Source: an uncultured Myxococcales bacterium (GTDB taxonomy: Bacteria; Myxococcota_A; UBA9042). Taken from it: 64,000 bases of DNA. Below are positions 1 through 64,000 of this stretch, in pieces. Numbering within the stretch: the stretch's first letter is position 1; the number at the start of each line of letters is the position of its first letter. The notes under the pieces are model-generated. The model ran no database searches. It was not told the origin of the DNA and saw only the letters and a program-made list of their open reading frames with translations. Both the position numbers and the translations under genes were made by a program. Where the stretch lies: positions 1 to 64,000 of the forward strand of contig CAIYBN010000038.1 of assembly GCA_903924465.1 (NCBI GenBank), read 5' to 3'.

Positions 1-504
1 AAACGGCTGCAGGCGACGCTCTACACGTCCGACGTCGAGGCGCGGCGATCGCTGGCGGCGGGCATGCCGCGCGTGGATGAAACCGTGCGGGGGGTGATCG
101 GCGCGGATACCGTTGTCGTCGTCGACGACGTCATTTACGGCAAGCCGACGGACGTGCAGGAAGCGCGCGAGATGCTGCAGCGGCTGTCGGGGCGCGAGCA
201 CCTCGTCATCACGGGCTTCTGCCTGTTTGACCTCAAACGCGCGCGGGAAGGCCTGCAAGCCGTCACGACGGTCGTGAAATTCAAGGAACTGACGCGCACG
301 GAGATCGACGCGTACGTCTCGGTCGGCGAGTCGATGGACAAGGCGGGCAGCTATGCGGTCCAGGGCGTTGGCAGCTACCTCGTGGAGTACCTGCGCGGCT
401 CGTACACCAATGTCGTCGGCCTACCACTTTGTCAGGTCATTGAGATGATGGAAGAAATGGGCGCACGCGACGTGTTGCCGTGGGGCGCGCGGGAAACCCT
501 ATGA
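1..504 (+). CDS. maf: Maf-family nucleotide pyrophosphatase, 5'-truncated by window edge
   Basis: The reading frame is open from base 1, so roughly the first 30-35 residues, including the SxSPRR-type start motif, lie outside the window. Visible family motifs are GADTVV, GKP (after DDVIY), ITGF, DKAGSYAVQG and the C-terminal YTNVVGLPL. Maf proteins are cytoplasmic pyrophosphatases that hydrolyse non-canonical or excess nucleoside triphosphates (dTTP/UTP type when the VQG and NVVGLPL motifs are present). The stop codon overlaps the start of the next gene in an ATGA, so the two are probably translationally coupled. A second Maf of the YceF subfamily lies at 57613-58224. Confidence 0.9.
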   Translation, partial: KRLQATLYTSDVEARRSLAAGMPRVDETVRGVIGADTVVVVDDVIYGKPTDVQEAREMLQRLSGREHLVITGFCLFDLKRAREGLQAVTTVVKFKELTRTEIDAYVSVGESMDKAGSYAVQGVGSYLVEYLRGSYTNVVGLPLCQVIEMMEEMGARDVLPWGARETL

Positions 505-1217
505 GCGACATTGCCGACAATCTGGCGACCGTGCGTGCGGCGATCGCGATGGCAGCCCAAGCGGCCGGACGACGCGCGGAAGATGTGACGCTGATCGCGG
601 TGTCCAAAGGCCATGGCGCCGATGACGTGCGGGCGGCGTACGCAGCGGGCCAGCGCGAATTTGGCGAGAACTACGTGCAGGAATGGCAGGAGAAGGCCGC
701 GGCGCTCGCGGATCTGGCGGACATCCGCTGGCATTTCCTCGGCCACCTGCAGCGCAACAAGATCCGCCAGGTGATTGGCAAGGTCGCGCTGCTGCATTCC
801 GCCGACGACATGGCGGGCATCGATGAGATGCAGCGCGCCGCGTGGAGCCAGAACGTCAAGCAGGACGTGCTGTTGCAGATCAACCTCGCCGACGAGGCGC
901 AAAAGCGCGGCTGCGGTGAGGACGACGCCGAGCTGTTCATCGACGTACTTTCGCGCTCGCCGAACCTGCGGTTGTGCGGCCTGATGACGTTGCCGCCGGC
1001 CAATGAAGACCCGGAGCTGACGCGCGCGTGGTTCCAGCGGCTGCGGACGCTGCGCGATCGCCTGCAGCAGCAGCTGCGCGGCCGTCCGGGCGTGCCCGCG
1101 AGCCTGTGGCTGTCGATGGGGATGAGCGGCGACTACCCGCTGGCGATTGCCGAAGGCGCGACGCACGTGCGGGTTGGCACCGCGATTTTTGGCGCACGGA
1201 TGCCGAAAATTCGCTGA
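501..1217 (+). CDS. yggS: YggS-family pyridoxal-phosphate homeostasis protein
   Basis: A 238-residue protein of the usual YggS/PLPBP length, which binds PLP and buffers vitamin B6 and amino-acid pools without a known catalytic reaction. The PLP lysine is in LIAVSK (about residue 36). FGENYVQE, WHFLGHLQRNK, LCGLMTLPP, LSMGMSGDY and the C-terminal VRVGTAIFG, which binds the cofactor phosphate, are all present. I chose the ATG at 501 because it forms an ATGA overlap with the Maf stop. A GTG 21 bases upstream is open but would add residues not typical of the family. Confidence 0.93.
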   Translation: MSDIADNLATVRAAIAMAAQAAGRRAEDVTLIAVSKGHGADDVRAAYAAGQREFGENYVQEWQEKAAALADLADIRWHFLGHLQRNKIRQVIGKVALLHSADDMAGIDEMQRAAWSQNVKQDVLLQINLADEAQKRGCGEDDAELFIDVLSRSPNLRLCGLMTLPPANEDPELTRAWFQRLRTLRDRLQQQLRGRPGVPASLWLSMGMSGDYPLAIAEGATHVRVGTAIFGARMPKIR

Positions 1218-1327
1218 AACGGCACCGCAAGCCAATTGGCACGTAGAAGTTGCACGTCCGTTTCGCGTTTCGCCTTGACGCTATGTTGGCCAGCAGCCTA
1301 GCGTCCGTTCTCTCTTGGGGAGTCGTC

Positions 1328-2146
1328 ATGGGCGAGACCGCGTATCTGAACCTGCACAACCACGAAACCGAGCTGGAGCACCACTACGGTCCGCAGGTGC
1401 ACCTGATCCACGACCCGCTGGCGCTAACCTGGCTGGCGCGGCTCTGCCATCCGAACTGCGTGCAGCCGGAGGTAAACCGCCTGATTACGCTGCTGTATCG
1501 CGGCTTGGCGCGGGAGGTCATCAACCGCGAATTTCCGCGCCGCGCCGTTCGCTCTGAGACGCGGATGCGGGAGTTGACGCCATTTGGCGTGTACGAAGGC
1601 CAGATCATCGACCCGACGACGGAAGTGACGACGGTCGATATCGCGCGCGCCGGCATCCTGCCGTCGATGGTGTGCTTTGACGCGCTGTGCGAAGTCATCG
1701 ACCCGACGCGGGTGCGGCAAGACCACATCCTGATGAACCGGCTTGTGGACGATCGCGCGCAGGTGACGGGCGCGGGCATGTTCGGCCGCAAGATCGCGGG
1801 TCCGGTCAAGGATCGCGTGCTGCTGGTGCCCGATCCGATGGGCGCGACCGGATCGTCGCTCGCTGAGGCGATCTCGTTCTATCAGACGGAGTTGGACGGC
1901 TCGCCCAAGCAGGTCTTCTGCCTGAACCTCATCGTGACGCCGGAGTTCATCAAGCGCCTGACGACGCAGTTCCCGGGACTTGTGCACATTTACGCGTATC
2001 GTCTGGACCGCGGGCTGTCGCCTGCCGACGTGCTGGCGGACGTGCCGGGCGCCCAGTGGGACCGCGAACGTGGCTTGAATGACCAACACTACATCGTTCC
2101 GGGCGCGGGCGGCATGGGTGAAATCATGAACAACGCGCTGACGTAG
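1328..2146 (+). CDS. upp: Uracil phosphoribosyltransferase (divergent, long form)
   Basis: Converts uracil and PRPP to UMP in pyrimidine salvage. The PRPP-binding loop reads LLVPDPMGATGSS, where most Upp proteins have DPMLATGGS. The C-terminal GLNDQHYIVPGAGGMG corresponds to the uracil-binding IVPGLGDAG region. At 272 residues it is longer than the usual ~208, mainly through N-terminal and internal additions, so the exact subfamily is less certain than the fold. The ATG at 1328 follows GGGGAG by 6 bases and was preferred over an upstream in-frame start at 1250 with no ribosome site. hpt follows 9 bases downstream, so the pair form a base-salvage operon. Confidence 0.85.
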   Translation: MGETAYLNLHNHETELEHHYGPQVHLIHDPLALTWLARLCHPNCVQPEVNRLITLLYRGLAREVINREFPRRAVRSETRMRELTPFGVYEGQIIDPTTEVTTVDIARAGILPSMVCFDALCEVIDPTRVRQDHILMNRLVDDRAQVTGAGMFGRKIAGPVKDRVLLVPDPMGATGSSLAEAISFYQTELDGSPKQVFCLNLIVTPEFIKRLTTQFPGLVHIYAYRLDRGLSPADVLADVPGAQWDRERGLNDQHYIVPGAGGMGEIMNNALT

Positions 2147-2155
2147 GAGCTGACC

Positions 2156-2689
2156 ATGGCCAAGACTGAACGCGTGGAAGTGTTCCTGTCCGCAGAGAAG
2201 CTGAATGCGCGCGTGGCCGAAATGGGCCGCGAAATCGAAGCGTTGCCGGCAACGGAGCAGCCGCTCGTGCTGATCTGCGTGCTCAAGGGCTCGATCCTGT
2301 TCTTTGCCGATCTCGTGCGCAACCTGCAGCGGCCCGTGCACCTCGTGTTCCTCGGTGTGTCGAGCTATTCGGGTGGCACGGAGACTTCCGGCGCGGTGCG
2401 GCTGACGCACGACCTGACGCTGGACATCGCGGGGCGGGACGTGGTCATCGTCGAGGACATCGTCGATACCGGCCTGACCATGAGCTACCTGCTGCACAAC
2501 CTGGAATCGCGCGGCCCGAAGTCCGTCGCCGTTTGCACGCTGCTGCACAAGCCCGCGCGGCAGAAGATCGCCGTGCCGCTGACGTGGGTGGGTTTCACGA
2601 TTGAGGACGTCTTCGTTGTCGGCTACGGTCTGGACTATGAAGAGCGGTACCGCAACCTGCCGTATATCGGGGTCATGCACTTTGACTAG
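2156..2689 (+). CDS. hpt: Hypoxanthine phosphoribosyltransferase
   Basis: A 177-residue purine-salvage enzyme making IMP or GMP from hypoxanthine or guanine and PRPP. The signature VVIVEDIVDTGLTM forms the PRPP loop with the two acidic residues and threonine of the type I phosphoribosyltransferase fold. LVLICVLKGSILF is the PPi-binding loop, and FVVGYGLDYEERYRNLPYIG is the C-terminal base and Mg site. The length matches the family. A GGAG lies 8 bases before the ATG, overlapping the end of upp, so the two genes are very probably co-transcribed. Confidence 0.95.
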   Translation: MAKTERVEVFLSAEKLNARVAEMGREIEALPATEQPLVLICVLKGSILFFADLVRNLQRPVHLVFLGVSSYSGGTETSGAVRLTHDLTLDIAGRDVVIVEDIVDTGLTMSYLLHNLESRGPKSVAVCTLLHKPARQKIAVPLTWVGFTIEDVFVVGYGLDYEERYRNLPYIGVMHFD

Positions 2690-2842
2690 ACGTGCCCGCC
2701 AAAACCGGAGAGCGATTGCTGTTCGGCGATGGGCAGGTTTAGGCTGCTGGCTGGGTCGCCAGGCTCGCGTCCCTGCAGGCCGACTCGCGGCGACACGAGA
2801 ACTTTGGCTCCGAGTCAATGCAAGGATGTCGAGCGTGACCGC

Positions 2843-3478
2843 ATGAAACTGCGCTTTCTGGGCCACGCTGCGTTCGCGCTCGAACTCGGCGGCCTGCGCC
2901 TGTGCCTCGATCCGCACAAGCCCGGCGTTGTCGGTGGGCGCTTTCAGTTGCCGGCCATCGTCGGACCCTTTGACGCGCTGGCCAGCACGCATCCGCACGA
3001 GGATCACAGCGCTTGGACGCCGGCGCTTGGCACGACGACCCGCATCGAGGGCGACACGGTGCTGGGTGCGCTGACCGTGCGCGGCCGATCGGTCTTCCAC
3101 GACGCGGATCGCGGCCTGCGCATGGGCCTCTCGACCATGCTGTCTTTTGAGGCCGAGGGCGTGCGCGTCGTGCATTGCGGCGACGTGGGCAGCTACGACG
3201 CTTCCGACGTTGAATGGCTGCGCGGCACGGACGTCCTCCTGGTCCCGGCGGGTGGCACGTACACGCTGGACGGTGCCGGCGCGGCCGAACTTGTGCGCGC
3301 GGTGCAGCCAAAGATGGCGATGCCGATGCACGCCGCGGACCCGCGGATCGACCTGCCGCTTGCGCCCATCAGCGATTTCCTGCAGCACTTTGCCCAGCCC
3401 ATCTGGCGCGGTGCGGTGCTGGAGTGGACCGCCGGAGCGCCCGTCCCGGCGGCGATCGTCGTGCTGGACGCGCCGTAG
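2843..3478 (+). CDS. Metallo-beta-lactamase-fold metal-dependent hydrolase (UlaG-like)
   Basis: A 211-residue cytoplasmic protein without a signal peptide. It begins MKLRFLGHAAFALE, a typical first strand of the UlaG/UPF0173 branch of the metallo-beta-lactamase superfamily. The metal motif HxHxDH is seen as THPHEDH (about residue 52). HCGDVG supplies the bridging aspartate, and PMHAA a late histidine. The substrate is unknown; relatives act as lactonases or RNA and nucleotide hydrolases. The gene stands alone, 153 bases after hpt and 70 bases before a lipoprotein gene. The ATG at 2843 was chosen because the fold begins there; longer in-frame starts add low-complexity sequence. Confidence 0.8.
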   Translation: MKLRFLGHAAFALELGGLRLCLDPHKPGVVGGRFQLPAIVGPFDALASTHPHEDHSAWTPALGTTTRIEGDTVLGALTVRGRSVFHDADRGLRMGLSTMLSFEAEGVRVVHCGDVGSYDASDVEWLRGTDVLLVPAGGTYTLDGAGAAELVRAVQPKMAMPMHAADPRIDLPLAPISDFLQHFAQPIWRGAVLEWTAGAPVPAAIVVLDAP

Positions 3479-3548
3479 CCCGGACACAATCGTTGACGAT
3501 CGCGGCCGGAAAGTGACACCATGACCGCCTGCTCGCCGGAGGTTTCGT

Positions 3549-5435
3549 ATGCGTCTTTCATCCCTTTCCATGCTCGCTTGTTGGCTCTTGCTGGCCACCG
3601 CTGCTTGCAGCAACACCACCGCCAACAACGGCACGGGCAGCACCGACACCGGCAGCGGCGACACGCAGACGCTCGGCGACACTGCGCAAAATGACACGAC
3701 GACTGGCACCGACAGCGCCGTGAACGACACCGGCAGCAAGGACGTCCAGGACACGACCGGCACCGACGCGACGCCCGGCACGGACATCGTCGACGAAAAG
3801 ACCGCAGACACAGACGCTGTCATCCTCACCGACACCGATTCGCCCGACGTGAGCGACACGCAAATCGCCGTCGACACGACCGCGACGGACATCTACGTGC
3901 CGGACGTGCCGCCCGGTTCGTGCACCAAGGACGCGGATTGCCTCGGCCTCAACTTTGCGCCGTGCCAGATCGGCTACTGCGACATGACGGCCAAGATGTG
4001 CAAAGTCAAAGCCGCAGCCGACGGCGGCGCGTGCAGCGTGGGCGGCTCCTGCGGCGGCCCCGGCACCTGCAAAAAAGGCGGCTGCGATGCGCCGTCCACG
4101 TGCAAGCCGGACGTCTGTTCACCGCAAGAGTTGGCGTGCGGGGCCAAGATCGTCATCGACCTTGGCACGCTCGGCGCGTCCAGCTTTGGCGGCTACGGCA
4201 ACTGTTCCAGCAACAAGTGGGCCGGCCCGGAACTCGCGATCCTGTTGACCAGCGACGTGACGATGACGGCTTCGCTCAGCCTCGACAGCACCGGCGTGAC
4301 CGCCGACGCGCAGATGTTCGACATCGCGCCGACCCTCGACGGCAAGTGCGACACGTCCGCCTGCGATGATTCGTCGTACTACTCGCTGACCATCGGCCTG
4401 CCCGCCGGCGTGCCGCGCATCGTGATCCTCGACACTTCCGCGCCCGACACGGGCACCGTCACGCTGACGCTCGACTGCACGGTCACGACCATCTGCGGCG
4501 ACGGCACTTGTGACGCCAGCGAGAGCTGCAGCACCTGCGCCAAGGACTGCGGCGGCTGCAGCACGACGGGCTGCGGCGACGGCAAGTGCGACGCCAATGA
4601 AAACTGCATCACCTGCGTGCAAGACTGCGGCGCGTGCGTTCCCGGCTGCCTGAAGAGCAACTCCCCGGGCTGCGGCGGCTGCGCGTGCGAAGCGTGCGTG
4701 TGCAACGACCCGAGCAACGGGGACCCGTACTGCTGCAACAACTCCTGGGACAGCACGTGCGTCAAGGAATGCAAAGCGTGCAGTGCCACCGCGTGCGGAA
4801 CGTTCAACGACGTCTGCGGCGACGCGATCTGCGGCGCCAACGAGGACAGCACGAGCTGCCCCAACGACTGCGGCAGCTCGTACCTGTACTGCGGCGACGG
4901 CATCTGCTCGGCCTCTGAGAAGGAAGACTGCAAGGGCTGCTCACAGGATTGCGGCTACTGCATGATGGCCGGCCTCACCAGCTCCGGCTGCGGCGACGGC
5001 ACCTGCAGCGGCGACGAGAACTGCACCACCTGCACCGCGGACTGCGGCGTCTGCGGCGACTACAGCTGCGCCTGCCTTGCCGATTCGACCTGCTGCACGG
5101 CCGATTTTGGCTACTACTGCCAGGACGCCTGCAACACGTGCATCGCGGCGGCCGGCGGCGGCAGCTGCCCAATCTCCACCTGCGGCGACGGCGTGTGCTC
5201 GGGCGAAACCTGCCAGTCCTGCTCAACGGACTGCGGCGAATGCCCCGCGTACTGCGGCGACGGCAACTGCGACCCTGGCGAGGACAAGACCACGTGCCCG
5301 AGCGACTGCGCGACGGGCTGTCAGGGCAAGTGCGGCAAGTCCAGCAAGGAAGCGGACGGCACGTACTGCTGGTGTGACACGTACTGCACGTCGTCCGGCG
5401 ACTGCTGCAGCGACAAAGCCACCTTCTGCCCGTAG
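3549..5435 (+). CDS. Secreted Cys-rich lipoprotein with CGDGxC repeats and a C-terminal somatomedin-B-like domain
   Basis: The 628-residue product starts with a lipoprotein signal ending at TAAC (Cys about residue 20). An Asp/Thr/Ser-rich linker follows to about residue 120. Next come a Cys-rich segment, a beta-rich domain with few cysteines (about 198-312), and a run of modules of the form CGDGxCxxxExCxxCxxDCGxC. Among these is a CCxxxWDxxCxxEC module. The last ~38 residues have eight cysteines with intervals 3, 11, 1, 3, 5, 0 and 6, the somatomedin-B pattern except that its second interval is usually nearer 9. GGAGG lies 6 bases before the ATG. It is probably on the outer membrane, exposed or periplasmic. 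Function is unknown; adhesion or matrix binding would fit the modules but is inference. Confidence 0.85.
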   Translation: MRLSSLSMLACWLLLATAACSNTTANNGTGSTDTGSGDTQTLGDTAQNDTTTGTDSAVNDTGSKDVQDTTGTDATPGTDIVDEKTADTDAVILTDTDSPDVSDTQIAVDTTATDIYVPDVPPGSCTKDADCLGLNFAPCQIGYCDMTAKMCKVKAAADGGACSVGGSCGGPGTCKKGGCDAPSTCKPDVCSPQELACGAKIVIDLGTLGASSFGGYGNCSSNKWAGPELAILLTSDVTMTASLSLDSTGVTADAQMFDIAPTLDGKCDTSACDDSSYYSLTIGLPAGVPRIVILDTSAPDTGTVTLTLDCTVTTICGDGTCDASESCSTCAKDCGGCSTTGCGDGKCDANENCITCVQDCGACVPGCLKSNSPGCGGCACEACVCNDPSNGDPYCCNNSWDSTCVKECKACSATACGTFNDVCGDAICGANEDSTSCPNDCGSSYLYCGDGICSASEKEDCKGCSQDCGYCMMAGLTSSGCGDGTCSGDENCTTCTADCGVCGDYSCACLADSTCCTADFGYYCQDACNTCIAAAGGGSCPISTCGDGVCSGETCQSCSTDCGECPAYCGDGNCDPGEDKTTCPSDCATGCQGKCGKSSKEADGTYCWCDTYCTSSGDCCSDKATFCP

Positions 5436-5452
5436 TCCATCGCGAGGGTGAC

Positions 5453-8164
5453 ATGGCTGAGCGTCGCCCGACCCTGCTGCTGATTGACGGCTCCCACGCG
5501 CTGTTCCGCGCCTATTTCGCCGTGCGCCACTTGGCCTCGCCGACGGGACAGCCGACGGGCGCGGTCTTTGGTTTCGTGTCGATGCTGCAGAAGCTGCTGC
5601 GTGAGAAGAAGCCCGACAAGATCGCGGTGTGTTTTGACGTCTCAGGGCCGACGTTTCGCCATGACATGGATCCGAACTACAAGGCCAATCGCCCGGACAT
5701 GCCCGAGGATCTGGCGCAGCAGTGGCCGATCGCGTCGCGCGTCGCGGAGGAATTCGGCCTGCCGGTGATTGGCATTCCGGGGCTGGAAGCGGACGACCTG
5801 ATCGCGACGTTGGCGGTGGAAGGCCAAGCCGCGGGACATGACGTCATCATCGTCTCCGGCGACAAAGACCTGATGCAGCTGGTCATCGATCCCAAGGACG
5901 GCAAGTCCGGGATCACGCAGCTCGACGACGGCAAGGGCATCCTCTACGACGAGAACGCAGTGCTGGCCAAGTGGGGCGTGCGGCGCGATCAAGTCGGCGA
6001 CTTGCTGGCGATCATGGGCGACACCGCGGACAACATTCCCGGTGTGCGCGGCATTGGCGAGAAAGGCGCGGTCAAGCTGCTGACGGATTGGGGCTCGCTG
6101 GACGCGATCTACGCCAACCTCGACAAGGTGACGCCGCCGCGGGCGCAGGACCTGCTGCGCGCTTCCCACGACGCCGCGCGGCTGGCGCAGAAGCTGGTGG
6201 CGCTGAAATGCGACGCGAAGCTGCCGTTTACCTTGGACGACCTCAAGCCGAAGGCGGAGCAGCGGGCGGCGCTCGCGCGGACGTTCACCGATCTGGGCTT
6301 CAAGCGGCTGACTGCGGACTACGCTGAGCCGGAGCCAGAAACGGCGACGACGCAGATCGCGATCGAGACGATCACGGACCTGCGGGACCTCGCGGGCGTT
6401 GCGGAGCAGATTCGCTCCACCCGCCACGTGGCGATCTGCGCCGTGCAAAGCCACCCCGATCCGGAGCGGCTGATGCCCATGTGGGGCGAGCTGGTCGGCC
6501 TGGGGCTGTGCTGGTCGCCGCTGCATGTGGCCTACGTGCCGATGCGCCACCGCACGCTGGGCGCGCAACTGCGGGTGGCGGACGTGCTGCGCGTGCTGGC
6601 GCCCGTGCTGGAAAACCCGCAAATCGCCAAGATTGGCCACCACGCGAAATACGACGCGATCGCGCTGCGCCGCGCGGGCGTGCAAGTGCGCGGGTGGACG
6701 GGCGATCCGATGCTGGCGAGCTACCTGCACGAACCCGAGCGCCACAGCCACACGCTGCGCAACATCGCGTCGTCGTACCTCAACCAGCAGCTTGTCGAGG
6801 ACGGCGAACTGCTGGGCAAAGGCAAGGCGCAGACCGGCTGGGACGCGGTGCCGATCGACAAGGCCGCCGAGCACGTGGGCATGCGGGCGCACCTGACGCG
6901 GCTGGCGGAGCTGGAACTGCGGCCGCTGCTGGCGGAAAACGGCCTGCTGCCGCTGTACACCGATCTGGAGATTCCGCTGTCGGACGTCCTGGCCGACATG
7001 GAATTCACCGGCATCCGCGTGGACGTGGACGAACTGAACCGCCAGAGCGAGTGGCTCGCAACCGAGATCGCCGGCGAGGAAGCGCAGATCCACGAGATGG
7101 CGGGCGCTCCGTTCAACGTCGGGTCGCCGACGCAATTGGCCGATGTGCTGTTCCAGAAGCTCAAGCTGCCGGCCAAGAAGCGGACGCAGAGCGGCTATTC
7201 GACGGACCAGAGCGTGCTGGAAGGGCTTGTGGACGTGCATCCGCTGCCGGCGCGCGTGCTGCGGTGGCGGCAACTGACCAAGCTGAAAGGGACGTACACC
7301 GACGCGCTGCCGGCGCAGATCCAGCCGGAAACACATCGCGTTCACACGTGTTTTCAGCAGGCGGTGGCGGCGACGGGGCGCCTTTCGTCCATCGAACCCA
7401 ACCTGCAGAACATCCCCGTGCGATCGACCGAAGGGCGGCGGATTCGCCAAGCCTTCGTCGCGCCGCCGGGCAGCGTGCTCATTTCAGCCGACTACAGCCA
7501 GATCGAGCTGCGGGTGATGGCGCACCTCGCCCACGATCCGGGGCTGCTGTCCGCGTTCCAGCAGGGCCGCGACATCCACCGCGAGACCGCGGCGCGGATG
7601 TTCAACGTCTTTCCGGAGATGGTGACGAACGAACAGCGCAGCGCCGCGAAGACGATCAACTTCGGCGTGCTGTACGGCATGGGTCCGCAGCGGCTGAGCC
7701 GCGAGATCGGCGTGACGCAAAAGGACGCCAAGGCGTTCATTGACTTGTATTTCCAGCAGTTCCCCGGCGTGCACGGCTTCATGGAACGCACGCTGGACGA
7801 CGCGCGGCGCACGGGCGAAGTGCGGACGCTGTTTGGCCGGCGGCGACAGGTCGCCAATCTCGGCAGCCAGAATCACGGGGACAGGGCGGCGGCGGAGCGG
7901 ATCGCGGTCAATACGCCGGTCCAGGGCACGGCGGCGGATTTGATCAAGCGCGCCATGCTGACCGTGGCATCCGAGCTCAGGTCCGCGCATTTGCAGGCGA
8001 AAATGCTGCTGCAAGTCCACGATGAACTGGTGCTGGAAGCGCCCGAGGGCGAGATCGAGCAGGTCACCCAGCTGCTGCGCAAGGCGATGATGGCCGCGGG
8101 CGAACTGGCGGTGCCGCTGCACGTCGACGTGCGGTCGGCGGCAAATTGGGCCGAAGCGCACTAG
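5453..8164 (+). CDS. polA: DNA polymerase I with apparently inactive proofreading domain
   Basis: A 903-residue, three-domain DNA polymerase I for Okazaki fragment processing and repair. The 5'-nuclease is about residues 1-290. The middle exonuclease-like domain is about 300-490, and the polymerase follows. Polymerase motifs are intact: A DYSQIELRVMAHLA (about 680), B AAKTINFGVLYG (about 735), and C LQVHDELVLE (about 853). In the 3'-5' exonuclease region the DTE motif is replaced by the stretch VAICAVQSH. The Tyr and Asp of motif III are also lost (KAAEHVG for YAAEDAD), although the motif II KYD remains. Proofreading is therefore probably absent, as in Taq polymerase. It lies 17 bases after the Cys-rich gene and abuts uvrB tail to tail. 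Confidence 0.97.
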   Translation: MAERRPTLLLIDGSHALFRAYFAVRHLASPTGQPTGAVFGFVSMLQKLLREKKPDKIAVCFDVSGPTFRHDMDPNYKANRPDMPEDLAQQWPIASRVAEEFGLPVIGIPGLEADDLIATLAVEGQAAGHDVIIVSGDKDLMQLVIDPKDGKSGITQLDDGKGILYDENAVLAKWGVRRDQVGDLLAIMGDTADNIPGVRGIGEKGAVKLLTDWGSLDAIYANLDKVTPPRAQDLLRASHDAARLAQKLVALKCDAKLPFTLDDLKPKAEQRAALARTFTDLGFKRLTADYAEPEPETATTQIAIETITDLRDLAGVAEQIRSTRHVAICAVQSHPDPERLMPMWGELVGLGLCWSPLHVAYVPMRHRTLGAQLRVADVLRVLAPVLENPQIAKIGHHAKYDAIALRRAGVQVRGWTGDPMLASYLHEPERHSHTLRNIASSYLNQQLVEDGELLGKGKAQTGWDAVPIDKAAEHVGMRAHLTRLAELELRPLLAENGLLPLYTDLEIPLSDVLADMEFTGIRVDVDELNRQSEWLATEIAGEEAQIHEMAGAPFNVGSPTQLADVLFQKLKLPAKKRTQSGYSTDQSVLEGLVDVHPLPARVLRWRQLTKLKGTYTDALPAQIQPETHRVHTCFQQAVAATGRLSSIEPNLQNIPVRSTEGRRIRQAFVAPPGSVLISADYSQIELRVMAHLAHDPGLLSAFQQGRDIHRETAARMFNVFPEMVTNEQRSAAKTINFGVLYGMGPQRLSREIGVTQKDAKAFIDLYFQQFPGVHGFMERTLDDARRTGEVRTLFGRRRQVANLGSQNHGDRAAAERIAVNTPVQGTAADLIKRAMLTVASELRSAHLQAKMLLQVHDELVLEAPEGEIEQVTQLLRKAMMAAGELAVPLHVDVRSAANWAEAH

Positions 8165-10141
8165 TCACAGCACCGCGACCAGGTACTGCTCAATCTGCCG
8201 CGCCTCGTCGCGCAGCCGCGCCGCCTCCTCAAACTGCAGGTCCTGCGCCGCCTTCTTCATCTGCTTGCGCAGATCCGCGACCTGTTTCTCCAGCGCGTCC
8301 CGATCCTTCTTCGCATCGGTCAGGTGCTGCAGCATCGGCGTGATCTGCACGGCTTTGGCTTCCTGCGTCGCCTTGCGGATCGACTGCGGCGTGATCCCGT
8401 GGGCCAGATTGTGGGCGATCTGCTTGTTGCGCCGCGTCTCCGTCGCCTCGATCGCCGTGCGCATCGAGCCCGTCATCACGTCGCCGTACAGGATCACGCG
8501 GCCGTTCACGTTGCGCGCCGCGCGGCCGATCGTCTGGATCAGCGAGCGGTGCGATCGCAGAAAGCCTTCTTTGTCGGCATCCAGGATCGCCACGAGCGAT
8601 ACCTCAGGCAGATCAAGGCCTTCTCGCAACAGGTTGATGCCCACCAACACGTCAAATTCGCCGTTGCGCAGCGCGCGGATCAGCTCGATGCGCTCCAGCG
8701 TCTCAACGTCCGAGTGCAGATACCGGACGCGCACGCCGAGCTCGTCGTAGTACTCGGTCAGATGCTCGGCCATGCGCTTGGTCAGCGTCGTCACCAGCAC
8801 GCGGTCGCCCGCCGCCACAGTCTTCTTGATTTCACCCAGCAGATCATCCACTTGGCTACCGACCGGCCGCACTTCCACTTGCGGATCGACCAAGCCCGTC
8901 GGCCGCACGATCTGCTCCACGATCACGCCCTGGGTCTGCTGCAGTTCCCAATCGCCCGGCGTCGCCGACACGTACACCGTCTGCGGCACCCGCTCCTGGA
9001 ACTCCTCAAAGCGCAGCGGCCGGTTGTCCATCGCCGACGGCATGCGGAAGCCGTGATCGACAAGGACTTCCTTGCGCGCGCGATCGCCGCGGAACATGCC
9101 GCCGATCTGCCCGACCATGACGTGCGACTCGTCGAGGAAAGTCACGAAGTCCTTTGGGAAATAGTCGACAAGCGTCGGCGGCGGCGAACCTGGCGGCCGG
9201 CCCGTCAGGTGCCGCGCGTAGTTCTCAATGCCGCTGCAGAAGCCGCGCGTCTGCAACGCTTCCAGATCGAACATCGTCCGCTGCTCCAGGCGCTGCGCCT
9301 CCAGCAACTTGCCCTGCGCGTTCAGGTCCTGCAGCCGCAGTTGCAGCTCCACGCGAATCGACTCCATCGCGAGGCTGATCTGCTCCGTCGGGGTCGCATA
9401 GTGCGAATTCGGGTACACGGAGAGCTTGTCCGTACGGTCCAGCACAACGCCGCGCAGCGGGTCAACCCACTCCAGCGACTCGATTTCGTCGCCCCAAAGA
9501 CTGATGCGGACCGCGCGATCGTCGTGATACGCCGGCTGCAACTCGATCACGTCACCGCGCACGCGGAAGGCGCCGCGGTGCAAGTCCATGTCATTGCGCT
9601 CGTATTGGATGTCAACGAGCTTGCGCAGCAGATCATCGCGGCGGATGCGATCGCCCACTGCGAGCGGCACGCGCATCCCGAGGTACGACTCCGCCGCGCC
9701 GATGCCGTAGATGCACGACACGGAACTCACGATAATCACGTCCTTTCGCTCCAGCAACGCGTAAGTCGCAGCGTGGCGCATCCGGTCGATCTCGTCGTTG
9801 ATCTGGGAGTCCTTCTCGATGTACGTGTCGGTCGACGGGACATACGCTTCGGGCTGGTAGTAGTCGTAGTAACTGACGAAGAATTCAACAGCATTCTTGG
9901 GGAAGAGCGACTTGAACTCGCGGTGCAACTGCGCCGCCAGGATCTTGTTCGGCGCCATGATGAGCGCGGGCCGGCCAAGACGCGCAATCGTCTGCGCCAT
10001 CGTGAAAGTCTTGCCCGATCCGGTCACGCCCAGAAGCACCTGCGCTGTGTCGCCGCGCTCGATGCCAGCCACCAAAGCATCAATGGCTTGCGGCTGGTCG
10101 CCAGCGGGTTCGTAGGCCGATTCAAGTTCAAAAAGCGCCAT
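8165..10141 (-). CDS. uvrB: Excinuclease ABC subunit B
   Basis: A 658-residue, standard-length UvrB, the ATP-dependent damage-verification subunit of nucleotide excision repair, which acts with UvrA and UvrC. Walker A is GVTGSGKT (residues 38-45). The beta-hairpin [10 protein letters not shown] (91-100) inserts between strands at the lesion. TFLDESHV is the helicase motif II, and the C-terminal UVR/coiled-coil domain that binds UvrC ends the protein. AGAGGTG lies 5 bases before the ATG. The stop codon directly follows the polA stop in the opposite direction with no intervening base. uvrA and uvrC are not in this window. Confidence 0.97.
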
Positions 10142-10463
10142 GGATCACCTCTGCGCACGACGCGCATCCGGCCAAGGTAGGTCGACTCAAACGCAAAAGG
10201 AAGGGGAAGTCTGGCGATTGTCACGAGAACTTCTTGACACGCTGCATCATTCGTCTAGGATGTTGTCGGTTTGGAGGTCGTCGCCAAGCGGGGCATCGGT
10301 GCTGCCGCGCAACGAAGACTGCCTTTCGGGTGCCTCACCGTCTCCGCTTCAACAGGAGACGCGGTTGATTTGGGAAGCGAAAACGTGGCCGCAAGCTGCG
10401 AGCAAGTGGAACAGTCAGTAGCGAAACAGGTTGAGCAACCCCTTATTTAGGAGATGGAGCACA
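10142..10463 (+). other. Divergent intergenic region with a long untranslated leader
   Basis: This 322-base gap has no convincing coding sequence. It holds the promoter at 10234-10261 and then a leader of about 195 bases. Within the leader is a perfect 7-bp hairpin (10339-10345 with 10355-10361, loop of nine). The ribosome site (GGAG at about 10450-10453) lies 10 bases before the ATG at 10464. I could not match the leader to a known riboswitch class. Confidence 0.5.
10234..10261 (+). promoter_or_regulatory. Sigma70-type promoter for the small lipoprotein gene
   Basis: TTGACA at 10234-10239 and TAGGAT at 10256-10261, separated by 16 bases, sit in the divergent gap between uvrB and the next plus-strand gene. 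The predicted transcript starts near 10268, giving a leader of about 195 bases. The match is by eye and not experimentally supported. Confidence 0.55.
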
Positions 10464-10829
10464 ATGTTGAACCGCAAGATGTTTGTTATCGTTGGTCTGG
10501 GTCTGTCGATCGCCGTTTCCGGCTGCGAAAAGAAAGCTGAGACCAAGCCCGAGGGCGAAGGCGCTGCTGCCGCCGCGCCGGAAGGCGAGAAGAAGGCTGA
10601 AGAGCCCAAGGCCGAAGAGAAGAAGGAAGAGGCCAAGCCGGCTGAAGCCGCTCCGGCCGCTGCTCCGGCTCCTGCTGCTCCCGCCGCTCCGGCTGCCCCG
10701 GCCGCTCCGGCCGCCGCTGCTGCCCCGGCCGCTCCGGCTGCTGAAGCCGCCAAGCCGGCGGAAGCCGCTCCGGCCGCTCCGGCTGCTGCCCCGGCTCCGG
10801 CCGCTCCGGCTGCTCCGGCTGCGAAGTAA
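10464..10829 (+). CDS. Small Ala/Pro-rich lipoprotein
   Basis: The 121-residue product has a signal sequence and the lipobox VSGC (Cys21). A short Lys/Glu-rich stretch follows, then almost pure alanine/proline with occasional Glu-Ala-Ala-Lys units, ending APAAK. This low-complexity, extended sequence has no catalytic features. It resembles periplasmic spacer or Lpp-like proteins in style only. Start: ATG at 10464 after GGAG; a start 33 bases upstream lacks a ribosome site. A strong terminator at 10882-10922 closes the transcription unit, so it is probably monocistronic and, with its good promoter, possibly abundant. It shares its AP-rich tail style with the next gene. Confidence 0.75.
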   Translation: MLNRKMFVIVGLGLSIAVSGCEKKAETKPEGEGAAAAAPEGEKKAEEPKAEEKKEEAKPAEAAPAAAPAPAAPAAPAAPAAPAAAAAPAAPAAEAAKPAEAAPAAPAAAPAPAAPAAPAAK

Positions 10830-10881
10830 GACACAGCGGAACTGGACGTTCGCAAGAACAGAAGGTCGCTGAACGTGAATA

Positions 10882-10922
10882 CCGGCGGGGAGGGTCGTGA
10901 GATCCTCCCCGTCGGCGTTTTT
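10882..10922 (+). terminator. Rho-independent terminator
   Basis: A 12-bp stem (10882-10893 with 10904-10915, one G-U pair) with a 10-base loop is followed by a TTTTT run at 10918-10922. It ends the transcript of the Ala/Pro-rich lipoprotein. Confidence 0.9.
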
Positions 10923-11045
10923 GTGAAAGGCCATGGTCTTTCAGAAGGCATGAGTCTTTCACGGATCCTGCGAGAACAACGCTATCTACGGACCAAGTCA
11001 ATCGATCGCACATGAACCGTGCGAAATTTTTCAAGGAGTGAGCAC

Positions 11046-11582
11046 ATGTTGAACCTGAATCTTCGCGGCCTGATGGCCCTGACGATGGCTGCCGCGGTTT
11101 CGCTGGTCGGCTGCAAAAAAGAAGAAGCCAAGCCGGCGGACGGCGCGGCTCCGGCTGTGGCCCCGGCCGCGGACGCTGCGGCGGCTCCGGCTCCCGCGGG
11201 TGGCTCCGAGAATCTGACCAAGGCGAAAGCCATGGTCGACAAGATGGCCGACGCGCTGAACAAGATGGTTGCGGACGTGGAAGCGGCCGGCAACGACACC
11301 GCCAAGATCAAGGAGATCGGCGAGAACTTCAAGAAGAACGGCGAAGCGATGAAGACCGAAGGCGAAGCGCTGCAAAAAGTGCTGACCGACGACGAGAAGA
11401 AGACGCTGGAAGGTTATGGCCGTGAGAAGATCGGCCCGCTGATGGGCAAGCTCATGGCGGCGATGATGAAGGCGCAGGCGGCTCAGGCTCCCGGCGCCCC
11501 GACCCCGACGGCGGCTCCCGCTGCTGGTGCGGCTCCGGCTCCGGCCGCTGCGCCCGCTCCTGCGGCTCCTGCCGCGAAGTAA
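11046..11582 (+). CDS. Small lipoprotein with helical domain and Ala/Pro-rich tail
   Basis: The 178-residue product has lipobox LVGC (Cys23), an Ala/Pro linker, and a predicted helical domain at about residues 57-142. It ends in an Ala/Pro-rich tail finishing APAAK, like the preceding protein. The helical domain is clearly related to residues 62-143 of the next protein. They share the pattern DVxAAGxDxxKIKEIxEN, then AMKxE, LxxxExKxLxxY and a K-PL motif. AAGGAGTG lies 5 bases before the ATG. Function is unknown. It has its own downstream terminator. Confidence 0.8.
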   Translation: MLNLNLRGLMALTMAAAVSLVGCKKEEAKPADGAAPAVAPAADAAAAPAPAGGSENLTKAKAMVDKMADALNKMVADVEAAGNDTAKIKEIGENFKKNGEAMKTEGEALQKVLTDDEKKTLEGYGREKIGPLMGKLMAAMMKAQAAQAPGAPTPTAAPAAGAAPAPAAAPAPAAPAAK

Positions 11583-11603
11583 GCGCATCCTGGTCTGTGT
11601 TTC

Positions 11604-11648
11604 GCGCGAGGCGGTCGGGTCAAACCGATCGCCTCGTGCGCTTTTTGC
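11604..11648 (+). terminator. Rho-independent terminator
   Basis: A long GC-rich stem (about 11604-11618 with 11626-11642, with small internal mismatches) is followed by TTTTT at 11643-11647. It lies 22 bases after the stop codon of the helical lipoprotein. Confidence 0.88.
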
Positions 11649-11748
11649 GGCACGCCGTTTGGGCGACGTGAGCTGTGTGCGAATGTGAAAGAGTGGGGCG
11701 TGTTTGAGGCGCTTCGCGTACGGTCCACGGACGTGAGCTGAGGTGGTC

Positions 11749-12762
11749 ATGAAACAGCATTCTTTCGTATCGGCGCTGGTCGCTGTGGCGCTTGTCCTGA
11801 CAGCGCTGCCGGCCTACGCGGGCAAGCACAAGCCAAAGGCTGCAAAGCCTCACGCCGCCAAGGCTGCCCGTGGTGGCAAACACTCGGGCGAGCACGACGC
11901 CACTTCACTCTTTGACGCGATGGCACAGGCCAATCGCGCCTGCGAAATGCTGGAACAGATCATTTTGGACGTGCAGGCCGCCGGCGATGATTCGCGCAAG
12001 ATCAAGGAAATCGCTGAGAACTATCAGACGCTCAACGCGGCGATGAAAGACGAGACGGCTGAGCGCGAAAAAGCCCTGACCAAGTCGGAGCACAAGCAAT
12101 TGGACAAGTACCGCGCGATCAAGCTGGCGCCGCTGGAGCACAAGTGGGCGCAAATTCTGGAGAAAATCGAAGGCGCCGTCGCGGTCGAAGTAGCGAGTCA
12201 GGTCAAGCAATTCCACAACCAGATTGACGATCTGCTGGCGGAGACGGATGCCATCATCGCGCAGACCCGCAGTGCTGGTGCCGATTCTGCGCGCCGGGCC
12301 GACCTGCTGCAGCGGCTTGCGCGCCTGGAGGCCTCCACGCACTCGCTCTACCACGATGCCGCGAAAGTGCCCGGACGCAAGAATGCCGAGGCGCTGACCA
12401 ACGAGATCACTGGCAAGCTGGAACCGCAGGTGCGGCGGGCGGACTGGCTGCTGCGGACCGTGGTATTGCCGCCCTGCCCGGATTTCACCTCGCAGATGCG
12501 CTTGATTCACAAACAGATTCAGGAATTGGACGGCCTCGCCGCGGATCTGGGCCTGGCAGTGAATCGTGCGGGATTGAACGAATTGATGGCCAAGCGCTCG
12601 CGCCTGATGGCGACGCTCGCGGCAACAGTGAAGTCGCCGCTCACGCCTGAAGAAGCATCGGAACTGCGGGCAGCAACGGACGAGTTACTTGTTCCGGTTC
12701 AGGCCCATCTCGACGAGGCGCAGGCTGCGGCAGAGTCGCGCATCGGCGCTCGAAGCCGCTAG
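11749..12762 (+). CDS. Exported helical protein, paralogous domain to the preceding lipoprotein
   Basis: The 337-residue product has a Sec signal with an AYA-G cleavage site around residue 24 and no lipobox, then a Lys/Ala/His-rich segment. Residues 62-143 match the helical domain of the upstream lipoprotein. The rest is Arg/Glu/Leu-rich and probably all helical, with two further segments of similar heptad character (about 145-230 and 240-325). GAGGTG precedes the ATG. I do not recognise a family. Its location after two related small lipoproteins suggests envelope function and origin by duplication. Confidence 0.75.
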   Translation: MKQHSFVSALVAVALVLTALPAYAGKHKPKAAKPHAAKAARGGKHSGEHDATSLFDAMAQANRACEMLEQIILDVQAAGDDSRKIKEIAENYQTLNAAMKDETAEREKALTKSEHKQLDKYRAIKLAPLEHKWAQILEKIEGAVAVEVASQVKQFHNQIDDLLAETDAIIAQTRSAGADSARRADLLQRLARLEASTHSLYHDAAKVPGRKNAEALTNEITGKLEPQVRRADWLLRTVVLPPCPDFTSQMRLIHKQIQELDGLAADLGLAVNRAGLNELMAKRSRLMATLAATVKSPLTPEEASELRAATDELLVPVQAHLDEAQAAAESRIGARSR

Positions 12763-12877
12763 CCCGCACGATTCGCAGTGGAACCTGAGGCAAGCGGCGA
12801 TCCGGACTGCTCACAGCTTGCACGAGGCGATTCACTGCGCTATCCTTCCGCGGCTTGCCCGTCCGGTCGCGCGCCGG

Positions 12878-12905
12878 TTGCCCGAGGCAAGTCGTTAGGC
12901 ACAAT
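12878..12905 (+). promoter_or_regulatory. Candidate promoter for the tRNA-Ser cluster
   Basis: TTGCCC (12878-12883) and CACAAT (12900-12905) with a 16-base spacer lie 44 bases upstream of the first tRNA. The boxes are imperfect, so this is a weak call. Apart from it the 187-base gap before the tRNA shows only GC-rich imperfect inverted repeats. Confidence 0.35.
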
Positions 12906-12949
12906 CCTAGGGTCGCGTCGTCCTTCTGACCCGCGTCGCCCCACTCACT

Positions 12950-13037
12950 GGAGAGCTGTCCGAGTGGCTGATGGAGCCTGACTCGAAATCAGGTGTACCG
13001 AAAGGTATCGGGGGTTCGAATCCCTCGCTCTCCGCCA
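12950..13037 (+). tRNA. tRNA-Ser (anticodon CGA)
   Basis: Class II tRNA of 88 bases including an encoded CCA. Acceptor stem GGAGAGC pairs with GCTCTCC. The anticodon stem CCTGA/TCAGG encloses loop CTCGAAA, giving anticodon CGA for UCG codons. A long variable arm (TGTACCGAAAGGTATC) and the T-loop GGTTCGAATCC complete the serine-type cloverleaf. Confidence 0.96.
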
Positions 13038-13089
13038 GTGAATTCCTGTGCTGCCTCATGCCAAATAGATGTCCAGGTGGTTTCTGAAC

Positions 13090-13180
13090 GGAGAGATGTC
13101 CGAGTGGTTTATGGTACTCGCCTGGAAAGCGGGTGTACTCCAAAAGGGTACCACGGGTTCGAATCCCGTTCTCTCCGCCA
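13090..13180 (+). tRNA. tRNA-Ser (anticodon GGA)
   Basis: Class II tRNA of 91 bases with encoded CCA. Acceptor GGAGAGA pairs with TCTCTCC. The anticodon loop CTGGAAA gives anticodon GGA, reading UCC and UCU. It has a long variable arm and the canonical T-loop GGTTCGAATCC. It lies 52 bases after tRNA-Ser(CGA), and the two probably share a transcript. Confidence 0.96.
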
Positions 13181-13214
13181 CGAGCGATTCGGCCCGCGCG
13201 GTCCAAGTCGCTCG
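13181..13214 (+). other. Hairpin directly after tRNA-Ser(GGA)
   Basis: A perfect 7-bp stem (13181-13187 with 13208-13214) starts immediately after the tRNA CCA end. There is no T-run after it, so it could be a processing signal or Rho-dependent end rather than an intrinsic terminator. Confidence 0.4.
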
Positions 13215-13252
13215 GCACTGCACGCGCGGTACTGTGTGAAAAAGCAATTCGT

Positions 13253-13346
13253 GTCCAAGGCTGGCGGCAACGGTGGTGTTGTGAACCCCGCCAGGTCCGA
13301 GAGGAAGCAACGGTAGCGGCTAAGCCGTGTGCCGCCAGCCCTGGAC
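13253..13346 (+). ncRNA. ffs: Signal recognition particle RNA, small bacterial (4.5S-like) type
   Basis: The roughly 94-base RNA folds end to end: GTCCAAGGCTGGCGGCA at the 5' end pairs with TGCCGCCAGCCCTGGAC at the 3' end. The conserved core GTGAACCCCGCCAGGTCC, then GAGA, then GGAAGCAACGGTAGC is the Ffh-binding helix 8 with its asymmetric loop. The tetraloop is GAGA rather than the common GGAA, still a GNRA loop. Location immediately upstream of dnaX is common in bacteria. The RNA pairs with Ffh and FtsY for co-translational membrane targeting. Confidence 0.92.
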
Positions 13347-13356
13347 ATGAATGACC

Positions 13357-13383
13357 AAAAGGCTCCGAATCTCGGGGCCTTTT
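13357..13383 (+). terminator. Intrinsic terminator after SRP RNA
   Basis: AAAAGGCTCCGA (13357-13368) pairs with TCGGGGCCTTTT (13372-13383), with one G-U pair and a three-base loop. The U-run is formed by the 3' arm itself. It lies 10 bases after the SRP RNA and 35 bases before the dnaX start, so it should separate ffs from dnaX or allow partial read-through. Confidence 0.75.
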
Positions 13384-13418
13384 GCATTTCTGGTCTTCGA
13401 CCAAAGCTGGGGGCTCAG

Positions 13419-15185
13419 ATGGCGTACCTCGTCCTTGCCCGCAAATATCGCCCGGCGACGCTGACGGAATTGGTCGGCCAGGAGCACATTGCGCGGGCTT
13501 TGTGCAACGCCATCGAGATGAAGCGAGTGCCGCATGCGCTGCTGTTTTGCGGCGCGCGGGGCACGGGCAAGACCTCGACGGCGCGCATCGTCGCCAAGAT
13601 GCTGAACTGCGTGAACGGCCCGACGCCAACGCCCTGCGGCGTCTGTTCGCCGTGCAAGGAAATCGCCAGCAGCACGTGCATCGACGTCCACGAATTGGAC
13701 GCCGCCAGCAACCGCGGCATCGACGAAATTCGCGAACTGCGCAGCGGCGTGGGCTATTCGCCTGTGCGCGATCGCCACAAGATCTACATCATCGACGAAG
13801 CGCACATGCTCACCAACGAGGCCGCCAATGCGTTCCTCAAAACGCTGGAGGAGCCGCCCGCGCACGTGACGTTCATCCTCGCGACGACCGATCCGCAGCG
13901 GCTGCCGATTACGATTCGTTCGCGGTGTCAGCGCTACGATTTTCGCCGGGTGAAGGCCGCCGACATCGTCAAGCTGCTCGCCAAGATCTGCGAGAGCGAG
14001 CACGTTGTGGCGGAACAGGAAGCGCTGTTTCTGGTGGCGCGCGAAGGCGATGGCTCGCTGCGGGATTCGCTGTCGGTGCTGGATCAGGTCATCGCTTTTG
14101 GTGGCGCCAATCTGGTTGGCGATGAAGTGGCGGGTCTGCTGGGCGTGGCGGATCGCAATCGGACGCACTCCTTGATGCAGGCGCTGCTGGGCCGCGACGC
14201 GAAGCTGGCGATCGAAAGCGTCGCCGCGGCGCACGATCACGGCATGGATTTGAAGACGTTTGCCCGCACGATGGCGATGGAATCGCGCGATTTGCTGGTG
14301 GCGCGTCTGACCGGTGCCAATGCCCGCGATCTAGTCGATCGCGCGGAGACGGAGCTGGAGCAACTTCAGGCGATGGCGCGCGACGTGCCGACCGCGGAGC
14401 TGGAGCGGCTGGCGCACGTGTTGCTGGAGCTCGCGGAACAGGTCGCGCGGGCGAATCATCCGCGTTTGACGCTGGAATTGGGTATGGTGCGTTTGTGCCG
14501 CGCTGCCGCGCTGATTGACGTGGCCGATTTGGCGGTCCGCGTGGAATCACTGCTCGCCGGCGGACGGGGCCTGCCGCCCGCGCGCAATCCGCAACAGACA
14601 CCGCAAAGTGCGCCGCCGAAACTGCCCTCTCCGGGCGGTTTGCCGTCTCCAGGTGGTTCCCGGGCGCAGCCACCGCGCACCACGCAGCCGTTGCCGGAAC
14701 CGACGGGCTTGCCGGCGCCTGGAACGCTTCCAACTCCGCGACCTGCGATCGCGCCCGGTCCTGCGCAGACTGCGGCCGTGACCACGCTCGACGACGCCAA
14801 GCTGCTGGCTTGGGCCGCGGCCATTCGCGATGCTGGCAAGGCCACGGTCGCGACACTGATTGACCGCGCACTGGCGACGTTCGACGGCAGGACTGTGACC
14901 CTGCGTTTTGGCACGGAGTTTCTCTCCTCGTCAGCCCGCGAGGCCGATTCGCTGGAGGCCATGCAAGCGGGCGCCGTGCGCGCGCTCGGTGACGTACGCG
15001 TGGAGGTTGGCCCCGCCGATCCGCGCGCCAGTCAGGACAGCCTGAGCGGTCGACGCCAGCGGGAAAAGGCCAACAATCGCAGTGATCGCGAGGCTGCGCT
15101 GCTGGCGGATGATCGGATTCGCTTGGTCATCGACGCGTTTCAGGGCGAAATCACCCACGTCTCCGTGGAAGAATCGGTCCACTGA
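13419..15185 (+). CDS. dnaX: DNA polymerase III subunit gamma/tau
   Basis: The 588-residue clamp-loader ATPase starts at MAYLVLARKYRP, the canonical N-terminus; the frame is open further upstream but crosses the SRP RNA. Walker A is GARGTGKT (45-52). The zinc module has Cys64, Cys73, Cys76 and Cys79. Motifs ELDAASNRGID, IIDEAHMLT and the sensor SRC (IRSRCQRYDF) are present. After the AAA+ and lid domains comes a Pro/Gly-rich linker (about 385-450) and a C-terminal tau-like domain. No A-rich frameshift site for gamma is visible. The stop overlaps the recR start in TGATG, the classical dnaX-recR coupling, here without ybaB in between. Confidence 0.95.
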   Translation: MAYLVLARKYRPATLTELVGQEHIARALCNAIEMKRVPHALLFCGARGTGKTSTARIVAKMLNCVNGPTPTPCGVCSPCKEIASSTCIDVHELDAASNRGIDEIRELRSGVGYSPVRDRHKIYIIDEAHMLTNEAANAFLKTLEEPPAHVTFILATTDPQRLPITIRSRCQRYDFRRVKAADIVKLLAKICESEHVVAEQEALFLVAREGDGSLRDSLSVLDQVIAFGGANLVGDEVAGLLGVADRNRTHSLMQALLGRDAKLAIESVAAAHDHGMDLKTFARTMAMESRDLLVARLTGANARDLVDRAETELEQLQAMARDVPTAELERLAHVLLELAEQVARANHPRLTLELGMVRLCRAAALIDVADLAVRVESLLAGGRGLPPARNPQQTPQSAPPKLPSPGGLPSPGGSRAQPPRTTQPLPEPTGLPAPGTLPTPRPAIAPGPAQTAAVTTLDDAKLLAWAAAIRDAGKATVATLIDRALATFDGRTVTLRFGTEFLSSSAREADSLEAMQAGAVRALGDVRVEVGPADPRASQDSLSGRRQREKANNRSDREAALLADDRIRLVIDAFQGEITHVSVEESVH

Positions 15186-15787
15186 TGGACGCGCTGCCGC
15201 AAGCGCTGGAACGCCTGACCGCGCTGTTGGGCCGCCTGCCTGGCGTCGGTGAGCGTTCCGCGCAGCGTTTGGCACTGCACATTCTTGGGCAGCCACCCGC
15301 GTACGCAGAGGCGCTTGCCCACACGCTCGCGGGACTTCATGCAGGTGTGGGATTTTGTCAGCAATGCCACCACCTGTCGACGGCGCGACTGTGCGCGGTA
15401 TGCAGTGATTCGCGCCGCGATGCCCGGACGGTGTGCGTCGTGGAAGGCATTGCCGACCTGCTGGCCATCGAACGTTCAGGCGAATTCCACGGTCATTACC
15501 ATGTCTTGGGCGGCGTCCTCTCGCCGTTGCGCGGCGTCGGTCCGCGCGATCTGCACATCGACGATCTGCTGGGCCGGCTGGCCGCCGATGGCGTGGAAGA
15601 AGTGATTCTGGCGACCTCGATTTCGGTCGAAGGCGAAGCGACCGCGTCGTACCTGCACGGACTGCTGCGTGGGCGACCGCTGCGGACCTCGCGCATCGCC
15701 AGTGGCGTACCGCACGGGACGGATCTGCAATACCTGGATCACGGCACATTGAGTCGGGCGCTCAAATCCCGCCAAACATTGGCCTGA
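15185..15787 (+). CDS. recR: Recombination protein RecR
   Basis: A 200-residue, standard-length RecR, which with RecF/RecO loads RecA at single-strand gaps. It shows the N-terminal helix-hairpin-helix (LGRLPGVGERSAQRLA), a zinc finger with Cys58, Cys61, Cys70 and Cys73, and a Toprim domain starting VCVVEG. The C-terminal segment RIASGVPHGTDLQYLDHGTL corresponds to the usual ARGVPVGGELEY region but has His-Gly-Thr-Asp in place of Val-Gly-Gly-Glu. It overlaps dnaX by one base and is followed by the cdnL promoter. Confidence 0.94.
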   Translation: MDALPQALERLTALLGRLPGVGERSAQRLALHILGQPPAYAEALAHTLAGLHAGVGFCQQCHHLSTARLCAVCSDSRRDARTVCVVEGIADLLAIERSGEFHGHYHVLGGVLSPLRGVGPRDLHIDDLLGRLAADGVEEVILATSISVEGEATASYLHGLLRGRPLRTSRIASGVPHGTDLQYLDHGTLSRALKSRQTLA

Positions 15788-15827
15788 CACCTATTCGTCA
15801 CGGATTGTGTGGTACGGTCGTTTTCCG

Positions 15828-15857
15828 TTGCCGCCATCCTGCGTCAAGCGCTATACT
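15828..15857 (+). promoter_or_regulatory. Sigma70-type promoter of cdnL
   Basis: TTGCCG (15828-15833), an 18-base spacer and TATACT (15852-15857) lie in the gap after recR. This would start transcription near 15864 and give a leader of about 113 bases before the cdnL ATG. Confidence 0.6.
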
Positions 15858-15976
15858 GGATTTGTTCTGACGGGATGCATCGGTGCCGTCAGCCTGTTCC
15901 AGACGCCGCGTGCCTTAAGCCCGCGGCCGCTTGCTACGACCGATGCACACGCATCGATCCCCCCGCGGAGGCTGTC

Positions 15977-16492
15977 ATGATGTTCAAGATCGGCGATCGC
16001 GCTGTGTATCCCGGCCAAGGCGTCACGGAAATCACGGGCATTGAGTCCAAGCAGATCTCAGGTAACACTGAGGTGCTGTACATGCTCAACGTCCTGAATA
16101 CAAATCGTAAAATCATGATCCCGGTGTCGAAGGTTCACTCGGTGGGCTTGCGCAAGGTCATTGGCAACATGGAAGTCGACCGCATCTACCGGATGCTGAA
16201 AGACCGCTCCATGCAGGTTTCGCACCAGACCTGGAACCGTCGCTACCGTTCCTACGTCGAAAAGCTGAACAATGGCTCGATCTTCGACATTGCGGAAGTG
16301 CTGCGTGATTTGAGCCTGCTCAAGTCGACCAAGGCTTTGTCGTTCGGCGAGCGCAAGATGCTCGACCAAGCGCGAACGCTGTTGGTGAAAGAGCTGTCCG
16401 TCGCGCGTGCTACGGAAGAGATTGATATCGCTCAGGAATTGGACGCAATCTTCACCATTCCGAGCGTCATCGCCGAGGGCGCGACTGACTGA
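15977..16492 (+). CDS. cdnL: CarD/CdnL-type RNA polymerase-binding transcription regulator
   Basis: A 171-residue protein that opens MMFKIGDRAVYPGQGV, the signature of the CarD_CdnL_TRCF family. The N-terminal RNA-polymerase-interacting domain (about 1-65) is followed by an all-helical DNA-contacting domain containing WNRRYR. Family members bind the RNAP beta subunit and stabilise open complexes, especially at rRNA promoters, and CdnL is essential in Myxococcus xanthus. The length (M. xanthus CdnL is about 164) and absence of a C-terminal HMGA-like tail separate it from CarD proper. GGAGG is 5 bases before the ATG. It converges with the ParA-family gene, 16 bases away. Confidence 0.92.
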   Translation: MMFKIGDRAVYPGQGVTEITGIESKQISGNTEVLYMLNVLNTNRKIMIPVSKVHSVGLRKVIGNMEVDRIYRMLKDRSMQVSHQTWNRRYRSYVEKLNNGSIFDIAEVLRDLSLLKSTKALSFGERKMLDQARTLLVKELSVARATEEIDIAQELDAIFTIPSVIAEGATD

Positions 16493-16508
16493 TTCGTTCG
16501 TCGGTCCG

Positions 16509-17396
16509 CTAGGCAAAAACCCGCGCGTGAATTTCCGCTGCCAGCGCTGAGTAGTCACGCGCACCGGTTGAATCGGGCGCAGCAGCAAAGACGGATGTGC
16601 CATTGAGTTGTGCAGTCGGCAGCGACGTGTTGACCGCAATCTCGGTCTCCATCGCCAGGCCGGCATAACGTTGCCCAACCGCACGTCGAATCGCCGCGTT
16701 CTGCTTGTGGTTTCGCTTGTCCACGCGCGTGTGCAGCAGGCCGAGGATCTGCGGCGCACGGCCAAAAGTCATTTCCAACTGGCCGATCGTATTCATCAAA
16801 TCGTCGACACCTTCCAAGGCCAGCACACTCAAATCACACGGCACGAGCACGTGATCGGCAGCCAGCAGCGCGTTCAACGTCAGCAGGCCGAGGTTCGGCG
16901 GGCAATCGAGCACGATGGCGTCGAACTGGAGCCGGCAAGCACGCAGCGCGCGCGCGAGCAGCATCTCCCGACCCAAACGCGACGCCAGTTGCGCTTCTGC
17001 GGCACCCAGCTGTTTGTCGGCACCGGTCAGCCAGAGACGTTCCAGATTGGTCGGAACCACCGCCGTGCGCAGGTCCAGATCCGGGCCTGGCGTCAGGAGC
17101 GCCGCGGAAACGGATTGCCCAGCCACGCCTTTGATGTGGGCCCGCAGGCTGGAGGCGACATGTCCCTGGTTGTCCAGATCAACCAAAAGCGTAGAAAGTC
17201 CATGTTCTTGCGAAAGCGCCACGGCGAGATTGACGGCCGTCGTGGTCTTGCCCACGCCACCTTTTTGTGCGGCGACCGCGATGACCCGCGCGCGACTCGT
17301 CTGCTGCGACGGCACATGCGACGGCGCGAGCGTTTGGCGCAAATGCTGCTGGAATTGCTGGCCAAGTCCTTGAACGACTGCACTGACGACTGACAT
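16509..17396 (-). CDS. Orphan ParA-family ATPase
   Basis: A 295-residue P-loop ATPase with the deviant Walker A KGGVGKTT (residues 45-52), A' motif LLVDLDNQGH and Walker B FDAIVLDCPPNLG. About 35 residues precede the P-loop. No ParB gene or parS-like site is visible nearby. It could segregate plasmids or protein clusters, or be a chromosomal orphan positioning factor; the sequence does not decide. The ATG at 17396 has GGAGG 5 bases upstream, which excludes a 37-residue longer reading with no ribosome site. It is divergent from the OmpA-like gene. Confidence 0.87.
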   Translation of the reverse strand: MSVVSAVVQGLGQQFQQHLRQTLAPSHVPSQQTSRARVIAVAAQKGGVGKTTTAVNLAVALSQEHGLSTLLVDLDNQGHVASSLRAHIKGVAGQSVSAALLTPGPDLDLRTAVVPTNLERLWLTGADKQLGAAEAQLASRLGREMLLARALRACRLQFDAIVLDCPPNLGLLTLNALLAADHVLVPCDLSVLALEGVDDLMNTIGQLEMTFGRAPQILGLLHTRVDKRNHKQNAAIRRAVGQRYAGLAMETEIAVNTSLPTAQLNGTSVFAAAPDSTGARDYSALAAEIHARVFA

Positions 17397-17575
17397 ATGA
17401 CCTCCGTCCTGTGACGCAACGCGTCGTGCACAGCATCGGTCGTCGCAGACTATCGTCAACTTTTGTGACCCTCGGCGCATGCGATTTTTGCTGACGACTT
17501 GCGCCAATCTTCACTGAATGCAACATTGCGGCTCGGGGTTCCGGGCGATCGGACTTTTTGCTGAAAAGGGGAAGG

Positions 17576-19039
17576 ATGAAATCACGTCGAATCGGTCACG
17601 CAAAGAATTGGATTTCAACGCTTTTTGCGGCCAGCCTGCTCCTTGCGAGCACGTCTGCCTGGGCCCAGGAGGCTTTTGAGACGGATATTGGCGTGTTCGG
17701 CGGTTACAACTGGCTGAGCAAAGTCAGCGAGTTGGGCGACGCCAAGGATGCGACGGATGTGCCCAACAACGCCGGCCTCATCGGCTTGCGCGGCAGCTTC
17801 AACGTCCTGTCGTGGCTCGGCGTCGAAGGCGAGGCGAAGTATGCGTTTTCCAAGCTGCGTTCGGTGGGCGCGGCCAGCGATCCGGTCATCGGCCTGCGCG
17901 CCCATGTGATCGCAACACTGCCGCTGGAGGGCAAAATCCGGCCGTTTGCGACGTTCGGCTTCGGTTCCGAAGGCGTGACGAGCGCCGTCAACACCGCACG
18001 CAAGGACTGGGACTCGGCGACGGTCTTCGGCTTGGGCGCGCGCTACGACATCGCCCGCCGTTTTGGCGTGCGCTTGGACGGCCGGCTTCTCGGCATCCCG
18101 GCCCGGAGCGGTTTGAGTGCCGACTGGGAAACGCACTTGGGCATCTACCTGCGCCTGGGCACGGCGGCGCGCGACAGTGACGGCGACGGCATCAACGACG
18201 ACGAAGACAAGTGCCCGAACGAAGCGGAAGACCGCGATGGCTTCGAAGACGCCGATGGCTGCCCGGATCTGGACAACGATCAGGACGGCATTCCCGACGA
18301 CAAGGACAAGTGCCCGGATAAGGCGGAAACCAAGAACGGCTTTGAAGACGAAGACGGCTGCCCCGACGAAGCGGACGACGACCACGACGGCGTGCCGAAC
18401 GACAAGGACAAGTGCCCGGACAAGCCGGAGACCAAGAACGGCTTTGAGGACGAAGACGGCTGCCCCGACGAGTTGGACAAGGACAACGACGGCATCGTCG
18501 ACAGCGCGGACAAGTGCCCCGATCAGCCGGAGACCAAGAACGGCTTTGAGGACGAAGATGGCTGCCCGGACGTTTTGCCCGACCAGGACAAGGACGGCAT
18601 TCCGGACAAGGACGACAAGTGCCCGAGCGAGCCGGAAACCAAGAACGGCTTCGAGGACAACGACGGCTGCCCCGACGAATTGCCCAAGAAGCTGGCCAAG
18701 ACGTTCAGCGGCGCCATCAAAGGCATCGAGTTCGACACCGGCCGTGCGACGATTCTCAAGCCTTCGTTCAAAGTTTTGGATATCGCCGTGGGGCTGATGA
18801 AGGAATACCCCGAGATCAAGATCGAGGTATCGGGTCACACGGACAACGTCGGTGAAGCGGCGGCCAACAAGAAGCTGAGCTTGGAGCGCGCCGAAGCGGT
18901 GAAGACGTACCTCGTGGAGCAAGGCATCCAAGCCGGCCGTGTCAGCGCGGTGGGCTACGGCGATGAGAAGCCGGTCGCGGACAACGCCAAGCCGGCAGGC
19001 AAGGCGAAGAACCGGCGGATCGAGTTCAAGCTCCTGTAG
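17576..19039 (+). CDS. OmpA-family outer-membrane protein with thrombospondin type 3-like repeats
   Basis: The 487-residue product has a signal peptide cleaved after SAWA (residue 30), then a predicted beta-barrel (about 33-195). A run of five Asp-rich calcium-binding repeats with the core DKCP, ETKNGFED and DGCPD spans about 200-371. The C-terminal OmpA peptidoglycan-binding domain includes VSGHTDNVG and RRIEFKLL. The architecture matches the OprF/OmpA-TSP3 porin class that ties the outer membrane to the cell wall. AGGGGAAGG precedes the ATG at 17576. The repeats are also nearly identical at DNA level. It converges with the response regulator gene, 6 bases away. Confidence 0.92.
   Translation: MKSRRIGHAKNWISTLFAASLLLASTSAWAQEAFETDIGVFGGYNWLSKVSELGDAKDATDVPNNAGLIGLRGSFNVLSWLGVEGEAKYAFSKLRSVGAASDPVIGLRAHVIATLPLEGKIRPFATFGFGSEGVTSAVNTARKDWDSATVFGLGARYDIARRFGVRLDGRLLGIPARSGLSADWETHLGIYLRLGTAARDSDGDGINDDEDKCPNEAEDRDGFEDADGCPDLDNDQDGIPDDKDKCPDKAETKNGFEDEDGCPDEADDDHDGVPNDKDKCPDKPETKNGFEDEDGCPDELDKDNDGIVDSADKCPDQPETKNGFEDEDGCPDVLPDQDKDGIPDKDDKCPSEPETKNGFEDNDGCPDELPKKLAKTFSGAIKGIEFDTGRATILKPSFKVLDIAVGLMKEYPEIKIEVSGHTDNVGEAAANKKLSLERAEAVKTYLVEQGIQAGRVSAVGYGDEKPVADNAKPAGKAKNRRIEFKLL
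18175..18690 (+). repeat. Tandem repeat encoding thrombospondin-3-like modules
   Basis: About five imperfect units of roughly 100 bases each share a nearly identical stretch coding for ETKNGFEDEDGCPD. The DNA identity makes unit gain or loss by recombination likely. Confidence 0.75.
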
Positions 19040-19045
19040 CGTTCG

Positions 19046-20797
19046 TCAAATGCGTCGGCGCGGCTGTTCCGGCAGGCCCAACTCGGCGAACCGCCGGTAG
19101 AACGTGGCGCGACTCCATCCCAGCAACGTCGCCGCCTGCGTGCGGTTACCGCGGGTGTTCTTCAGCGCCTGCTGGATGCGCGATCGCTCGTCGCCAGACA
19201 GGTCAGCCGCCGCGGGACTGAGCTGCGCTTCCACGACTTCCGGTGGCAGGTCTTCCACTTGCACGATGGCCCGACGACAGCGGATCGACGCGAATTCCAC
19301 GGCGCTGCGCAATTCCCGTACGTTGCCGGGCCAATCGTGGGCACACAGCGCCAACATCGCCGCCCGGCTGACCCGCAGCACGGTCGGCTCGCCCGGCGAG
19401 CGACGATGGCCCAATTGCTGCAGAAAGCGTTGCACCAGCAGCGGAATGTCACTGCGCCGCTGACGCAAAGGCGGCAGGTCGATGCGAGCCACGCGGATGC
19501 GGTACAGCAGATCGCGACGAAACGTGCCTTTGTCCACCAATTCCAGCAGATTCTGATGCGTCGCCGCGAGCACCCGCACGTCGATCCGCCGCGGCGTCGT
19601 TTCGCCCAGCGGCGTAACCTCACGCTCCTGCAGCACACGCAGCAGAGCCGTCTGGACCGGGAGCGCGATGTCGCCAATCTCGTCCAGCAGGATCGTCCCG
19701 CCTTCTGCCGCGACGAACAAGCCCTTTTGGTCCTGCAGCGCCCCGGTGAACGCACCACGCCGATGGCCAAAGAGCTGGCTCGCCAGCAGCGATTCCGTCA
19801 GACCCGCGCAATTGATGGCGATGAACGGCTTGTCACGACGCGCACTTGCGGCGTGAATCGCCCGCGCCACAAGTTCTTTACCGGTGCCAGTTTCGCCAAC
19901 GATCAGCGCCGTCGTATCCACCGCCGCGAGATCGCGGATCCATTGGGCCACCCGTTGCATCGGCTCGCTCTGACCAATCAGCCCAGAGTTGGGCGCACGC
20001 TCGGCCAGTTCCGCCCGCAAGTCGTGGATTTCGCTGACGTCGTGGCAGAACAGAATCTTGCGCCGCACGTCCCGCGGATCCTCGTGCATTTCCACATCCA
20101 GCCAGCGCTGCTCACCCGACGGCAAGCCAAAATGCACCGCAACCATCTCACGCTGGTCCGTCGGGCGCTGCAGCATCGCCTCCAGTCTGGCGATCCCATC
20201 CGGCGACCCAGGATAGAGCGACTGCCACGGCGCACCCAGCACGTGCGCCGCGGTCAGTTGCATCAGGCGCTCCGTGGCGTGGTTGACGTAGATGACCTGA
20301 CCGCGCTCATCCATCATGATGACCGAGAGCCGCAACCGATCGAGCATGGACGCCATGTCGTCGCGCGACCGCTCCAGCTCCTGCAGCGTCTGCGCGAGGC
20401 GGCGCTCCGCCAGGTGCTTCTCCATCACGTAGCGCACGGTCCGCGCCAGCGTCATCGGCGCCAGTTCCTGCTTGGCGAGAAAATCGTTGGCGCCCGCGCG
20501 CATCGCCTGCATCGCCAGCTCGATGTCCGCGTGACCCGTCAAGAGCACGATCGGCACCGTCATGCCGGCTGCGCGAATCGTGTGCAGGACATCCAGGCCG
20601 GAGCGATCGGCCAGGCGATAGTCCAGCAGCACCAAGTCCACCGGCAGTTCGCCGCGCAGCCGCGCAAGGACTTGCTCCGGGTCACTGCATACGTCCAGCA
20701 ACAGGTGCGGCCCGCGCATGGCAGCCGCGTGAATGCGCAGCAACTCGACATCGAGCGGATCGTCGTCCACGACGAGCGCGCGCCAGGTCCAGTCCAT
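19046..20797 (-). CDS. Sigma54-dependent response regulator with REC, PAS and AAA+ domains
   Basis: A 583-residue NtrC-class regulator. The receiver domain (about 1-125) has acidic residues Asp11/Asp12, phospho-acceptor Asp59 in VLLDYRLADRSG, and the conserved Lys in FLAKQEL. A PAS domain (about 150-265) follows. The AAA+ domain has Walker A GETGTGKE (about 300), the sigma54-contacting GAFTGA (about 345) and GGTILLDEIGD. The C-terminal Fis-type helix-turn-helix contains NRTQAATLLGWSRATFYRR. It is the last gene of the exbB-exbD-tonB-like operon, 44 bases after the preceding stop. No histidine kinase lies nearby. The start at 20797 has only a weak AGGT ribosome site. Confidence 0.93.
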   Translation of the reverse strand: MDWTWRALVVDDDPLDVELLRIHAAAMRGPHLLLDVCSDPEQVLARLRGELPVDLVLLDYRLADRSGLDVLHTIRAAGMTVPIVLLTGHADIELAMQAMRAGANDFLAKQELAPMTLARTVRYVMEKHLAERRLAQTLQELERSRDDMASMLDRLRLSVIMMDERGQVIYVNHATERLMQLTAAHVLGAPWQSLYPGSPDGIARLEAMLQRPTDQREMVAVHFGLPSGEQRWLDVEMHEDPRDVRRKILFCHDVSEIHDLRAELAERAPNSGLIGQSEPMQRVAQWIRDLAAVDTTALIVGETGTGKELVARAIHAASARRDKPFIAINCAGLTESLLASQLFGHRRGAFTGALQDQKGLFVAAEGGTILLDEIGDIALPVQTALLRVLQEREVTPLGETTPRRIDVRVLAATHQNLLELVDKGTFRRDLLYRIRVARIDLPPLRQRRSDIPLLVQRFLQQLGHRRSPGEPTVLRVSRAAMLALCAHDWPGNVRELRSAVEFASIRCRRAIVQVEDLPPEVVEAQLSPAAADLSGDERSRIQQALKNTRGNRTQAATLLGWSRATFYRRFAELGLPEQPRRRI

Positions 20798-20841
20798 GTT
20801 GACCTGGGTTTTCCGCACGGTTTGCCCTACCTCTTGCCCGG

Positions 20842-21729
20842 TCAGTGGCCGCCGCGCAGCTCGATCACGCCGCCACGTGAGTTGATTTCCAGGAGCGCGT
20901 CGCTCGACGGCGTGGGCAAGGAGCGCATGCCGGACTTGTAGCTGTTGATGAGCCCGGAGACGGCCTTGTCGAACTCGTCGTTGCCGCTTCTGGTTTCCCA
21001 GACCCAGGTCATGATGCTGCCATTGGCCGTCATCCGCGTGATGCGCACCTTCGCCCGCAAACCCGCACGCTCCCACACCGGCACGGACGGCGGCAGCTCA
21101 AAGTTCGATTTCACGGTCTTGCCGACCTCACGCCAGTACACCGAGCCCGTCTGGTTGATCTTGCCCTCGCCGTCCTTCTGACCGGCTCTCAAGCCGATCA
21201 GGTCGCCCAGCTTCTTCTTGCGCGCCTCACCGCCCTGATCTTCCTGCTTGATGAGCTCGCCCAACTTGGAGTCGCCAAAAAAGCTCTCCGTCGCTTTGGG
21301 TTTCGGCGCCGCCACGCCGCCTTGTCCGGGCCGATCGCCGACGTCCTTCTTCTCCACACCGTTCGGATTGCCTTCTGCCGCCACCAGTTGCGCCTGCAGG
21401 ATGTCCACCGCAATGGAAGGCGCCGGTTCGTTGTCGCGCCGCTGCAGCCGGCGAATCGGATCTGGGCAGCGCCGATCTGCAACCATTTCCAGCTCTTGGG
21501 GCGGCGGCTGCACGGCGCTCAGCTGTTTGGCGCCCACGCAGGACGGACTGACCACGGACGCGCAGCCATCATCCGGATTCGCTGCCGCGACGTGTTCCGG
21601 TGGTCCCATCGGCGCGATCCACAGCGCAACGGCCAGGAGCGCGTGCACGCACAGCGCCACAGTGACGCCAATCAGCACGTCGCCTGTTTCGATGCCGGTA
21701 TGCCCCGTATGAACCGCTGCGTGCGCCAA
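20842..21729 (-). CDS. TonB/TolA-like periplasm-spanning protein with TTG start
   Basis: A 295-residue protein with one N-terminal membrane segment (about 18-40). A long charged, Lys/Gln/Gly-rich region follows, then a compact C-terminal domain (about 205-295) containing YWREVGKTVKSNFELPPSVP and a final IELRGGH, in the style of TonB/TolA C-terminal domains. Together with the upstream exbB and exbD genes it makes a complete proton-driven energy-transduction unit. The start is TTG, supported by GGCGGAG seven bases upstream; no ATG or GTG fits before the membrane segment. The outer-membrane partner is unknown. Confidence 0.78.
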   Translation of the reverse strand: MAHAAVHTGHTGIETGDVLIGVTVALCVHALLAVALWIAPMGPPEHVAAANPDDGCASVVSPSCVGAKQLSAVQPPPQELEMVADRRCPDPIRRLQRRDNEPAPSIAVDILQAQLVAAEGNPNGVEKKDVGDRPGQGGVAAPKPKATESFFGDSKLGELIKQEDQGGEARKKKLGDLIGLRAGQKDGEGKINQTGSVYWREVGKTVKSNFELPPSVPVWERAGLRAKVRITRMTANGSIMTWVWETRSGNDEFDKAVSGLINSYKSGMRSLPTPSSDALLEINSRGGVIELRGGH

Positions 21730-21744
21730 ATTCGTCTCCGCCGG

Positions 21745-22302
21745 TTACTTCGGCTGCGGTGCGGTGCCGGGCTCTTCCGCAATCAGGCCAAAATGCTCGA
21801 TACCGACCTTGCGCAGCCGCGACATGAACGCCAGCACCAAGCCGTAGTCCAAATGGCGATCCGCGCGCAGGTGCGCATCGCGCAGGCCCTGAGCGCGCGG
21901 CTGCTTGTGCAACGCGACCTCAAACCCGTCCAGACACGCGTCGGCGGAAATCGCATGACAGTCAATCAGCAGCGTCGTGTCGAGAAACACCCGCTTGCCA
22001 GCGTCGATGGAAATCACCGGCTTGCCCGACTTCAGACTTTGCGCCGACTTCTCGGCACTCACGCGCGGCAAATCCACCGGCACCTGCAATTCGCTCTTCT
22101 GCGCCGCCGCGGCTTCTTCCGTCACCGTTTGCCGCAGCGTTTCCGCCTCGCGGGAAATGCGGCTCGTCTCGACCGCCGACGCGACCATGAAGATCACCAG
22201 CAGCACCAGCATCACGTCGACCAGCGGCGTCACGTTGATTTCCGCCAGCGTCGACTGCGCCACGCGCCCGCGTCCGCTCGCTTTTCCAAGGGACATGCCC
22301 AT
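21745..22302 (-). CDS. exbD: ExbD/TolR-family proton-channel subunit (first copy)
   Basis: The 185-residue product has a short cytoplasmic N-terminus and one membrane helix carrying the essential aspartate (Asp29 in INVTPLVDVMLVLL), then a periplasmic domain. It is longer than typical ExbD (~140). The extra periplasmic sequence contains a Cys pair (LIDCHAISADACL) that could form a disulfide. GGAG precedes the ATG. It lies 15 bases after exbB and 15 before the tonB-like gene. Confidence 0.9.
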   Translation of the reverse strand: MGMSLGKASGRGRVAQSTLAEINVTPLVDVMLVLLVIFMVASAVETSRISREAETLRQTVTEEAAAAQKSELQVPVDLPRVSAEKSAQSLKSGKPVISIDAGKRVFLDTTLLIDCHAISADACLDGFEVALHKQPRAQGLRDAHLRADRHLDYGLVLAFMSRLRKVGIEHFGLIAEEPGTAPQPK

Positions 22303-22317
22303 GCGACAACTCCGCGG

Positions 22318-23049
22318 CTAGATCGGCAGGACGGGCACGCGCACTTGCTGCCGACGCACCAGATTGAGCAGTTCCAGACCAAATCCGTCCAAATCCGTGA
22401 CGAGCCGCTTGGACATCCGCCCAAGACCGTTGTACGCCATCGCCGCCGGAATCGCCGCCAGCAGGCCCACCGCGGTCGCCACGAGCGCTTGGGCAATGTG
22501 CGGCGCGACCGTTTGCAGCACGGAACCGGTGTCCGCCAGGCCGCCAAACGCGCCCATGATGCCCCACACCGTGCCGAACAGGCCGATGAACGGCGCCGAC
22601 GAGGCCACGGTGCCCAGCATCGCCAGACCCGACTCCAATTCATCGACCAGCGGCTCGGTGGTGCGGCGCATGGACCGCTCCAACGTGTCGATATCCTCCT
22701 CGCCCATCGGTCCCTGCTGTTCCAGCGCGTGAATTTCCTTCAACAACGCGTGGAGCATGCGCACATGAGGCAGACGCACGAATCGCTTGCCCAACGCTTC
22801 CTGCGCCGCTTTCACGTCCGGGAACTTGGCGAATTCGGCGCGGAACTGCGTGACGTCGCGCTTGAGCGCCCGCAACGCAACGTACCGGCTGCCGATGATG
22901 CCCCACGTCAGGAGTGACAGAATCACCAGCACGATCAGGGTCACCAGCACCATGCCGCGCGATTGCAACGCCGCCTGGAGGGGATCCATTTCGACCTGAC
23001 CGAGCAGGTGGGTTGGAGCGAGAAGAAGTGTGTGAGTGAGAGCATTCAT
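22318..23049 (-). CDS. exbB: ExbB/TolQ/MotA-family proton-channel subunit (first copy)
   Basis: The 243-residue inner-membrane protein has three predicted helices: about 30-50, then a pair in the C-terminal half with APFIGLFGTVWGIMGAF, the family signature, and LVATAVGLLAAIPAAMAYN. With ExbD it forms the proton-conducting motor that powers the TonB-like protein two genes downstream. I chose the ATG at 23049; no strong ribosome site is visible, and a shorter start at the methionine of MDPLQAAL (about 20 residues later) is possible. It is divergent from the transglutaminase-like gene. Confidence 0.9.
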   Translation of the reverse strand: MNALTHTLLLAPTHLLGQVEMDPLQAALQSRGMVLVTLIVLVILSLLTWGIIGSRYVALRALKRDVTQFRAEFAKFPDVKAAQEALGKRFVRLPHVRMLHALLKEIHALEQQGPMGEEDIDTLERSMRRTTEPLVDELESGLAMLGTVASSAPFIGLFGTVWGIMGAFGGLADTGSVLQTVAPHIAQALVATAVGLLAAIPAAMAYNGLGRMSKRLVTDLDGFGLELLNLVRRQQVRVPVLPI

Positions 23050-23172
23050 GGCGTGTAAGGCTATGACGTTGTGCGATCGCGTGCAACTGGATTGCGGCAA
23101 AAACGCGCGATCTTTGGCGCGCGACATCGAGATCTCCTTGCCAGCGGCCGCGAGACGGCTACGCTGATAGCG

Positions 23173-24024
23173 ATGAGTTGGCCGCAAGGAATCAACCTGG
23201 AGCGATTGGAACCGGACGCCCGCGGCGGACCGGACTCGGGTATCACGCAAGCGGAAGACGCTTCCGGTGCGGCGATGGAGACCGAAATCATCGTCGAGTC
23301 GCTGAGCAATGGCTGGAGCGCTCAAGCCGGCAACACCGCGCATGTCCTGGCGCGGCTGGGCAATCACAGCGGGTTCGAGCCACCATCAGGCGATGACCCT
23401 GCCACGCCGTACGGTCGCTATTTGGGCCGGCCCATCATCGGCCGCGACAGCCGGATCGACGGCGGCGTCTACATTGGTCGCAAACCGCGCGAGGCGATTG
23501 TGGTCGACATGGCACGGCCCGGCTTGCTGGACGCGGTGTACCGGAATTGGCTGGCAGAACTGAAGCAACGGGCGCCGATGTGGCCCTGGCAGCACATGAC
23601 GACGGGCCGCAAACGCGCGGTGCAGCGCTATTTGTCCCGGCACATGGCGACGCTGTGCCGCGCGCTGGTGAACCGGGTCCTGCCCTTTGACCGCCATGTG
23701 GTTGCGCAAGTCGCCGAGGAGCACACGCTCGGTCCGGACGACAAAGTGCGGCTGGATGTGTACCTGCGGCGGCGCGGCGGCGTGTGCCGGCATCAAGTCT
23801 GCCTGCTGGGCGCCGTGCTGGAGCGTCTCATCGATGAAGGCTGGGCCGAGGGACAGGTGTCCATCGATCGCAAGTACGTACCGCGCCAGTACAGCCATGC
23901 CTGGGTGCGCTGGACCGACGCCGAGGGCCAAGTGTGGATTCTGGACGCCGCGCAGGATGTCTGGGGACCGCTGGAGTCGTTTGAGCCGGAGCGCCGTTGG
24001 TTCTATGCTCGCGAAGAGGAATAG
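23173..24024 (+). CDS. Transglutaminase-like (papain-fold) protein
   Basis: The 283-residue product has a plausible Cys-His-Asp triad: Cys205 in RGGVCRHQ, His242 in YSHAWVRW and Asp258 in WILDAAQD, the spacing and context of transglutaminase-like cysteine peptidases. No signal peptide is seen, so it is likely cytoplasmic. The N-terminal 90 residues are unlike known families and include a Gly/Arg-rich GRYLGRPIIGRDSRIDGGVY segment. The start is uncertain: ATG at 23173 has no clear ribosome site and a later in-frame ATG at 23278 also exists. It lies 23 bases ahead of the MBL lipoprotein gene, so the two are probably co-transcribed. Confidence 0.7.
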   Translation: MSWPQGINLERLEPDARGGPDSGITQAEDASGAAMETEIIVESLSNGWSAQAGNTAHVLARLGNHSGFEPPSGDDPATPYGRYLGRPIIGRDSRIDGGVYIGRKPREAIVVDMARPGLLDAVYRNWLAELKQRAPMWPWQHMTTGRKRAVQRYLSRHMATLCRALVNRVLPFDRHVVAQVAEEHTLGPDDKVRLDVYLRRRGGVCRHQVCLLGAVLERLIDEGWAEGQVSIDRKYVPRQYSHAWVRWTDAEGQVWILDAAQDVWGPLESFEPERRWFYAREEE

Positions 24025-24047
24025 TCCCCGTCCAAGCTCAGGAATTC

Positions 24048-25163
24048 ATGATCCGCCTCAGTTCGTTTCTCAGCCTCCTGGCCCTGCTCTCGGCGTGTGG
24101 CGCGTCAACCGTCCGCGAGACGCCCGCGGTTGCCATGCCGGCGTTGTCGGACCGCGACGACGTCATGCGCATCCATTTCATCGACATCGGCCAAGGGCTG
24201 GGCGTGCTGGTGGAATTTCCGTGTGCGGCGATGCTGATCGACACGGGCGGCGAACAGGACGGCGCCTTTGACTCGGACGCAGCGCTCGTCGCCTATCTGG
24301 ACGCGTTCTTTGCTCGCCGCACGGATCTACAGCGCACGTTGGCGCTGGTCGCGCTGACCCACCCGCACATCGACCACACGCGTGGCGTCGGCGCGGTGTT
24401 GAGCCATTTCCAGGTGTTGAACGCGATCGACAACGGCATGACCCAAGGATCGGGTGGCGCGGGCCAAGGCGAGCTGCAGCAGTTCGCCCGCGATCATGTG
24501 GCCACGACGCACTATCGGGCGGTCCATCTGGAGGACATTGTCGATCCGCACGGCCTGACGGACGCGGTCATCGACCCGATTCGCTGTCCCAACGTGGATC
24601 CGCAGATCCACGCGCTGTGGGGTCAGGTTGCCGGCGATCCGGGCTGGCCCGGAATGCGCTTTGGCAAAACGCCCTTTCAGAACGCCAACAATCATTCCGT
24701 CGTGCTGCGTGTGGATTTTGGCAAGTCGTCGGCGCTGTTCACGGGCGATCTGGAAGAGCCGGCGATTCGCGACTTGCTGAAGCGCTCGGGAAGCTCGGGC
24801 GTGCTGGACATCGACGTCTATCAGGTCGGCCATCACGGTTCGATCAACGGTACGCTGCCGGAGCTCGTGGCGGCGATGAGTCCGCAGATTGCCGTGTTCT
24901 CGATGGGTCCGGCGTCGCGGCAGCTGACTTGGTCGGCGTGGAAATATGGCCATCCGCGCAAGGAAATCGTCGACATGCTGGAAGCCGGCATGACGCGGCG
25001 GCGCCCGGAAATCGACGTGCCGGTGGGTTTGGCGGGCGAAAAATTCCAGCAGCAGCAGATTCACAAGGCGCTTTACGGCACGGCGTGGGACGGCTCGGTT
25101 GTGGTGGAAGCGATGGCGGATGGGCGCATGAAAGTCGTGACCGCCAAGCCGCACGGCCCGTGA
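24048..25163 (+). CDS. Lipoprotein with ComEC-like metallo-beta-lactamase domain
   Basis: The 371-residue product has a lipoprotein signal (LLSAC, Cys about 15). It then carries a metallo-beta-lactamase domain of the ComEC/Rec2 C-terminal type, beginning MRIHFIDIGQGLGVLVEFP. Metal motifs are LTHPHIDHTRG (HxHxDH), NNHSVVLRV, LFTGDLEEPA and VGHHGSING. Unlike full ComEC it has no competence membrane domain, so it is a secreted hydrolase of unknown substrate, possibly nucleic acid or phosphoester. The start at 24048 is set by the signal peptide, with AGGA 6 bases upstream. Confidence 0.83.
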   Translation: MIRLSSFLSLLALLSACGASTVRETPAVAMPALSDRDDVMRIHFIDIGQGLGVLVEFPCAAMLIDTGGEQDGAFDSDAALVAYLDAFFARRTDLQRTLALVALTHPHIDHTRGVGAVLSHFQVLNAIDNGMTQGSGGAGQGELQQFARDHVATTHYRAVHLEDIVDPHGLTDAVIDPIRCPNVDPQIHALWGQVAGDPGWPGMRFGKTPFQNANNHSVVLRVDFGKSSALFTGDLEEPAIRDLLKRSGSSGVLDIDVYQVGHHGSINGTLPELVAAMSPQIAVFSMGPASRQLTWSAWKYGHPRKEIVDMLEAGMTRRRPEIDVPVGLAGEKFQQQQIHKALYGTAWDGSVVVEAMADGRMKVVTAKPHGP

Positions 25164-25248
25164 CGGTGACGCGACACACGGCCATGACAGTCCGGCAGAC
25201 GCTGGGGTAGACTCGTTGCCCGGTCCGTGCGCCGACTTCGGAGACCTC

Positions 25249-25914
25249 ATGCCCCGCTCCACTTTCATTGCCGTCTTCACCGTCGCTGTCAGCCTCGCCG
25301 CCTGCGGCAACAGCACCGGCGCCACGCCGACCAGCGCTGACGATGCCAGCGCGGGCGACTTGCAAATCGCCGGCACCGACGCCAACGACACCGCCGGCGA
25401 CAGCACAGACGTCACCGCCACCGCCTGCGCACCGACGTATACGGGCACGATCCCCGGCGCGACGCTGGACCTATCCAAGACACCCTGCGTGTTTTCGATC
25501 AGCGCCGCCAAAGGCGTATTCAACCTCGGCTACAAGGTCAACGTCACCACGTCCGCCAAGATTGCGATCCCGGGCGACTTGGGCGGCTGTCCGCCGCAAG
25601 CCAGCAGTGTTCACGGCGGCGTCGCGACGTTCGAGCAAATCGACGGTCCCAACAGCCAGCGCTGGTGCATCTGCGACACCGGCCTGTGCGCGCCCGTCAA
25701 GCCGCCGTTCACCGCCACGGTCCCGGGCAGCTACGACGTGCCCTTCACCTGGGACGGCAACAACTGGTACGGCCCGTCCGATACCGGCAACAAGCCCGGA
25801 CCCGCGTTTCCGCCTGGCGCCTACACCTTCAGCGTTTCGGTCAGCGGCGACGTCGAGGGCGGCACGGCGCCGTTCACCGCGGTGGCCAAATTGCCCATCA
25901 CGCTCACGCCGTAG
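25249..25914 (+). CDS. Small secreted lipoprotein, unknown function
   Basis: The 221-residue product has a lipoprotein signal with lipobox LAAC (Cys about 18) and an Asp/Thr/Ala-rich linker to about residue 60. A predicted beta-sandwich-like region with seven scattered cysteines follows, including WCICDTGLC. No family is recognised. Linker style resembles the large Cys-rich lipoproteins of this window. GGAG lies 6 bases upstream of the ATG. It converges with the second exbD, 5 bases away. Confidence 0.75.
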   Translation: MPRSTFIAVFTVAVSLAACGNSTGATPTSADDASAGDLQIAGTDANDTAGDSTDVTATACAPTYTGTIPGATLDLSKTPCVFSISAAKGVFNLGYKVNVTTSAKIAIPGDLGGCPPQASSVHGGVATFEQIDGPNSQRWCICDTGLCAPVKPPFTATVPGSYDVPFTWDGNNWYGPSDTGNKPGPAFPPGAYTFSVSVSGDVEGGTAPFTAVAKLPITLTP

Positions 25915-25919
25915 TCCAG

Positions 25920-26378
25920 CTACTTCGGCTTGCCGCCCATGCCGAGCGAGACATTCTTGACGCCCAAGCCTTGCAGCTTGCCCAATAATTCGGCGACTTG
26001 CAGGTACTTCAGCTCCTGATCAGCCTCGATGCGCACCTGTAGGTTCGGCTCCTTGGCCAGCCGGTCGATGACGTCCTGTTCCAGCGTCTTGGGATCGGTC
26101 GCCGCGCCGGCGTTGTACAGCGCGCCGTCCTTGGTCATCTTGACGACGAGATCCTGCGCTGGCGGCTGATCGCTTGGCACCATGCCGGATGGCAACTGCA
26201 AATCGAGCGCCGTGGCCGCATCCGCATCGCGTTGGCCTTGATCCGTCACGACCGCGGCGGTGGACACCATGAAGATGATCAGCAGCACGAGCACGACATC
26301 GATGAGCGAGGTCAGGTTGAGATCGACCGACTCGCTGCCTTCCATGTCGTCGGCTGTGCCCCAGTCAAACCGCGCCAT
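25920..26378 (-). CDS. exbD: ExbD/TolR-family proton-channel subunit (second copy)
   Basis: A 152-residue protein of normal ExbD length. The membrane helix carries the essential Asp27 in LTSLIDVVLVLLIIFMV, followed by a periplasmic domain ending NVSLGMGGKPK. Its start overlaps the end of the upstream exbB by 14 bases. This pair has no adjacent tonB-like gene, so it may power a partner elsewhere or act as TolQR. Confidence 0.92.
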   Translation of the reverse strand: MARFDWGTADDMEGSESVDLNLTSLIDVVLVLLIIFMVSTAAVVTDQGQRDADAATALDLQLPSGMVPSDQPPAQDLVVKMTKDGALYNAGAATDPKTLEQDVIDRLAKEPNLQVRIEADQELKYLQVAELLGKLQGLGVKNVSLGMGGKPK

Positions 26379-27057
26379 GGGCCTCTCCCGCGCCGCGCGT
26401 TTGGTTGCCCATCGCCGTGATCAGCGCTTGCGGCGGCAGGCGCGCGAAATCGTCGGCGGCGTCTTCCACCAGCACCTGCACTTCCAGCACGGCATTTTGC
26501 AGCTGCGCCTTCAGGAATTGGTGCAACAGCACGATCACCAGCGCGACCGCCAGACCGCCCGCCGTGCTCACCAGTGCTTCCGACACGCCACCCGCCACGA
26601 CGTCCAAGCCGCCCGATCCCGACTGGCCGATGTTCTTGAGCGCCTGCATGATGCCGAGCACGGTGCCGAACAGCCCGGTGAACGGCGCCATCGAGCCCAG
26701 CGTTGCCAGCATGCCCAGCCCGCGTTTCAGCCGCAGCAGCAGCCGTCGCCCGTCCCGGCTCATTTCAGCCAGAATATCGTCGCGCGACGCTTGGCGGATG
26801 GCCGCTTCCACGCCGCGCATCAAAACCGGCGACAAACCCGCCGGCGCTTTGGAACAGAGCGACAGCACGGCCGGCAAATTGCCCGCGACCACGGCGTCGC
26901 GAATACGCCGATCCAGCGAACGCACGTGCGTGAGCAGCGCGCGGACGGCCAGCACGCGCTCGACGAAGATCGCCATGCCGACGAAGCCCAGCCCAGCGAT
27001 GGCAAACATCGTCGGGCCGCCCAGCTCAAAAAGGTGCCGCATCTGATCGAGATTCAT
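26365..27057 (-). CDS. exbB: ExbB/TolQ/MotA-family proton-channel subunit (second copy)
   Basis: A 230-residue three-helix membrane protein. The first helix is about residues 12-32. The family signature APFTGLFGTVLGIMQAL and the last helix LVSTAGGLAVALVIVLLHQF follow. It overlaps exbD by 14 bases and forms a two-gene unit. Sequence differs substantially from the first exbB in this window, so this is not a recent duplication. The start at 27057 is chosen from the membrane topology; only a weak GGAC is upstream. Confidence 0.92.
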   Translation of the reverse strand: MNLDQMRHLFELGGPTMFAIAGLGFVGMAIFVERVLAVRALLTHVRSLDRRIRDAVVAGNLPAVLSLCSKAPAGLSPVLMRGVEAAIRQASRDDILAEMSRDGRRLLLRLKRGLGMLATLGSMAPFTGLFGTVLGIMQALKNIGQSGSGGLDVVAGGVSEALVSTAGGLAVALVIVLLHQFLKAQLQNAVLEVQVLVEDAADDFARLPPQALITAMGNQTRGAGEAHGAV

Positions 27058-27233
27058 GTCTGTCCGATTGCCCCGCGAGAATCGTTCCAGGGCTGCAACA
27101 CCAGTGAGCGGTGAAACGTTCCCACCGCCACAGTATAGGCACTCGCCGCCAGCTACGGAAGCGATTCGCGTTGACACCGCGCAATCCTCCACCGATCCTG
27201 TTGCATCGACCGTTTCCCGGTCGTCGAGGTCCC

Positions 27234-28241
27234 ATGCGTCGGTTGAGTGGCGTGCCTTTTGAACCGTGGCTTCTGGAGCGGATCCAGAGCGCGCGGCATA
27301 TCCTGCTGTCGACGCACGTCGGCCCGGACGCGGATGGCCTGGGTTCGCAACTGGCCTTTGTGCGCGCGGCGCGGGCTTCCGGACGCACGGCGCTTGTCGT
27401 CAACGAGGATCCGCGGCCAAAACGCTACGCATGGCTGGATCCCGACGACGATATTGGTCACTTCGATCGCGACGCAGCCAAGCTGCAAGGCGCTGATTTA
27501 GGACTGCTTTTTGACACCCACGAAGTTGATCGGGCCGGGCGCCCGGCGCAGGCGCTGCGGCAGCAAGGTGTGGACGTTTGGGTCGTGGATCACCACGCGG
27601 TCAAGCCGGATCTTGACCTGCAAGGCTGCGTGGCGACGGAGTTTTCATCGAGCGGCGAACTGGTCTACCGGCTGCTGCAGGCGCTGGACTGGCCGATCGA
27701 TCCCGTGGCCGCGCGCGCACTGTACGCGGCGATCAGCTTCGACACCGGATCGTTCCGATTTCTGCGCAACCAGGCGAATACGCTCCGCGTCGCGGCGGAC
27801 TTGCTCGACATGGGCTTTGACGCAAATCCGGTGCAGGAAGCGCTGTTTGCCAGTCGGACCAGCGACGAGACGCTGCTCCTCGGTCGCGTGCTCGCCCAGA
27901 TGCAGTTCGCGGGCGACGGTCGGATCGCGTGGGCGGCGCTGGGTCCGGAAATTGGTGACGGCCTGAACCTGGAGGACGACGCCATCGGCGAGACGATCCC
28001 ACAGTTCGTGGGCGTGGACGGCGTGCTCATCGCGATGCAGCTCAAACCAGGGCGGAATCCAGGCCAATGGAAGCTCTCGCTGCGGTCCAAAGCCGCGGTG
28101 AAAATTGGCCACGTTGCGCGGCATTTCGGCGGCGGCGGTCATGAGCACGCGGCCGGCGCGACGCTGCAAGGGGACAAGGACGAGTTGGCGGCGCAAGTGC
28201 TGGCCATGCTGGAACAATCGCTGCCACAACTCTCGGTCTGA
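27234..28241 (+). CDS. nrnA: DHH/DHHA1 phosphoesterase (NrnA-like oligoribonuclease / pAp phosphatase)
   Basis: The 335-residue product has the DHH motifs: PDADGLGS (Asp32/Asp34), LLFDTHEVD (Asp93), VVDHH (118-120) and AISFDTGSFR (Asp169). The DHHA1 substrate motif GGGGHEHAAG is near 300. NrnA-type enzymes degrade short RNA oligonucleotides and nanoRNA, and some dephosphorylate pAp or cyclic dinucleotide products. They are Mn-dependent and cytoplasmic. GAGG lies 6 bases before the ATG. The next gene starts one base after the stop, indicating coupled translation. Confidence 0.92.
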   Translation: MRRLSGVPFEPWLLERIQSARHILLSTHVGPDADGLGSQLAFVRAARASGRTALVVNEDPRPKRYAWLDPDDDIGHFDRDAAKLQGADLGLLFDTHEVDRAGRPAQALRQQGVDVWVVDHHAVKPDLDLQGCVATEFSSSGELVYRLLQALDWPIDPVAARALYAAISFDTGSFRFLRNQANTLRVAADLLDMGFDANPVQEALFASRTSDETLLLGRVLAQMQFAGDGRIAWAALGPEIGDGLNLEDDAIGETIPQFVGVDGVLIAMQLKPGRNPGQWKLSLRSKAAVKIGHVARHFGGGGHEHAAGATLQGDKDELAAQVLAMLEQSLPQLSV

Positions 28242-28242
28242 C

Positions 28243-28470
28243 ATGCGCCCATCCAAAATCGTACAGCGCGACGCGATGGTGTGCTTGTGCAACCGCGTGT
28301 TCCGCAAAGAGATCGAGGCCGCCATGGACCGCGGGGCCTGCACGCTCGCACAGGTTTTTGACGCCACATCGGCGGGCTGCGGTCCCTGCGGCGGAACGTG
28401 CCAGCCACTCGTGGTCAGCATCATCCGGGAACGCTTGGGCGTCGGCGCCGTCACGGAAGGCGAGCTATGA
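28243..28470 (+). CDS. BFD-like [2Fe-2S]-binding ferredoxin
   Basis: A 75-residue protein matching the bacterioferritin-associated ferredoxin fold. Cluster ligands are Cys14 and Cys16 (CLC) with Cys46 and Cys49 (CGPC), the C-x-C, ~30 residues, C-x2-C spacing of Fer2_BFD; an extra Cys53 follows. In other bacteria BFD reduces and mobilises iron from bacterioferritin, and fused BFD domains serve NAD(P)H oxidoreductases. No bacterioferritin is nearby. It lies between the DHH phosphoesterase (1-base gap) and the SWIM protein (ATGA overlap). Confidence 0.85.
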   Translation: MRPSKIVQRDAMVCLCNRVFRKEIEAAMDRGACTLAQVFDATSAGCGPCGGTCQPLVVSIIRERLGVGAVTEGEL

Positions 28471-30083
28471 AAATCGACGAACGCAGCGTGCTCGCGGCTT
28501 TCGCGCCCATCCTGCACCGCCTGTCGACGGTCACGTGGGCGGGCGCGCGGTCCGCTTCTCAAGGCGCCCGTTTGCAGCGCGACGGCGCGGTGGGCCGGAT
28601 TCGGCCAGTGGCAGAAAACATGCTTGCTGCGTCGGTTTTTGACGGCGTGCATCAACGTGTCGAATTGTCGATTGTGCGTCAAGAACTGCATGCCTCGTGT
28701 TCGTGCGGCGAAGCGCCGTGCGCGCACGCGGTGGCGGCCGTGCTGGAGTCCGCGCGGACGGCCCGACAGGCGCATGCGGCCGTGGAACAGCAGTCGGATG
28801 TGCTCGCTGCCCTGCGCTCACGGTTGACGCGCTCGCAGGCGCCGGAGAAGCCGACCGAACCCGCGCGCATGTTGAGCGACCTCGGGCGCATGCCTCTGGA
28901 CGCAGCCGTCGACATGGTGGCGCTGAGCTGGCGGCAATCGCTGCGCCATGGACCGCAGGACATTCAGGATCTGCTGGGCCTGGTCGATCGTCTGGAGGCA
29001 CAAGCCCGCGACGATCACGCGTTGGCGCGCGACCTGGCCTTGCGGCTGCTGACGGCGCTCGGTGCCACCAAGGTCGTGTTCAGTGGCATGCCAGAGGCCG
29101 TGGAGCCGTCGATCCGCCTGCTGGCGCGTCTGGCTCTCGATCGGCCGCTGGACTTGGGTCCGCAGTGGAATCTCCTGTTTGATTTGGCCGAAGCGGGCCA
29201 TCCGCAGGTCGCCGTCCATCTGGCCATTGGCTTGGAGCACGCGGCGATTCGGTCGTCAGAGCTGGCGGTTGCGCTGGCAGAAATGCTCTCCGGTCGCGTG
29301 CTGGCACAGCGCGCGATCTGGCGCGAAGTGGCGACGCCGACGTCCCGCGATGCGCTGGCCGATGGTTTGGTCGTGGCGCTGGTACGGCACGACAACTTGC
29401 CCGCAGCGCTGGAACTGGCGCAACTCTGGCCGCCGATGCGGTCGGGCGCGCTGGCGCTGGCGGAGGTTCTGGGCAGTCTGGGTCGCCACGCCGAGGTGCT
29501 GCATTTGGCCGAGCACTATGACCCGCGTGGGGAAATCTGGCAGGCGCTGATCGCGGCTGCCATGACGGCAGCCACGCCTGAACATCCCAAGGCCGCGCGA
29601 CAACTGGCGCGGGCCGCGTGGCAGCGTGGGCCGAACTTGCACACGTTCAACCAACTGGCGCAGCTGAGCCGCGGCGAGCTTTGGCGCGAGGAACGGCATA
29701 CGCTGGCCTCCCAGGCGCTGGCGGAAGATGACGTGGCGTGGCTGGCCGAGCGGCTGGCTCAGGAACCCGACGCGGTGGATGCCTTGCTGGAAGTGGCGCT
29801 GCAATGGCCGCTCCGCGAACGTTTTCAACGCGAGGCGCTGACGCACCTGGAAAGATTGTCGCCGGAAGCGGCGTTTCGCATCCGCGCGCTGCGTGTGCAC
29901 TCGCTCGTCGTCACCAACGTCGCGGCGCGCACGCTGAAGGACGAGTTGGTGCGGCTGAAGGAATGTGCCACAGCGCTGGGCGAGCCGGGACTGGCCAGCG
30001 AATTCGCGCGGCTGCTCGTGCGGGAAGTCGGTGAAAAGGCCGCGTGGGTGAGTGCCGTGTCGGCGGTTTTTGGCCGCGCTTGA
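28467..30083 (+). CDS. SWIM zinc-finger protein with long helical region
   Basis: The 538-residue product carries the SWIM signature CxCx4CxH at Cys78, Cys80, Cys85 and His87 (SCSCGEAPCAH). The preceding small beta-strands (AVGRIRPVA, QRVELSIV) are typical of that domain. From about 150 to 538 it is almost entirely helical and Leu/Ala-rich with helix-pair periodicity, suggesting a TPR-like or HEAT-like scaffold. SWIM fingers bind nucleic acid or protein; the helicase often found beside SWIM proteins is absent here. It is coupled to the BFD gene by ATGA. The role is unknown. Confidence 0.8.
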   Translation: MKIDERSVLAAFAPILHRLSTVTWAGARSASQGARLQRDGAVGRIRPVAENMLAASVFDGVHQRVELSIVRQELHASCSCGEAPCAHAVAAVLESARTARQAHAAVEQQSDVLAALRSRLTRSQAPEKPTEPARMLSDLGRMPLDAAVDMVALSWRQSLRHGPQDIQDLLGLVDRLEAQARDDHALARDLALRLLTALGATKVVFSGMPEAVEPSIRLLARLALDRPLDLGPQWNLLFDLAEAGHPQVAVHLAIGLEHAAIRSSELAVALAEMLSGRVLAQRAIWREVATPTSRDALADGLVVALVRHDNLPAALELAQLWPPMRSGALALAEVLGSLGRHAEVLHLAEHYDPRGEIWQALIAAAMTAATPEHPKAARQLARAAWQRGPNLHTFNQLAQLSRGELWREERHTLASQALAEDDVAWLAERLAQEPDAVDALLEVALQWPLRERFQREALTHLERLSPEAAFRIRALRVHSLVVTNVAARTLKDELVRLKECATALGEPGLASEFARLLVREVGEKAAWVSAVSAVFGRA

Positions 30084-30089
30084 ACGGTG

Positions 30090-31139
30090 TCACCCGTCGA
30101 GACGTGCCAGCCGCTCGCACAGCGCCAACGCGACAAGTGCGGATTGCCGGTCAAAGGCCTGGTGAGCAGCGGCACGCGCGCGGTCCAGCGTCGCATCCAA
30201 ATGGGCACGCGCCGTCGCTTCGCCACCGACCTCACGCACCCAGGCCACCGCGTGGGCCACGTCGCCATCGCTGGGCGGTGAGCCTTGCGTTGCCTGACGC
30301 AGCAGGGCCCGAATTCCATCGGCTTCGGCACCCGGAACGTCGCGCAGCGCAACAAGCACCGGCCACGTCGGTTTGCCTTCACGCAGGTCCGCACCGGCGT
30401 CACCGCGGCCCTTGGTCCCGAGCAAATCCAGCAAGTCATCGCGAATCTGGAACGCCAAGCCGATTTCCCGACCCAGCGCCCACGCGGCCTGTTCGGCCTC
30501 CGGCCCCCGGCGCAACAGCCGCGTCGCGCCGACAAAACAGGCAGAGAACAGCGGTCCAGTCTTGGCCAAATGCACCGATTCGACATCCAGCAAAGTCGGC
30601 TGCGGCAGATCGCGCAGGGCCAGATCGGCAACTTGCCCGCGAATCGTTTCGCAAAGCGCGTCCGCGAGGAGCGCGCCCAGCGGCGCGCGCAGATCGGCTG
30701 CGATCGCATCCGACCGCAGCACAGCGGCAACCGCACCCATCAGCAGCGCATCGCCAGCGTTGATCCCTTGCGCCACGCCAAATTGCGTCCACAACGTCGG
30801 TCGACCGCGCCGGAGCGTGTCGCCGTCCTGGATATCATCGTGGACCAACGTGCCGTTGTGAATCAGCTCGACGCCCGCGCCAAACACGCGCGCAGCGTCC
30901 ACCGGCCCGTGCTCGGCTGCCACGAGTGCCGGCGTCAACAGCGCGCGCAACCGTTTGCCACCACTGGCCAATTGGTCGCGACACATCGCGGTCAGCAAGT
31001 CCTGACCGGCTGGTCGGGTCACGCCCACAGGCACGTGCGGCTGTGGCGCTTGCAAAAGTTCGAGAGCCAACTCCTCGCAATCCGTGAGAAACGGCGCAAT
31101 GAGCGTTTCCAGCAGGGGCAAAGGGTGCGGTGCAGTCAC
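30090..31139 (-). CDS. Polyprenyl (geranylgeranyl-type) diphosphate synthase
   Basis: A 349-residue all-helical trans-prenyltransferase condensing IPP with allylic diphosphates. The first Asp-rich motif is DDIQD (in LVHDDIQDGD), without the two-residue insertion of bacterial FPP synthases. The second is DDLLD (IRDDLLDLLG). Small residues (Gly, Thr) at positions -5 and -4 before the first motif suggest C20 or longer products, though length cannot be read safely. The GTG start at 31139 is favoured by GGAGG four bases upstream and by a GTGA overlap with the kinase gene. It is the last gene of the mevalonate operon. Confidence 0.92.
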   Translation of the reverse strand: MTAPHPLPLLETLIAPFLTDCEELALELLQAPQPHVPVGVTRPAGQDLLTAMCRDQLASGGKRLRALLTPALVAAEHGPVDAARVFGAGVELIHNGTLVHDDIQDGDTLRRGRPTLWTQFGVAQGINAGDALLMGAVAAVLRSDAIAADLRAPLGALLADALCETIRGQVADLALRDLPQPTLLDVESVHLAKTGPLFSACFVGATRLLRRGPEAEQAAWALGREIGLAFQIRDDLLDLLGTKGRGDAGADLREGKPTWPVLVALRDVPGAEADGIRALLRQATQGSPPSDGDVAHAVAWVREVGGEATARAHLDATLDRARAAAHQAFDRQSALVALALCERLARLDG

Positions 31140-32083
31140 ACGACCTCCGGAGCGATGTCGGCGGGTAAATGCGCGACGAGATGACCGCCGCGACATTGCC
31201 AGTCGTGGGCGAGTCGGGTGATGGCGTCGGCGTTGTCGGCGAACGCGAGGACACAATCGCCGCCGCCGGCCCCGGACGCCCGCGTGACACAGCCGTTCGC
31301 CACAATCCGTTCACGCACGGCTGCGATCGGCGGTGGGATCAGGCTCGGATCGTCCGTGGCTGCTGTGACAAAGGCGTCATCACAAGCTTGCAGCGCCGTC
31401 AGGATGACCGACGGCGGGCCGGACCAGACCTGCAGGAGGTAGCGCGCCGCGCGATCAATGGCGTCCAAACGTGCTTGCGCCATGGGCACTTTGTCGAGCG
31501 CCGCTTGCGTCGGTGCCGGCTCGCCGGAGAAGAGCGCCAAGCCGTAGAGGCCGGACGGCCACGGCACGTGGCGAGCCCGGTCCGGTGACCGTTCGTACGC
31601 CACACAACCGCCAAACGCGATGGTGGTGACGTCGTAGCCGCTGCCGGTACCTTGTCCCCCTGCGTGAATTTGCCTTGCGGCTTCAGCGAGTTGACCGGGT
31701 GACCACTGAACGCGTCGGTCTTCCAGCACCGCGCGAACCGTCGCGATCGTCACCGCCGCGCTCGTGCCCAGGCCCACTTTTGCGCCACCGACTGCGCCCG
31801 TAACGTCGAGGGTCAAATGGCAGGCAAGGGACAGCCCCGCGTGTTGTTCGAGCCACGCCAGCGCGCGCGCGACAAACCCCAGCAAACCAGTGGCATGCCA
31901 AGGCTTGGACTCAAGCACAAACGTCTGGTCGAACGCGTGCATCGTCACACCTGGCGCATCCAGCGACAGCTTGGAACGCACCACATCGCCGACCGCCACC
32001 GCCAGCGCGACGCCGTGCGGCCGCAGCACCGCGTATTCGCCCGCCAGCATCAGCTTGCCTGGAACGACGCGCAGCTCAGCCAC
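31136..32083 (-). CDS. mvaK2: Phosphomevalonate kinase (GHMP superfamily)
   Basis: About 315 residues. Motif 1 reads VPGKLMLAGEYAVL, which with the GEY ending is characteristic of phosphomevalonate kinase. Motif 2 is GLGTSAAVT and motif 3 SGAGGGDCVLAF; GSGYDVTTIAFGG also fits. It makes mevalonate diphosphate from the 5-phosphate. The start is inferred as GTG at 32083, overlapping the mvaD stop by 8 bases. A longer ATG-started reading inside mvaD would add about 20 residues atypical for the family. Confidence 0.87.
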   Translation of the reverse strand: MAELRVVPGKLMLAGEYAVLRPHGVALAVAVGDVVRSKLSLDAPGVTMHAFDQTFVLESKPWHATGLLGFVARALAWLEQHAGLSLACHLTLDVTGAVGGAKVGLGTSAAVTIATVRAVLEDRRVQWSPGQLAEAARQIHAGGQGTGSGYDVTTIAFGGCVAYERSPDRARHVPWPSGLYGLALFSGEPAPTQAALDKVPMAQARLDAIDRAARYLLQVWSGPPSVILTALQACDDAFVTAATDDPSLIPPPIAAVRERIVANGCVTRASGAGGGDCVLAFADNADAITRLAHDWQCRGGHLVAHLPADIAPEVV

Positions 32084-33071
32084 GTTCCGGAACCAATCGG
32101 GCACCGTCGCCGACGCGTGTCTGCAAAACCGCTTCAACGCCATCGATCTCCGCCAGCGCCGCGGCGACGGGTCCGGCATCGCTCGGCTCGACGAGCACGA
32201 CAACCGACGACCCGGCGTCAATGGTGAAGCAGCAAGCGGTGCCTTCGGCACGCAGATTGCGGACCGTGTGGATCACGGCCACGGTCGCGGGCTGCCAGTA
32301 CAACAGCGGCGGCCGACTCGCCATCATCGTGCCGTGCATCGCCATCGCATTGCCTTCCACCACTTCAGCCAGCCGCTCCATGTCTTTTTGCGCCAGCGCC
32401 GCCTGACACGCCACGACGTCCTGCTGGCATTGCTCGATCCAGCCGCGAAACGTCAGCGAATCCGATGCCGCCATGCGCATACCGCTGGTCGATGACACTT
32501 TCTTTTTTCCATCGCGGACTTGCGCCACAAGGATCGTCAGCGGCCAATGATCGGCGGCGAACAGTTGCCGTGCTTCGGAGTCCGATCCGTCAGCTTTCTG
32601 GCCACATTCCCATTGCACATAGCCGCCGTGGATCGATCGACTGGCCGAGCCCGAGCCCGTCCGCGCCAGCCGCGAGAGCGTCGCCTTGTCCAGATCAAGG
32701 CCGTAGGCGTGCGACGCGGACATGGCCAAGGCGGCAAAAGCCGAAGCGCTGGACGCCAAACCGCGGGCCGTGGGCACGGTGTTGATGGAATTCAGCCCGG
32801 CGAACACGTCCGATCCGGCCATTTCCCGAATGATGCCGAGAACACGGCGTACTTTGATCATACCGGCATCGTCGAGAGGGCGATCGTCAACCGCCATGAC
32901 GTCGTGCGTCAGGCCCGGCTCGGGGGCGCAAACGGTCAGGGAGCCAAGCTCGCTCAACGTGACGGAAATCGAGGAAGCCAATGGCAAGTTGAGCGTGTGA
33001 TCGCGCTTGCCCCAATACTTGGTCAGCGCGATGTTGGAAGGCGCGAACGCCGCTGCGCGTTGCAACGTCAT
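32076..33071 (-). CDS. mvaD: Diphosphomevalonate decarboxylase
   Basis: A 331-residue enzyme converting mevalonate diphosphate to IPP with ATP. It shows the hallmark NIALTKYWGKRD near the N-terminus, the phosphate-binding loop ARGLASSASAFAALA, and the late catalytic aspartate in TIDAGSSVVVL. The length matches bacterial and yeast-type enzymes. The ATG overlaps the upstream kinase stop as ATGA and has GGAG eight bases before it. Confidence 0.94.
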   Translation of the reverse strand: MTLQRAAAFAPSNIALTKYWGKRDHTLNLPLASSISVTLSELGSLTVCAPEPGLTHDVMAVDDRPLDDAGMIKVRRVLGIIREMAGSDVFAGLNSINTVPTARGLASSASAFAALAMSASHAYGLDLDKATLSRLARTGSGSASRSIHGGYVQWECGQKADGSDSEARQLFAADHWPLTILVAQVRDGKKKVSSTSGMRMAASDSLTFRGWIEQCQQDVVACQAALAQKDMERLAEVVEGNAMAMHGTMMASRPPLLYWQPATVAVIHTVRNLRAEGTACCFTIDAGSSVVVLVEPSDAGPVAAALAEIDGVEAVLQTRVGDGARLVPERG

Positions 33072-34006
33072 GAGTTCTCCGGATAAATGGCCAATGTCCA
33101 AAACGTGCGAATGCGCGGGGCGATCGCCGCCGCAACGGCTTGCGCTTCGTCTTCGGTCCGGCAAAGGGCCAGCAACATGCCGCCCAAGCCTGCGCCCGTC
33201 TGCTTGGCGGCCAGCGCACCAGCAGCACACATCGCCGTGAGCGTCTCGCGCATCGCCACATTCACGACGCCCAAGGGTTCCATCGCCTCGCCGGCCGTTC
33301 GCAGCGCGATGGCCAGGCGCGTCAGGTCGCCCGATTCCAATGCGTCCAACGCCTGATCGGCCGCGGCAGAAGTCTGGTCGTTCAAGGCGCGCACGGCCTC
33401 TGCACCGAGTTCACGCCGTTCGTGCATGGCAATCGCAATCGCGTCGCGGGTCGGCACCGACGCCCCCAGATCCGCGAGCAGCCAACGCGCCGTCGCCAGC
33501 TTGGGCGCGACCCGCACGCGTTGCAGAACTTGGCCCTGTTGGAACAGCACCGGCTCCGTGCCCGCCGCAGCCGCCGGATCGAGTCCGGAGGAACGGCCGT
33601 GAACGATCGATTCGCACTGGCGAGCGGCTTGCAGCAGCTCCGCAGGCGTTGGCTCGGCACGCTCCGCAAGTTGCCAGGAGGCACGGACCGCGGCAACTGC
33701 GAGCGCCGCCGACGAGCCCAGACCGCGCCGCATGGGCACTGTCGACACAATGTGCGCGCGAATCTCGCCGGTCAAACCCGCCGACTGCGCCGCCGCGACG
33801 AACATTTGCCGCGTGTCGTGCGCCACCTGGGGGTCGACGTCGTCGTCCAGCACCACGCGCAACGCACCCGCATCGCCACGCATGAGCGTCACGTCGGTGC
33901 GAAAAGGCGGCAAACCGATGGCCAGGGCCCGCGCGCCGTCCATCACGTGGTGTTCGCCGATCAGAATCGTCTTGCCGTGCCCATGGCCTGTCGCAGTCGT
34001 CGTCAT
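33068..34006 (-). CDS. mvaK1: Mevalonate kinase
   Basis: A 312-residue GHMP kinase phosphorylating mevalonate. Motif 1 is GHGKTILIGEHHVMDGA, motif 2 PMRRGLGSSAALAVA and motif 3 KQTGAGLGGMLLAL; the catalytic aspartate is in SSGLDPAAAAG. The GEHxV ending of motif 1 separates it from the phosphomevalonate kinase two genes downstream. ATGA overlap with fni upstream; GAGG precedes the start. Confidence 0.93.
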   Translation of the reverse strand: MTTTATGHGHGKTILIGEHHVMDGARALAIGLPPFRTDVTLMRGDAGALRVVLDDDVDPQVAHDTRQMFVAAAQSAGLTGEIRAHIVSTVPMRRGLGSSAALAVAAVRASWQLAERAEPTPAELLQAARQCESIVHGRSSGLDPAAAAGTEPVLFQQGQVLQRVRVAPKLATARWLLADLGASVPTRDAIAIAMHERRELGAEAVRALNDQTSAAADQALDALESGDLTRLAIALRTAGEAMEPLGVVNVAMRETLTAMCAAGALAAKQTGAGLGGMLLALCRTEDEAQAVAAAIAPRIRTFWTLAIYPENS

Positions 34007-35076
34007 CGGCGACCTCGCGGGTCGGTGTGCGCCATGAATCGCAGGTCCGCTTGCCGCAATTGCAGCAAATCCGGCGCGCCGGCGAGGAACATGGTGATGC
34101 GCAAAGTCTCGATCACGGCTTCGATCGCCGCAACCACCGCTTCGACACCGTCTTGCGCGGCGACCAGAAACGGCCAGGCCATCGCGCAAGCGTCGGCACC
34201 CAAAGTGATGCACTTCGCCACGTCCAGGCCATCGCGCAACCCGCCGGAACCAATGACCAACCGGTTCGGCAGCGCGCGCCGGGCGAAGATGATGCTGTCC
34301 GCAGTTGGCGTACCAAAATCCGCCAGCACCGCGCCCGCGATCGCGCGCGGCGTGTGCGCGTGTTGCCGCAGCGCCTCAATTTGCGCCCACGAGGTGCCGC
34401 CCACGCCCGCTGTTTCAACGCCCGCAATACCGGTCAGACGCAGTGCCTGGAGCGTTTCCTCGCCCAGCCCGCAGCCGACTTCCTTGACCAGAATCGGCAA
34501 ATTCGCGCCAGCCGCTGCTTCGCCGATTGCATCCAGCACGCCACGCCAGTCGCGATCACCTTCAGGCTGAATCGCTTCCTGCAGCGGATTCAAGTGGACG
34601 TAAATCGCATCCGCCCCCACCGCTTGGGCCAACGATTCCAGCGTGCGGGCATCCAGCTCGTCGCGCAGCTGAATGCCGCCGATGTTGCCGATGATCAAGG
34701 TCCGCGGCGCGACATCGCGCAGGTCAAAGCTCGCAACTTCTTCTGGACGTTCCAGCATCGGCCGCTGAGAACCGAGGCAGAATCCGACATTCGTTCGCTC
34801 CGCCGCTTCGGCCAGCATCCGGTTCACGCGTCCCGCTTCGGTCGTCCCGCCCGTCATCGCGCCAATCAGCAGCGGCGCCGCCAGGGTCTTGCCCAACAGC
34901 TGACAGCGCAAGTCGATGCGATTCAGGTCAAGTTCCGGTAGCGACAGCAACTCAAAACGATAGCGGTCAAGGCCGTTCCCAATGCCGGGCTGCTGGACCC
35001 GGCCGTCCAACGCGATGCGCAAGTGGTCGCCTTTGCGGTCGCCGAGCTGATCTGATTTTCGCGGAGCGTGCGCCAT
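34003..35076 (-). CDS. fni: Type 2 (FMN-dependent) isopentenyl-diphosphate delta-isomerase
   Basis: The 357-residue TIM-barrel flavoenzyme interconverts IPP and DMAPP. Family motifs visible are KGDHLRIAL at the N-terminus, LIGAMTGGT, NVGFCLGSQRPML, HLNPLQEAIQPEGD, ILVKEVGCG, AGVGGTSWA and GSGGLRDG (phosphate of FMN). It is the first gene of the overlapping mevalonate operon. There is no ribosome site before the ATG. A promoter-like sequence places the transcript start only a few bases upstream, so it may be translated from a leaderless message. Confidence 0.94.
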   Translation of the reverse strand: MAHAPRKSDQLGDRKGDHLRIALDGRVQQPGIGNGLDRYRFELLSLPELDLNRIDLRCQLLGKTLAAPLLIGAMTGGTTEAGRVNRMLAEAAERTNVGFCLGSQRPMLERPEEVASFDLRDVAPRTLIIGNIGGIQLRDELDARTLESLAQAVGADAIYVHLNPLQEAIQPEGDRDWRGVLDAIGEAAAGANLPILVKEVGCGLGEETLQALRLTGIAGVETAGVGGTSWAQIEALRQHAHTPRAIAGAVLADFGTPTADSIIFARRALPNRLVIGSGGLRDGLDVAKCITLGADACAMAWPFLVAAQDGVEAVVAAIEAVIETLRITMFLAGAPDLLQLRQADLRFMAHTDPRGRR

Positions 35077-35085
35077 GGGGCGCCG

Positions 35086-35114
35086 ATCGTGCAGCGTCTA
35101 CCGCTTTCGGTCAA
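35086..35114 (-). promoter_or_regulatory. Candidate promoter of the mevalonate operon (leaderless)
   Basis: On the minus strand TTGACC (35114-35109), a 17-base spacer and CACGAT (35091-35086) precede the fni ATG at 35076. The predicted start would be about three bases before the ATG. The -10 box matches only half of the consensus. Confidence 0.4.
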
Positions 35115-35160
35115 CCAGCACTTGCCGGGTGAGACCCCATTCTGCCATGCTGACCCTGCC

Positions 35161-36537
35161 ATGACGTCGCCTCTTCGCCGAACCCAGCCAGCCCCGCGTG
35201 TCCTCGTCGCTACCTCGCAGTCGTCTGCGGAGCTGGAGGCGGACGAGGTCATCAGCGACGATTTGGATGCGCTGCTCGATCCGAGTTTTCCAGCAAGTTC
35301 TGTGCCTTCGATTGTCGCCGCGCAAGCCGGCATGGCCTACTTCACACTTTTGCGCGACTTGGTGCGCCTGGGTGAAGCGGGCTTCGTCGTTCGCCTCGCA
35401 GTGCTGACCGAGTTGGCGAGTTCGGATCGCACGAAATGGGACGCGGAAGTGCTGTCACGGCATTTTTCCTGGCTGACGCCGGATGCGCGGTCGGCGGTGC
35501 TCAAGTCGCTGCGCAAAGGCGGCTGGCTGGAAGTGCTTGAAGGCTGCCACCGCCTGACGGAGCGCGGTGAAGCGCTCTACGCCGTGATCAGCCGCGTGCT
35601 GGGGATCCGGCCGGAAGAAGGCGATCTGGCGCTGGGCGTACTGAACGTGGAGCTGACGCGCGATCTCGGCCATGAGCAGGCGCCGGCCTTGCGTCATCTG
35701 CACCACAACTTGCGGCGGATCGTCGGAACGGCGGAGGAAGCAGCGCGGTCACACTCGGAAGTCCGTGTGATGGAAGCACAATCGCGGATTGAGCGCAATC
35801 TCGCGTGGGCACGGCGCGCGCGGACGTGCGTCGAGCGGCTGGATCTCGAGAACGATCAGGCGTACCGCGCGGCGCAGGACGTCGGCTCGGCGCTGTCGGA
35901 ACTGCACCAGTGGCAGGCGGTGTTGCAGCGGGCGATTGGCGACTTGAGCCGCAAGCGCGTGCAGCTGGGCGCGACGGGCTTGTCGATGACCGACGTCACG
36001 ACGTTCCTGATGCGCTGTGACCTGCAAACGCTCGCGGATTTCGGCGCGCCGATGGTCAGTCAGCCGGTCGCGCCGATGTTCCTGATCCTGGACAACGTGC
36101 TGTCGGAGGCGGAGTACGAATACGTGCAAGTGCCTCCGCGTCCTGATGATTTGTATGCGCTTGGTTGGGCCGATGGACCGCCGGACGAGTCGGCGGCGGG
36201 GCAGATGGACTTGCCGGAGTTTACCGCGCTCGACCGCTTCATCGCCGACATCCGCGGGCTGACCGAAAAAGGTGGTTCTCAGAAGCTCGCGAATTTCGTG
36301 CCGCGGCGCACGTGGGCGGAAAGTGCCTATCGCCTGTCGCTGCTGGCGTTGGGCGAGTCGATCGGCACGACCGATGGCACTGCGATCGCCGACGAAGAGC
36401 CAAACGCGATTGAGGCCATGGCGGCGCTCGCGAGTCGGCCGTTCGAAGTCGTGCTGACCGGCGACGGTTCCGACAAGGATCGCGTCTTCACGGATGCTGC
36501 CAGCGAAGTGTCGCGCGGCGTCATCCGCCTCAGATAG
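35161..36537 (+). CDS. Unrecognised protein with winged-helix-like N-half and coiled-coil centre
   Basis: The 458-residue product has no signal or membrane segment. Residues about 60-165 look like one or two winged-helix units (VLKSLRKGGWLEVLEGCHRL, LTERGEALYAV). About 195-290 is Arg/Glu/Leu-rich and probably coiled-coil, and the C-terminal 150 residues are acidic and mixed. This order is reminiscent of kleisin-type MukF/MksF or JetA subunits, but no SMC-like gene is adjacent, so that is only a hypothesis. It is divergent from the mevalonate operon with an 84-base gap. The ATG at 35161 lacks a clear ribosome site. Confidence 0.7.
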   Translation: MTSPLRRTQPAPRVLVATSQSSAELEADEVISDDLDALLDPSFPASSVPSIVAAQAGMAYFTLLRDLVRLGEAGFVVRLAVLTELASSDRTKWDAEVLSRHFSWLTPDARSAVLKSLRKGGWLEVLEGCHRLTERGEALYAVISRVLGIRPEEGDLALGVLNVELTRDLGHEQAPALRHLHHNLRRIVGTAEEAARSHSEVRVMEAQSRIERNLAWARRARTCVERLDLENDQAYRAAQDVGSALSELHQWQAVLQRAIGDLSRKRVQLGATGLSMTDVTTFLMRCDLQTLADFGAPMVSQPVAPMFLILDNVLSEAEYEYVQVPPRPDDLYALGWADGPPDESAAGQMDLPEFTALDRFIADIRGLTEKGGSQKLANFVPRRTWAESAYRLSLLALGESIGTTDGTAIADEEPNAIEAMAALASRPFEVVLTGDGSDKDRVFTDAASEVSRGVIRLR

Positions 36538-36551
36538 GCAAATCGCTCAGC

Positions 36552-37607
36552 CTACTTGCCACACTTGAACGACGGTGTGTGCAGGCATTCGCCGGTCGGA
36601 AACACGCACTTGTCATCCGTGCACGCGTCGCCGTCGTTGCAATCCTTGGTCAGCCCGCTGCAGATGCTATTGGTGCACAGCGTGTTGTAGGTGCAGGGAT
36701 TGCCGTCGTCGCACGGGCCGCCGTCCGGGATCGGTACGTTGCTGCAGGCCGCGTTCTTGGGGTCACACGTGTCGGACGTGCACGGGTTGCCATCGTCACA
36801 GGTCTTCAGCGTGCCTTTGCAGGCGCCGTCGATGCAATTGTCAAAATTCGTGCAGACTTGGCCGTCGGAGCAGATCTGCGTCAAGTTGACGTGCTGGCAG
36901 CCGCCGGACCCCTCGCAGCTGTCCGCCGTGCACGCGTTGTCGTCGTCACAGAGGCCACCGCCCTTGCACGCGCCGAACGTGCACTTGTCGTCCGCCGTGC
37001 ACGGGTTGCCGTCGTCGCACGTCGGGCCGCTCAGCGCCACGGTGTGACAGCCCAGCGTGCCGCTGCAGTCTTCCTGGGTGCAAGGGTTGCCGTCGTCGCA
37101 AGCGGAGCCAAAGGCGAAACACGAGCCGTCGGTGCAGCGGTAGGCTGTGCACGGATCGCCGTCGCTGCAGGACTGATTGGTCGGGGCGTGCACGCATCCC
37201 GTGATCGGATCGCACGCGTCGAGGGTGCACGCGTTGCCGTCTGAACACTGAACTGCCGAACCAATGCACGCGCCTTTGAAGCAGGCGTCGTGGAGCGTGC
37301 AGATGTCGTTGTCGTCGCAGACAAAGCCGTTGGGCCCGGGCTGGAGGCGGCACTTGCCGTCCGTGCACACGCCGACACCGCATGGCGTATCGGTCTGGCA
37401 ATCGTTGTCGCCGGTACACGGTCTGCCTTCGATGGGGCTCGGCGGGGCGCTGTCCTGATCGTAGCTCGCCGCGTCACTGGCGTCGTGGTTCGCACCGTCC
37501 GCGCCATAACTGGTGTCCGCGCCGACACACGAGGTCAGAAGCGATGCGCAGGCCAAGCCGAGCGCCGCTGCGTGCCAGATTTCTCGTTGGGTCATTTGCG
37601 CGCTCAC
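36552..37607 (-). CDS. Cys-rich lipoprotein made of Dictyostelium-type CTDC repeats
   Basis: A 351-residue protein with lipobox LLTSC (Cys about 27), an Asp/Ala/Tyr-rich linker, and from about residue 60 to the end a chain of 20-25-residue repeats of the form CDDGNPCTxDxCxxxxGC. This is the Dictyostelium (slime mould) repeat pattern of prestalk extracellular proteins. Start: GTG at 37607, because GGGAGG sits six bases upstream of it. The longer ATG reading at 37625 would contain that ribosome site inside the gene. Likely disulfide-linked, rod-like and surface exposed; function unknown. Confidence 0.82.
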   Translation of the reverse strand: MSAQMTQREIWHAAALGLACASLLTSCVGADTSYGADGANHDASDAASYDQDSAPPSPIEGRPCTGDNDCQTDTPCGVGVCTDGKCRLQPGPNGFVCDDNDICTLHDACFKGACIGSAVQCSDGNACTLDACDPITGCVHAPTNQSCSDGDPCTAYRCTDGSCFAFGSACDDGNPCTQEDCSGTLGCHTVALSGPTCDDGNPCTADDKCTFGACKGGGLCDDDNACTADSCEGSGGCQHVNLTQICSDGQVCTNFDNCIDGACKGTLKTCDDGNPCTSDTCDPKNAACSNVPIPDGGPCDDGNPCTYNTLCTNSICSGLTKDCNDGDACTDDKCVFPTGECLHTPSFKCGK

Positions 37608-37765
37608 AGCATGCCTCCCAAACATAGCGTAGGCTGTTCCGCCACCCTCGTCGACGCGAGACTCACGAATCTAAATAATTGTGACGGAAATTCGAGTGCG
37701 GCAGGAACCAGGGACATTTGCGAAAAACTTGACCTGCCGGAAGCGATGGAATCCCGACGCGATCT

Positions 37766-38749
37766 TCACCACACGGCCAGATGATCTTCAACGACCCCAA
37801 ACGACGCTGGAACCACAAGTGTTTCGCCTGACGGCAAGCGAATCGTCCCGGCAAAGTGGCCAAACGGCTGGACGAAACGGCTGCGGATGATGCCCAGATT
37901 GAGGTTCTGGCGGCGGGCGCCCAGCGGCGAAAACGCCAGTTCTACCTCTGGCCCTTGCACGTGCCACACCTCGGACGCTGGCGACGCCGGCAGCGCAAAC
38001 GTCACGCCGCCCAATGGCTGCAGTTGGCCATCCAACCACAGGGCGTTTTCCGTGCTGGCGCCCGCCGCGTCATCGTACACGTGCGCGGACAAATTCAAGC
38101 CCAGGCGTCGACCATCCTTCAACCGCGTCGCACACGAAGCCCAATTCCAACGTGTCGTCCGCAACGCCGCCGATCGCGTCCAGTCGAGCGTGGCAAGGCC
38201 TTGGCGCGGCAGCGGCTGATCGTCAAATTTCATGTGTAGTTCTGCCAACATACCCGCGTCCTTGTGGGTATATGCCAGACGCTTGGGCGCGAGCGGAAAG
38301 ACCAGTGCGAGTCCTTCCCCTTGCTCGATTTCCGCCGAACCGCGCAGCCATTTTCCATCCAACTTCAGCGCCAGTGTCGCGCGCCAGCCACGGGCAATCG
38401 CGGCGATCTCCAGGCGATTTTCCCCTCGGGTCCAGACTGTCGTACCGTGCACGGAACTCGGTGCGAACTGCAATCCCCACCCAAACGGCGCCAGCGCCTC
38501 CGTTTGCCACATGGCGCGGCTCCGGCGATCGACGACATAGCAGAACAAGTTGGCCGCGTAGCCAAGCTGCACGACTGCAAACGCCACGAAGTGCGTCTCG
38601 GTGTTCAGCGACAAATAGCTCCATTCTTTCAGGCGCCAACGCCCGCCGGGGGCCGTAACGTTCGGGTTTGCGATCGCGCCGGCAAAGCGGCCGATGTGCC
38701 TCTCAGTACCTTCGCAAATGCGACTGGGGGCCCGCAGCAGGTCGTCCAT
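37766..38749 (-). CDS. DUF2804 family protein
   Basis: A 327-residue protein predicted to be mostly beta-strand, with features of the uncharacterised DUF2804 family: RRLKEW-type N-terminal segment (WRLKEWSYLSL), central RWNWASCA, GLNLSAHVYDD and the terminal FGVVEDHLAVW. The family looks like a lipocalin/CrtC-type barrel and has no assigned reaction. No signal peptide. GCGAGG precedes the ATG at 38749. It stands between a Cys-rich lipoprotein gene and a divergent endopeptidase gene. Confidence 0.8.
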   Translation of the reverse strand: MDDLLRAPSRICEGTERHIGRFAGAIANPNVTAPGGRWRLKEWSYLSLNTETHFVAFAVVQLGYAANLFCYVVDRRSRAMWQTEALAPFGWGLQFAPSSVHGTTVWTRGENRLEIAAIARGWRATLALKLDGKWLRGSAEIEQGEGLALVFPLAPKRLAYTHKDAGMLAELHMKFDDQPLPRQGLATLDWTRSAALRTTRWNWASCATRLKDGRRLGLNLSAHVYDDAAGASTENALWLDGQLQPLGGVTFALPASPASEVWHVQGPEVELAFSPLGARRQNLNLGIIRSRFVQPFGHFAGTIRLPSGETLVVPASFGVVEDHLAVW

Positions 38750-38921
38750 GGTGCCTCGCAATGGGCGGCGGTGTGCCCGCACGTTCACAGTTGGCCGCCG
38801 CGGCAAGCGCGGCCATCGCACCACATCCGGTGCGACCGCGTCATTCTGCCATAGCCGCGGAGTTCTGGGCACCTCACCTCAACGCTTGACGCGCGCCGTG
38901 CCACAGGGTACTCGCATCAGG

Positions 38922-38941
38922 TCGCGATCGCGCGATCGCGA
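38922..38941. promoter_or_regulatory. Perfect 20-base palindrome next to a -35 box
   Basis: TCGCGATCGCGCGATCGCGA reads the same on both strands. It ends two bases before TTGACA at 38943-38948. Its position suggests an operator for the promoter of the MepA-like gene, but GATCGC-rich words are common in this genome's coding sequence. Confidence 0.5.
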
Positions 38942-38942
38942 G

Positions 38943-38973
38943 TTGACACTTCTGGTTTTGGAAAGAATATAAA
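38943..38973 (+). promoter_or_regulatory. Promoter of the MepA-like gene
   Basis: TTGACA (38943-38948) is followed by an AT-rich TATAAA at 38968-38973. The 19-base spacer is long for sigma70. A second TTGACA at 38996-39001 has no good -10 partner. The remaining ~290-base gap between the divergent genes shows no coding sequence. Confidence 0.45.
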
Positions 38974-39040
38974 TTTCGTGAAGTTACAGTCAAAGTTGAC
39001 AAAACTGGCGCAAGTTATCGGTCGGGTGCATCTTCAGCAC

Positions 39041-40639
39041 ATGAAGACGCCTTGCTTGTGCATCGCCGCACTGCTCCTGACCCTGCCCGTTCAGACCGCG
39101 CTGGCGGCAGATCCGCGCGCGTTGGCCGCGATCGCGCCGATGCAATGGGTCGAGCCGGACGCGGTCGAGTACACCCTGGCGCGCATCCGCGGACTGGGCG
39201 ACCCGAAGGAGCAGCTCCGCGAAGTGGCAGAGGCCGGTTTGGAGCAGATGGCTTGCCGCGGCCTCATCGACTTTCGCGGCCTGACGGCGGTGCGCACCGG
39301 CGGTTTCGGCTACCGCGATCAATTTCGCGGACGCAGTTGGATGCGACCTGCGTTGGCGCGCGTGATCCTGCGGGCACACGAGGCGTTTCGCGCCGAACGC
39401 CCGACCAATTGGGTGACCGTCGCCGACGCGACCCAGCCTGGTTGCGGGCAACTCTCGTACGGGACGCTGGTGCGGATGGTGGAAGACGGCCAGTCGCCGG
39501 AAGCGCGGGCGACGGCGGGGCGGGTGGCCGGCTTGAATGCCGCAAGCCTGGACGATGACGGACCATCGGAAACCCAGCGGCTGCTGGCCAACATTCAGTT
39601 TCTCGTCGGCCAGTCGGGCGTTGCGGAAATGCACACGGCGGCAGATTTCCCGTTGGAACACGAGCGATTTCACACCCAAAACCAGTTGGTGCTGGTCGAA
39701 CACCGCGTTCAGGCCCGGGGGCTGTCCGAGGACGGCGAGGGTCGCACTGTGCTTCGCGTCGCGACGCGGCGGTACGCGTTGCTGCCCAATCCGCCCAAGC
39801 CGCGCCAGCAAAAACGCCTGGTTGCCGCGATGGCGCGGACGGTGCAGAAGCTGTGGGCGGGAGGCCAGACGATTCGCAGCGAGCAGGTCAACGACTTTGA
39901 TCCCGTGGTCGGACAGCGGCAGGTGTGGCTGGTGCACAAGGTGGATCAGAACGCCGGACTGCAAGTTACTGTGCTGACACATGAAATGCCGGGAGCGACA
40001 TTGGATCCGGCACGCGCGATCGAAATCCGCTTGTCGCGCTGGCACGATCGCAAGCCCGGCAATGGCAATGGCGAAGTGCGGTGGCGGCCAACGGAAAATG
40101 GCTGGCAGCGTTGGCTGATGTTGAGCGAAGCGGGACACATGACGCACGCCGGCGGTCGCGACGCGGACATCAGCTACGTCACGGCGGACAACACCGAGCA
40201 CCTGCGCGTTCGCTTGAATCACATCGACGTGATGGGCACCTGGCGCTGGTGGCAGCTGCTGGACGAGACGTCGCGCGCCGCCGGCACGCCGCTGGAACGG
40301 ATTTTCATCGACGGCAAAGTGCGCACGCTGTTTGCACGGCGGCTGCCTGCGGACGCCAAAGCGACGCTGTTGTGGCAGGACATCGTGGCCGTTTCCCAGG
40401 GGCACGACGCGCATCACCACGTGCGGCTTGCGTCGGCACCCGCCGAGCGCGAAGGGGCCGCATTGGTCGATTTGTTTACACCCGTTGCGCCGATGGAAGA
40501 TGCCGTCGGCGTCAGCATGCCCGGGGACTCATGGATTCGCGCCCAAGCGGTTTGCATGGCGCCTCTCGTCCCCGCGACCGCGCCGCCGGCGGCGTCGACC
40601 GCAGCCTCATCCCGGGCCCTCGCGTATCCCAGTCGCTGA
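39041..40639 (+). CDS. MepA-like (M74, LAS-type) murein endopeptidase with long N-terminal extension
   Basis: The 532-residue exported protein has a signal peptide (cleavage near ALA-AD, residue 24). The C-terminal ~200 residues carry the MepA zinc motif: His369 and Asp376 in THAGGRDAD and the histidines 458-460 in HHHVRL. E. coli MepA, which cleaves D-Ala-meso-DAP cross-links in peptidoglycan, is only about 274 residues. Here about 190 extra residues precede the domain, rich in charged helices and with no recognised fold. The start is set by the signal peptide. It converges with eutB, 49 bases away. Confidence 0.8.
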   Translation: MKTPCLCIAALLLTLPVQTALAADPRALAAIAPMQWVEPDAVEYTLARIRGLGDPKEQLREVAEAGLEQMACRGLIDFRGLTAVRTGGFGYRDQFRGRSWMRPALARVILRAHEAFRAERPTNWVTVADATQPGCGQLSYGTLVRMVEDGQSPEARATAGRVAGLNAASLDDDGPSETQRLLANIQFLVGQSGVAEMHTAADFPLEHERFHTQNQLVLVEHRVQARGLSEDGEGRTVLRVATRRYALLPNPPKPRQQKRLVAAMARTVQKLWAGGQTIRSEQVNDFDPVVGQRQVWLVHKVDQNAGLQVTVLTHEMPGATLDPARAIEIRLSRWHDRKPGNGNGEVRWRPTENGWQRWLMLSEAGHMTHAGGRDADISYVTADNTEHLRVRLNHIDVMGTWRWWQLLDETSRAAGTPLERIFIDGKVRTLFARRLPADAKATLLWQDIVAVSQGHDAHHHVRLASAPAEREGAALVDLFTPVAPMEDAVGVSMPGDSWIRAQAVCMAPLVPATAPPAASTAASSRALAYPSR

Positions 40640-40688
40640 GCGGGCGTTGGCTTCTGACAAGATGGCGCAGCTGTTCGGTTGCAGTCCC

Positions 40689-42098
40689 TTACGCGGGTCG
40701 GCCGTACTTCCGCTCGGCCCGCAGGCTCCACGCGCTTTCGAACACCGTCGCATCGCCGGCCCGTTCCGTCAGCTTGCCGGCGCGCCACAGCCCGACTTTT
40801 TCCAGCCACGCCTCGAATTCCGGCGCGGGACGCAGTCCATACAATTCGCGCACTTGCGCGTTGTCGTGGAAGCTCGTGGTGTTGTAGTTCAGCATCACGT
40901 CATCGCCCAGCGGAATGCCCATCAGGTAGTTACAACCAGCTGAAGCAAGAAGCATTTCCAGATTTTCCTGATCGTCCTGATCGGCATCGGCGTGGTTCGT
41001 GTAACACGCGTCGCAGCCCATTGAAATGCCCGAGAGCTTGCCCATGAAATGGTCTTCCAGACCGGCGCGGGTGATCTGTTTGCCGTTTTGCAGGTACTCG
41101 GGACCGATGAAGCCGACGACAGTGTTGACCAGGAACGGCGTGTAGCGGCGAGCCAGCGCGTACGCCCGAGCCTCCATCGTCGTCTGATCCGTGCCGTGAT
41201 GCGCATTGGCGGACAGTGCGGTGCCTTGACCGGTCTCAAAATACATCACGTGCGGCCCTTCAGCCGTGCCTTCGCGCTTGGTCAGGTCGTAGGCCTCGTC
41301 GAGTAGCCCCACGGTGATGCCAAAGTTGCGATTCGCCTTTTCCGATCCGGCAATCGACTGAAAGCACAGGTCCACCGGCGCTTTCAGGCGGCGGATCGCC
41401 TCCATCTGAACGGTCACATGCGCCAACACGCAAACCTGGGTCGGAATCCGCAGCTGGCGCATCAAGTCCTTGACCGCGTGCAGGATCGCCGCGGTATTTT
41501 CCACGCTCTCCGTCGACGGATTGATGCCGATCACCGCATCGCCGTTGCCATAGCTCAGGCCTTCCTTGATCGCCGCGAGGATGCCGGGCACATCGTCGAC
41601 GGGATGATTCGGCTGCAGGCGCGACGAGATACGGCCAGCCAGACCGATCGTGTTGTTGCAGCGCCGCACCTGGGCGATCTTCTTGCCGGCGACGACCAAA
41701 TCCATCGTTGACATCAGCTTGGCGACCGCGCTGACCATCTCTGGCGTCAGACCCATTGAAATCGCGCGGATTTCGTCCGCTGTCGTCCGCCGGTCGAGAA
41801 TCCACTCGCGCAGTTGCGCCACCGTCCAGCCGCTGATTTTCTGGTAAGTGCGGGCATCCAGATCGTCGACAACGACGCGCGTCACTTCGTCCAGTTCATA
41901 CGCCACGGACGGGTGCTCGTAGAACTGCCGCAGCGGCATGTCCGCAATCACCCGCTTGGCCGCCACGCGCTCGCGGGTGTTGTGCGCCGCCAGCTCAGCC
42001 GCGCGATCGCCGGACTTCAGCTCGGACGCCTTGTTCAGCGCATCCTTGAGGCTTTTGAAGGTAAAGGAATCGCCGTGAACAGAGGCCGTCAGCTTCAT
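40689..42098 (-). CDS. eutB: Ethanolamine ammonia-lyase large subunit, without adjacent eutC
   Basis: A 469-residue protein that tracks E. coli EutB through most of its length: SGDRAAELAA, RVAAKRV, NTIGLAGRISSRLQPN, GDAVIGINPSTES, QVCVLAHVT, YFETGQGTALSA, FIGPEYLQNGKQITRAGLED and MGCDACYTNHADADQ. EutB binds ethanolamine and, with EutC, adenosylcobalamin, releasing acetaldehyde and ammonia. The small subunit gene, reactivase and microcompartment genes usually nearby are absent here. The ATG at 42098 begins MKLTASVHGDSFTFKSL as expected. There is no strong ribosome site. Confidence 0.93.
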   Translation of the reverse strand: MKLTASVHGDSFTFKSLKDALNKASELKSGDRAAELAAHNTRERVAAKRVIADMPLRQFYEHPSVAYELDEVTRVVVDDLDARTYQKISGWTVAQLREWILDRRTTADEIRAISMGLTPEMVSAVAKLMSTMDLVVAGKKIAQVRRCNNTIGLAGRISSRLQPNHPVDDVPGILAAIKEGLSYGNGDAVIGINPSTESVENTAAILHAVKDLMRQLRIPTQVCVLAHVTVQMEAIRRLKAPVDLCFQSIAGSEKANRNFGITVGLLDEAYDLTKREGTAEGPHVMYFETGQGTALSANAHHGTDQTTMEARAYALARRYTPFLVNTVVGFIGPEYLQNGKQITRAGLEDHFMGKLSGISMGCDACYTNHADADQDDQENLEMLLASAGCNYLMGIPLGDDVMLNYNTTSFHDNAQVRELYGLRPAPEFEAWLEKVGLWRAGKLTERAGDATVFESAWSLRAERKYGRPA

Positions 42099-42200
42099 GT
42101 CGCCAGTGTACGGTGCCAGCGCGCGTTGGGGAAGCCTGTCGATCGGGAGCAAATTTGCTCACCGGGAAGCGCGCACGTACGGTGTGTTTGGGAGTTGCGC

Positions 42201-43139
42201 ATGAAGAAGCTCGATAACGTGCCAGAAGACGCCCTGCTTGGCGCTTTTCTGCAAGAGAAACGCCGGGATACTGGCGCGGTAGCAAAACCGCCGACGGCCA
42301 AAGCGCCGATCCAGCGATTGGCGCCAGCGCCGCCACCCGAAGATCCACGCCTGCTGGCCCTGCGCACGGAAAGCGCCGCGCAGCTTGCCCTGCTGCAGCA
42401 AGCGGAGGCAGAGCTGTTGATCTTGCGGCTACAGCACGCGGAAATGCAGGCCGTGCAGGAGCGGTTGGATCGCGAACGGCGGCTGGCGGACAAACGGGCG
42501 GCGGCGGCCGACGACCGCGTGCGGGCATTGGAATCGGTGCTGGCGGCAGCCGACAAGACCGCACTTTGGTCCGACCGTGGACTTTCCAGGACGGAAATCC
42601 TGCCGGCCTTTTCCTTGCTCGCGGTGGCTCAGCCTCAAGCGCTGTTTTCTGCGATCATGACGCTGGAACCGCAGCCACTGGCGCAATTGCTCAATGATCG
42701 TCTGGCTTTGGTCTGTCTGGCGGACGTCTGCCAGCCGCCGGGCGACGTCCTCGCGTTGCACGTGCCGCCGGAACGGTGCGAACTGTGTGGCGGATCGGAT
42801 TTGCGTGCGGCCTATCGCGCATTCGCCCAGGCGACCGTGGCTGGACGCCTGCCGAGTGTCACGTTTGTTGGCGGTTCGCCGGCCTACCGGGAGACGCTGC
42901 GCTTGCTGCATCGCGAATTGAAACCTGAATTCACCCTCGACGTGGTCGCCAAAAAGCGCCCAGGTGAAGGCAAACGCGCGCAGGCAACGCGTGGCCTGAT
43001 CGTGATCTGGGGCGGCAGCGAGGTCGACCACGACACGACGATCCACTACCGCGAATCCGGCGATCGCGTGCTGACGATGAACCATCGCGGGTTGTCGGGC
43101 CTGCTGCCCCGGCTGGTCGCGCAGTTGCAAAGAACTTGA
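42201..43139 (+). CDS. Coiled-coil protein with C-terminal Rossmann-like (DUF2325-like) domain
   Basis: The 312-residue cytoplasmic product has a Pro/Ala-rich segment (about 28-50) and a coiled-coil (about 55-125) rich in Gln/Leu/Arg. Residues about 130-210 contain a CELCGG knuckle. A C-terminal alpha/beta domain has two strand-loop signatures, VTFVGGSPAY and LIVIWGGSEVD, the latter followed by HRGLSGLLPRL. That ending resembles DUF2325, but I am not certain. GGGAG precedes the ATG by 7 bases. It starts 102 bases from eutB, divergently. Confidence 0.65.
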   Translation: MKKLDNVPEDALLGAFLQEKRRDTGAVAKPPTAKAPIQRLAPAPPPEDPRLLALRTESAAQLALLQQAEAELLILRLQHAEMQAVQERLDRERRLADKRAAAADDRVRALESVLAAADKTALWSDRGLSRTEILPAFSLLAVAQPQALFSAIMTLEPQPLAQLLNDRLALVCLADVCQPPGDVLALHVPPERCELCGGSDLRAAYRAFAQATVAGRLPSVTFVGGSPAYRETLRLLHRELKPEFTLDVVAKKRPGEGKRAQATRGLIVIWGGSEVDHDTTIHYRESGDRVLTMNHRGLSGLLPRLVAQLQRT

Positions 43140-43189
43140 TTGGCTGCGCTATGCTCCCGGTAGACGGCCATCTCGCCGGGGAGTGTCTG

Positions 43190-44164
43190 ATGTCCACCGC
43201 TGTCATTTACCGGCCGCTGCCGCAACTCGGGCGATTTCTCAACCAGTGCGGACCAACGCCGCTGGTGCCCGTTCAGTTGACCGACGATTCACCCCTGGTG
43301 TGGTGCAAGCTGGAGTTTCTCAACCCGTCCGGCTCGACCAAGGACCGCATCGCCCGCTACATGCTGGAAAAGGCGTGGCGGACCGGGGAGTTGCAGGAAG
43401 GCGGCACGGTTGTTGAGGCGTCTTCGGGCTCGACGTCGATCGCGCTCGCGCTGACCTGCGCGCAGATGGGGCTGCATTTCGTCGCGGTGATGCCCCAGGG
43501 CGTCAGCCACGAGCGCGTGCTCATGATCCGCGCATACGGTGCGGAGATCCTGTTCGTTTCCCAGGATGCCGGAATTCGCGGCGCGATCGAGATTGCGGAA
43601 CGCTATGCCAAACAGCATGGCGCCCTGCACACCCGGCAGTTTGAAAATCCCGACAACGCGGAAGCCCACCGCTTGTGGACGGGCCAGGAAGTCCTGTCGC
43701 AGATTCCCCGCGGCATGGTGCACGCCGTCGTGAGCGGCGTCGGAACGGGCGGCACGATCGTCGGGCTGCACAGCGCTTTCATCCAGGCTGGCTGCCAAAC
43801 GATTCCGGTGGCCGCGCGGCCGGTTCGCCTGTGCGGCGATGGCCAGCACCGGGAGCTCGAGTGCTGCAGCTTCTCCACGCGGGTGCCAGGGGTCGTCGAC
43901 GGGATTTCCAAGCTCTACACCCACGCCGCGTTGCCCGGCTTGCGGGAAATCGATGTCGACGAAGAAGACGCGCTGCGAACAACCAGAGCATTGATTCGCA
44001 AAGGATTTCCAGTCGGACCTTCGACCGGCCTCAACTTCTGCGCTGCGGAACAGATTGCCCGTGAACTCGGCCCGCAAGCACAAGTGGTCACGGTTTTTGC
44101 CGACCGCATGGAACGCTACTTTTCAACCGAACTCTTCGCGGACGTGGTGGCTGTGGCGAGCTGA
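43190..44164 (+). CDS. Cysteine synthase-family PLP enzyme
   Basis: A 324-residue fold type II PLP enzyme. The PLP lysine is Lys51 in NPSGSTKDRIARYML. The substrate loop is EASSGSTSIALA, the phosphate loop GVGTGGTIVG, and the serine that contacts the pyridine nitrogen probably lies in VGPSTGLNF. Members make cysteine from O-acetylserine or O-phosphoserine and sulfide, or cystathionine from serine. An insert with a Cys pair (RELECCSFST, about 222-231) is unusual. GGGGAG precedes the ATG. No sulfur-assimilation gene is adjacent. Confidence 0.85.
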   Translation: MSTAVIYRPLPQLGRFLNQCGPTPLVPVQLTDDSPLVWCKLEFLNPSGSTKDRIARYMLEKAWRTGELQEGGTVVEASSGSTSIALALTCAQMGLHFVAVMPQGVSHERVLMIRAYGAEILFVSQDAGIRGAIEIAERYAKQHGALHTRQFENPDNAEAHRLWTGQEVLSQIPRGMVHAVVSGVGTGGTIVGLHSAFIQAGCQTIPVAARPVRLCGDGQHRELECCSFSTRVPGVVDGISKLYTHAALPGLREIDVDEEDALRTTRALIRKGFPVGPSTGLNFCAAEQIARELGPQAQVVTVFADRMERYFSTELFADVVAVAS

Positions 44165-44195
44165 ATGATCGGGCTCGCCGGCGTTGCGCCCACAG

Positions 44196-45620
44196 TCACC
44201 AGACGTAGATGCCGATGCCGACCCACGGAAAATACGCCACGGTCGCGTTCTGGCGGCCGGCATCGGGGTTGGCGTCGAGAATCATCCAGGCCAGTGCGAA
44301 GTCGATGCGCGCCTTGACCCGGTCCAACGCGACGAAGCCAGCCGGCGCGTCGCCCGACGGCAGCCAGCGCACACCGGTCGTCCACATGGTGTTGGAAACC
44401 GGATAGCGCGGCAGCACCTCGATGGCCGCCGACCAACTGTTGCTGAACACCTGCTCCACGCCGAAGAAGCTTTGGAATTGCAAGGGCAAGTGCGGCAAGT
44501 CGGTTCCGCCCGTGCACGGCATCATCGCCGCGCCGCTGCTCGTGCCCCCGGCCGCTGCGCCGCCGCACGCCGCGGTAAAATGCGCCGATTGTGGCAAGAT
44601 CGCGTGGTTGTCCATGAGCCAGCCGCCAAGCGTGACCTGCGTGCCGGTGTTGAAATGTTTGCCTGCGGTCAGCGTGAACAGGTTGAACTGCGCGTTGGCG
44701 CCGGCAATGCCGACAAAGCCCGCGCCGCCCAAGCCGCCGCCGCCGATGCCGACGCCACCGCCGCCGCCGATCGCGGTGCCGAAGACGTCGAGCATGTCGT
44801 AGGAAATCGCGATGCCGGGTCGCGTGCGGGTCTCTTCCAGCGCCACGAACTTGACGCCGAGGTCGAAGACGCCGAACAGCGCGCCACCGCCGCCACCGCC
44901 AGCGACAAGGGCACCGGGCAAAGGCAGGGCGCCGCCGCCGATGGCCGGTATCGGCAGGCCGCCGAGCCACAGGTCGAGTTGCAAGCGGCGGGTGACGCCG
45001 TACGCCGCGCGCAGGAGCAACGCTTCATCGTCGCTGAGCACGAACGCGCCGTTGGGCACGGTGCGCGCCGTCGGCGTAAAGAACAGCCGCTCATCGGCGC
45101 CGCGTCGTGGATACCATTCGTCTTGTTGGACGACCATGGCTTTGCCCAATGCTTGGCCGAGATCCAAGCCCGCTTCGCCCGCCAAGTTGGCAGGTGAGCC
45201 AACCGCCTGCCAGCGCGAGGAGCCCAGCGTCGCGCCGCCATCCGGTCCACGCAACGTGGCTTCCACCGCCAGGAGGCCGCGCTCGGCGTCGCGAAAGCCG
45301 CCAAACGTCGCCAGTCCGCCAAGGATTTCATCGGTTGTCGTCGCTTCCGCCGCGACCGGTGTTTGTGCTTCGGCGATGTAGAGCTCCAACGTGTACGCCG
45401 GCTCCCCTTCATTCGCCATGCGCCAGCCCGCCCGTGGCAGCCCCACGCGCGCACCCGCCACGAGTTCCGCCGCCATGTCCGAACCCGGATCCGTCGCCAC
45501 CACGCGCACGGCCTTCACGTCGTTGTACGGCGCCAAGGGCGCCACGCGCGTCTGCCGCACCGCGCCGGTCGCGCAGCCAAGCAGCAGAGAAATCACTGTC
45601 GCGAGAAGCAGATGCCGCAT
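44196..45620 (-). CDS. Outer-membrane lipoprotein, Gly-rich, predicted beta-barrel-like C-half
   Basis: The 474-residue product has lipobox LLLGC (Cys16) and a soluble N-terminal domain to about 190. The C-terminal half of alternating hydrophobic residues has two long Gly tracts (about 245-255, 290-310). It ends YFPWVGIGIYVW, a terminal aromatic typical of outer-membrane beta-strands. A possible Cys pair is in the loop ACGGAA...MMPCTGG. No family is recognised. AAGGA overlaps the stop codon of the ABC-F gene, 9 bases upstream, so these two genes are translationally linked. Confidence 0.75.
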   Translation of the reverse strand: MRHLLLATVISLLLGCATGAVRQTRVAPLAPYNDVKAVRVVATDPGSDMAAELVAGARVGLPRAGWRMANEGEPAYTLELYIAEAQTPVAAEATTTDEILGGLATFGGFRDAERGLLAVEATLRGPDGGATLGSSRWQAVGSPANLAGEAGLDLGQALGKAMVVQQDEWYPRRGADERLFFTPTARTVPNGAFVLSDDEALLLRAAYGVTRRLQLDLWLGGLPIPAIGGGALPLPGALVAGGGGGGALFGVFDLGVKFVALEETRTRPGIAISYDMLDVFGTAIGGGGGVGIGGGGLGGAGFVGIAGANAQFNLFTLTAGKHFNTGTQVTLGGWLMDNHAILPQSAHFTAACGGAAAGGTSSGAAMMPCTGGTDLPHLPLQFQSFFGVEQVFSNSWSAAIEVLPRYPVSNTMWTTGVRWLPSGDAPAGFVALDRVKARIDFALAWMILDANPDAGRQNATVAYFPWVGIGIYVW

Positions 45621-45629
45621 TCGCTGTCC

Positions 45630-47648
45630 TTACGCCGCCGATTCGCTCAGCTCCGATTCAATCACTTCGATGCGCAGGGCCAAATCCTCCCACTTCGCCA
45701 TCGCCGCGTCGACCGCCGCCTGCAGCCCGGCTTGTTCAATCTGCAAGCTCCGCACGCGCTCGCCATCGGCGTATAGCTCCGGGTCCAACTGCAAGGTCGC
45801 GATGGCGGCCAGACGCGCCTCCGCTTGGGCGATCTCGGTCTCGGTCGCAGTCAGCCGTTCCCGCAGCGGCTTGGTGCGCCGGCCGAGTTCGTTGCGCCGC
45901 TCCGCTTCCTCGCGTTTGCGCGCCTTGTCGTCCAGCCGCGTCTCACCGGTGCCCAAGCCAGCGACCGGCGGCGCCGCCCGACCCGGCTCGCGATCCAGCA
46001 CCATTTCGCCGCGCAAAAGGCGCTCGATCACCGCCGGATCACCGCCGCTCTTGCGGTACAGGTAGGCATCGTAATCTCCCGGATACAGAGTCGTTTTACC
46101 ACCCGGTTGCACTTCCAACACGTGGGTCGCCACGGCGTTGATGAAATAGCGGTCGTGGCTCACCAGCACCGCCGTCCCCGGAAACGCCGCCAGCGCGTCT
46201 TCCAGCACTTCACGGCTGGTCAGGTCCAGGTGATTGGTTGGCTCGTCCAGCAGCAGCACATTCGGCTTGCGCAGCACCATCTTGGCCAGCGCCACGCGCG
46301 CTTTCTCGCCGCCCGACAGCACGCTGATTTTCTTGTCGACCATCTGTCCAGAAAAGCGCAACGAGCCCAGAAGTCCACGGACCGCCGAGATCGTCGCATC
46401 GGCGGACGCTGCCCGCCGCGCTTCGTCGATCACCGAACTGCCAGGGTCCAGCTGCTCCAGCTGGTGCTGGGCATAGTAGTCCGTCTTCACACCGGCGCCG
46501 TAGATCAGCTCGCCGCGCTGAATGTCCGTCACGCCCGCCAGAATCTTCAGCAGCGTCGACTTGCCTGCGCCGTTCGGCCCCACCAGCGCGACCTTGTCGC
46601 CGCGCCAAATCGTCGTGGTCAAGTCCGTGTAGACCACGTTGTCGCCCCACGCTTTGTCCACGTGCGACAGCCGAATGACTTCCTTGCCGGTTCGCGGCGG
46701 CTCGGCAAAGCGCAGCGTAATGCTGGCCACGTCGCCTTCCACATCGACGTTCTCCAGCTTTGCCAACATCTTCATGCGCGATTGCGCCTGCTTGGCCTTG
46801 CTGGCCTTGGCGCGAAAGCGATCGACAAAATGCTGCAAGTGCGCCCGCTGCTTGTCCACTTTCACTTTGGCGGCGTCCTGCTGTTCCAGCCGGAGCGCTT
46901 TGCCTTCCAGAAAATCCTCGTAGCCGCCAACGTGCTCGAACACGCCCTTCGGCGTCAGCTCCACGATGTGACTTGGCACGCGGTTCAGAAAATAGCGATC
47001 GTGGCTCACGGCGACGATGGCACCCTGGTACGCCTCGAGGAACGTTTCAAACCACGCCAGCGACTCAAAATCCAGGTGATTGGTCGGCTCGTCCAGCAGC
47101 AGCAAGTCGGGGGACAGGACCAGGAGCCGTGCCAGCGCCGCACGCATCCGCCAGCCACCGGACAGCGCGCCGGCGGGCAGCTCGGCTTGTTCCCGGGTAA
47201 AGCCCAGACCGCCCAGCGCTTGTTGCGCGCGCACCGGCACGTCCTCGCCGCCGAGACGCTCAAATCGCGTTTGCGCCGCGTCCAGATCCGCCAGCGCCTG
47301 TTCGGACTGCCCATAGGCGTGGTCGTTCGCCATGCGCTCGTGGAGGCGCGTCAGTGCGTCCTGCGCTTGCAGCCAACCCGGCATGCCGGACAGCACGGTC
47401 TGGAGCACCGAGCCTTCGCCGAACTCCTCCATTTCCTGCGCCAGAAAACCGATGGTGTACTGCTTGGGCCGCACGATGCCACCCGAATCTGCTGGCAGTT
47501 CGCCCGCCAGAATCCGCAGCAGCGTTGTCTTGCCGGCGCCATTCGGCCCGACCAAGCCATAGCAACATTTTGGCTTGATCTGCCACTGGATGTTGGCAAA
47601 AAGTGCCTGACGGCCAAAGGACTTGGCGATGCTCTGGAGCTGAAGCAT
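45630..47648 (-). CDS. ABC-F family ATPase
   Basis: A 672-residue protein with two ABC cassettes and no membrane segments. Walker A motifs are GPNGAGKTT (about 36) and GPNGAGKST. Signatures LSGGWRMR and LSGGEKAR, and two DEPTNHLD Walker B motifs, are present, joined by a charged helical linker (about 245-315). The C-terminal coiled coil is about 555-670. ABC-F proteins act on the ribosome as translation factors or confer antibiotic protection; the architecture is YheS/Uup-like and a resistance role cannot be inferred. It is 9 bases after the giant Cys-rich gene and 9 before the outer-membrane lipoprotein gene. Confidence 0.93.
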   Translation of the reverse strand: MLQLQSIAKSFGRQALFANIQWQIKPKCCYGLVGPNGAGKTTLLRILAGELPADSGGIVRPKQYTIGFLAQEMEEFGEGSVLQTVLSGMPGWLQAQDALTRLHERMANDHAYGQSEQALADLDAAQTRFERLGGEDVPVRAQQALGGLGFTREQAELPAGALSGGWRMRAALARLLVLSPDLLLLDEPTNHLDFESLAWFETFLEAYQGAIVAVSHDRYFLNRVPSHIVELTPKGVFEHVGGYEDFLEGKALRLEQQDAAKVKVDKQRAHLQHFVDRFRAKASKAKQAQSRMKMLAKLENVDVEGDVASITLRFAEPPRTGKEVIRLSHVDKAWGDNVVYTDLTTTIWRGDKVALVGPNGAGKSTLLKILAGVTDIQRGELIYGAGVKTDYYAQHQLEQLDPGSSVIDEARRAASADATISAVRGLLGSLRFSGQMVDKKISVLSGGEKARVALAKMVLRKPNVLLLDEPTNHLDLTSREVLEDALAAFPGTAVLVSHDRYFINAVATHVLEVQPGGKTTLYPGDYDAYLYRKSGGDPAVIERLLRGEMVLDREPGRAAPPVAGLGTGETRLDDKARKREEAERRNELGRRTKPLRERLTATETEIAQAEARLAAIATLQLDPELYADGERVRSLQIEQAGLQAAVDAAMAKWEDLALRIEVIESELSESAA

Positions 47649-47657
47649 GGGATATTT

Positions 47658-50600
47658 TTACGGCTTTTGCGGGACGCCCGGCGAATTGGCCGGGCAACTG
47701 CCCGTCGACTGCAGGCAATGGTTGCGCGGTGTGAGCGTCTCGGTCGAGACGAAGTTGTCCTTGTTGCTGTTGGTATCCCAGCCGGCACCGGCATAATACC
47801 ACGGCGAGAGGAGCGAAATGACGTCGTCGGCCATCAGACCCGGCGCAGGCAGCCGCTTGATCGCGCACGGCTGCGTGTTGTCCGGGCAACCGGGCGCGCC
47901 TGAGCCTTCGCCATACGCCCACATGAACGGATCGGGGCCCCAGCTCACGCGATCCAGCACCGTCGCCTGACCCGCGGCGTCGTAGCGAAGCAACCGCAAT
48001 GTGCCGGTATCCGGGTAGAGGCCCCACGTCAGCCCCGCGACGAAGTCCGGTCCAGGCAGCTTGCCGTCGTAGGTGCTCGGCGCGATGAGGAAATAGGAAT
48101 GGGCGTGGACGATGCCGGTCAGCGGCTTCTTGTTCACGTCGGAATCCGTGGCGTTGAGCAAGGTGCCGACCGTCGTGTAGCGGAACTTGATGTACAGGTT
48201 GTCCAGCACAATGTCCTGGTTGCTGCGGTTGTAGAGCACGATGTACTCGTTCGCCGCGCTGTTCAGGCTGCCGCCGCCTGGCGTGGTCGAATTGGCGCCT
48301 TGCGGGCTAATCTCTGCGAACACCAAGCCGGTCGCGTCGCATGCCGGCGTGGCGAGCGCGACGTCGCAGGAGTAGCCGCCGCCGGATGTTGAACCTTGCG
48401 TGTTGCAACTGCCGCCGCACGTGGGGTCCGCGCACGTGCCGCCGGTGGTGCCGGTGAAAGGACAGACGGAGCCAAATGCGCACGTGCCGCCGCATGCGGG
48501 TTCAAATTGCCCCGATGCCTTCGACTGCGCGCCGGGAACGTCCTGGTCGATCCAATCCTTGTCATCGCTGCCCGTGTCCTGACCGTTGCCGGCCAGACAA
48601 TGGCCGCCACCGGGTTTCAGGTCGGCCGCGTAATCAAACTGCGCCGACCGACGTTCCAGCGAGTCGCCTGGCGTCACGGCGGTGCCCACCTTGTAGGAAG
48701 CGTTGGTGCAATTGCTGAACGACAGCGCGCTGCCCCAGCCGACGGTGTCGATTTCCGAATCGGTGCGCGGATCCCACAGGCGCAGGGCGCTGCCGGCCGG
48801 ATCGAGCCCCAACGAACCCCAAACGAGGGCATCGACACCACCAGACGTCGCGGCATAGGCGGCTGTGCCAATGGCGAAGTAGCGGTGCGGAGGCAACGTC
48901 ACGGCAGCGGGCACCTGAAAGAGCACGGTCCACGGATCGCCGCATGCCGCGCTCGCCGACTTGAACTGGACGACGTATCCGGACATGTCGATCGCCTGGC
49001 TCGCGGCGTTGTACAACTCGATGAACTGCGCGTTGCTGTTGCTGGCGGCACCGGGCAGGATTTCCGAAAACAGCAAGCCCGGCACGTTCACGTTGCACAT
49101 TTGCTCGGCGCACGTCTTGCCGCTGCCACAGCCGATCGCGCACTTGGTGTCCGCGACGCAGGCCTCTGCAGCGGGCGTGTAATTGCAGGTTTGCAGTGGA
49201 AGCTCCGGACAATTGCCGCCGCACGCCGGCTCGTACACACCGGAAAGATGCGTCTGTGGATCCGCGGTCAGACGGATGACATAGTTGTCGTTCGGCATCG
49301 CGCCGCCGGTGTAGTCGTTGCCCGCCAGCCACTCCTTGTGGTGGTAGGCCATGCTGTCCGCCGTGCTCGTGGCTGCCGCGCGGCGCTCCAGCGATGAGGC
49401 CGACGCACTGCCCAAGCTGACCGGCGTCACGTCGACGCCCATGTCGGTGCAGCCGCCCGCATCCAGACACAAACGATCGTGCACCAAGCCGTTCACCGTG
49501 TCGCGCAAGCGCAGTTGCCCGACTGTGATCGTCACCGGCTGGTTGGCGACGGTAATTGGCACGCCGTTCGTGTCGACCTGCGCCGCGTGCTTGAAGTCCA
49601 GCGTCGGAGCGACGACATCGGCCGCGTTGCCGCCGATCACCGTCGCGCTGTGGGCCAGGAGCAGGTAGCCGTGCGCGCTGATCGCGCCCGCTGTGCCAGT
49701 GTCCGTCAGCGTGGTCCAGCCAACACCCGGTGCGGGATTGGCCTCCGCCACTTCGATGGCGTAGCTTGGAATGGCCACGTCATTCGCGGTGGGATTGTGA
49801 ATTTCGATCCAGTCATCGCTCGGGTCGTTGGCGACGCCGAGGTAGAGCTCGCTGATGAGGATCGGCTTGCTCGAGAACACGCAGGCCGGCACGAGGTCGT
49901 TGTTGCACTTGGCCAGGGGGCCGCAGTTGCCGTTCGGATCGTTGGTGTGGGTCGGGCCAGTTTTGGGATCGCATCCGTCCAGCGTGCACGGATTGCCGTC
50001 GTCGTAGGGAATCAACTTGCCGGCGCAGGTGCTGCTGACGCAAACGTCGTTGTTCGTGCAGGGGTTGCCGTCGTCGCACAGGTACGCGCCCAACGCGGAG
50101 TGGATGCAGGTGCCGGGTTGCGTCAACGGGTCGATGTTCGATGACCAGCAGGAGTCGGCCGTACAGGTGTTGCCGTCGTCGCAGTTTTTGGCGACGCCGC
50201 CCTGACAGACGCCGTCGGCGCAGGTTTGGCTGATCACGCACATGTCGCCGCCCTGGCACGGATTCGTGTTGGTCTTCTGCACGCAAGCGTATTTTTGCGT
50301 CAACGGGTCAACCGTCGTGCTCGTCGGGTCACACGTGCCGGTGTAGCAGCCGCCGACGTTGGGCACTTTGCAGTCCTTGGGCTTGCCCGATACGCATTTG
50401 CCAAAGATGCAGCTGTCCTGGCCGACGTTGGTGGAGCCATCGGCAGGGACTTTCGTGTCTTCGCCGGTGCAGGGGTTGTTGTCGGTGCACGCCGTTCCGT
50501 TGATCACGGGCCCGGATTTGCAGCCGGTCTTGGGGTCACAGGAGTCGAGCGTGCACGGGTTGCCGTCGTCGCAAACCTTGGGTGTGCCGCCGCAGACTCC

Positions 50601-52739
50601 GCCAGTGCACTGCGGCGTCAACTGACACACGTCGCTGAGTTTGCACGCTGTCCCGTCATCGACCGGCGTATGCACGGAGCAGCCGTCGGTGCCCAGTTTG
50701 GGGTCGCACGCGTTGTCGGTCGTGCAGTCGTTGCCGTCGTCGCACTTGTTGGTCGGGCCGCTGCAAACGCCGGCCGAACAGGTGTCGTTGCTGGTGCACC
50801 AATTGCCGTCAGAACACACCGTTCCATTGGGCATGTTGGGCTTCGCGCATGTACCCTTGGCCGGGTCGCATGCGTACGTGTGGCACGGCAGCTTGACCTC
50901 GGACGCGCACGGATCGACCGGCGGCGTTCCGGAGAAGATGCAGGTGTGCGTTTGCGTGGCGCAAACGTGCGGCGCTTGGCATTTGTTCGTGTTGAAACTG
51001 ACGCAGTCCGAATCCAGCGCGCAGTTGCAGTACGGCTTATTGGTCGAGGGGTCGATGGCGTTGCCCACGCACTTGCCCAGCGTGCACTTGTCCACTGGCG
51101 TGCAACTGTCGTTGTCATCGCACTTTGCGCCGTTGAACGGGTGCATGCAGCCGACGGCCGAGTCGCAGTAGTCCGTGGTGCACACATTGGCGTCGTCACA
51201 CACCGTCATGCTCGTTTTTGCGCATTTGCCATAGCCGTCGCAGTGGTCGCCCGTGGTGCAGACGTTGCCGTCGTTGCAGGTCGTGCCAGCGGCGGTGAAC
51301 ACGTAGTCGCATTGGCCCGTGTCTGGGTTGCACGTGTTGGTTCTGCACGTCCCGTTGCCGAGCGTCGAACATTTCACGATCGTCGCCGGGTCGACCACGC
51401 ACGTGTTCGAGCTGCTGCAGTGGTAGGTCCCCAAACAATTGCTGTTGAAACTCGCGCAGTCTGCGTCCACGACACAGCCACAGGCCGTTGGATTGAGCGC
51501 GCCGGTCGTGCACGATCCCCCGGCGCAGACGCCGCCCATGGTGCAGGGGTTGTGATCGTCGCACGGGACGGTGTTGGCAGTGAACGTGCACCCCTTGCTG
51601 TTCGTGGAAACGCAGGCGTCATCGGTGCAGTCATTGCCGTCGTTGCAGACGACCGGCGTCGAGGCGCAGACGCCATCGGTGCACAAGTCCGGGAATGTAC
51701 AGACATCGCCATCCGTGCAGTGGATCGTGTTGGGGCGATTGGCCGGCGCGCACTTGCCGGTCGTCGGGTCGCACGTGTTCACCTGGCATTGCAGGTTCAA
51801 GTTGGTGCACGGTGGCGTGACCGTAGTCGGGTCGAGCACGCAGAGGTTGTTGGTGCAAATGTGCTTGCCCAGGCAGAGGTTGGCGCTGTCCTGCACCGCG
51901 CAATCCGCGTCGACTTGGCACGCGCAAACATTCACAGTGCCCGGAATACACGCGACACCCGAGCACTTGTCGCCAACGGTGCAGGGATCGCCGTCGGCGT
52001 CGCACGGCGTGCCGGGTATGTTCGATTCGGACTTGCAGCCCCCGTTCGCCGTCAGCGCCTCGACGCAAGAATTGAGGGTGCAGGGATTTCCGTCCTCGCA
52101 ATCCTTCGGTGTGCCCTTGCAGGTACCAGCGGTGCAGGCGTCGTTCACGGTGCACTTTTTGCCGTCATCGCAGAGGCTGCCGTCTGGCGCGGCGCCGCTG
52201 GCCATGCAGAGACCACTGGCGGCGCCCGGTTCCACGAGGCACAGGAACTTTGGCGCGCATGAACTGGCAGCCACGACGCCGCAGTCCGCGTCCACTTTGC
52301 AGGAGATGCCCGCGTCCACTTCGACTTCCGCATCCTGCGCATCGGTGTCCGTGTCGTCCGCATCCACGCCCGCATCCACGTCGTCGGCAGCGTCGGTCAG
52401 GTCGGTTGCATCGTCGATGTCGTCCTGAATGTCTTCATCCGTCGGCTCGTCCTGCTCATCCGGACCCGTGTCGACTTCCTTCGCGTCCTTGCCTTTGACG
52501 TCGTGCACATCGAGCTTGACGTCATGCACGTCGACAATGTCCTGCACGTCATCTTGCACGTCCGGTTCATCGGTCGTTTGGTCGGTGTCGTCCTCGATGA
52601 TCGGATCCTCTTGCGCCGTATCCGCAGTCTTCTTGCCAAAGAGCGCCGACAGCTGCGAACAGCCCGTGCCCGCCAGCAGCAGCGCGATCATCCCAGAACT
52701 ACACAGCAAACGAAAAAGTGGCGAAGGAGATGGCCGCAT
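47658..52739 (-). CDS. Giant Cys-rich lipoprotein with Dictyostelium-type repeats and three lamin-tail-like domains
   Basis: The 1693-residue product has a lipoprotein signal (LLAGTGC, Cys about 27) and an extremely acidic Asp/Val/Thr linker (about 40-150). Many Cys-rich repeats of the CDDGNxCTxDxC type follow (about 150-945). Then three domains begin PILISELYLG (about 950), LLFSEILPGA (about 1220) and LVFAEISPQG (about 1470), each followed by an EIHN, ELYN or VLYN strand, the lamin-tail/LTD pattern. The start at 52739 has CGGAG 8 bases upstream. It heads an operon with the ABC-F ATPase and an outer-membrane lipoprotein. Probably a surface-attached rod; no enzymatic motif seen. Confidence 0.85.
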   Translation of the reverse strand: MRPSPSPLFRLLCSSGMIALLLAGTGCSQLSALFGKKTADTAQEDPIIEDDTDQTTDEPDVQDDVQDIVDVHDVKLDVHDVKGKDAKEVDTGPDEQDEPTDEDIQDDIDDATDLTDAADDVDAGVDADDTDTDAQDAEVEVDAGISCKVDADCGVVAASSCAPKFLCLVEPGAASGLCMASGAAPDGSLCDDGKKCTVNDACTAGTCKGTPKDCEDGNPCTLNSCVEALTANGGCKSESNIPGTPCDADGDPCTVGDKCSGVACIPGTVNVCACQVDADCAVQDSANLCLGKHICTNNLCVLDPTTVTPPCTNLNLQCQVNTCDPTTGKCAPANRPNTIHCTDGDVCTFPDLCTDGVCASTPVVCNDGNDCTDDACVSTNSKGCTFTANTVPCDDHNPCTMGGVCAGGSCTTGALNPTACGCVVDADCASFNSNCLGTYHCSSSNTCVVDPATIVKCSTLGNGTCRTNTCNPDTGQCDYVFTAAGTTCNDGNVCTTGDHCDGYGKCAKTSMTVCDDANVCTTDYCDSAVGCMHPFNGAKCDDNDSCTPVDKCTLGKCVGNAIDPSTNKPYCNCALDSDCVSFNTNKCQAPHVCATQTHTCIFSGTPPVDPCASEVKLPCHTYACDPAKGTCAKPNMPNGTVCSDGNWCTSNDTCSAGVCSGPTNKCDDGNDCTTDNACDPKLGTDGCSVHTPVDDGTACKLSDVCQLTPQCTGGVCGGTPKVCDDGNPCTLDSCDPKTGCKSGPVINGTACTDNNPCTGEDTKVPADGSTNVGQDSCIFGKCVSGKPKDCKVPNVGGCYTGTCDPTSTTVDPLTQKYACVQKTNTNPCQGGDMCVISQTCADGVCQGGVAKNCDDGNTCTADSCWSSNIDPLTQPGTCIHSALGAYLCDDGNPCTNNDVCVSSTCAGKLIPYDDGNPCTLDGCDPKTGPTHTNDPNGNCGPLAKCNNDLVPACVFSSKPILISELYLGVANDPSDDWIEIHNPTANDVAIPSYAIEVAEANPAPGVGWTTLTDTGTAGAISAHGYLLLAHSATVIGGNAADVVAPTLDFKHAAQVDTNGVPITVANQPVTITVGQLRLRDTVNGLVHDRLCLDAGGCTDMGVDVTPVSLGSASASSLERRAAATSTADSMAYHHKEWLAGNDYTGGAMPNDNYVIRLTADPQTHLSGVYEPACGGNCPELPLQTCNYTPAAEACVADTKCAIGCGSGKTCAEQMCNVNVPGLLFSEILPGAASNSNAQFIELYNAASQAIDMSGYVVQFKSASAACGDPWTVLFQVPAAVTLPPHRYFAIGTAAYAATSGGVDALVWGSLGLDPAGSALRLWDPRTDSEIDTVGWGSALSFSNCTNASYKVGTAVTPGDSLERRSAQFDYAADLKPGGGHCLAGNGQDTGSDDKDWIDQDVPGAQSKASGQFEPACGGTCAFGSVCPFTGTTGGTCADPTCGGSCNTQGSTSGGGYSCDVALATPACDATGLVFAEISPQGANSTTPGGGSLNSAANEYIVLYNRSNQDIVLDNLYIKFRYTTVGTLLNATDSDVNKKPLTGIVHAHSYFLIAPSTYDGKLPGPDFVAGLTWGLYPDTGTLRLLRYDAAGQATVLDRVSWGPDPFMWAYGEGSGAPGCPDNTQPCAIKRLPAPGLMADDVISLLSPWYYAGAGWDTNSNKDNFVSTETLTPRNHCLQSTGSCPANSPGVPQKP

Positions 52740-52822
52740 CGTGTCGCTCCGGGTTCTCACAGAGAGTCCAACCCGCGTTAGAATACCGGGTAGCCTGCCC
52801 TTGCGGCAAGGAGATTGCCCGG

Positions 52823-52950
52823 CTTGCGTCGAAACAGGCTGCGCCCGGCAAGTCGTCCGGCCGCGAAGACATGGAGCGGCAAGCACGAAGTGCGTGGGGC
52901 GGCGCGGCAGGAGGTGCGGAACGTCGCTTGCGTCGAAACAAGCTGCGCCC
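52823..52950. repeat. 24-bp direct repeat pair upstream of secA
   Basis: Copies at 52823-52846 and 52927-52950 share CTTGCGTCGAAACA and then RGCTGCGCCC, differing at one base, with a period of 104 bases. They lie in the 252-base divergent gap between the giant lipoprotein gene and secA. They could be regulatory or the remains of a small duplication. The rest of the gap shows no convincing gene. Confidence 0.7.
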
Positions 52951-52991
52951 TACCCTATGCGACCGCCCGCGGCTCGGGCCAGGACCAAACG

Positions 52992-55988
52992 ATGTGGCAG
53001 AAGTGGATCGCCAAGGCTTTTGGCACCAAAAATGATCGTGAATTGAAAAAGATCCGGCCACTGGTCGAGCAAATCAACTTGTTGGAGAGCGCCATTCAGG
53101 CGCTGGACGACGACGGATTGCGCGGCAAGACCGCTGAATTCAAGGCGAAATTGGCCAACGGCGCGACGCTGGACGACATTCTGCCGGAAGCGTTCGCGGT
53201 CACGCGCGAAGCGGCCAAACGGCGACTGGGCCAACGTCACTACGACGTGCAGCTCATCGGCGGCATCGCCTTGCACAAGGGCATGATCGCGGAAATGCGC
53301 ACTGGTGAAGGCAAAACGCTGGTTGCGACGTTGCCCGCGTACCTGAATGCGCTCGCGGGACGCGGCACGCACGTGGTGACCGTCAACGATTATCTGGCAC
53401 AGCGCGACTGCGAGTGGATGAGCCAAGTCTACAATTACCTGGGCCTGACCACCGGCGTGGTGACGACGTCGACGCCCAACGGCTGGCAGCGCCAGCAGGC
53501 GTACCGCGCGGACATTACCTACGGCCAGAACAACGAGCTCGGCTTTGATTATCTCCGCGACAACATGAAGTTTTCGCTGGACCAGTACGTGCACCGCTAT
53601 CTGCCCAACGCGACCGGCAAGGCGAACGAGAAGTTGCTGCCGTATGCGATCGTCGACGAAGTGGACTCGATCCTGATCGACGAAGCGCGCACGCCGCTCA
53701 TCATTTCCGGCAACACGGACGACAGTCCCGAGCCGTACATGAAGGCGAATGTCGTCGTGCAGCTGCTCAAGCGCGATCTGGACTACGCCATCGACGAAAA
53801 AGCGCACTCGGTGACGCTGACGGAAAGCGGCGTGGATCGCGTGGAAGCGCGGCTGAAAGTCGGCAATTTGTACGACGCCGAGAACATGCCGTGGCTGCAC
53901 TTCATCAACGCGGCGCTCAAGGCGCACACGCTGTACCGCAACGGCGTGAACTACCTGATTGAAGACGGCAAAGTCATCATCATCGACGAGCATACGGGCC
54001 GCAAAATGCCGGGCCGGCGTTGGTCGGATGGCATTCACCAGTCGATCGAGGCCAAGGAAGGCGTGCAGATCCAGCAGGAGACGCAGACGCTGGCGACGGT
54101 GACTTTCCAGAATTATTTCCGCATGTACGAAAAGCTGTGCGGCATGACCGGCACGGCGGAAACGGAAGCGGAGGAATTCGGCAAGATCTACAACCTGGAC
54201 GTGCTGGTCATTCCGACCAACAAGCCGCGCAAGCGCACCGACCACGACGACGTGATCTACAAGACCGAGCGCGCCAAGTTCAAGTCGGTGATCGGCGACA
54301 TTGCCCAAGCCAACGAGAAGGGCCAGCCGGTGCTCGTGGGCACGATTTCCGTCGAAAAGAGCGAGTTTTTGAGCGATTTGCTGACCGAGCGCGGCATCGA
54401 ACACAATGTGCTGAATGCCAAGCAGCACGCCCGCGAGGCAGAGATCGTGGCGCAGGCGGGCCGCTTCAAGGCGGTGACGATCTCGACCAACATGGCCGGT
54501 CGCGGTACGGATATTTTGCTCGGCGGCAATCCAGAACTGCTGGCACGGCAAGATGTTTTTGGCCCGGGCAAGGTGCATGAGCACTTTGACGAGACCAATC
54601 CGGAATATCTCGCCGGCCTGGAACGCTACCGCGGTGAGTGCGCGGATGAAAAGCAGCAGGTGCTCGGCGCGGGCGGCTTGTACATCATCGGCACGGAGCG
54701 GCACGAAAGTCGGCGGATTGACAACCAATTGCGTGGTCGTGCCGGTCGTCAGGGCGATCCGGGCGAGAGCAAGTTCTACCTCTCGCTGGACGACGACCTG
54801 ATGCGCGTGTTTGGCGGCGATCGCGTCCGCAAGATCATGGAATGGCTGAAGATTCCCGAAGACGAGCCGATCGTCGACCGGATGGTATCGAAGGCGATTG
54901 AAGGCGCGCAGAAACGCGTGGAAGGCCAGCACTTTGACGCCCGCAAGAGCGTGCTGGAATACGACGACGTGATGAACCTGCAGCGCAAGGCGATCTACGC
55001 GCTCAGGCGGCGGACGCTGGCGGTGGACAACACCCAGGCGCTGGTCAACGACGGGATTGCCAACGTCGTGCTGACGCTGGTGGACAAGTTCTGCCCGCAA
55101 GGCCAGAACCCGCTGGATTGGAACCTGGAGCCGCTGGAAGACGCGGTGTTTCAGCTGACGAACCTCGATTTGGATCTGGGCGAAGTGCAGCGCAACTACG
55201 ACGCACTGGTGCGTTCGCTGTCGGCTACCCTGAAAGACGAGTTCACGGAGCGGCGGGACGCGCAGATCAGCCGGATCGCCGACAGCATGACGCCGGAGCG
55301 CGGCGACGAGGATGACGAGAAGCAGGAAGTCGTGGACGAAACGGCGCTTGCGGCCACCGCCGAGAAAGAGTGGATCGTCGTCGAGCGGCAGCTGTACCTC
55401 GAGCAAATCGACACGCACTGGCGCGAACACCTGAAAATCATGGACGGTCTGAAGGAAGGCGTGTATCTGGAAGCGTATGCCCAGAAAGACCCGAAGCTGA
55501 TTTACAAGAAAGAGGGTTACGAGCTGTTTCGCCAGATGATCGAGCGGATTGAGGCGGATCTGACGCGCGCGCTGTTCCACGTGGAAGTGCAGGGGCGCCG
55601 GGAAATCGATCGGATGGCGGCGGAAGCGGAGGCCAAGCGCGTGCGTGCGGCCAAAGCGATGCGCGAGCAACACGACGTGGAGAGCCTGCACGACGAGGCG
55701 ACCCACGTGGGCGCGAAGCCGGCAGCGGCCGATCAGGCGCGGATGCAGGCGTTGGCGGCACGAAACCAGCAGCGGGCGCTTCAGGCGGCGCAGCAGCCGC
55801 AGTCGGAGGTGCCAGAAGGCGACGCGTTGCCTGAAGCACTGTCGCAGCCCGAGCAGCCGCAGAAAGTGGAAACGTACCGGCGCGAACGGCCGAAGATCGG
55901 TCGCAATGATCCGTGCTGGTGTGGCAGCGGCAAGAAGTACAAGAAGTGCCATGGGGTGAACGAGGAAGACGTCGGACCACCGGCCTGA
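52992..55988 (+). CDS. secA: Preprotein translocase ATPase SecA
   Basis: The 998-residue motor drives post-translational Sec export. Walker A is [11 protein letters not shown] (about 101-108), with motif [19 protein letters not shown]. The preprotein cross-linking domain, scaffold helix and C-terminal SEC-C zinc site ([18 protein letters not shown], about 970-990) are present. It is longer than E. coli SecA (901), with an acidic insert near 775-790 and an Ala/Gln-rich tail before the zinc site. The ATG at 52992 begins at the conserved N-terminus but has no clear ribosome site. The hutH gene follows 43 bases later. Confidence 0.97.
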
Positions 55989-56031
55989 CGTCACTTCGCA
56001 TGCCCGTTCGGTCACTTTCCAGAGGCATGTC

Positions 56032-57597
56032 ATGGCGCTGCGTTCCATCGACCTTTCAGAACCGTTGACCCTTGGCACGGCCCTCGCGATCGCCCAACGG
56101 CAGGCGTTGCCGCGGCTCGGTGAGGTCGGCCGCGCACGTGTGGCGCGCGCCCGCGCGGTCGTGGACGCCTTCCTGCGCGAGCACGACGTGCCGCGCTACG
56201 GCATCAACACTGGATTTGGCGCGCTCGCAGAAGTTGTGATTCCGATTGATCAAGTTGAAGCCCTGCAGGTCAATTTGCTGCGCTCGCACGCGGTTGGCGT
56301 CGGCGCGCCACTGGATGCAGAGATCGTGCGCGCCGTGGTGTTGCTGCGTGCAGCGGTGTTGGCCAAAGGTCATTCCGGTGTTCGCCCGGCACTCATCGAC
56401 GCGCTCTGCGCGCTGCTGGAACACGACGTACTGCCCGTGCTGCCGTGCCAAGGCTCGGTGGGCGCGTCCGGCGATCTGGCGCCGTTGGCGCATCTGGCGC
56501 TCGTGCTGATCGGTGAAGGCGAGGCGGTTTTTCACGGCGAACAGTTGGCGGGTGCCGAAGCCTTGCGGCGTGCCGGGCTGCAGCCGATCAAGCTGGGCGG
56601 CAAGGAAGGTCTGTCGCTCATCAACGGCACGCAGGTGATGACGGCGATTGGCCTGTTGGCGTGGTCACGTGCGCAGAACTTGCTGAAAACAGCGGATATT
56701 GTCGGCGCGATGACCGTCGAGGCGCAGTTGGGCTCGGTGCGCGCTTTTGACCCGCGCATCGTGGCGGTTCGACCCTATCCAGGCGCGATCGAGACGGCAC
56801 AGAACCTGCGTGAACTGTGCCACGGCAGCCCACTCATCGCTTCGCACGCCGGTCCGGACTGCCACAAGGTGCAGGATCCCTATTCGTTGCGTTGCATGCC
56901 ACAAGTGCACGGCGCGGTGCGCGACGCCATCGCGTTCCTGCGGCGCACGTTGGAGATCGAGATCAACGCGGTGACGGACAATCCCCTGATTTTTCCAGAT
57001 GAATCAGATGACGCAGCGAGTTCCGTGATTCTTTCCGGTGGCAATTTCCACGGCCAGCCGGTTTCGCACGCCTGTGACACCGCGCGCTCGGCGCTCACGT
57101 CGCTGGCGTCGATGGCGGAGCGACGCATCGAGCAACTGGTCAATCCGGCGCTGTCCTCCGGCCTGCCAGCCTTCCTCGCGCGCAGCTCGGGCCTGAACTC
57201 CGGTTTCATGATCGCCCAGGTCACGGCGGCGGCGCTGGTCAGCGAATGCAAGGGCTTGTCGATGCCCGCGTCCGTGGACAGCATCCCGTCGTCGGCCAAC
57301 CGCGAGGATCACGTCAGCATGGGGCCGATTGCCGCGCGGCGGCTGACCGATGTCGTGGAAGCGGCCGAACGCGTGTGCGCCATCGAACTGCTGTGTGCCG
57401 GCCAAGGTCTGGACCTGCGCGCGCCGTTGGGGCCGGGCGTAGGCACGCGTGCGGCGTGGGTGCGACTGCGACAGGAGGTGGCGCCGCTGGGCGACGACCG
57501 CGTCCTGTACCCCGACTTGGCAGCTGCCACGCGGCTGGTGCGATCCGGCGCGATTGTCCAAGCCGTGGAAGCCGCGCTGGGCCACGCACTGAACTAG
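56032..57597 (+). CDS. hutH: Histidine ammonia-lyase
   Basis: A 521-residue enzyme deaminating histidine to urocanate. The MIO prosthetic group forms from Ala145-Ser146-Gly147 in [22 protein letters not shown] and VTDNPLIF are present. The selectivity loop reads RSHAVG with Ser-His, which points to histidine rather than tyrosine or phenylalanine. No hutU, hutI or hutG is in this window, so the rest of the degradation pathway must be elsewhere or the enzyme has a separate role. AGAGG precedes the ATG. Confidence 0.95.
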
Positions 57598-57612
57598 CCG
57601 CTGGAGCGTTTC

Positions 57613-58224
57613 ATGACCTGGTGGCCCTTGCCCGCGCCGCTAGTGCTGGCGTCGACATCAAAGTACCGACAAGCGCAATTGCAGCGTCTCGGTGTGGCGT
57701 TCACGGCGTTTGCGCCACCCTACGACGAGCAACCGGTTGCCGGGCTGGATGCGCGTCAGCTGATTGCGTTTCACGCCTGCCAGAAAGCCTTGGCCGTACG
57801 TGCCGCGCATCCCGACAAGACCGCGTGGATTCTGGCGGCTGATCAGGGTGTTGTGCTTCAGAGCGCCGACGGGCTGCGCCTATTGGGCAAGCCGAATACG
57901 GTGGAGAATGCCGTGGCCCAGCTGCTGCAGTTGTCCGGGCAAACGCACGAATTGCGCACGCACGTCGTGCTGGATGTGCCTGGCCGGCAGTGGCAGGAGA
58001 CGTCGGTCGCTCAAGTGCGCGTGCGGCCGCTCACCCGTGCGGAGGCGGAGGCGTACGTGACCCGCGATGCGCCGCTCGATTGCGCTGGAAGCTATCGCAT
58101 TGAAGCGGCGGGGCCGTGGCTGTTTGACGGCATCGAGACCGACGATCCGACGTCGATTGAAGGGCTACCGCTCATTGCCGTGGCACGATTGCTGCGCCAT
58201 GCGGAAGGGGGCCGGACAAGTTGA
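57613..58224 (+). CDS. yceF: YceF-subfamily Maf nucleotide pyrophosphatase
   Basis: A complete 203-residue Maf protein. The N-terminal LASTSKYRQAQL replaces the SxSPRR motif, AADQGV carries the catalytic Asp, and GKPNT and the C-terminal LDCAGSYRIE and SIEGLPLIAV follow. The STSxxR and EGLPL features place it in the YceF group, which hydrolyses m7GTP. The first Maf, at the window start, belongs to the dTTP/UTP group. It starts 15 bases after hutH with GGAG six to ten bases upstream and is likely co-transcribed with it. Confidence 0.92.
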   Translation: MTWWPLPAPLVLASTSKYRQAQLQRLGVAFTAFAPPYDEQPVAGLDARQLIAFHACQKALAVRAAHPDKTAWILAADQGVVLQSADGLRLLGKPNTVENAVAQLLQLSGQTHELRTHVVLDVPGRQWQETSVAQVRVRPLTRAEAEAYVTRDAPLDCAGSYRIEAAGPWLFDGIETDDPTSIEGLPLIAVARLLRHAEGGRTS

Positions 58225-58299
58225 CGAGAACGGCCACGTGCGCGCTCACCGCCGCCAGATTCGCCTTGCAAACCCTTTGGCCGATGCTAACCTCGTCAG

Positions 58300-59610
58300 A
58301 TGCACATTCCTGCATTGCCGCTGCTTTCACCGATCACACCGCACATGCCGCACAACGGCGTGGTGCTGCGGAACGTCCGGCTGAACGACGAACAGTGGCT
58401 CCAGCTGGATTTTGAGGACGACACCGCGTCAGCCACACCGTTTGCGGTGCGCATGACGCGTGCGCTCGCCGGCCAGCGCTGTTTTGTCGCCGCCGGACCG
58501 TTCCAGCTCACGCTCGACATTGGCGGCAAACCGGCCGCACACATCGCCCGATTCACCAAGGAACTGGCAGGGATCATCGCGCGCAACAGCCGTCGCCAAT
58601 CGCCGCAGACACTCGCCGCTCTGTTCGACCGGGTGAATCCCTACTTGGTCCGCGTCGGCTCGATCCCGGGGGAAAAACGCGTCGACTTGCTCGTCGGCCA
58701 CATGTGCAACGAACGCTGCGTGTTCTGCACGGATGTGAACCAACGCAGCCGCAAACGACTGCAGCCCGCGGCGGTCTGGAACGAACAATTGCGCGAGATG
58801 CGGGAGAAGGGCGCAGAGCACGTGCTTTTTGTCGGCAACGAACCGACCTTGCGCAACGATCTGCCGGAGATGATCGCGTACGCAAAGTCGGTGGGCTATC
58901 GCGACATCGAGCTCTCGACCAACGGCGTGCGTCTCTCGGATCGAGCCTATTTTCAAGAGCTTCTCGACGCAGGCATGACGAGCTTGTCGCTGTCGATCCA
59001 CGGTTATGACGAGGCGTCCGAGGGCATCAACACCGGACGGCCCGATTTGGTGAAACGGCGGCGGCAATGCTTGGAGAACTTTGCCGCGCTTGTGGGCGAT
59101 CATGCGGCGCAAACAACGCGCGGTGTGTACTTGACGACCGTGACCATCTTGACGCGCTACAATCTGGAACACCTCGCACGAATCGTCGCTTATCTGGACC
59201 AGTTCCATTGTATGTACATGAAGTTCTGCTATCCGTGGATCCTCGGGAGCGCAGCCGACAACTTCGCCCAGGTCGTCCCGAGCTATGTGGACGTCGTACA
59301 CGCACTTGAGCCCATTCGTGCGCGTCTGGAGGATCCCTATCAGGGCATCCATGTTGCGAACCTGCCGCCCTGCATACCGACAGGCTGGACTTCCGACCGT
59401 CAGGACCGCAAGCGCATCATCCTGCCGATCGGGCCGTCCGATACTGGCGGGACGCAGCTAATGCCGCGGACCAAGGTCGTTCCAATGGATCCGACCCTCG
59501 TCCACGCGCCGGTGTGTGCAACCTGCGTGATGAAGACCATGTGCAATGGCGTGTCTGCGCGGTATCTGGAGCACTATGGCAGCGCGGGCTTGGCGCCGAT
59601 TCTCGCGTAG
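58300..59610 (+). CDS. Radical SAM enzyme with C-terminal Cys cluster
   Basis: The 436-residue product has the radical SAM Cx3Cx2C motif at Cys136, Cys140 and Cys143 (HMCNERCVFC), followed by the GNEPTL (GGE-like) and ELSTNGVRLS strands. A 130-residue N-terminal region of mixed strands precedes the barrel and is not recognised. The C-terminal VCATCVMKTMCNGV has three or four cysteines that could hold an auxiliary 4Fe-4S cluster in SPASM/twitch style. No precursor-peptide gene is obvious next to it. The substrate is unknown. The ATG at 58300 lacks a clear ribosome site. Confidence 0.85.
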   Translation: MHIPALPLLSPITPHMPHNGVVLRNVRLNDEQWLQLDFEDDTASATPFAVRMTRALAGQRCFVAAGPFQLTLDIGGKPAAHIARFTKELAGIIARNSRRQSPQTLAALFDRVNPYLVRVGSIPGEKRVDLLVGHMCNERCVFCTDVNQRSRKRLQPAAVWNEQLREMREKGAEHVLFVGNEPTLRNDLPEMIAYAKSVGYRDIELSTNGVRLSDRAYFQELLDAGMTSLSLSIHGYDEASEGINTGRPDLVKRRRQCLENFAALVGDHAAQTTRGVYLTTVTILTRYNLEHLARIVAYLDQFHCMYMKFCYPWILGSAADNFAQVVPSYVDVVHALEPIRARLEDPYQGIHVANLPPCIPTGWTSDRQDRKRIILPIGPSDTGGTQLMPRTKVVPMDPTLVHAPVCATCVMKTMCNGVSARYLEHYGSAGLAPILA

Positions 59611-59629
59611 CGCTCCGCCGACGCGCGGC

Positions 59630-62600
59630 TCAGTTTGCCTTCCACGTCACCGTGTAGCCACCGCACATCGACGCGGCCGCAGCGTTCTTGGGGAATACCT
59701 GGATCGTCACGGTGCCGCCGTCGTCGCCCATGCCGAGGAAGCTGCACGTGTTGTTGAGCCGCACGTGTTCGCTGGCGGTTCCGCTGTTGCTGGAGCAGCA
59801 GCCCGACTCGCCGTTGGGACCGCTCGCAGCGTAGGTGCCAGCGTCGCACGCGACCACGCCGCTGCCGCTTTTGCCGCCCGTGCAGCGGAACCAGGCGCAC
59901 AAGTCGTAATCCGCGGCGAGGCCGGTGATGCCGACGTCGGGGTAGATGGAACAACCGGTGAGGTCGCTCGCCGTGAAGTGGTAGTAGTCGACATCCTGAG
60001 CCGGACTGATGCTCGCGCTCAGCGTGCTTGAGCCGGCGCAGTCACTCTTGTCTGTGATCGCGGTGCCATCAGGGGTGTTGTTGTTCTCATACTGGTCGAA
60101 AATGCCTTGGCCTTTGCATGCCCCGCCGACGCACTTGTCGGACTGCGTGCAAGCGGAATTGTCGTTGCACGCGCCGCCGTCGGGTGTCGGCGCGATCTGG
60201 CATTTGCCTCCCGCGCAATAGCTGAGGTTGCACGGGTCGCCGGTGGGCGCACAGGAGATTTCTGTTCCCGTGCATTTGCCGGCGCCGTCGCAGTGGTCAT
60301 TCAAAGTGCACGAGTCGCCATCGCTGCACGCTGCGGTCGTTGGAAAGGAACTCAAGATGCAGCCCGTGGTCGCGGGATCGCACACGCCGTTCGCGCAGGC
60401 ACCCGACAGGTTGCTGCAGTTCACGACGGTGCCGACGCACAGGCCGTTGGCGCATTGGTCATTGAAAGTGCAGCCGTTGCCATCGTCGCAGGCCACGCTG
60501 CCGACCTTGGGCGTCGCGATGCAGGCACCGTCCTTGCACGAGCCCGCGCCACACACGCTGTTCAGGCCGCTGCAATCGAGGACCGTGCCCGCGCACTTGT
60601 TGCCCGCGCAGGCGTCGTTCACCGTGCACGGGTTGCCGTCATCGCAGGTGCCGACTTTGGGCACCGCGCTGCACGTGCCGCCGACGCAGGTCCCGGTCGC
60701 ACAGACCGCGTCGAACGGGCTGCAGTCCTTGGGCGTGCCGATGCACTGGCCGGCGGAGCAGTGGTCGGATGCGGTGCAGACATCGCCGTCGTCGCACGGG
60801 CCGGACTTGGGTGTGATGACGCACGCGCCGCTGGCCTTGTCGCACGCGGCCGTGCCGCAGGTGGAGCTGAGCGAAGCGCAGTCCTTGGGGCCCCCGCCCT
60901 GACAAATGCCGCCGCTGCACGTCTCGCCGACGGTGCACAGGTTGCCATCCTCGCAGGGCTTGCCCGGAGCGGCGCTGAAGCCGACCTGGCTCGTGGCGGG
61001 AATGCACTGCTGGCATGGGTCGGTCGGGCTGCTTTGGCCGTCCGCATAGCAGACGCCGGCGATTTCGCATTTGCCTGAAGCGATCGTGTGGCCACAGCCG
61101 CCCTGCTTGGTACAGATGTCGACGGTGCATGGGTCGCCGTCGTCGGGGCAACTCTGTCCGGTCAACGACGCCAAGTGAACACAAACGCCGTTCTGGCAAG
61201 TGTCGCTCGTGCACGGCAAGCCGTCGTCGGCGCATGTGGCGCCGATCGCCTTCGCTGGGTGCTGGCAGGTGCCGGTCTGGCACACATCGTCCGTGCAGGG
61301 CTTGCCATCGTCGGCGCACGGACTGCCGGACACAAGCGCGGGATGGGTGCACTGTCCGCCAGCGCACAAGTCGTTCGTGCAGGCGACGCCGTCGTCGGCA
61401 CAAGCTGTTTCCGTTGCTGCGGCCGGGTGCTGACAGGCGCCCGCCTTGCACAGGTCGTCGGTACAGACGTTGTTGTCGTCCGCGCACGTCACGTCTCCCG
61501 CGACCGGGACGTGCGCGCACGCGCTGGCCTTGCAGATATCCTGCGTGCAAAGGTTGTTGTCATCGGCGCACGCCGGATCAAAGGGGTCGTCGGTGTGCAT
61601 GCAGACGCCCGCCAGACAGCCGTCCAGCGTGCAGGCGTTGCCGTCGTCCTGGCAGGTTGCGCCGTCGCCCAGCGGCGTGTGTCCGCAAGCGCCCGCCAGG
61701 CACACATCAACCGTGCAGGAGTTGCCGTCGTCCGTGCAGGCCTCACCGTTGTTCGTATGCGTGCAGCCACCCGCGGTGTCGCAGCCGTCCGTTGTGCAGG
61801 GATTGCCGTCGTCGCACTGGGTCGATTGGCCTACGCACTTGCCTTTGACACAGAGGTCGCTGTCCGTGCAGACGCTGCCGTCGTCGCAGACTGCGCCGCT
61901 CTCGGGAATCTGCCCGCAGGAGCCGTCCGAGCCACAAATGCCGGTTGTGCACGGATTGCCGTCGTCGCACATGCCTTCGTCGGCAGTGCCATCACAGTTG
62001 TCGTCCAGGCCGTTGCAAATTTCGGCGACGGGCGTGGCCGCATCGCACAGGGCGACGCCGTCCTTGCAACTCGCGATGGTGCCAACGCACGTGCCCGCGG
62101 CGTTGCTGTTGCTGCACGCGGTGTTGCTGCCCAGATCGTCGGTCTTGCCGTTGCAGTCGTCGTCCAGGTTGTTGCACGTCTCCGACACCGGAGTTGGCGC
62201 GTCGCACGGTGTGAGTCCGGTGGCTGTGCACGTGCGGACGCCCGTGCACGTGCCCGCGCTGGTGACATGGGTGCACGGGACTGTCAACGCTTGGGCCACG
62301 GCCTCCGGGCTGCAGCCGCATTCGCCGTTGTTCGGTCGGCATTGCGCGACCGTCTGCCCGGTCGCTGAGTCCACGACTGCCGAGCAGGTAAAGCCATCCG
62401 GGCAGGTCTTTGGATTGCTGAGGCTGCAAGAAGAGCCGCAGAAACTTCCCTTTTCGCCATCGGGAATGCACAGGTTGTTGCTGCCAGCCGTGGTCTGGCA
62501 GAGGGCGGAGTCCGTGCACGGCATGCACAAATGGCCAAAAGCGCTGCTGCCGTTGTCAGCTGGCGCCGCGTCTGCTGGCGTGTCATCGACCAGTGCAGCG

Positions 62601-62824
62601 TCGGTGCCCGCCGCAAAATCCGTCAGAGCCGTGGCATCTGAGCCGCTGGGCACGTCCAGTTTCTTCACGTCGGTCGTGAACAGCAAGCCGTCGGATGGGT
62701 CGAGCGTGTCCGCCGCTGCACTGTTGCCAGTCCCGTCGGTTGTCGGATTCGAGCAGGCCATGCACGCAGCCGCCAGCCATGCCCAGCCGCGCAAGTTCTT
62801 GCGCCCCGCAAGCAGTTTTCCCAT
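59630..62824 (-). CDS. Large Cys-rich lipoprotein with MopE-like motifs, Dictyostelium-type repeats and PPC-like C-terminus
   Basis: About 1064 residues. The signal sequence ends in ACMACSN (probable lipidation at the second Cys, lipobox atypical), followed by an Asp/Ala-rich linker to about 95. Two MopE-like copper-binding motifs, ETCNNLDDDCNGKTDD (about 213) and EICNGLDDNCDGTADEG (about 265), come before the repeats. About 280-905 is a chain of CADDGxxCTxDxCxxGxC and CDDGNxCT repeats. About 911-1064 is a beta-rich domain resembling bacterial pre-peptidase C-terminal (PPC) domains (YENNNTPDGTA, DYYHFTAS). GGAGGGG lies 9 bases before the ATG. Function unknown; likely surface-exposed. Confidence 0.82.
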   Translation of the reverse strand: MGKLLAGRKNLRGWAWLAAACMACSNPTTDGTGNSAAADTLDPSDGLLFTTDVKKLDVPSGSDATALTDFAAGTDAALVDDTPADAAPADNGSSAFGHLCMPCTDSALCQTTAGSNNLCIPDGEKGSFCGSSCSLSNPKTCPDGFTCSAVVDSATGQTVAQCRPNNGECGCSPEAVAQALTVPCTHVTSAGTCTGVRTCTATGLTPCDAPTPVSETCNNLDDDCNGKTDDLGSNTACSNSNAAGTCVGTIASCKDGVALCDAATPVAEICNGLDDNCDGTADEGMCDDGNPCTTGICGSDGSCGQIPESGAVCDDGSVCTDSDLCVKGKCVGQSTQCDDGNPCTTDGCDTAGGCTHTNNGEACTDDGNSCTVDVCLAGACGHTPLGDGATCQDDGNACTLDGCLAGVCMHTDDPFDPACADDNNLCTQDICKASACAHVPVAGDVTCADDNNVCTDDLCKAGACQHPAAATETACADDGVACTNDLCAGGQCTHPALVSGSPCADDGKPCTDDVCQTGTCQHPAKAIGATCADDGLPCTSDTCQNGVCVHLASLTGQSCPDDGDPCTVDICTKQGGCGHTIASGKCEIAGVCYADGQSSPTDPCQQCIPATSQVGFSAAPGKPCEDGNLCTVGETCSGGICQGGGPKDCASLSSTCGTAACDKASGACVITPKSGPCDDGDVCTASDHCSAGQCIGTPKDCSPFDAVCATGTCVGGTCSAVPKVGTCDDGNPCTVNDACAGNKCAGTVLDCSGLNSVCGAGSCKDGACIATPKVGSVACDDGNGCTFNDQCANGLCVGTVVNCSNLSGACANGVCDPATTGCILSSFPTTAACSDGDSCTLNDHCDGAGKCTGTEISCAPTGDPCNLSYCAGGKCQIAPTPDGGACNDNSACTQSDKCVGGACKGQGIFDQYENNNTPDGTAITDKSDCAGSSTLSASISPAQDVDYYHFTASDLTGCSIYPDVGITGLAADYDLCAWFRCTGGKSGSGVVACDAGTYAASGPNGESGCCSSNSGTASEHVRLNNTCSFLGMGDDGGTVTIQVFPKNAAAASMCGGYTVTWKAN

Positions 62825-62927
62825 TTCTTTCCCCTCCTGCCAGACACCCCAGCCTTGCAGCATGACAGATCTTGACGACCACAGCCATCGATTGGAACTG
62901 CATGTTTGCGTGGGAATTGGCGCGGTG

Positions 62928-64000
62928 CTAGGCCGCCAGCCCCGGCCGCGCGGGGACGTGCGAGGTCGCGGCGGCGCGCAGCAGCGTGGCCAGTTGGGTC
63001 ACGCTGTCGTGCCATTCAAACCGGCTGCGCACACGCGCACAGCCTCGTTGGCCACACGATTCTGCGAGGTCCGGGTAATTGGCGAACTCGGCCAGCGCCG
63101 CGGCAAGGCCTTCCGGGTCAGCCGGCTTGACCAAAAGGCCGGTATCGCCACTGCGCACGAGCGTACGCACGCCACCCACATCCGACGCCACGACCGGAAC
63201 GGCGGACGCCATGGCCTCCGCAGCTGCGACTCCGAACGATTCCTGAAGACTATTCATCACATAGACATCAATCTCTCGGTAAACTTCGGCGATCGCATCG
63301 ACATCGAGCGCGCCGTGATCGACAACACACGCCGCCAACTCTGGATGTTCAGCCAGGAACTCGTTGACTTCCTTGTGCCCCGTGCTGCGGCGTCCCGCCA
63401 GGTGCACGGCAACCGGCTGGCCCTTCGACTGCAGGATAACCAACGCGCGCAGCAGGTCCAGCCGGCCGTAGACGCTATCATCGGTCTTGAAATGGCCAAC
63501 CCGGAGCAAGCTGCCGGGCGTCCGGTGCCGTGGCGTGGTCGGCGGGTGAAAAATGGCGGTATCCACGCCGAACGGCACGATCTCGATATGGCTGCGCAAA
63601 TCCGGATGGTAGTCGGCCACGACGTCCGCCAGCGGTTGCGCCACCGCGGTGATCGTATGCGAACGCAACAAGAGCGCCGTGCGGCACGTCCGTTCCAGCA
63701 CGGATTCCGACAACGCCGGATCCTGACGCACGTCGCTGCCCATGACGGTGGTGACGAGCGGCCAATCCGGGTCCAGCGCCAACAACATCGCCGGGCGGGC
63801 AAACAGCCACTGCATGTACACCACGTCCGGCCTGGCCTGGGCGATGGCGTGATACCAACGGGTTGCGGCCGAAAGCACCGGAATGGATTGCGCGTGTGCA
63901 CCATCCGGCCCGCGGTTGTGGACATGACCCGTGAGGTCATCGCCTGAGATTCCAATCACATGGACGTCCATGCCTTCGGCAGCCAACGCGCGCGACCAAC
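62928..64000 (-). CDS. GT4-family glycosyltransferase, 5'-truncated by window edge
   Basis: The frame is open to the last base of the window, reading WSRALAAEGMDVHVIGIS, which is the first strand-helix unit of a GT4/GT-B enzyme, so only a few N-terminal residues are missing. The donor-binding half has IEIVPFGVDTAIF and the EX7E motif QESFGVAAAEAMASAVPVV followed by SDVGGVRTLV. The protein would transfer a sugar from a nucleotide diphosphate in the cytoplasm, probably in envelope or exopolysaccharide synthesis. It is transcribed toward the Cys-rich lipoprotein gene, 103 bases away. Confidence 0.9.
   Translation of the reverse strand, partial: WSRALAAEGMDVHVIGISGDDLTGHVHNRGPDGAHAQSIPVLSAATRWYHAIAQARPDVVYMQWLFARPAMLLALDPDWPLVTTVMGSDVRQDPALSESVLERTCRTALLLRSHTITAVAQPLADVVADYHPDLRSHIEIVPFGVDTAIFHPPTTPRHRTPGSLLRVGHFKTDDSVYGRLDLLRALVILQSKGQPVAVHLAGRRSTGHKEVNEFLAEHPELAACVVDHGALDVDAIAEVYREIDVYVMNSLQESFGVAAAEAMASAVPVVASDVGGVRTLVRSGDTGLLVKPADPEGLAAALAEFANYPDLAESCGQRGCARVRSRFEWHDSVTQLATLLRAAATSHVPARPGLAA

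Follow-up and report, generated by a model that had tools for sequence, protein, structure and literature searches.

Our interest in this locus was drawn by an unusual gene neighbourhood in an uncultured Myxococcales bacterium: do a DHH phosphoesterase, a BFD-type protein and a SWIM-finger protein encoded in one tight row form a single system, and what might such a system do? The window (the whole stretch of DNA that was analysed, 64,000 nucleotides) contains the following features of the locus.

27055-27233: intergenic region before the DHH gene, up to the divergent ExbB gene; likely promoter site
27234-28241, + strand: DHH/DHHA1 NrnA-like phosphoesterase gene (335 aa; PF01368 + PF02272)
28243-28470, + strand: BFD-like [2Fe-2S] protein gene (75 aa; PF04324)
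28467-28470, + strand: ATGA overlap of the BFD stop and the third-gene start, seen in the sequence and read as translational coupling
28467-30083, + strand: SWIM finger + alpha-solenoid gene, the third gene (538 aa)
28467-28829, + strand: N-terminal SWIM module of the third protein (residues 1-121)
28698-28727, + strand: SWIM zinc ligands C78-x-C80-x4-C85-x-H87, invariant in 15/15 homologues
28896-30071, + strand: alpha-solenoid (ARM/HEAT/TPR-like) of the third protein (residues 144-535; from a structure model)

The sequence-only reading had described the three genes as translated together, and the open reading frames on the + strand confirm the tight row, with a gap of +1 base between DHH and BFD and a 4-base overlap between BFD and the third gene. 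An ExbB reading frame lies upstream on the - strand with its ATG at 27054 (a start that we chose), and the operon promoter is likely located in the intergenic region between them. A sigma-70-type promoter search of the operon region returned no match, the count of terminator-like sites near the operon was not above expectation, and no riboswitch or other Rfam RNA was matched around the operon between 26000 and 31500. Our favoured explanation, held tentatively and at slightly less than even confidence, is that the operon supplies the NrnA-type nanoRNase of its lineage together with dedicated scaffold and Fe-S helper partners.

Conservation of the row was followed through the window's family of uncultured Myxococcota (22 genomes, 10 genera, 9 of them testable); all genomes compared, within the family and beyond it, are metagenome-assembled by title, the window's own apart. 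Start codons in the relatives were assigned by rule and neighbouring genes were called by GC at the third position, which did not resolve the two loci L186 and L188, whose Nudix neighbours were identified separately. In 21 of the 22 genomes the gene immediately after DHH encodes a homologue of the third protein, the exception being G006, whose contig ends inside DHH and leaves its neighbours untestable; in three genomes (G009, G014 and G017) the contig breaks off within the third gene, with further pieces on another contig. A BFD gene lies between the two in 19/22, at a spacing from the third gene of -20 to +6 in all 19 loci and with the 4-base overlap in 11 of them (starts by rule). It is absent from the operon in G015 and G019, and is thus not essential to the DHH-solenoid pair. 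Upstream, the divergent ExbB gene is retained in 12 of 17 testable family loci. Downstream, the neighbouring gene is convergent in all 14 loci examined; the operon is self-contained and no extra gene joins it at that end. Within the genus, pN/pS amounts to 0.16 for DHH, 0.17 for the SWIM protein and 0.42 for BFD, the loosest of the three, while the identity of the third protein outside the genus is only 34-42%. The gene order is therefore beyond chance, being kept through the whole family despite wide divergence. These results remove the concern that the arrangement might be peculiar to one strain, and they also set its limits, as the operon was found in none of the 30 other class genomes and no full-length match was found among the rest of the 282 phylum genomes. 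The idea of a single unit holds in that the order is conserved and bounded; it fails in that BFD is missing from 2 and the SWIM finger from 6 of 21 genomes. The constant element is the pair of DHH and solenoid, and the three parts do not make up an inseparable whole.

A shared transcript would by itself account for this gene order just as a complex would. The three products might accordingly share an mRNA and nothing else, with DHH performing NrnA-type housekeeping and BFD and the solenoid serving another process such as iron handling, a possibility of real weight that we nonetheless do not consider probable. It agrees with the two genomes that keep DHH and solenoid without BFD, and with the other class genomes examined, in which DHH has neither solenoid nor BFD adjoining; against this stand the persistence of the solenoid gene beside DHH through such wide divergence and the failure of any further gene to join the operon downstream.

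The favoured reading, a nanoRNase with dedicated partners, depends on the identity of the enzyme. The DHH protein matches PF01368 (1.4e-11) and PF02272 (1.3e-08), both over cut-off, with no other domain, and its best solved relatives are 4ls9, 5jju (Rv2837c) and 5cet. Residues H28, D32, D34, D94, D119-H120-H121, D170 and the GGGH at 300-303 are invariant in 16/16 sequences, and every family genome has one DHH protein of this NrnA-like kind. Its score against the NrnA equivalog NF053633 (NCBIfam) is 82 bits, far from the cut-off of 350, so the protein was filed as NrnA-like only. As predicted from its domains and motifs, it is an NrnA-like standalone DHH-DHHA1 phosphoesterase. It shares with NrnA and CnpB (Rv2837c) the same two domains and catalytic motifs as well as its occurrence where Orn is missing; it differs from them in sharing an operon with a solenoid and a BFD of its own and in falling below the equivalog cut-off.

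Comparison of 43 class genomes with DHH and 9 without it showed Orn over cut-off in 1/43 against 7/9 (Fisher p 2e-6, uncorrected for kinship) and the c-di-AMP synthase DAC in 38/43 against 1/9, patterns that track family lines and hence have few independent events behind them. DHH and Orn occur together in G024, and a partial Orn match lies at a contig end in G009. With DAC in most DHH genomes and a PgpH-type HD protein in 20/22 genomes of the window's family, pApA is to be expected. Outside the family, 21 of the 30 class genomes have DHH, with neighbours examined in 20 (G038 was left out). A Nudix gene (NF007980 CoA pyrophosphatase, just under cut-off) stands directly before DHH in 16 of these 21 genomes, and in sister family f8 the two constitute one open frame. 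The product of a CoA pyrophosphatase acting on CoA would include pAp. Given the absence of Orn and the Nudix adjacency or fusion in sister families, the likely substrates of the DHH enzyme, as predicted, are nanoRNA, pApA or pAp.

These neighbours raise the alternative that the main task of the enzyme is to dephosphorylate pAp in CoA turnover or sulphate assimilation, its partners being tied to that role and not to RNA. The Nudix arrangement favours it, cysH-like reductase matches occur in 19/22 family genomes, and Methanothermococcus is known to have a PAP phosphatase of the DHH family (available portion of PMC10322725). However, Nudix adjoins DHH in no genome of the window's family, the cysH matches there are below cut-off, the near-exclusion of DHH and Orn points to nanoRNA, and NrnA-like enzymes assayed elsewhere barely act on pAp (according to the portion of PMC9757072 available to us). 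We regard a chiefly pAp-directed enzyme as quite unlikely.

Returning to the nanoRNase with partners, the second protein matches PF04324 (6.1e-11; 42.9 bits, cut-off 26) and, weakly, Bfd structures by phmmer (6e-05 to 1.5e-04; 6e6s at 6.4e-05). Its domain resembles that of Bfd in carrying a CxC close to the N-terminus, and it is a BFD-like protein and predicted [2Fe-2S] carrier. In contrast to the Bfd-like proteins encoded beside bfr, which have four cysteines (CxC...CGxC), it has five that are invariant in 15/15 sequences (C14, C16, C46, C49 and C53), the second ligand site reading AGCGxCGGxCQP; it thus departs from the four-ligand CxC...CxxC pattern expected of a bacterioferritin-associated ferredoxin. 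These matches would also suit an ordinary bacterioferritin-associated ferredoxin in an operon serving iron storage, but this explanation is largely refuted and retains very little probability: no bfr was matched in the window's genome (94.6% complete), in agreement with the initial impression of no bacterioferritin link, and bfr is over cut-off in only 3/22 family genomes, each with a separate second BFD adjoining it, so that most carriers of the operon BFD lack bacterioferritin. Judged by cysteine pattern and gene occurrence, the operon BFD is not the partner of bacterioferritin.

The AlphaFold2 model of the third protein (pLDDT 89.3, pTM 0.65) is an alpha-solenoid, which bears out the earlier description of a helical scaffold with a zinc finger. 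The protein scores 0.0015 and 18.5 bits against PF04434 (SWIM), just below the 19.6 cut-off; the CxCx4CxH motif is nevertheless invariant in 15/15 homologues, and PF04434 is listed at E up to 1 in 13 of the 15 SWIM-bearing members. The finger is absent in 6 of 21 testable family genomes, and a model of one such natural homologue is likewise an all-helical solenoid (pLDDT 86.6, pTM 0.80). In the DHH tree the six genomes without the finger branch off as a basal grade, the 15 genomes that have it group in a clade (99/99), and the finger was therefore probably a later addition to an older solenoid scaffold. The apparent order of assembly is enzyme first, then solenoid and BFD, and the SWIM finger last. 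DAC is missing in 4/6 SWIM-less and 0/15 SWIM-bearing family genomes (p 0.0025, post hoc); a tie of the finger to c-di-AMP was dropped, since the six genomes are one basal grade and the test was post hoc.

The SWIM module is homologous to that of SNF2 helicases, as hmmsearch matched five long ORFs in related genomes at 1e-8 to 1e-12, one of them confirmed as SWIM-SNF2_assoc-SNF2. The third protein differs from these helicases in that an alpha-solenoid follows the shared N-terminal module, and no helicase domain was matched in it or in 14 aligned relatives. The claim that no SWIM-linked helicase is present stands for the window's own genome, where no SWIM-bearing protein of ~1100 aa was detected; it does not extend to the family, in which 10/22 genomes encode such proteins elsewhere, one confirmed as an SNF2 helicase. 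Among solved structures the third protein has no convincing sequence kin, and fold searches gave best Z values of 9.6 and 10.4, in the generic helical-repeat range with no family standing clear. ZSWIM8 (PDB 9rwz), a human E3 substrate receptor of microRNA degradation, ranks third in the fold-search list (Z 9.4; 235 aligned residues at rmsd 22.9 A), and as this match lies within the generic-repeat range it serves as a comparison of architecture, not of kinship. Both proteins have a SWIM domain near the N-terminus and then a helical solenoid; ZSWIM8 is far larger and has cullin-binding parts. Its SWIM domain organises two solenoids into a clamp (in the portion of PMC13083262 available). A nucleic-acid defence module, pairing a DHH nuclease with a SWIM protein and hinted at by a weak match of SWIM residues 25-122 only to PADLOC PDC-S62 (7.9e-05), is rejected as having almost no likelihood, given that this match covers profile positions 18-114 of 566, that PADLOC yielded nothing else for the three proteins, that DHH is in every family genome, unlike patchy defence genes, and that the third protein has no plasmid matches.

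Under the proposed partnership of nanoRNase, scaffold and Fe-S helper, the DHH enzyme would complete the degradation of small 5'-phosphorylated nucleotides, be they 2-5-mers, c-di-AMP-derived pApA, pAp or several of these, where a genome has no Orn; this we consider highly probable. The solenoid, made from the same mRNA, would then hold DHH in a complex and present it to the source or site of its substrate; the anatomy comes from the model while the binding we infer, and the chances of this step seem evenly balanced. The five-cysteine BFD may bind the DHH-solenoid complex, with activity or assembly depending on the status of its Fe-S cluster, a step that we infer and think unlikely. The crown clade probably then gained the SWIM finger ahead of the solenoid, where it would contact nucleic acid or serve as a head for dimerisation; this function, suggested by the ZSWIM8-like layout, is rather unlikely. 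Taken furthest, the five-cysteine [2Fe-2S] protein would switch the NrnA-type enzyme through a solenoid clamp with a SWIM head, giving a redox- or iron-gated nanoRNase. We find this improbable. The candidate redox regulation is suggested solely by the presence of a BFD-type protein.

The literature searched, which stopped short of subscription papers and some preprints, held no paper on the SWIM/DHH/BFD gene set, in keeping with the first impression of an unfamiliar combination; it also held no report of a solenoid or BFD as NrnA partner and none of NrnA or DHH coupled with a CoA pyrophosphatase/Nudix. The terms SWIM, DHH, BFD and ferredoxin are absent from the available portion of the MoxR conflict systems paper. 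Differential regulation of some NrnA-like enzymes and further subclasses are named as open in the portion of PMC9757072 available. The present results describe a family in which an NrnA-like enzyme keeps one solenoid partner across all testable genera, together with a BFD protein that is not Bfd, and the complete, BFD-less and SWIM-less operons are natural variants for dissecting the role of each part. The Nudix-DHH fusion of the sister family is a direct pointer to pAp, a disputed point, as a physiological substrate of some NrnA-like enzymes. If true, the gated nanoRNase would show an enzyme known to act as a single protein in a regulated form with several subunits, and would make the removal of nanoRNA and pApA, and through it c-di-AMP signalling, dependent on Fe-S status.

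The operon occupies one strand of the window, with its three genes arranged as follows.

27234-28241, + strand, DHH/DHHA1 gene (Pfam DHH and DHHA1)
28243-28470, + strand, BFD gene (Pfam Fer2_BFD)
28467-30083, + strand, SWIM protein gene, the third gene (Pfam SWIM, slightly below cut-off)

The spacing proposed in the sequence-only reading, a one-base gap between DHH and BFD and an ATGA overlap at the BFD-SWIM junction, was confirmed in the sequence. Across the 19 BFD-bearing family loci, the spacing between BFD and the third gene stays within -20 to +6, and 11 of them have a 4-base overlap there. In the window, a divergent ExbB/ExbD pair lies upstream of the operon and a convergent mevalonate-type cluster downstream; the first downstream gene is convergent in 14/14 loci, which places the end of the operon at the third gene. 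This bacterial mevalonate-type cluster (30090-34213, - strand; polyprenyl synthase, GHMP kinase-like genes and diphosphomevalonate decarboxylase) also adjoins the operon in other members of the genus. The window additionally encodes three Dicty_CTDC (Dictyostelium-type) repeat proteins (36552-37625, 47658-52886 and 59630-62863, all - strand), one of which also has Lamin Tail Domains; relatives of the 36552 gene contain many internal repeats.

The third protein directly follows DHH in 21 of the 22 family genomes, spanning 10 genera, and BFD lies between them in 19; in the sole exception (G006) the sequence ends inside DHH. Family contigs are mostly labelled Myxococcales or Deltaproteobacteria MAGs. 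One locus (L050, CAMDBH010000075.1) carrying a member of this family is labelled a Klebsiella pneumoniae MAG, a label that looks wrong. The third protein was found in none of the 30 class genomes outside the family, where G043 matches over the SWIM region alone, within a longer frame. Among 282 sampled phylum genomes, the only further matches (G092 and G178) covered just the SWIM region and its edge, and a plasmid search returned no matches. The expectation that the genes be neighbours beyond this strain and its close relatives thus held at the family level and no further.

All catalytic motif residues of the DHH protein are invariant. It is nearest in sequence to 4ls9, Rv2837c (5jju) and 5cet, with B. 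subtilis NrnA (5ipp) more distant, and is called NrnA-like because it scores below the NrnA equivalog cut-off. A DHH homologue (E up to 1e-20) was detected in 43 of 52 class genomes. Oligoribonuclease (Orn) exceeded its cut-off in eight, namely seven of the nine genomes without DHH and one of the 43 with it (G024), a near-exclusion; partial Orn matches occur in G036 (without DHH) and G009 (with DHH), and G046, the remaining genome without DHH, has a completeness of 82%. The c-di-AMP synthase domain DAC was present in 38/43 genomes with DHH versus 1/9 without. Fisher values for both associations are overstated, as both patterns follow family lines. A PgpH-type HD protein occurs in 20 of 22 family genomes. 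The Orn, DAC and PgpH-type patterns are compatible with a nanoRNase that would replace Orn and may also clear pApA.

Outside the family, a CoA-pyrophosphatase-type Nudix gene (113-121 bits against NF007980, below the cut-off of 134) lies directly 5' of DHH in 16 of 21 DHH-bearing class genomes, often preceded by GTP cyclohydrolase I; within the family it is located elsewhere, away from DHH. In the sister family f8, Nudix and DHH form a single protein, as determined by profile (L198, L200), by translation (L197) and by one shared open frame (G038).

Natural Nudix / NrnA-like DHH-DHHA1 fusions in f8 loci
L198:3353-4960, downstream of GTP cyclohydrolase I
L200:1034-2614, downstream of GTP cyclohydrolase I
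L197:4029-5801

CoA pyrophosphatase yields pAp, the substrate of pAp phosphatases, and the fusion hints at a possible CoA -> pAp -> AMP route. However, the NrnA-like enzymes assayed in one study showed only weak action on pAp (PMC9757072), which counts against this route.

In agreement with the sequence-only reading, no bacterioferritin was found in the window's genome. Bacterioferritin exceeded its cut-off in three of 22 family genomes, each with a second BFD on the same contig, no more than a few hundred bases from bfr (G013 C19, G018 C113, G021 C419). In the operon BFD, five cysteines (C14, C16, C46, C49 and C53) are invariant in 15/15, whereas Bfd-like proteins adjoining bfr in other families show the usual CxC...CGxC. 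The rarity of bfr, the separate BFD beside it and the five-cysteine pattern argue that the operon BFD is a protein distinct from Bfd. These cysteines remain constant even though BFD is under the weakest sequence constraint among the three proteins (pN/pS 0.42 versus 0.16 and 0.17).

In the AlphaFold2 model of the third protein (pLDDT 89.3), residues 1-121 form the SWIM module, residues 123-136 a loose linker and residues 144-535 a solenoid that is helical throughout. In six of 21 family genomes (G009, G011, G014, G015, G017, G019) the SWIM module is absent and the protein begins near the linker; the G011 protein is predicted to fold as the same kind of solenoid. These six form successive basal branches of the DHH tree, and the 15 SWIM-bearing genomes form one clade (support 99/99). 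This pattern is most simply read as the addition of the SWIM module to an older solenoid. The most basal genome, G009, already has BFD, so its absence from G015 and G019 probably reflects loss. Related genomes encode SWIM-SNF2 helicases whose SWIM module is homologous to this one. Ten genomes (G001, G003, G004, G007, G008, G010, G012, G013, G018, G021) also encode, away from the operon, another SWIM-bearing protein of ~1100 aa; the one checked, from G018, contains SWIM, SNF2_assoc and SNF2 helicase domains. The solenoid has generic fold matches, with best Z values of 9.6 and 10.4. Among them is ZSWIM8, which shares the SWIM/solenoid order; its SWIM domain is reported to organise dimerisation, and the solenoids of the dimer to clamp a complex of RNA and protein (PMC13083262).

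The operon parts belong to known families; no description of the three-gene set or the five-cysteine BFD was found in the literature searched, and both appear new. The comparisons show the gene order, the domain content and its conservation, the near-exclusion with Orn, the difference of the operon BFD from Bfd and the sequence of acquisition on the tree, whereas a shared mRNA, binding, redox control and the choice of substrate are inferred. The genes for the DHH enzyme and the solenoid stay together in every testable family genome and would be translated in step from a single transcript; the likeliest explanation is a complex with the solenoid positioning the enzyme. BFD would probably sense or carry Fe-S status for this complex, and the SWIM head may add a nucleic-acid contact or a dimer.

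Follow-up and report, generated by a model that had tools for sequence, protein, structure and literature searches.

The closest described systems come from amoebae and from bacteria. In Dictyostelium, ecmA, ecmB, psiA and psiF encode exported, Cys-rich proteins that carry CTDC repeats (Pfam PF00526) and belong to multigene families of exposed proteins; they are secreted, may carry a PA14 domain, and number 14 in D. discoideum (PMC4931340). Lamin-tail domains (LTD, PF00932) are found in exported bacterial LTD proteins (ExeM-like nucleases, Deinococcus-Thermus and haloarchaeal proteins), some of which bear a lipobox (PMC5118699). In Myxococcus, the surface receptor TraA combines a recognition domain with a Cys-rich repeat region, and its sorting depends on a C-terminal MYXO-CTERM tag and its function on a partner protein, TraB (PMC13184517). 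A fourth protein to be considered is the heavy subunit of the Entamoeba Gal/GalNAc lectin, an adhesin.

The protein studied here is encoded in a 64,000-nucleotide stretch of DNA from an uncultured Myxococcales bacterium (the window) and will be called the CTDC-3xLTD protein. It shares the repeat type, the predicted export, the high Cys content and membership in a multigene family with the Dictyostelium proteins, but differs from them in its bacterial lipobox, its acidic linker and its LTD heads. In contrast to the bacterial LTD nucleases it has no enzymatic domain, and its three LTDs are carried on a CTDC stalk. It is stalked like TraA, but has an N-terminal lipid attachment site, CTDC repeats and LTD heads. 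Membership in a TraA-type system was rejected because the C-terminus (...PGVPQKP) has no transmembrane or MYXO-CTERM tag and, by inspection, no TraB-type gene is adjacent. The modules are known; their combination is new and conserved, and it lies inside an unexpectedly large bacterial CTDC family.

Gene and domain organization

The gene is an intact frame in the window sequence, running on the minus strand from an ATG at 52739 to a stop at 47658. The order of domains in the 1693-residue product is lipobox Cys27, Asp-rich linker, about 810 residues of Cys-rich repeats and three lamin-tail-domain copies:

47658..52739, minus: whole gene, lipoprotein of 1693 aa with CTDC stalk and three LTDs (frame, Pfam, orthologues in L040/L041)
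52659..52739, minus: predicted lipoprotein signal peptide, residues 1-27, lipobox AGTGC (sequence motif only; kept in L040/L041)
52302..52658, minus: acidic Cys-free linker, residues 28-146, 38% D+E (composition)
49875..52301, minus: Cys-rich stalk with CTDC repeats, residues 147-955, 112 Cys (PF00526, Cys spacing, Cys conservation, AF2 of a 300-aa part)
49224..49868, minus: LTD copy 1, approximately residues 958-1172 (PF00932 26.3 bits singly; homologous to copy 2)
48495..49082, minus: LTD copy 2, approximately residues 1220-1415 (PF00932 55.2 bits singly)
47661..48332, minus: LTD copy 3, approximately residues 1470-1693 (PF00932 27.3 bits singly; homologous to copy 2)

The lipobox motif, LLLAGTGC27, which would give a mature N-terminus of CSQLSAL, is conserved in L040 and L041 and supports the lipoprotein assignment of the first-pass annotation. 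Scored on the whole protein, PF00932 reached 93.9 bits (E=1e-26, three stretches, cut-off 34.3) and PF00526 reached 44.2 bits (E=1.6e-11, six stretches, cut-off 27), so that both families have the HMM support on which that annotation had made its proposal of about 800 residues of CTDC repeats and three LTD-type domains depend. All of the LTD motifs quoted there were found: ISELYLG (962-968) with DWIEIHN, FSEILPG (1224-1230) with FIELYN, and FAEISPQ (1474-1480) with EYIVLYN. When the copies were scored singly, copy 2 passed the PF00932 cut-off, whereas copies 1 and 3 were sub-threshold. Alignment scores were 116 for copies 1 and 2 (shuffled maximum 70) and 97 for copies 2 and 3 (shuffled maximum 52), and only the pair of copies 1 and 3 did not rise above the shuffled chance level. 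Judged by these alignments, copies 1 and 3, though sub-threshold singly, are detectably homologous to copy 2. A phmmer search against PDB gave no match, and an AF2 model of the LTD region, made from an alignment of just three rows, had a pLDDT of only 28 and was discarded.

Cys-rich composition may inflate weak matches, and the repeats and domains might be taken for an artefact of low complexity or chance. We regard the probability of this as negligible: the HMM cut-offs were passed, and the Cys-rich region contains 14 copies of the CTDC-type motif, whereas none of 1000 shuffles had more than three, a control that excludes chance as the source of the repeats.

The NCBIfam models gave a weak similarity to ExeM across LTD2 (E=0.017). 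LTDs are known in exported prokaryotic nucleases and in proteins of DNA metabolism, and DNA or membrane binding has been proposed for them (PMC4486849, PMC5118699), so the heads might attach to extracellular DNA, either as a nutrient source or to hold a biofilm together. This is improbable, as neither the protein nor the adjacent genes contain a nuclease domain, the LTD has no established nucleic-acid motif, and many of the family-invariant positions are acidic.

Orthologues and conservation of the stalk cysteines

With a profile of the LTD part, a full-length orthologue was detected in 19 of the 22 genomes searched in the same family; two others had partial matches only and one had none. Among 30 genomes from other families of the class, no full-length match was obtained. 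On this profile evidence the gene marks one family within the class, in which it is fixed beside an ABC-F gene and, where the flank is readable, secA. The orthologues retain all regions at 31-65% identity. Two of them (G015:C321:6785-8950 and G146:C943:36229-38385) have one TAG stop inside the matched LTD stretch and are either disrupted copies or assembly errors.

Cys makes up 13.8% of residues 146-955, and the stalk has a super-repeat of about 148 residues, as seen from the CxC pairs at 272/274, 420/422 and 571/573. The stalk cysteines are 100% conserved within the genus and 99.5% within the family, and the latter value rules out a low-complexity or chance artefact. For stalk residues other than C, D, G and N, conservation was 44% in the genus and 18% in the family; family-wide values for Asp and Gly were 65% and 56%. 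In full-length orthologues the length of the stalk is nearly constant (774-837 residues) and its cysteines number 112, 114 or 118; a truncated copy has 92, and every one of these counts is even. Because these counts come from relatives they represent few independent events, and paralogues offer a more independent test. Among the CTDC lipoproteins of the same genome that have a clear linker, the mature cysteine count was even in 41 of 48 (p=3e-7), and without the linker filter in 50 of 58. The mature CTDC-3xLTD protein has an odd number, 137, owing to the 25 cysteines of its C-terminal part. With their conserved Cys register and even counts, the repeats behave as expected of a disulfide-bonded rod, the bonds themselves being predicted.

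An AF2 model of two super-repeats (the 300-aa part, alignment of 26 rows) had a pLDDT of 79 and a pTM of 0.36, the low pTM being as for an elongated flexible chain. The best solved match of this model in Foldseek was the heavy chain of the Entamoeba Gal/GalNAc lectin (E=3e-5), with a TM-score of just 0.18 to a eukaryotic protein, which indicates a local fold likeness that could partly reflect Cys-rich composition. The model and the match are consistent with an extended Cys-rich stalk but do not prove it.

The genome also encodes a fusion of VKOR and DsbA (Thioredoxin_4) that ends in an FGE-sulfatase-type domain (G000:C40:61547; L135:1261-3420, plus strand) and could make disulfides. As a disulfide-forming enzyme it is unusual, and it may be connected with the Cys-rich proteome.

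Genomic neighborhood

The neighbouring genes and the other CTDC genes of the window are the following:

45630..47648, minus: ABC-F family ATPase, 672 aa, 9 bp downstream of the CTDC-3xLTD gene (Pfam ABC_tran, ABC_tran_Xtn, ABC_tran_CTD)
44196..45620, minus: predicted lipoprotein/outer-membrane protein, 474 aa, 9 bp past the ABC-F gene (neighbouring ORF; L040/L041 synteny)
52815..55988, plus: secA-like gene, divergent upstream neighbour, listed ORF start too early (from sequence, not HMM)
59630..62863, minus: second CTDC-containing predicted lipoprotein, 1077 aa (motifs; PF00526 25.6 bits, E=1e-5, just below the cut-off of 27)
36552..37625, minus: third CTDC lipoprotein, 357 aa, a headless stalk (PF00526 95 bits)

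The same strand, the 9-bp gaps and the synteny bear out an operon-like arrangement with the ABC-F ATPase and the predicted outer-membrane lipoprotein, as had been proposed earlier. The whole block, including the secA-like gene, is kept in L040 and L041, which are MAGs of uncultured Myxococcales. The 474-aa lipoprotein, which had no Pfam match, is syntenic and 83% identical there. Since the neighbours are 83-94% identical in the two MAGs and the CTDC-3xLTD protein is 61-63% identical over its full length, the latter changes faster than the genes around it. An ABC-F gene adjoins the orthologue in most loci with flanks (15 of 16 checked; the named exceptions among L047-L060 are L054 and L055), and within the subset of loci with a readable flank secA is syntenic in L047-L051, L053 and L055.

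The 9-bp gap and the adjacency across the family raise the question whether the co-oriented ATPase aids ribosomes on the acidic, repetitive nascent chains of the CTDC-3xLTD and related proteins. EttA, an ABC-F protein, relieves pausing at acidic residues (PMC11282234), and 38% of the linker is acidic. We give this idea little credence: the EttA effect requires acidic residues within the first 30, whereas the acidic linker begins near residue 40; the ATPase scores best with the YheS-type model, though well under the cut-off of that model, and not with EttA; and the conserved neighbourhood may be incidental, as for secA. Near another CTDC lipoprotein gene, in L078 and L134 (G000:C102), there is a Uup-like ABC-F gene, a proximity that may be due to chance, given so many CTDC genes.

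Elsewhere in the window, the gene at 3549-5435 (plus strand) encodes a Cys-rich lipoprotein with 82 mature cysteines and an acidic Asp/Thr linker; it had no match in Pfam and is probably a relative that has diverged. Next to the second CTDC gene lies one for a radical SAM protein whose C-terminus is Cys-rich (58300-59610, plus strand).

The CTDC family in the genome, class and phylum

Among the best 150 profile matches, at least 65 distinct ORFs of the 5.8-Mb genome had PF00526 scores above the cut-off, as compared with the 14 CTDC proteins of D. discoideum. In the loci examined, 74 ORFs contained three or more CTDC motifs and together span about 299 kb (5.1% of the genome); 72 of these surpassed every one of 200 shuffled versions of themselves, and a recognisable lipobox was present in 58. 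Such counts are lower bounds, derived from profile matches and individual loci. When 189 genomes of the phylum were searched, CTDC matches were obtained in all 36 genomes of the same class (77-2412 loose first-look candidates each) and in 70 of 153 genomes of other classes, mostly in few copies; none was found in 14 control genomes. As all 36 sampled genomes of the class carry the repeat, the CTDC-3xLTD protein belongs to a family of modular stalked lipoproteins that extends across the class. The slime-mould-type label that the repeats had been given is correct as to repeat type, but its hint of exotic borrowing is misleading for a module that ranks among the most abundant in genome and class. 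A bacterial CTDC family was not described in the literature found in a limited search, where the family is seldom named.

The tails and inserts of the CTDC proteins of this genome (86 segments) contained Lcl_C (nine segments, the commonest module), Cu-binding_MopE (six), Laminin_G_3 (six), RCC1/NHL propellers (five), LTD (four), FG-GAP_2 (three), FGE-sulfatase (three), and single SUEL and C-type lectin modules. Given this variety, the most fitting reading of the family is that of a modular display stalk. LTD arrays also recur in the genome: G000:C103:50229-52862, C8:90679-93261 and C144:303245-305212 have three to four LTD matches each, in open frames of 1132, 1412 and 1013 aa.

Whether these proteins constitute a hugely amplified, class-wide system of lipid-anchored disulfide rods, around which the cell surface of the class is built and which display swapped lectin, propeller, FG-GAP and lamin-tail heads, with the CTDC-3xLTD protein as a fixed, family-defining member, is in our estimate an evenly balanced question. 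Such a system would parallel, in bacteria, the modular proteins that serve extracellular adhesion in amoebae and animals. A repeat named for slime-mould prestalk proteins is far commoner in these little-known, uncultured myxobacteria of lakes than it is in Dictyostelium, and in them it resembles a general surface stalk. If it is one, the bacteria have many exchangeable binding proteins on their exterior, which could plausibly underlie prey contact, attachment or kin interactions. The abundance of the repeat also raises the question whether the Cys-rich adhesion stalks of amoebae and bacteria reflect shared ancestry or convergence.

Cellular location and possible role

With moderate confidence we lean to the view that the CTDC-3xLTD protein is an outer-membrane lipoprotein consisting of a lipid anchor, a flexible acidic linker, a rigid disulfide rod and three outward LTD binding heads. 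The protein would reach the outer membrane and flip to the surface, with the lipid-modified Cys27 serving as anchor and the linker spacing the rod from the membrane. Oxidative folding of the Cys-rich region outside the cytoplasm would yield a long rigid rod with about 56 disulfide bonds, which may present the three LTDs, putatively Ig-like domains, for binding to surfaces, matrix polymers or other cells. An adhesin or matrix-binding role is most likely, the surface location and the ligand being putative. The surface fibre suggested by the first-pass annotation is not supported: no polymerisation, donor-strand or sortase features were noticed in domain scans of the protein, and an anchored stalk of near-fixed length fits better.

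The lipid anchor alone could permit an orientation toward the periplasm, the default for lipoproteins, where the protein might serve as a structural spacer or in envelope maintenance. Such a role would account for the conservation and the fixed place beside secA, and would suit the near-constant stalk length and the stable neighbourhood. It is nevertheless unlikely, as the paralogues bear modules usually seen in exterior proteins (lectin, laminin-G, FG-GAP and propeller), the faster divergence is frequent in surface proteins, and a rod of 800 residues plus linker probably exceeds the width of the periplasm. We know of no surface export signal for this myxobacterial group.

In M. xanthus, Lys at position +2 directs lipoproteins to the inner membrane and Ala at +7 to the matrix (PMC3222651). 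The CTDC-3xLTD protein has Ser+2 and Leu+7, so by these rules, which come from a different class, neither location is predicted. This bears on a further reading, by which the protein is released or vesicular and forms part of the extracellular matrix instead of being a cell-bound adhesin. The Dictyostelium CTDC proteins are matrix proteins (PMC4931340) and some myxobacterial lipoproteins do reach the matrix (PMC3222651), but with the Ala+7 signal missing, and a lipid anchor here as against secreted amoebal proteins, we consider this reading quite doubtful.

Calcium binding by the linker, another early suggestion, was dropped, since acidic linkers occur throughout the CTDC family. In the proteins of this genome the post-anchor linker usually lacks Cys and is acidic (median length 72 residues, D+E 23%), and in most linker-bearing orthologues D+E amounts to 26-37%, with lower values in L058 and L059. 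Judged from composition, a function special to this acidic linker is unlikely, and the linkers probably act as a general spacer after the anchor.
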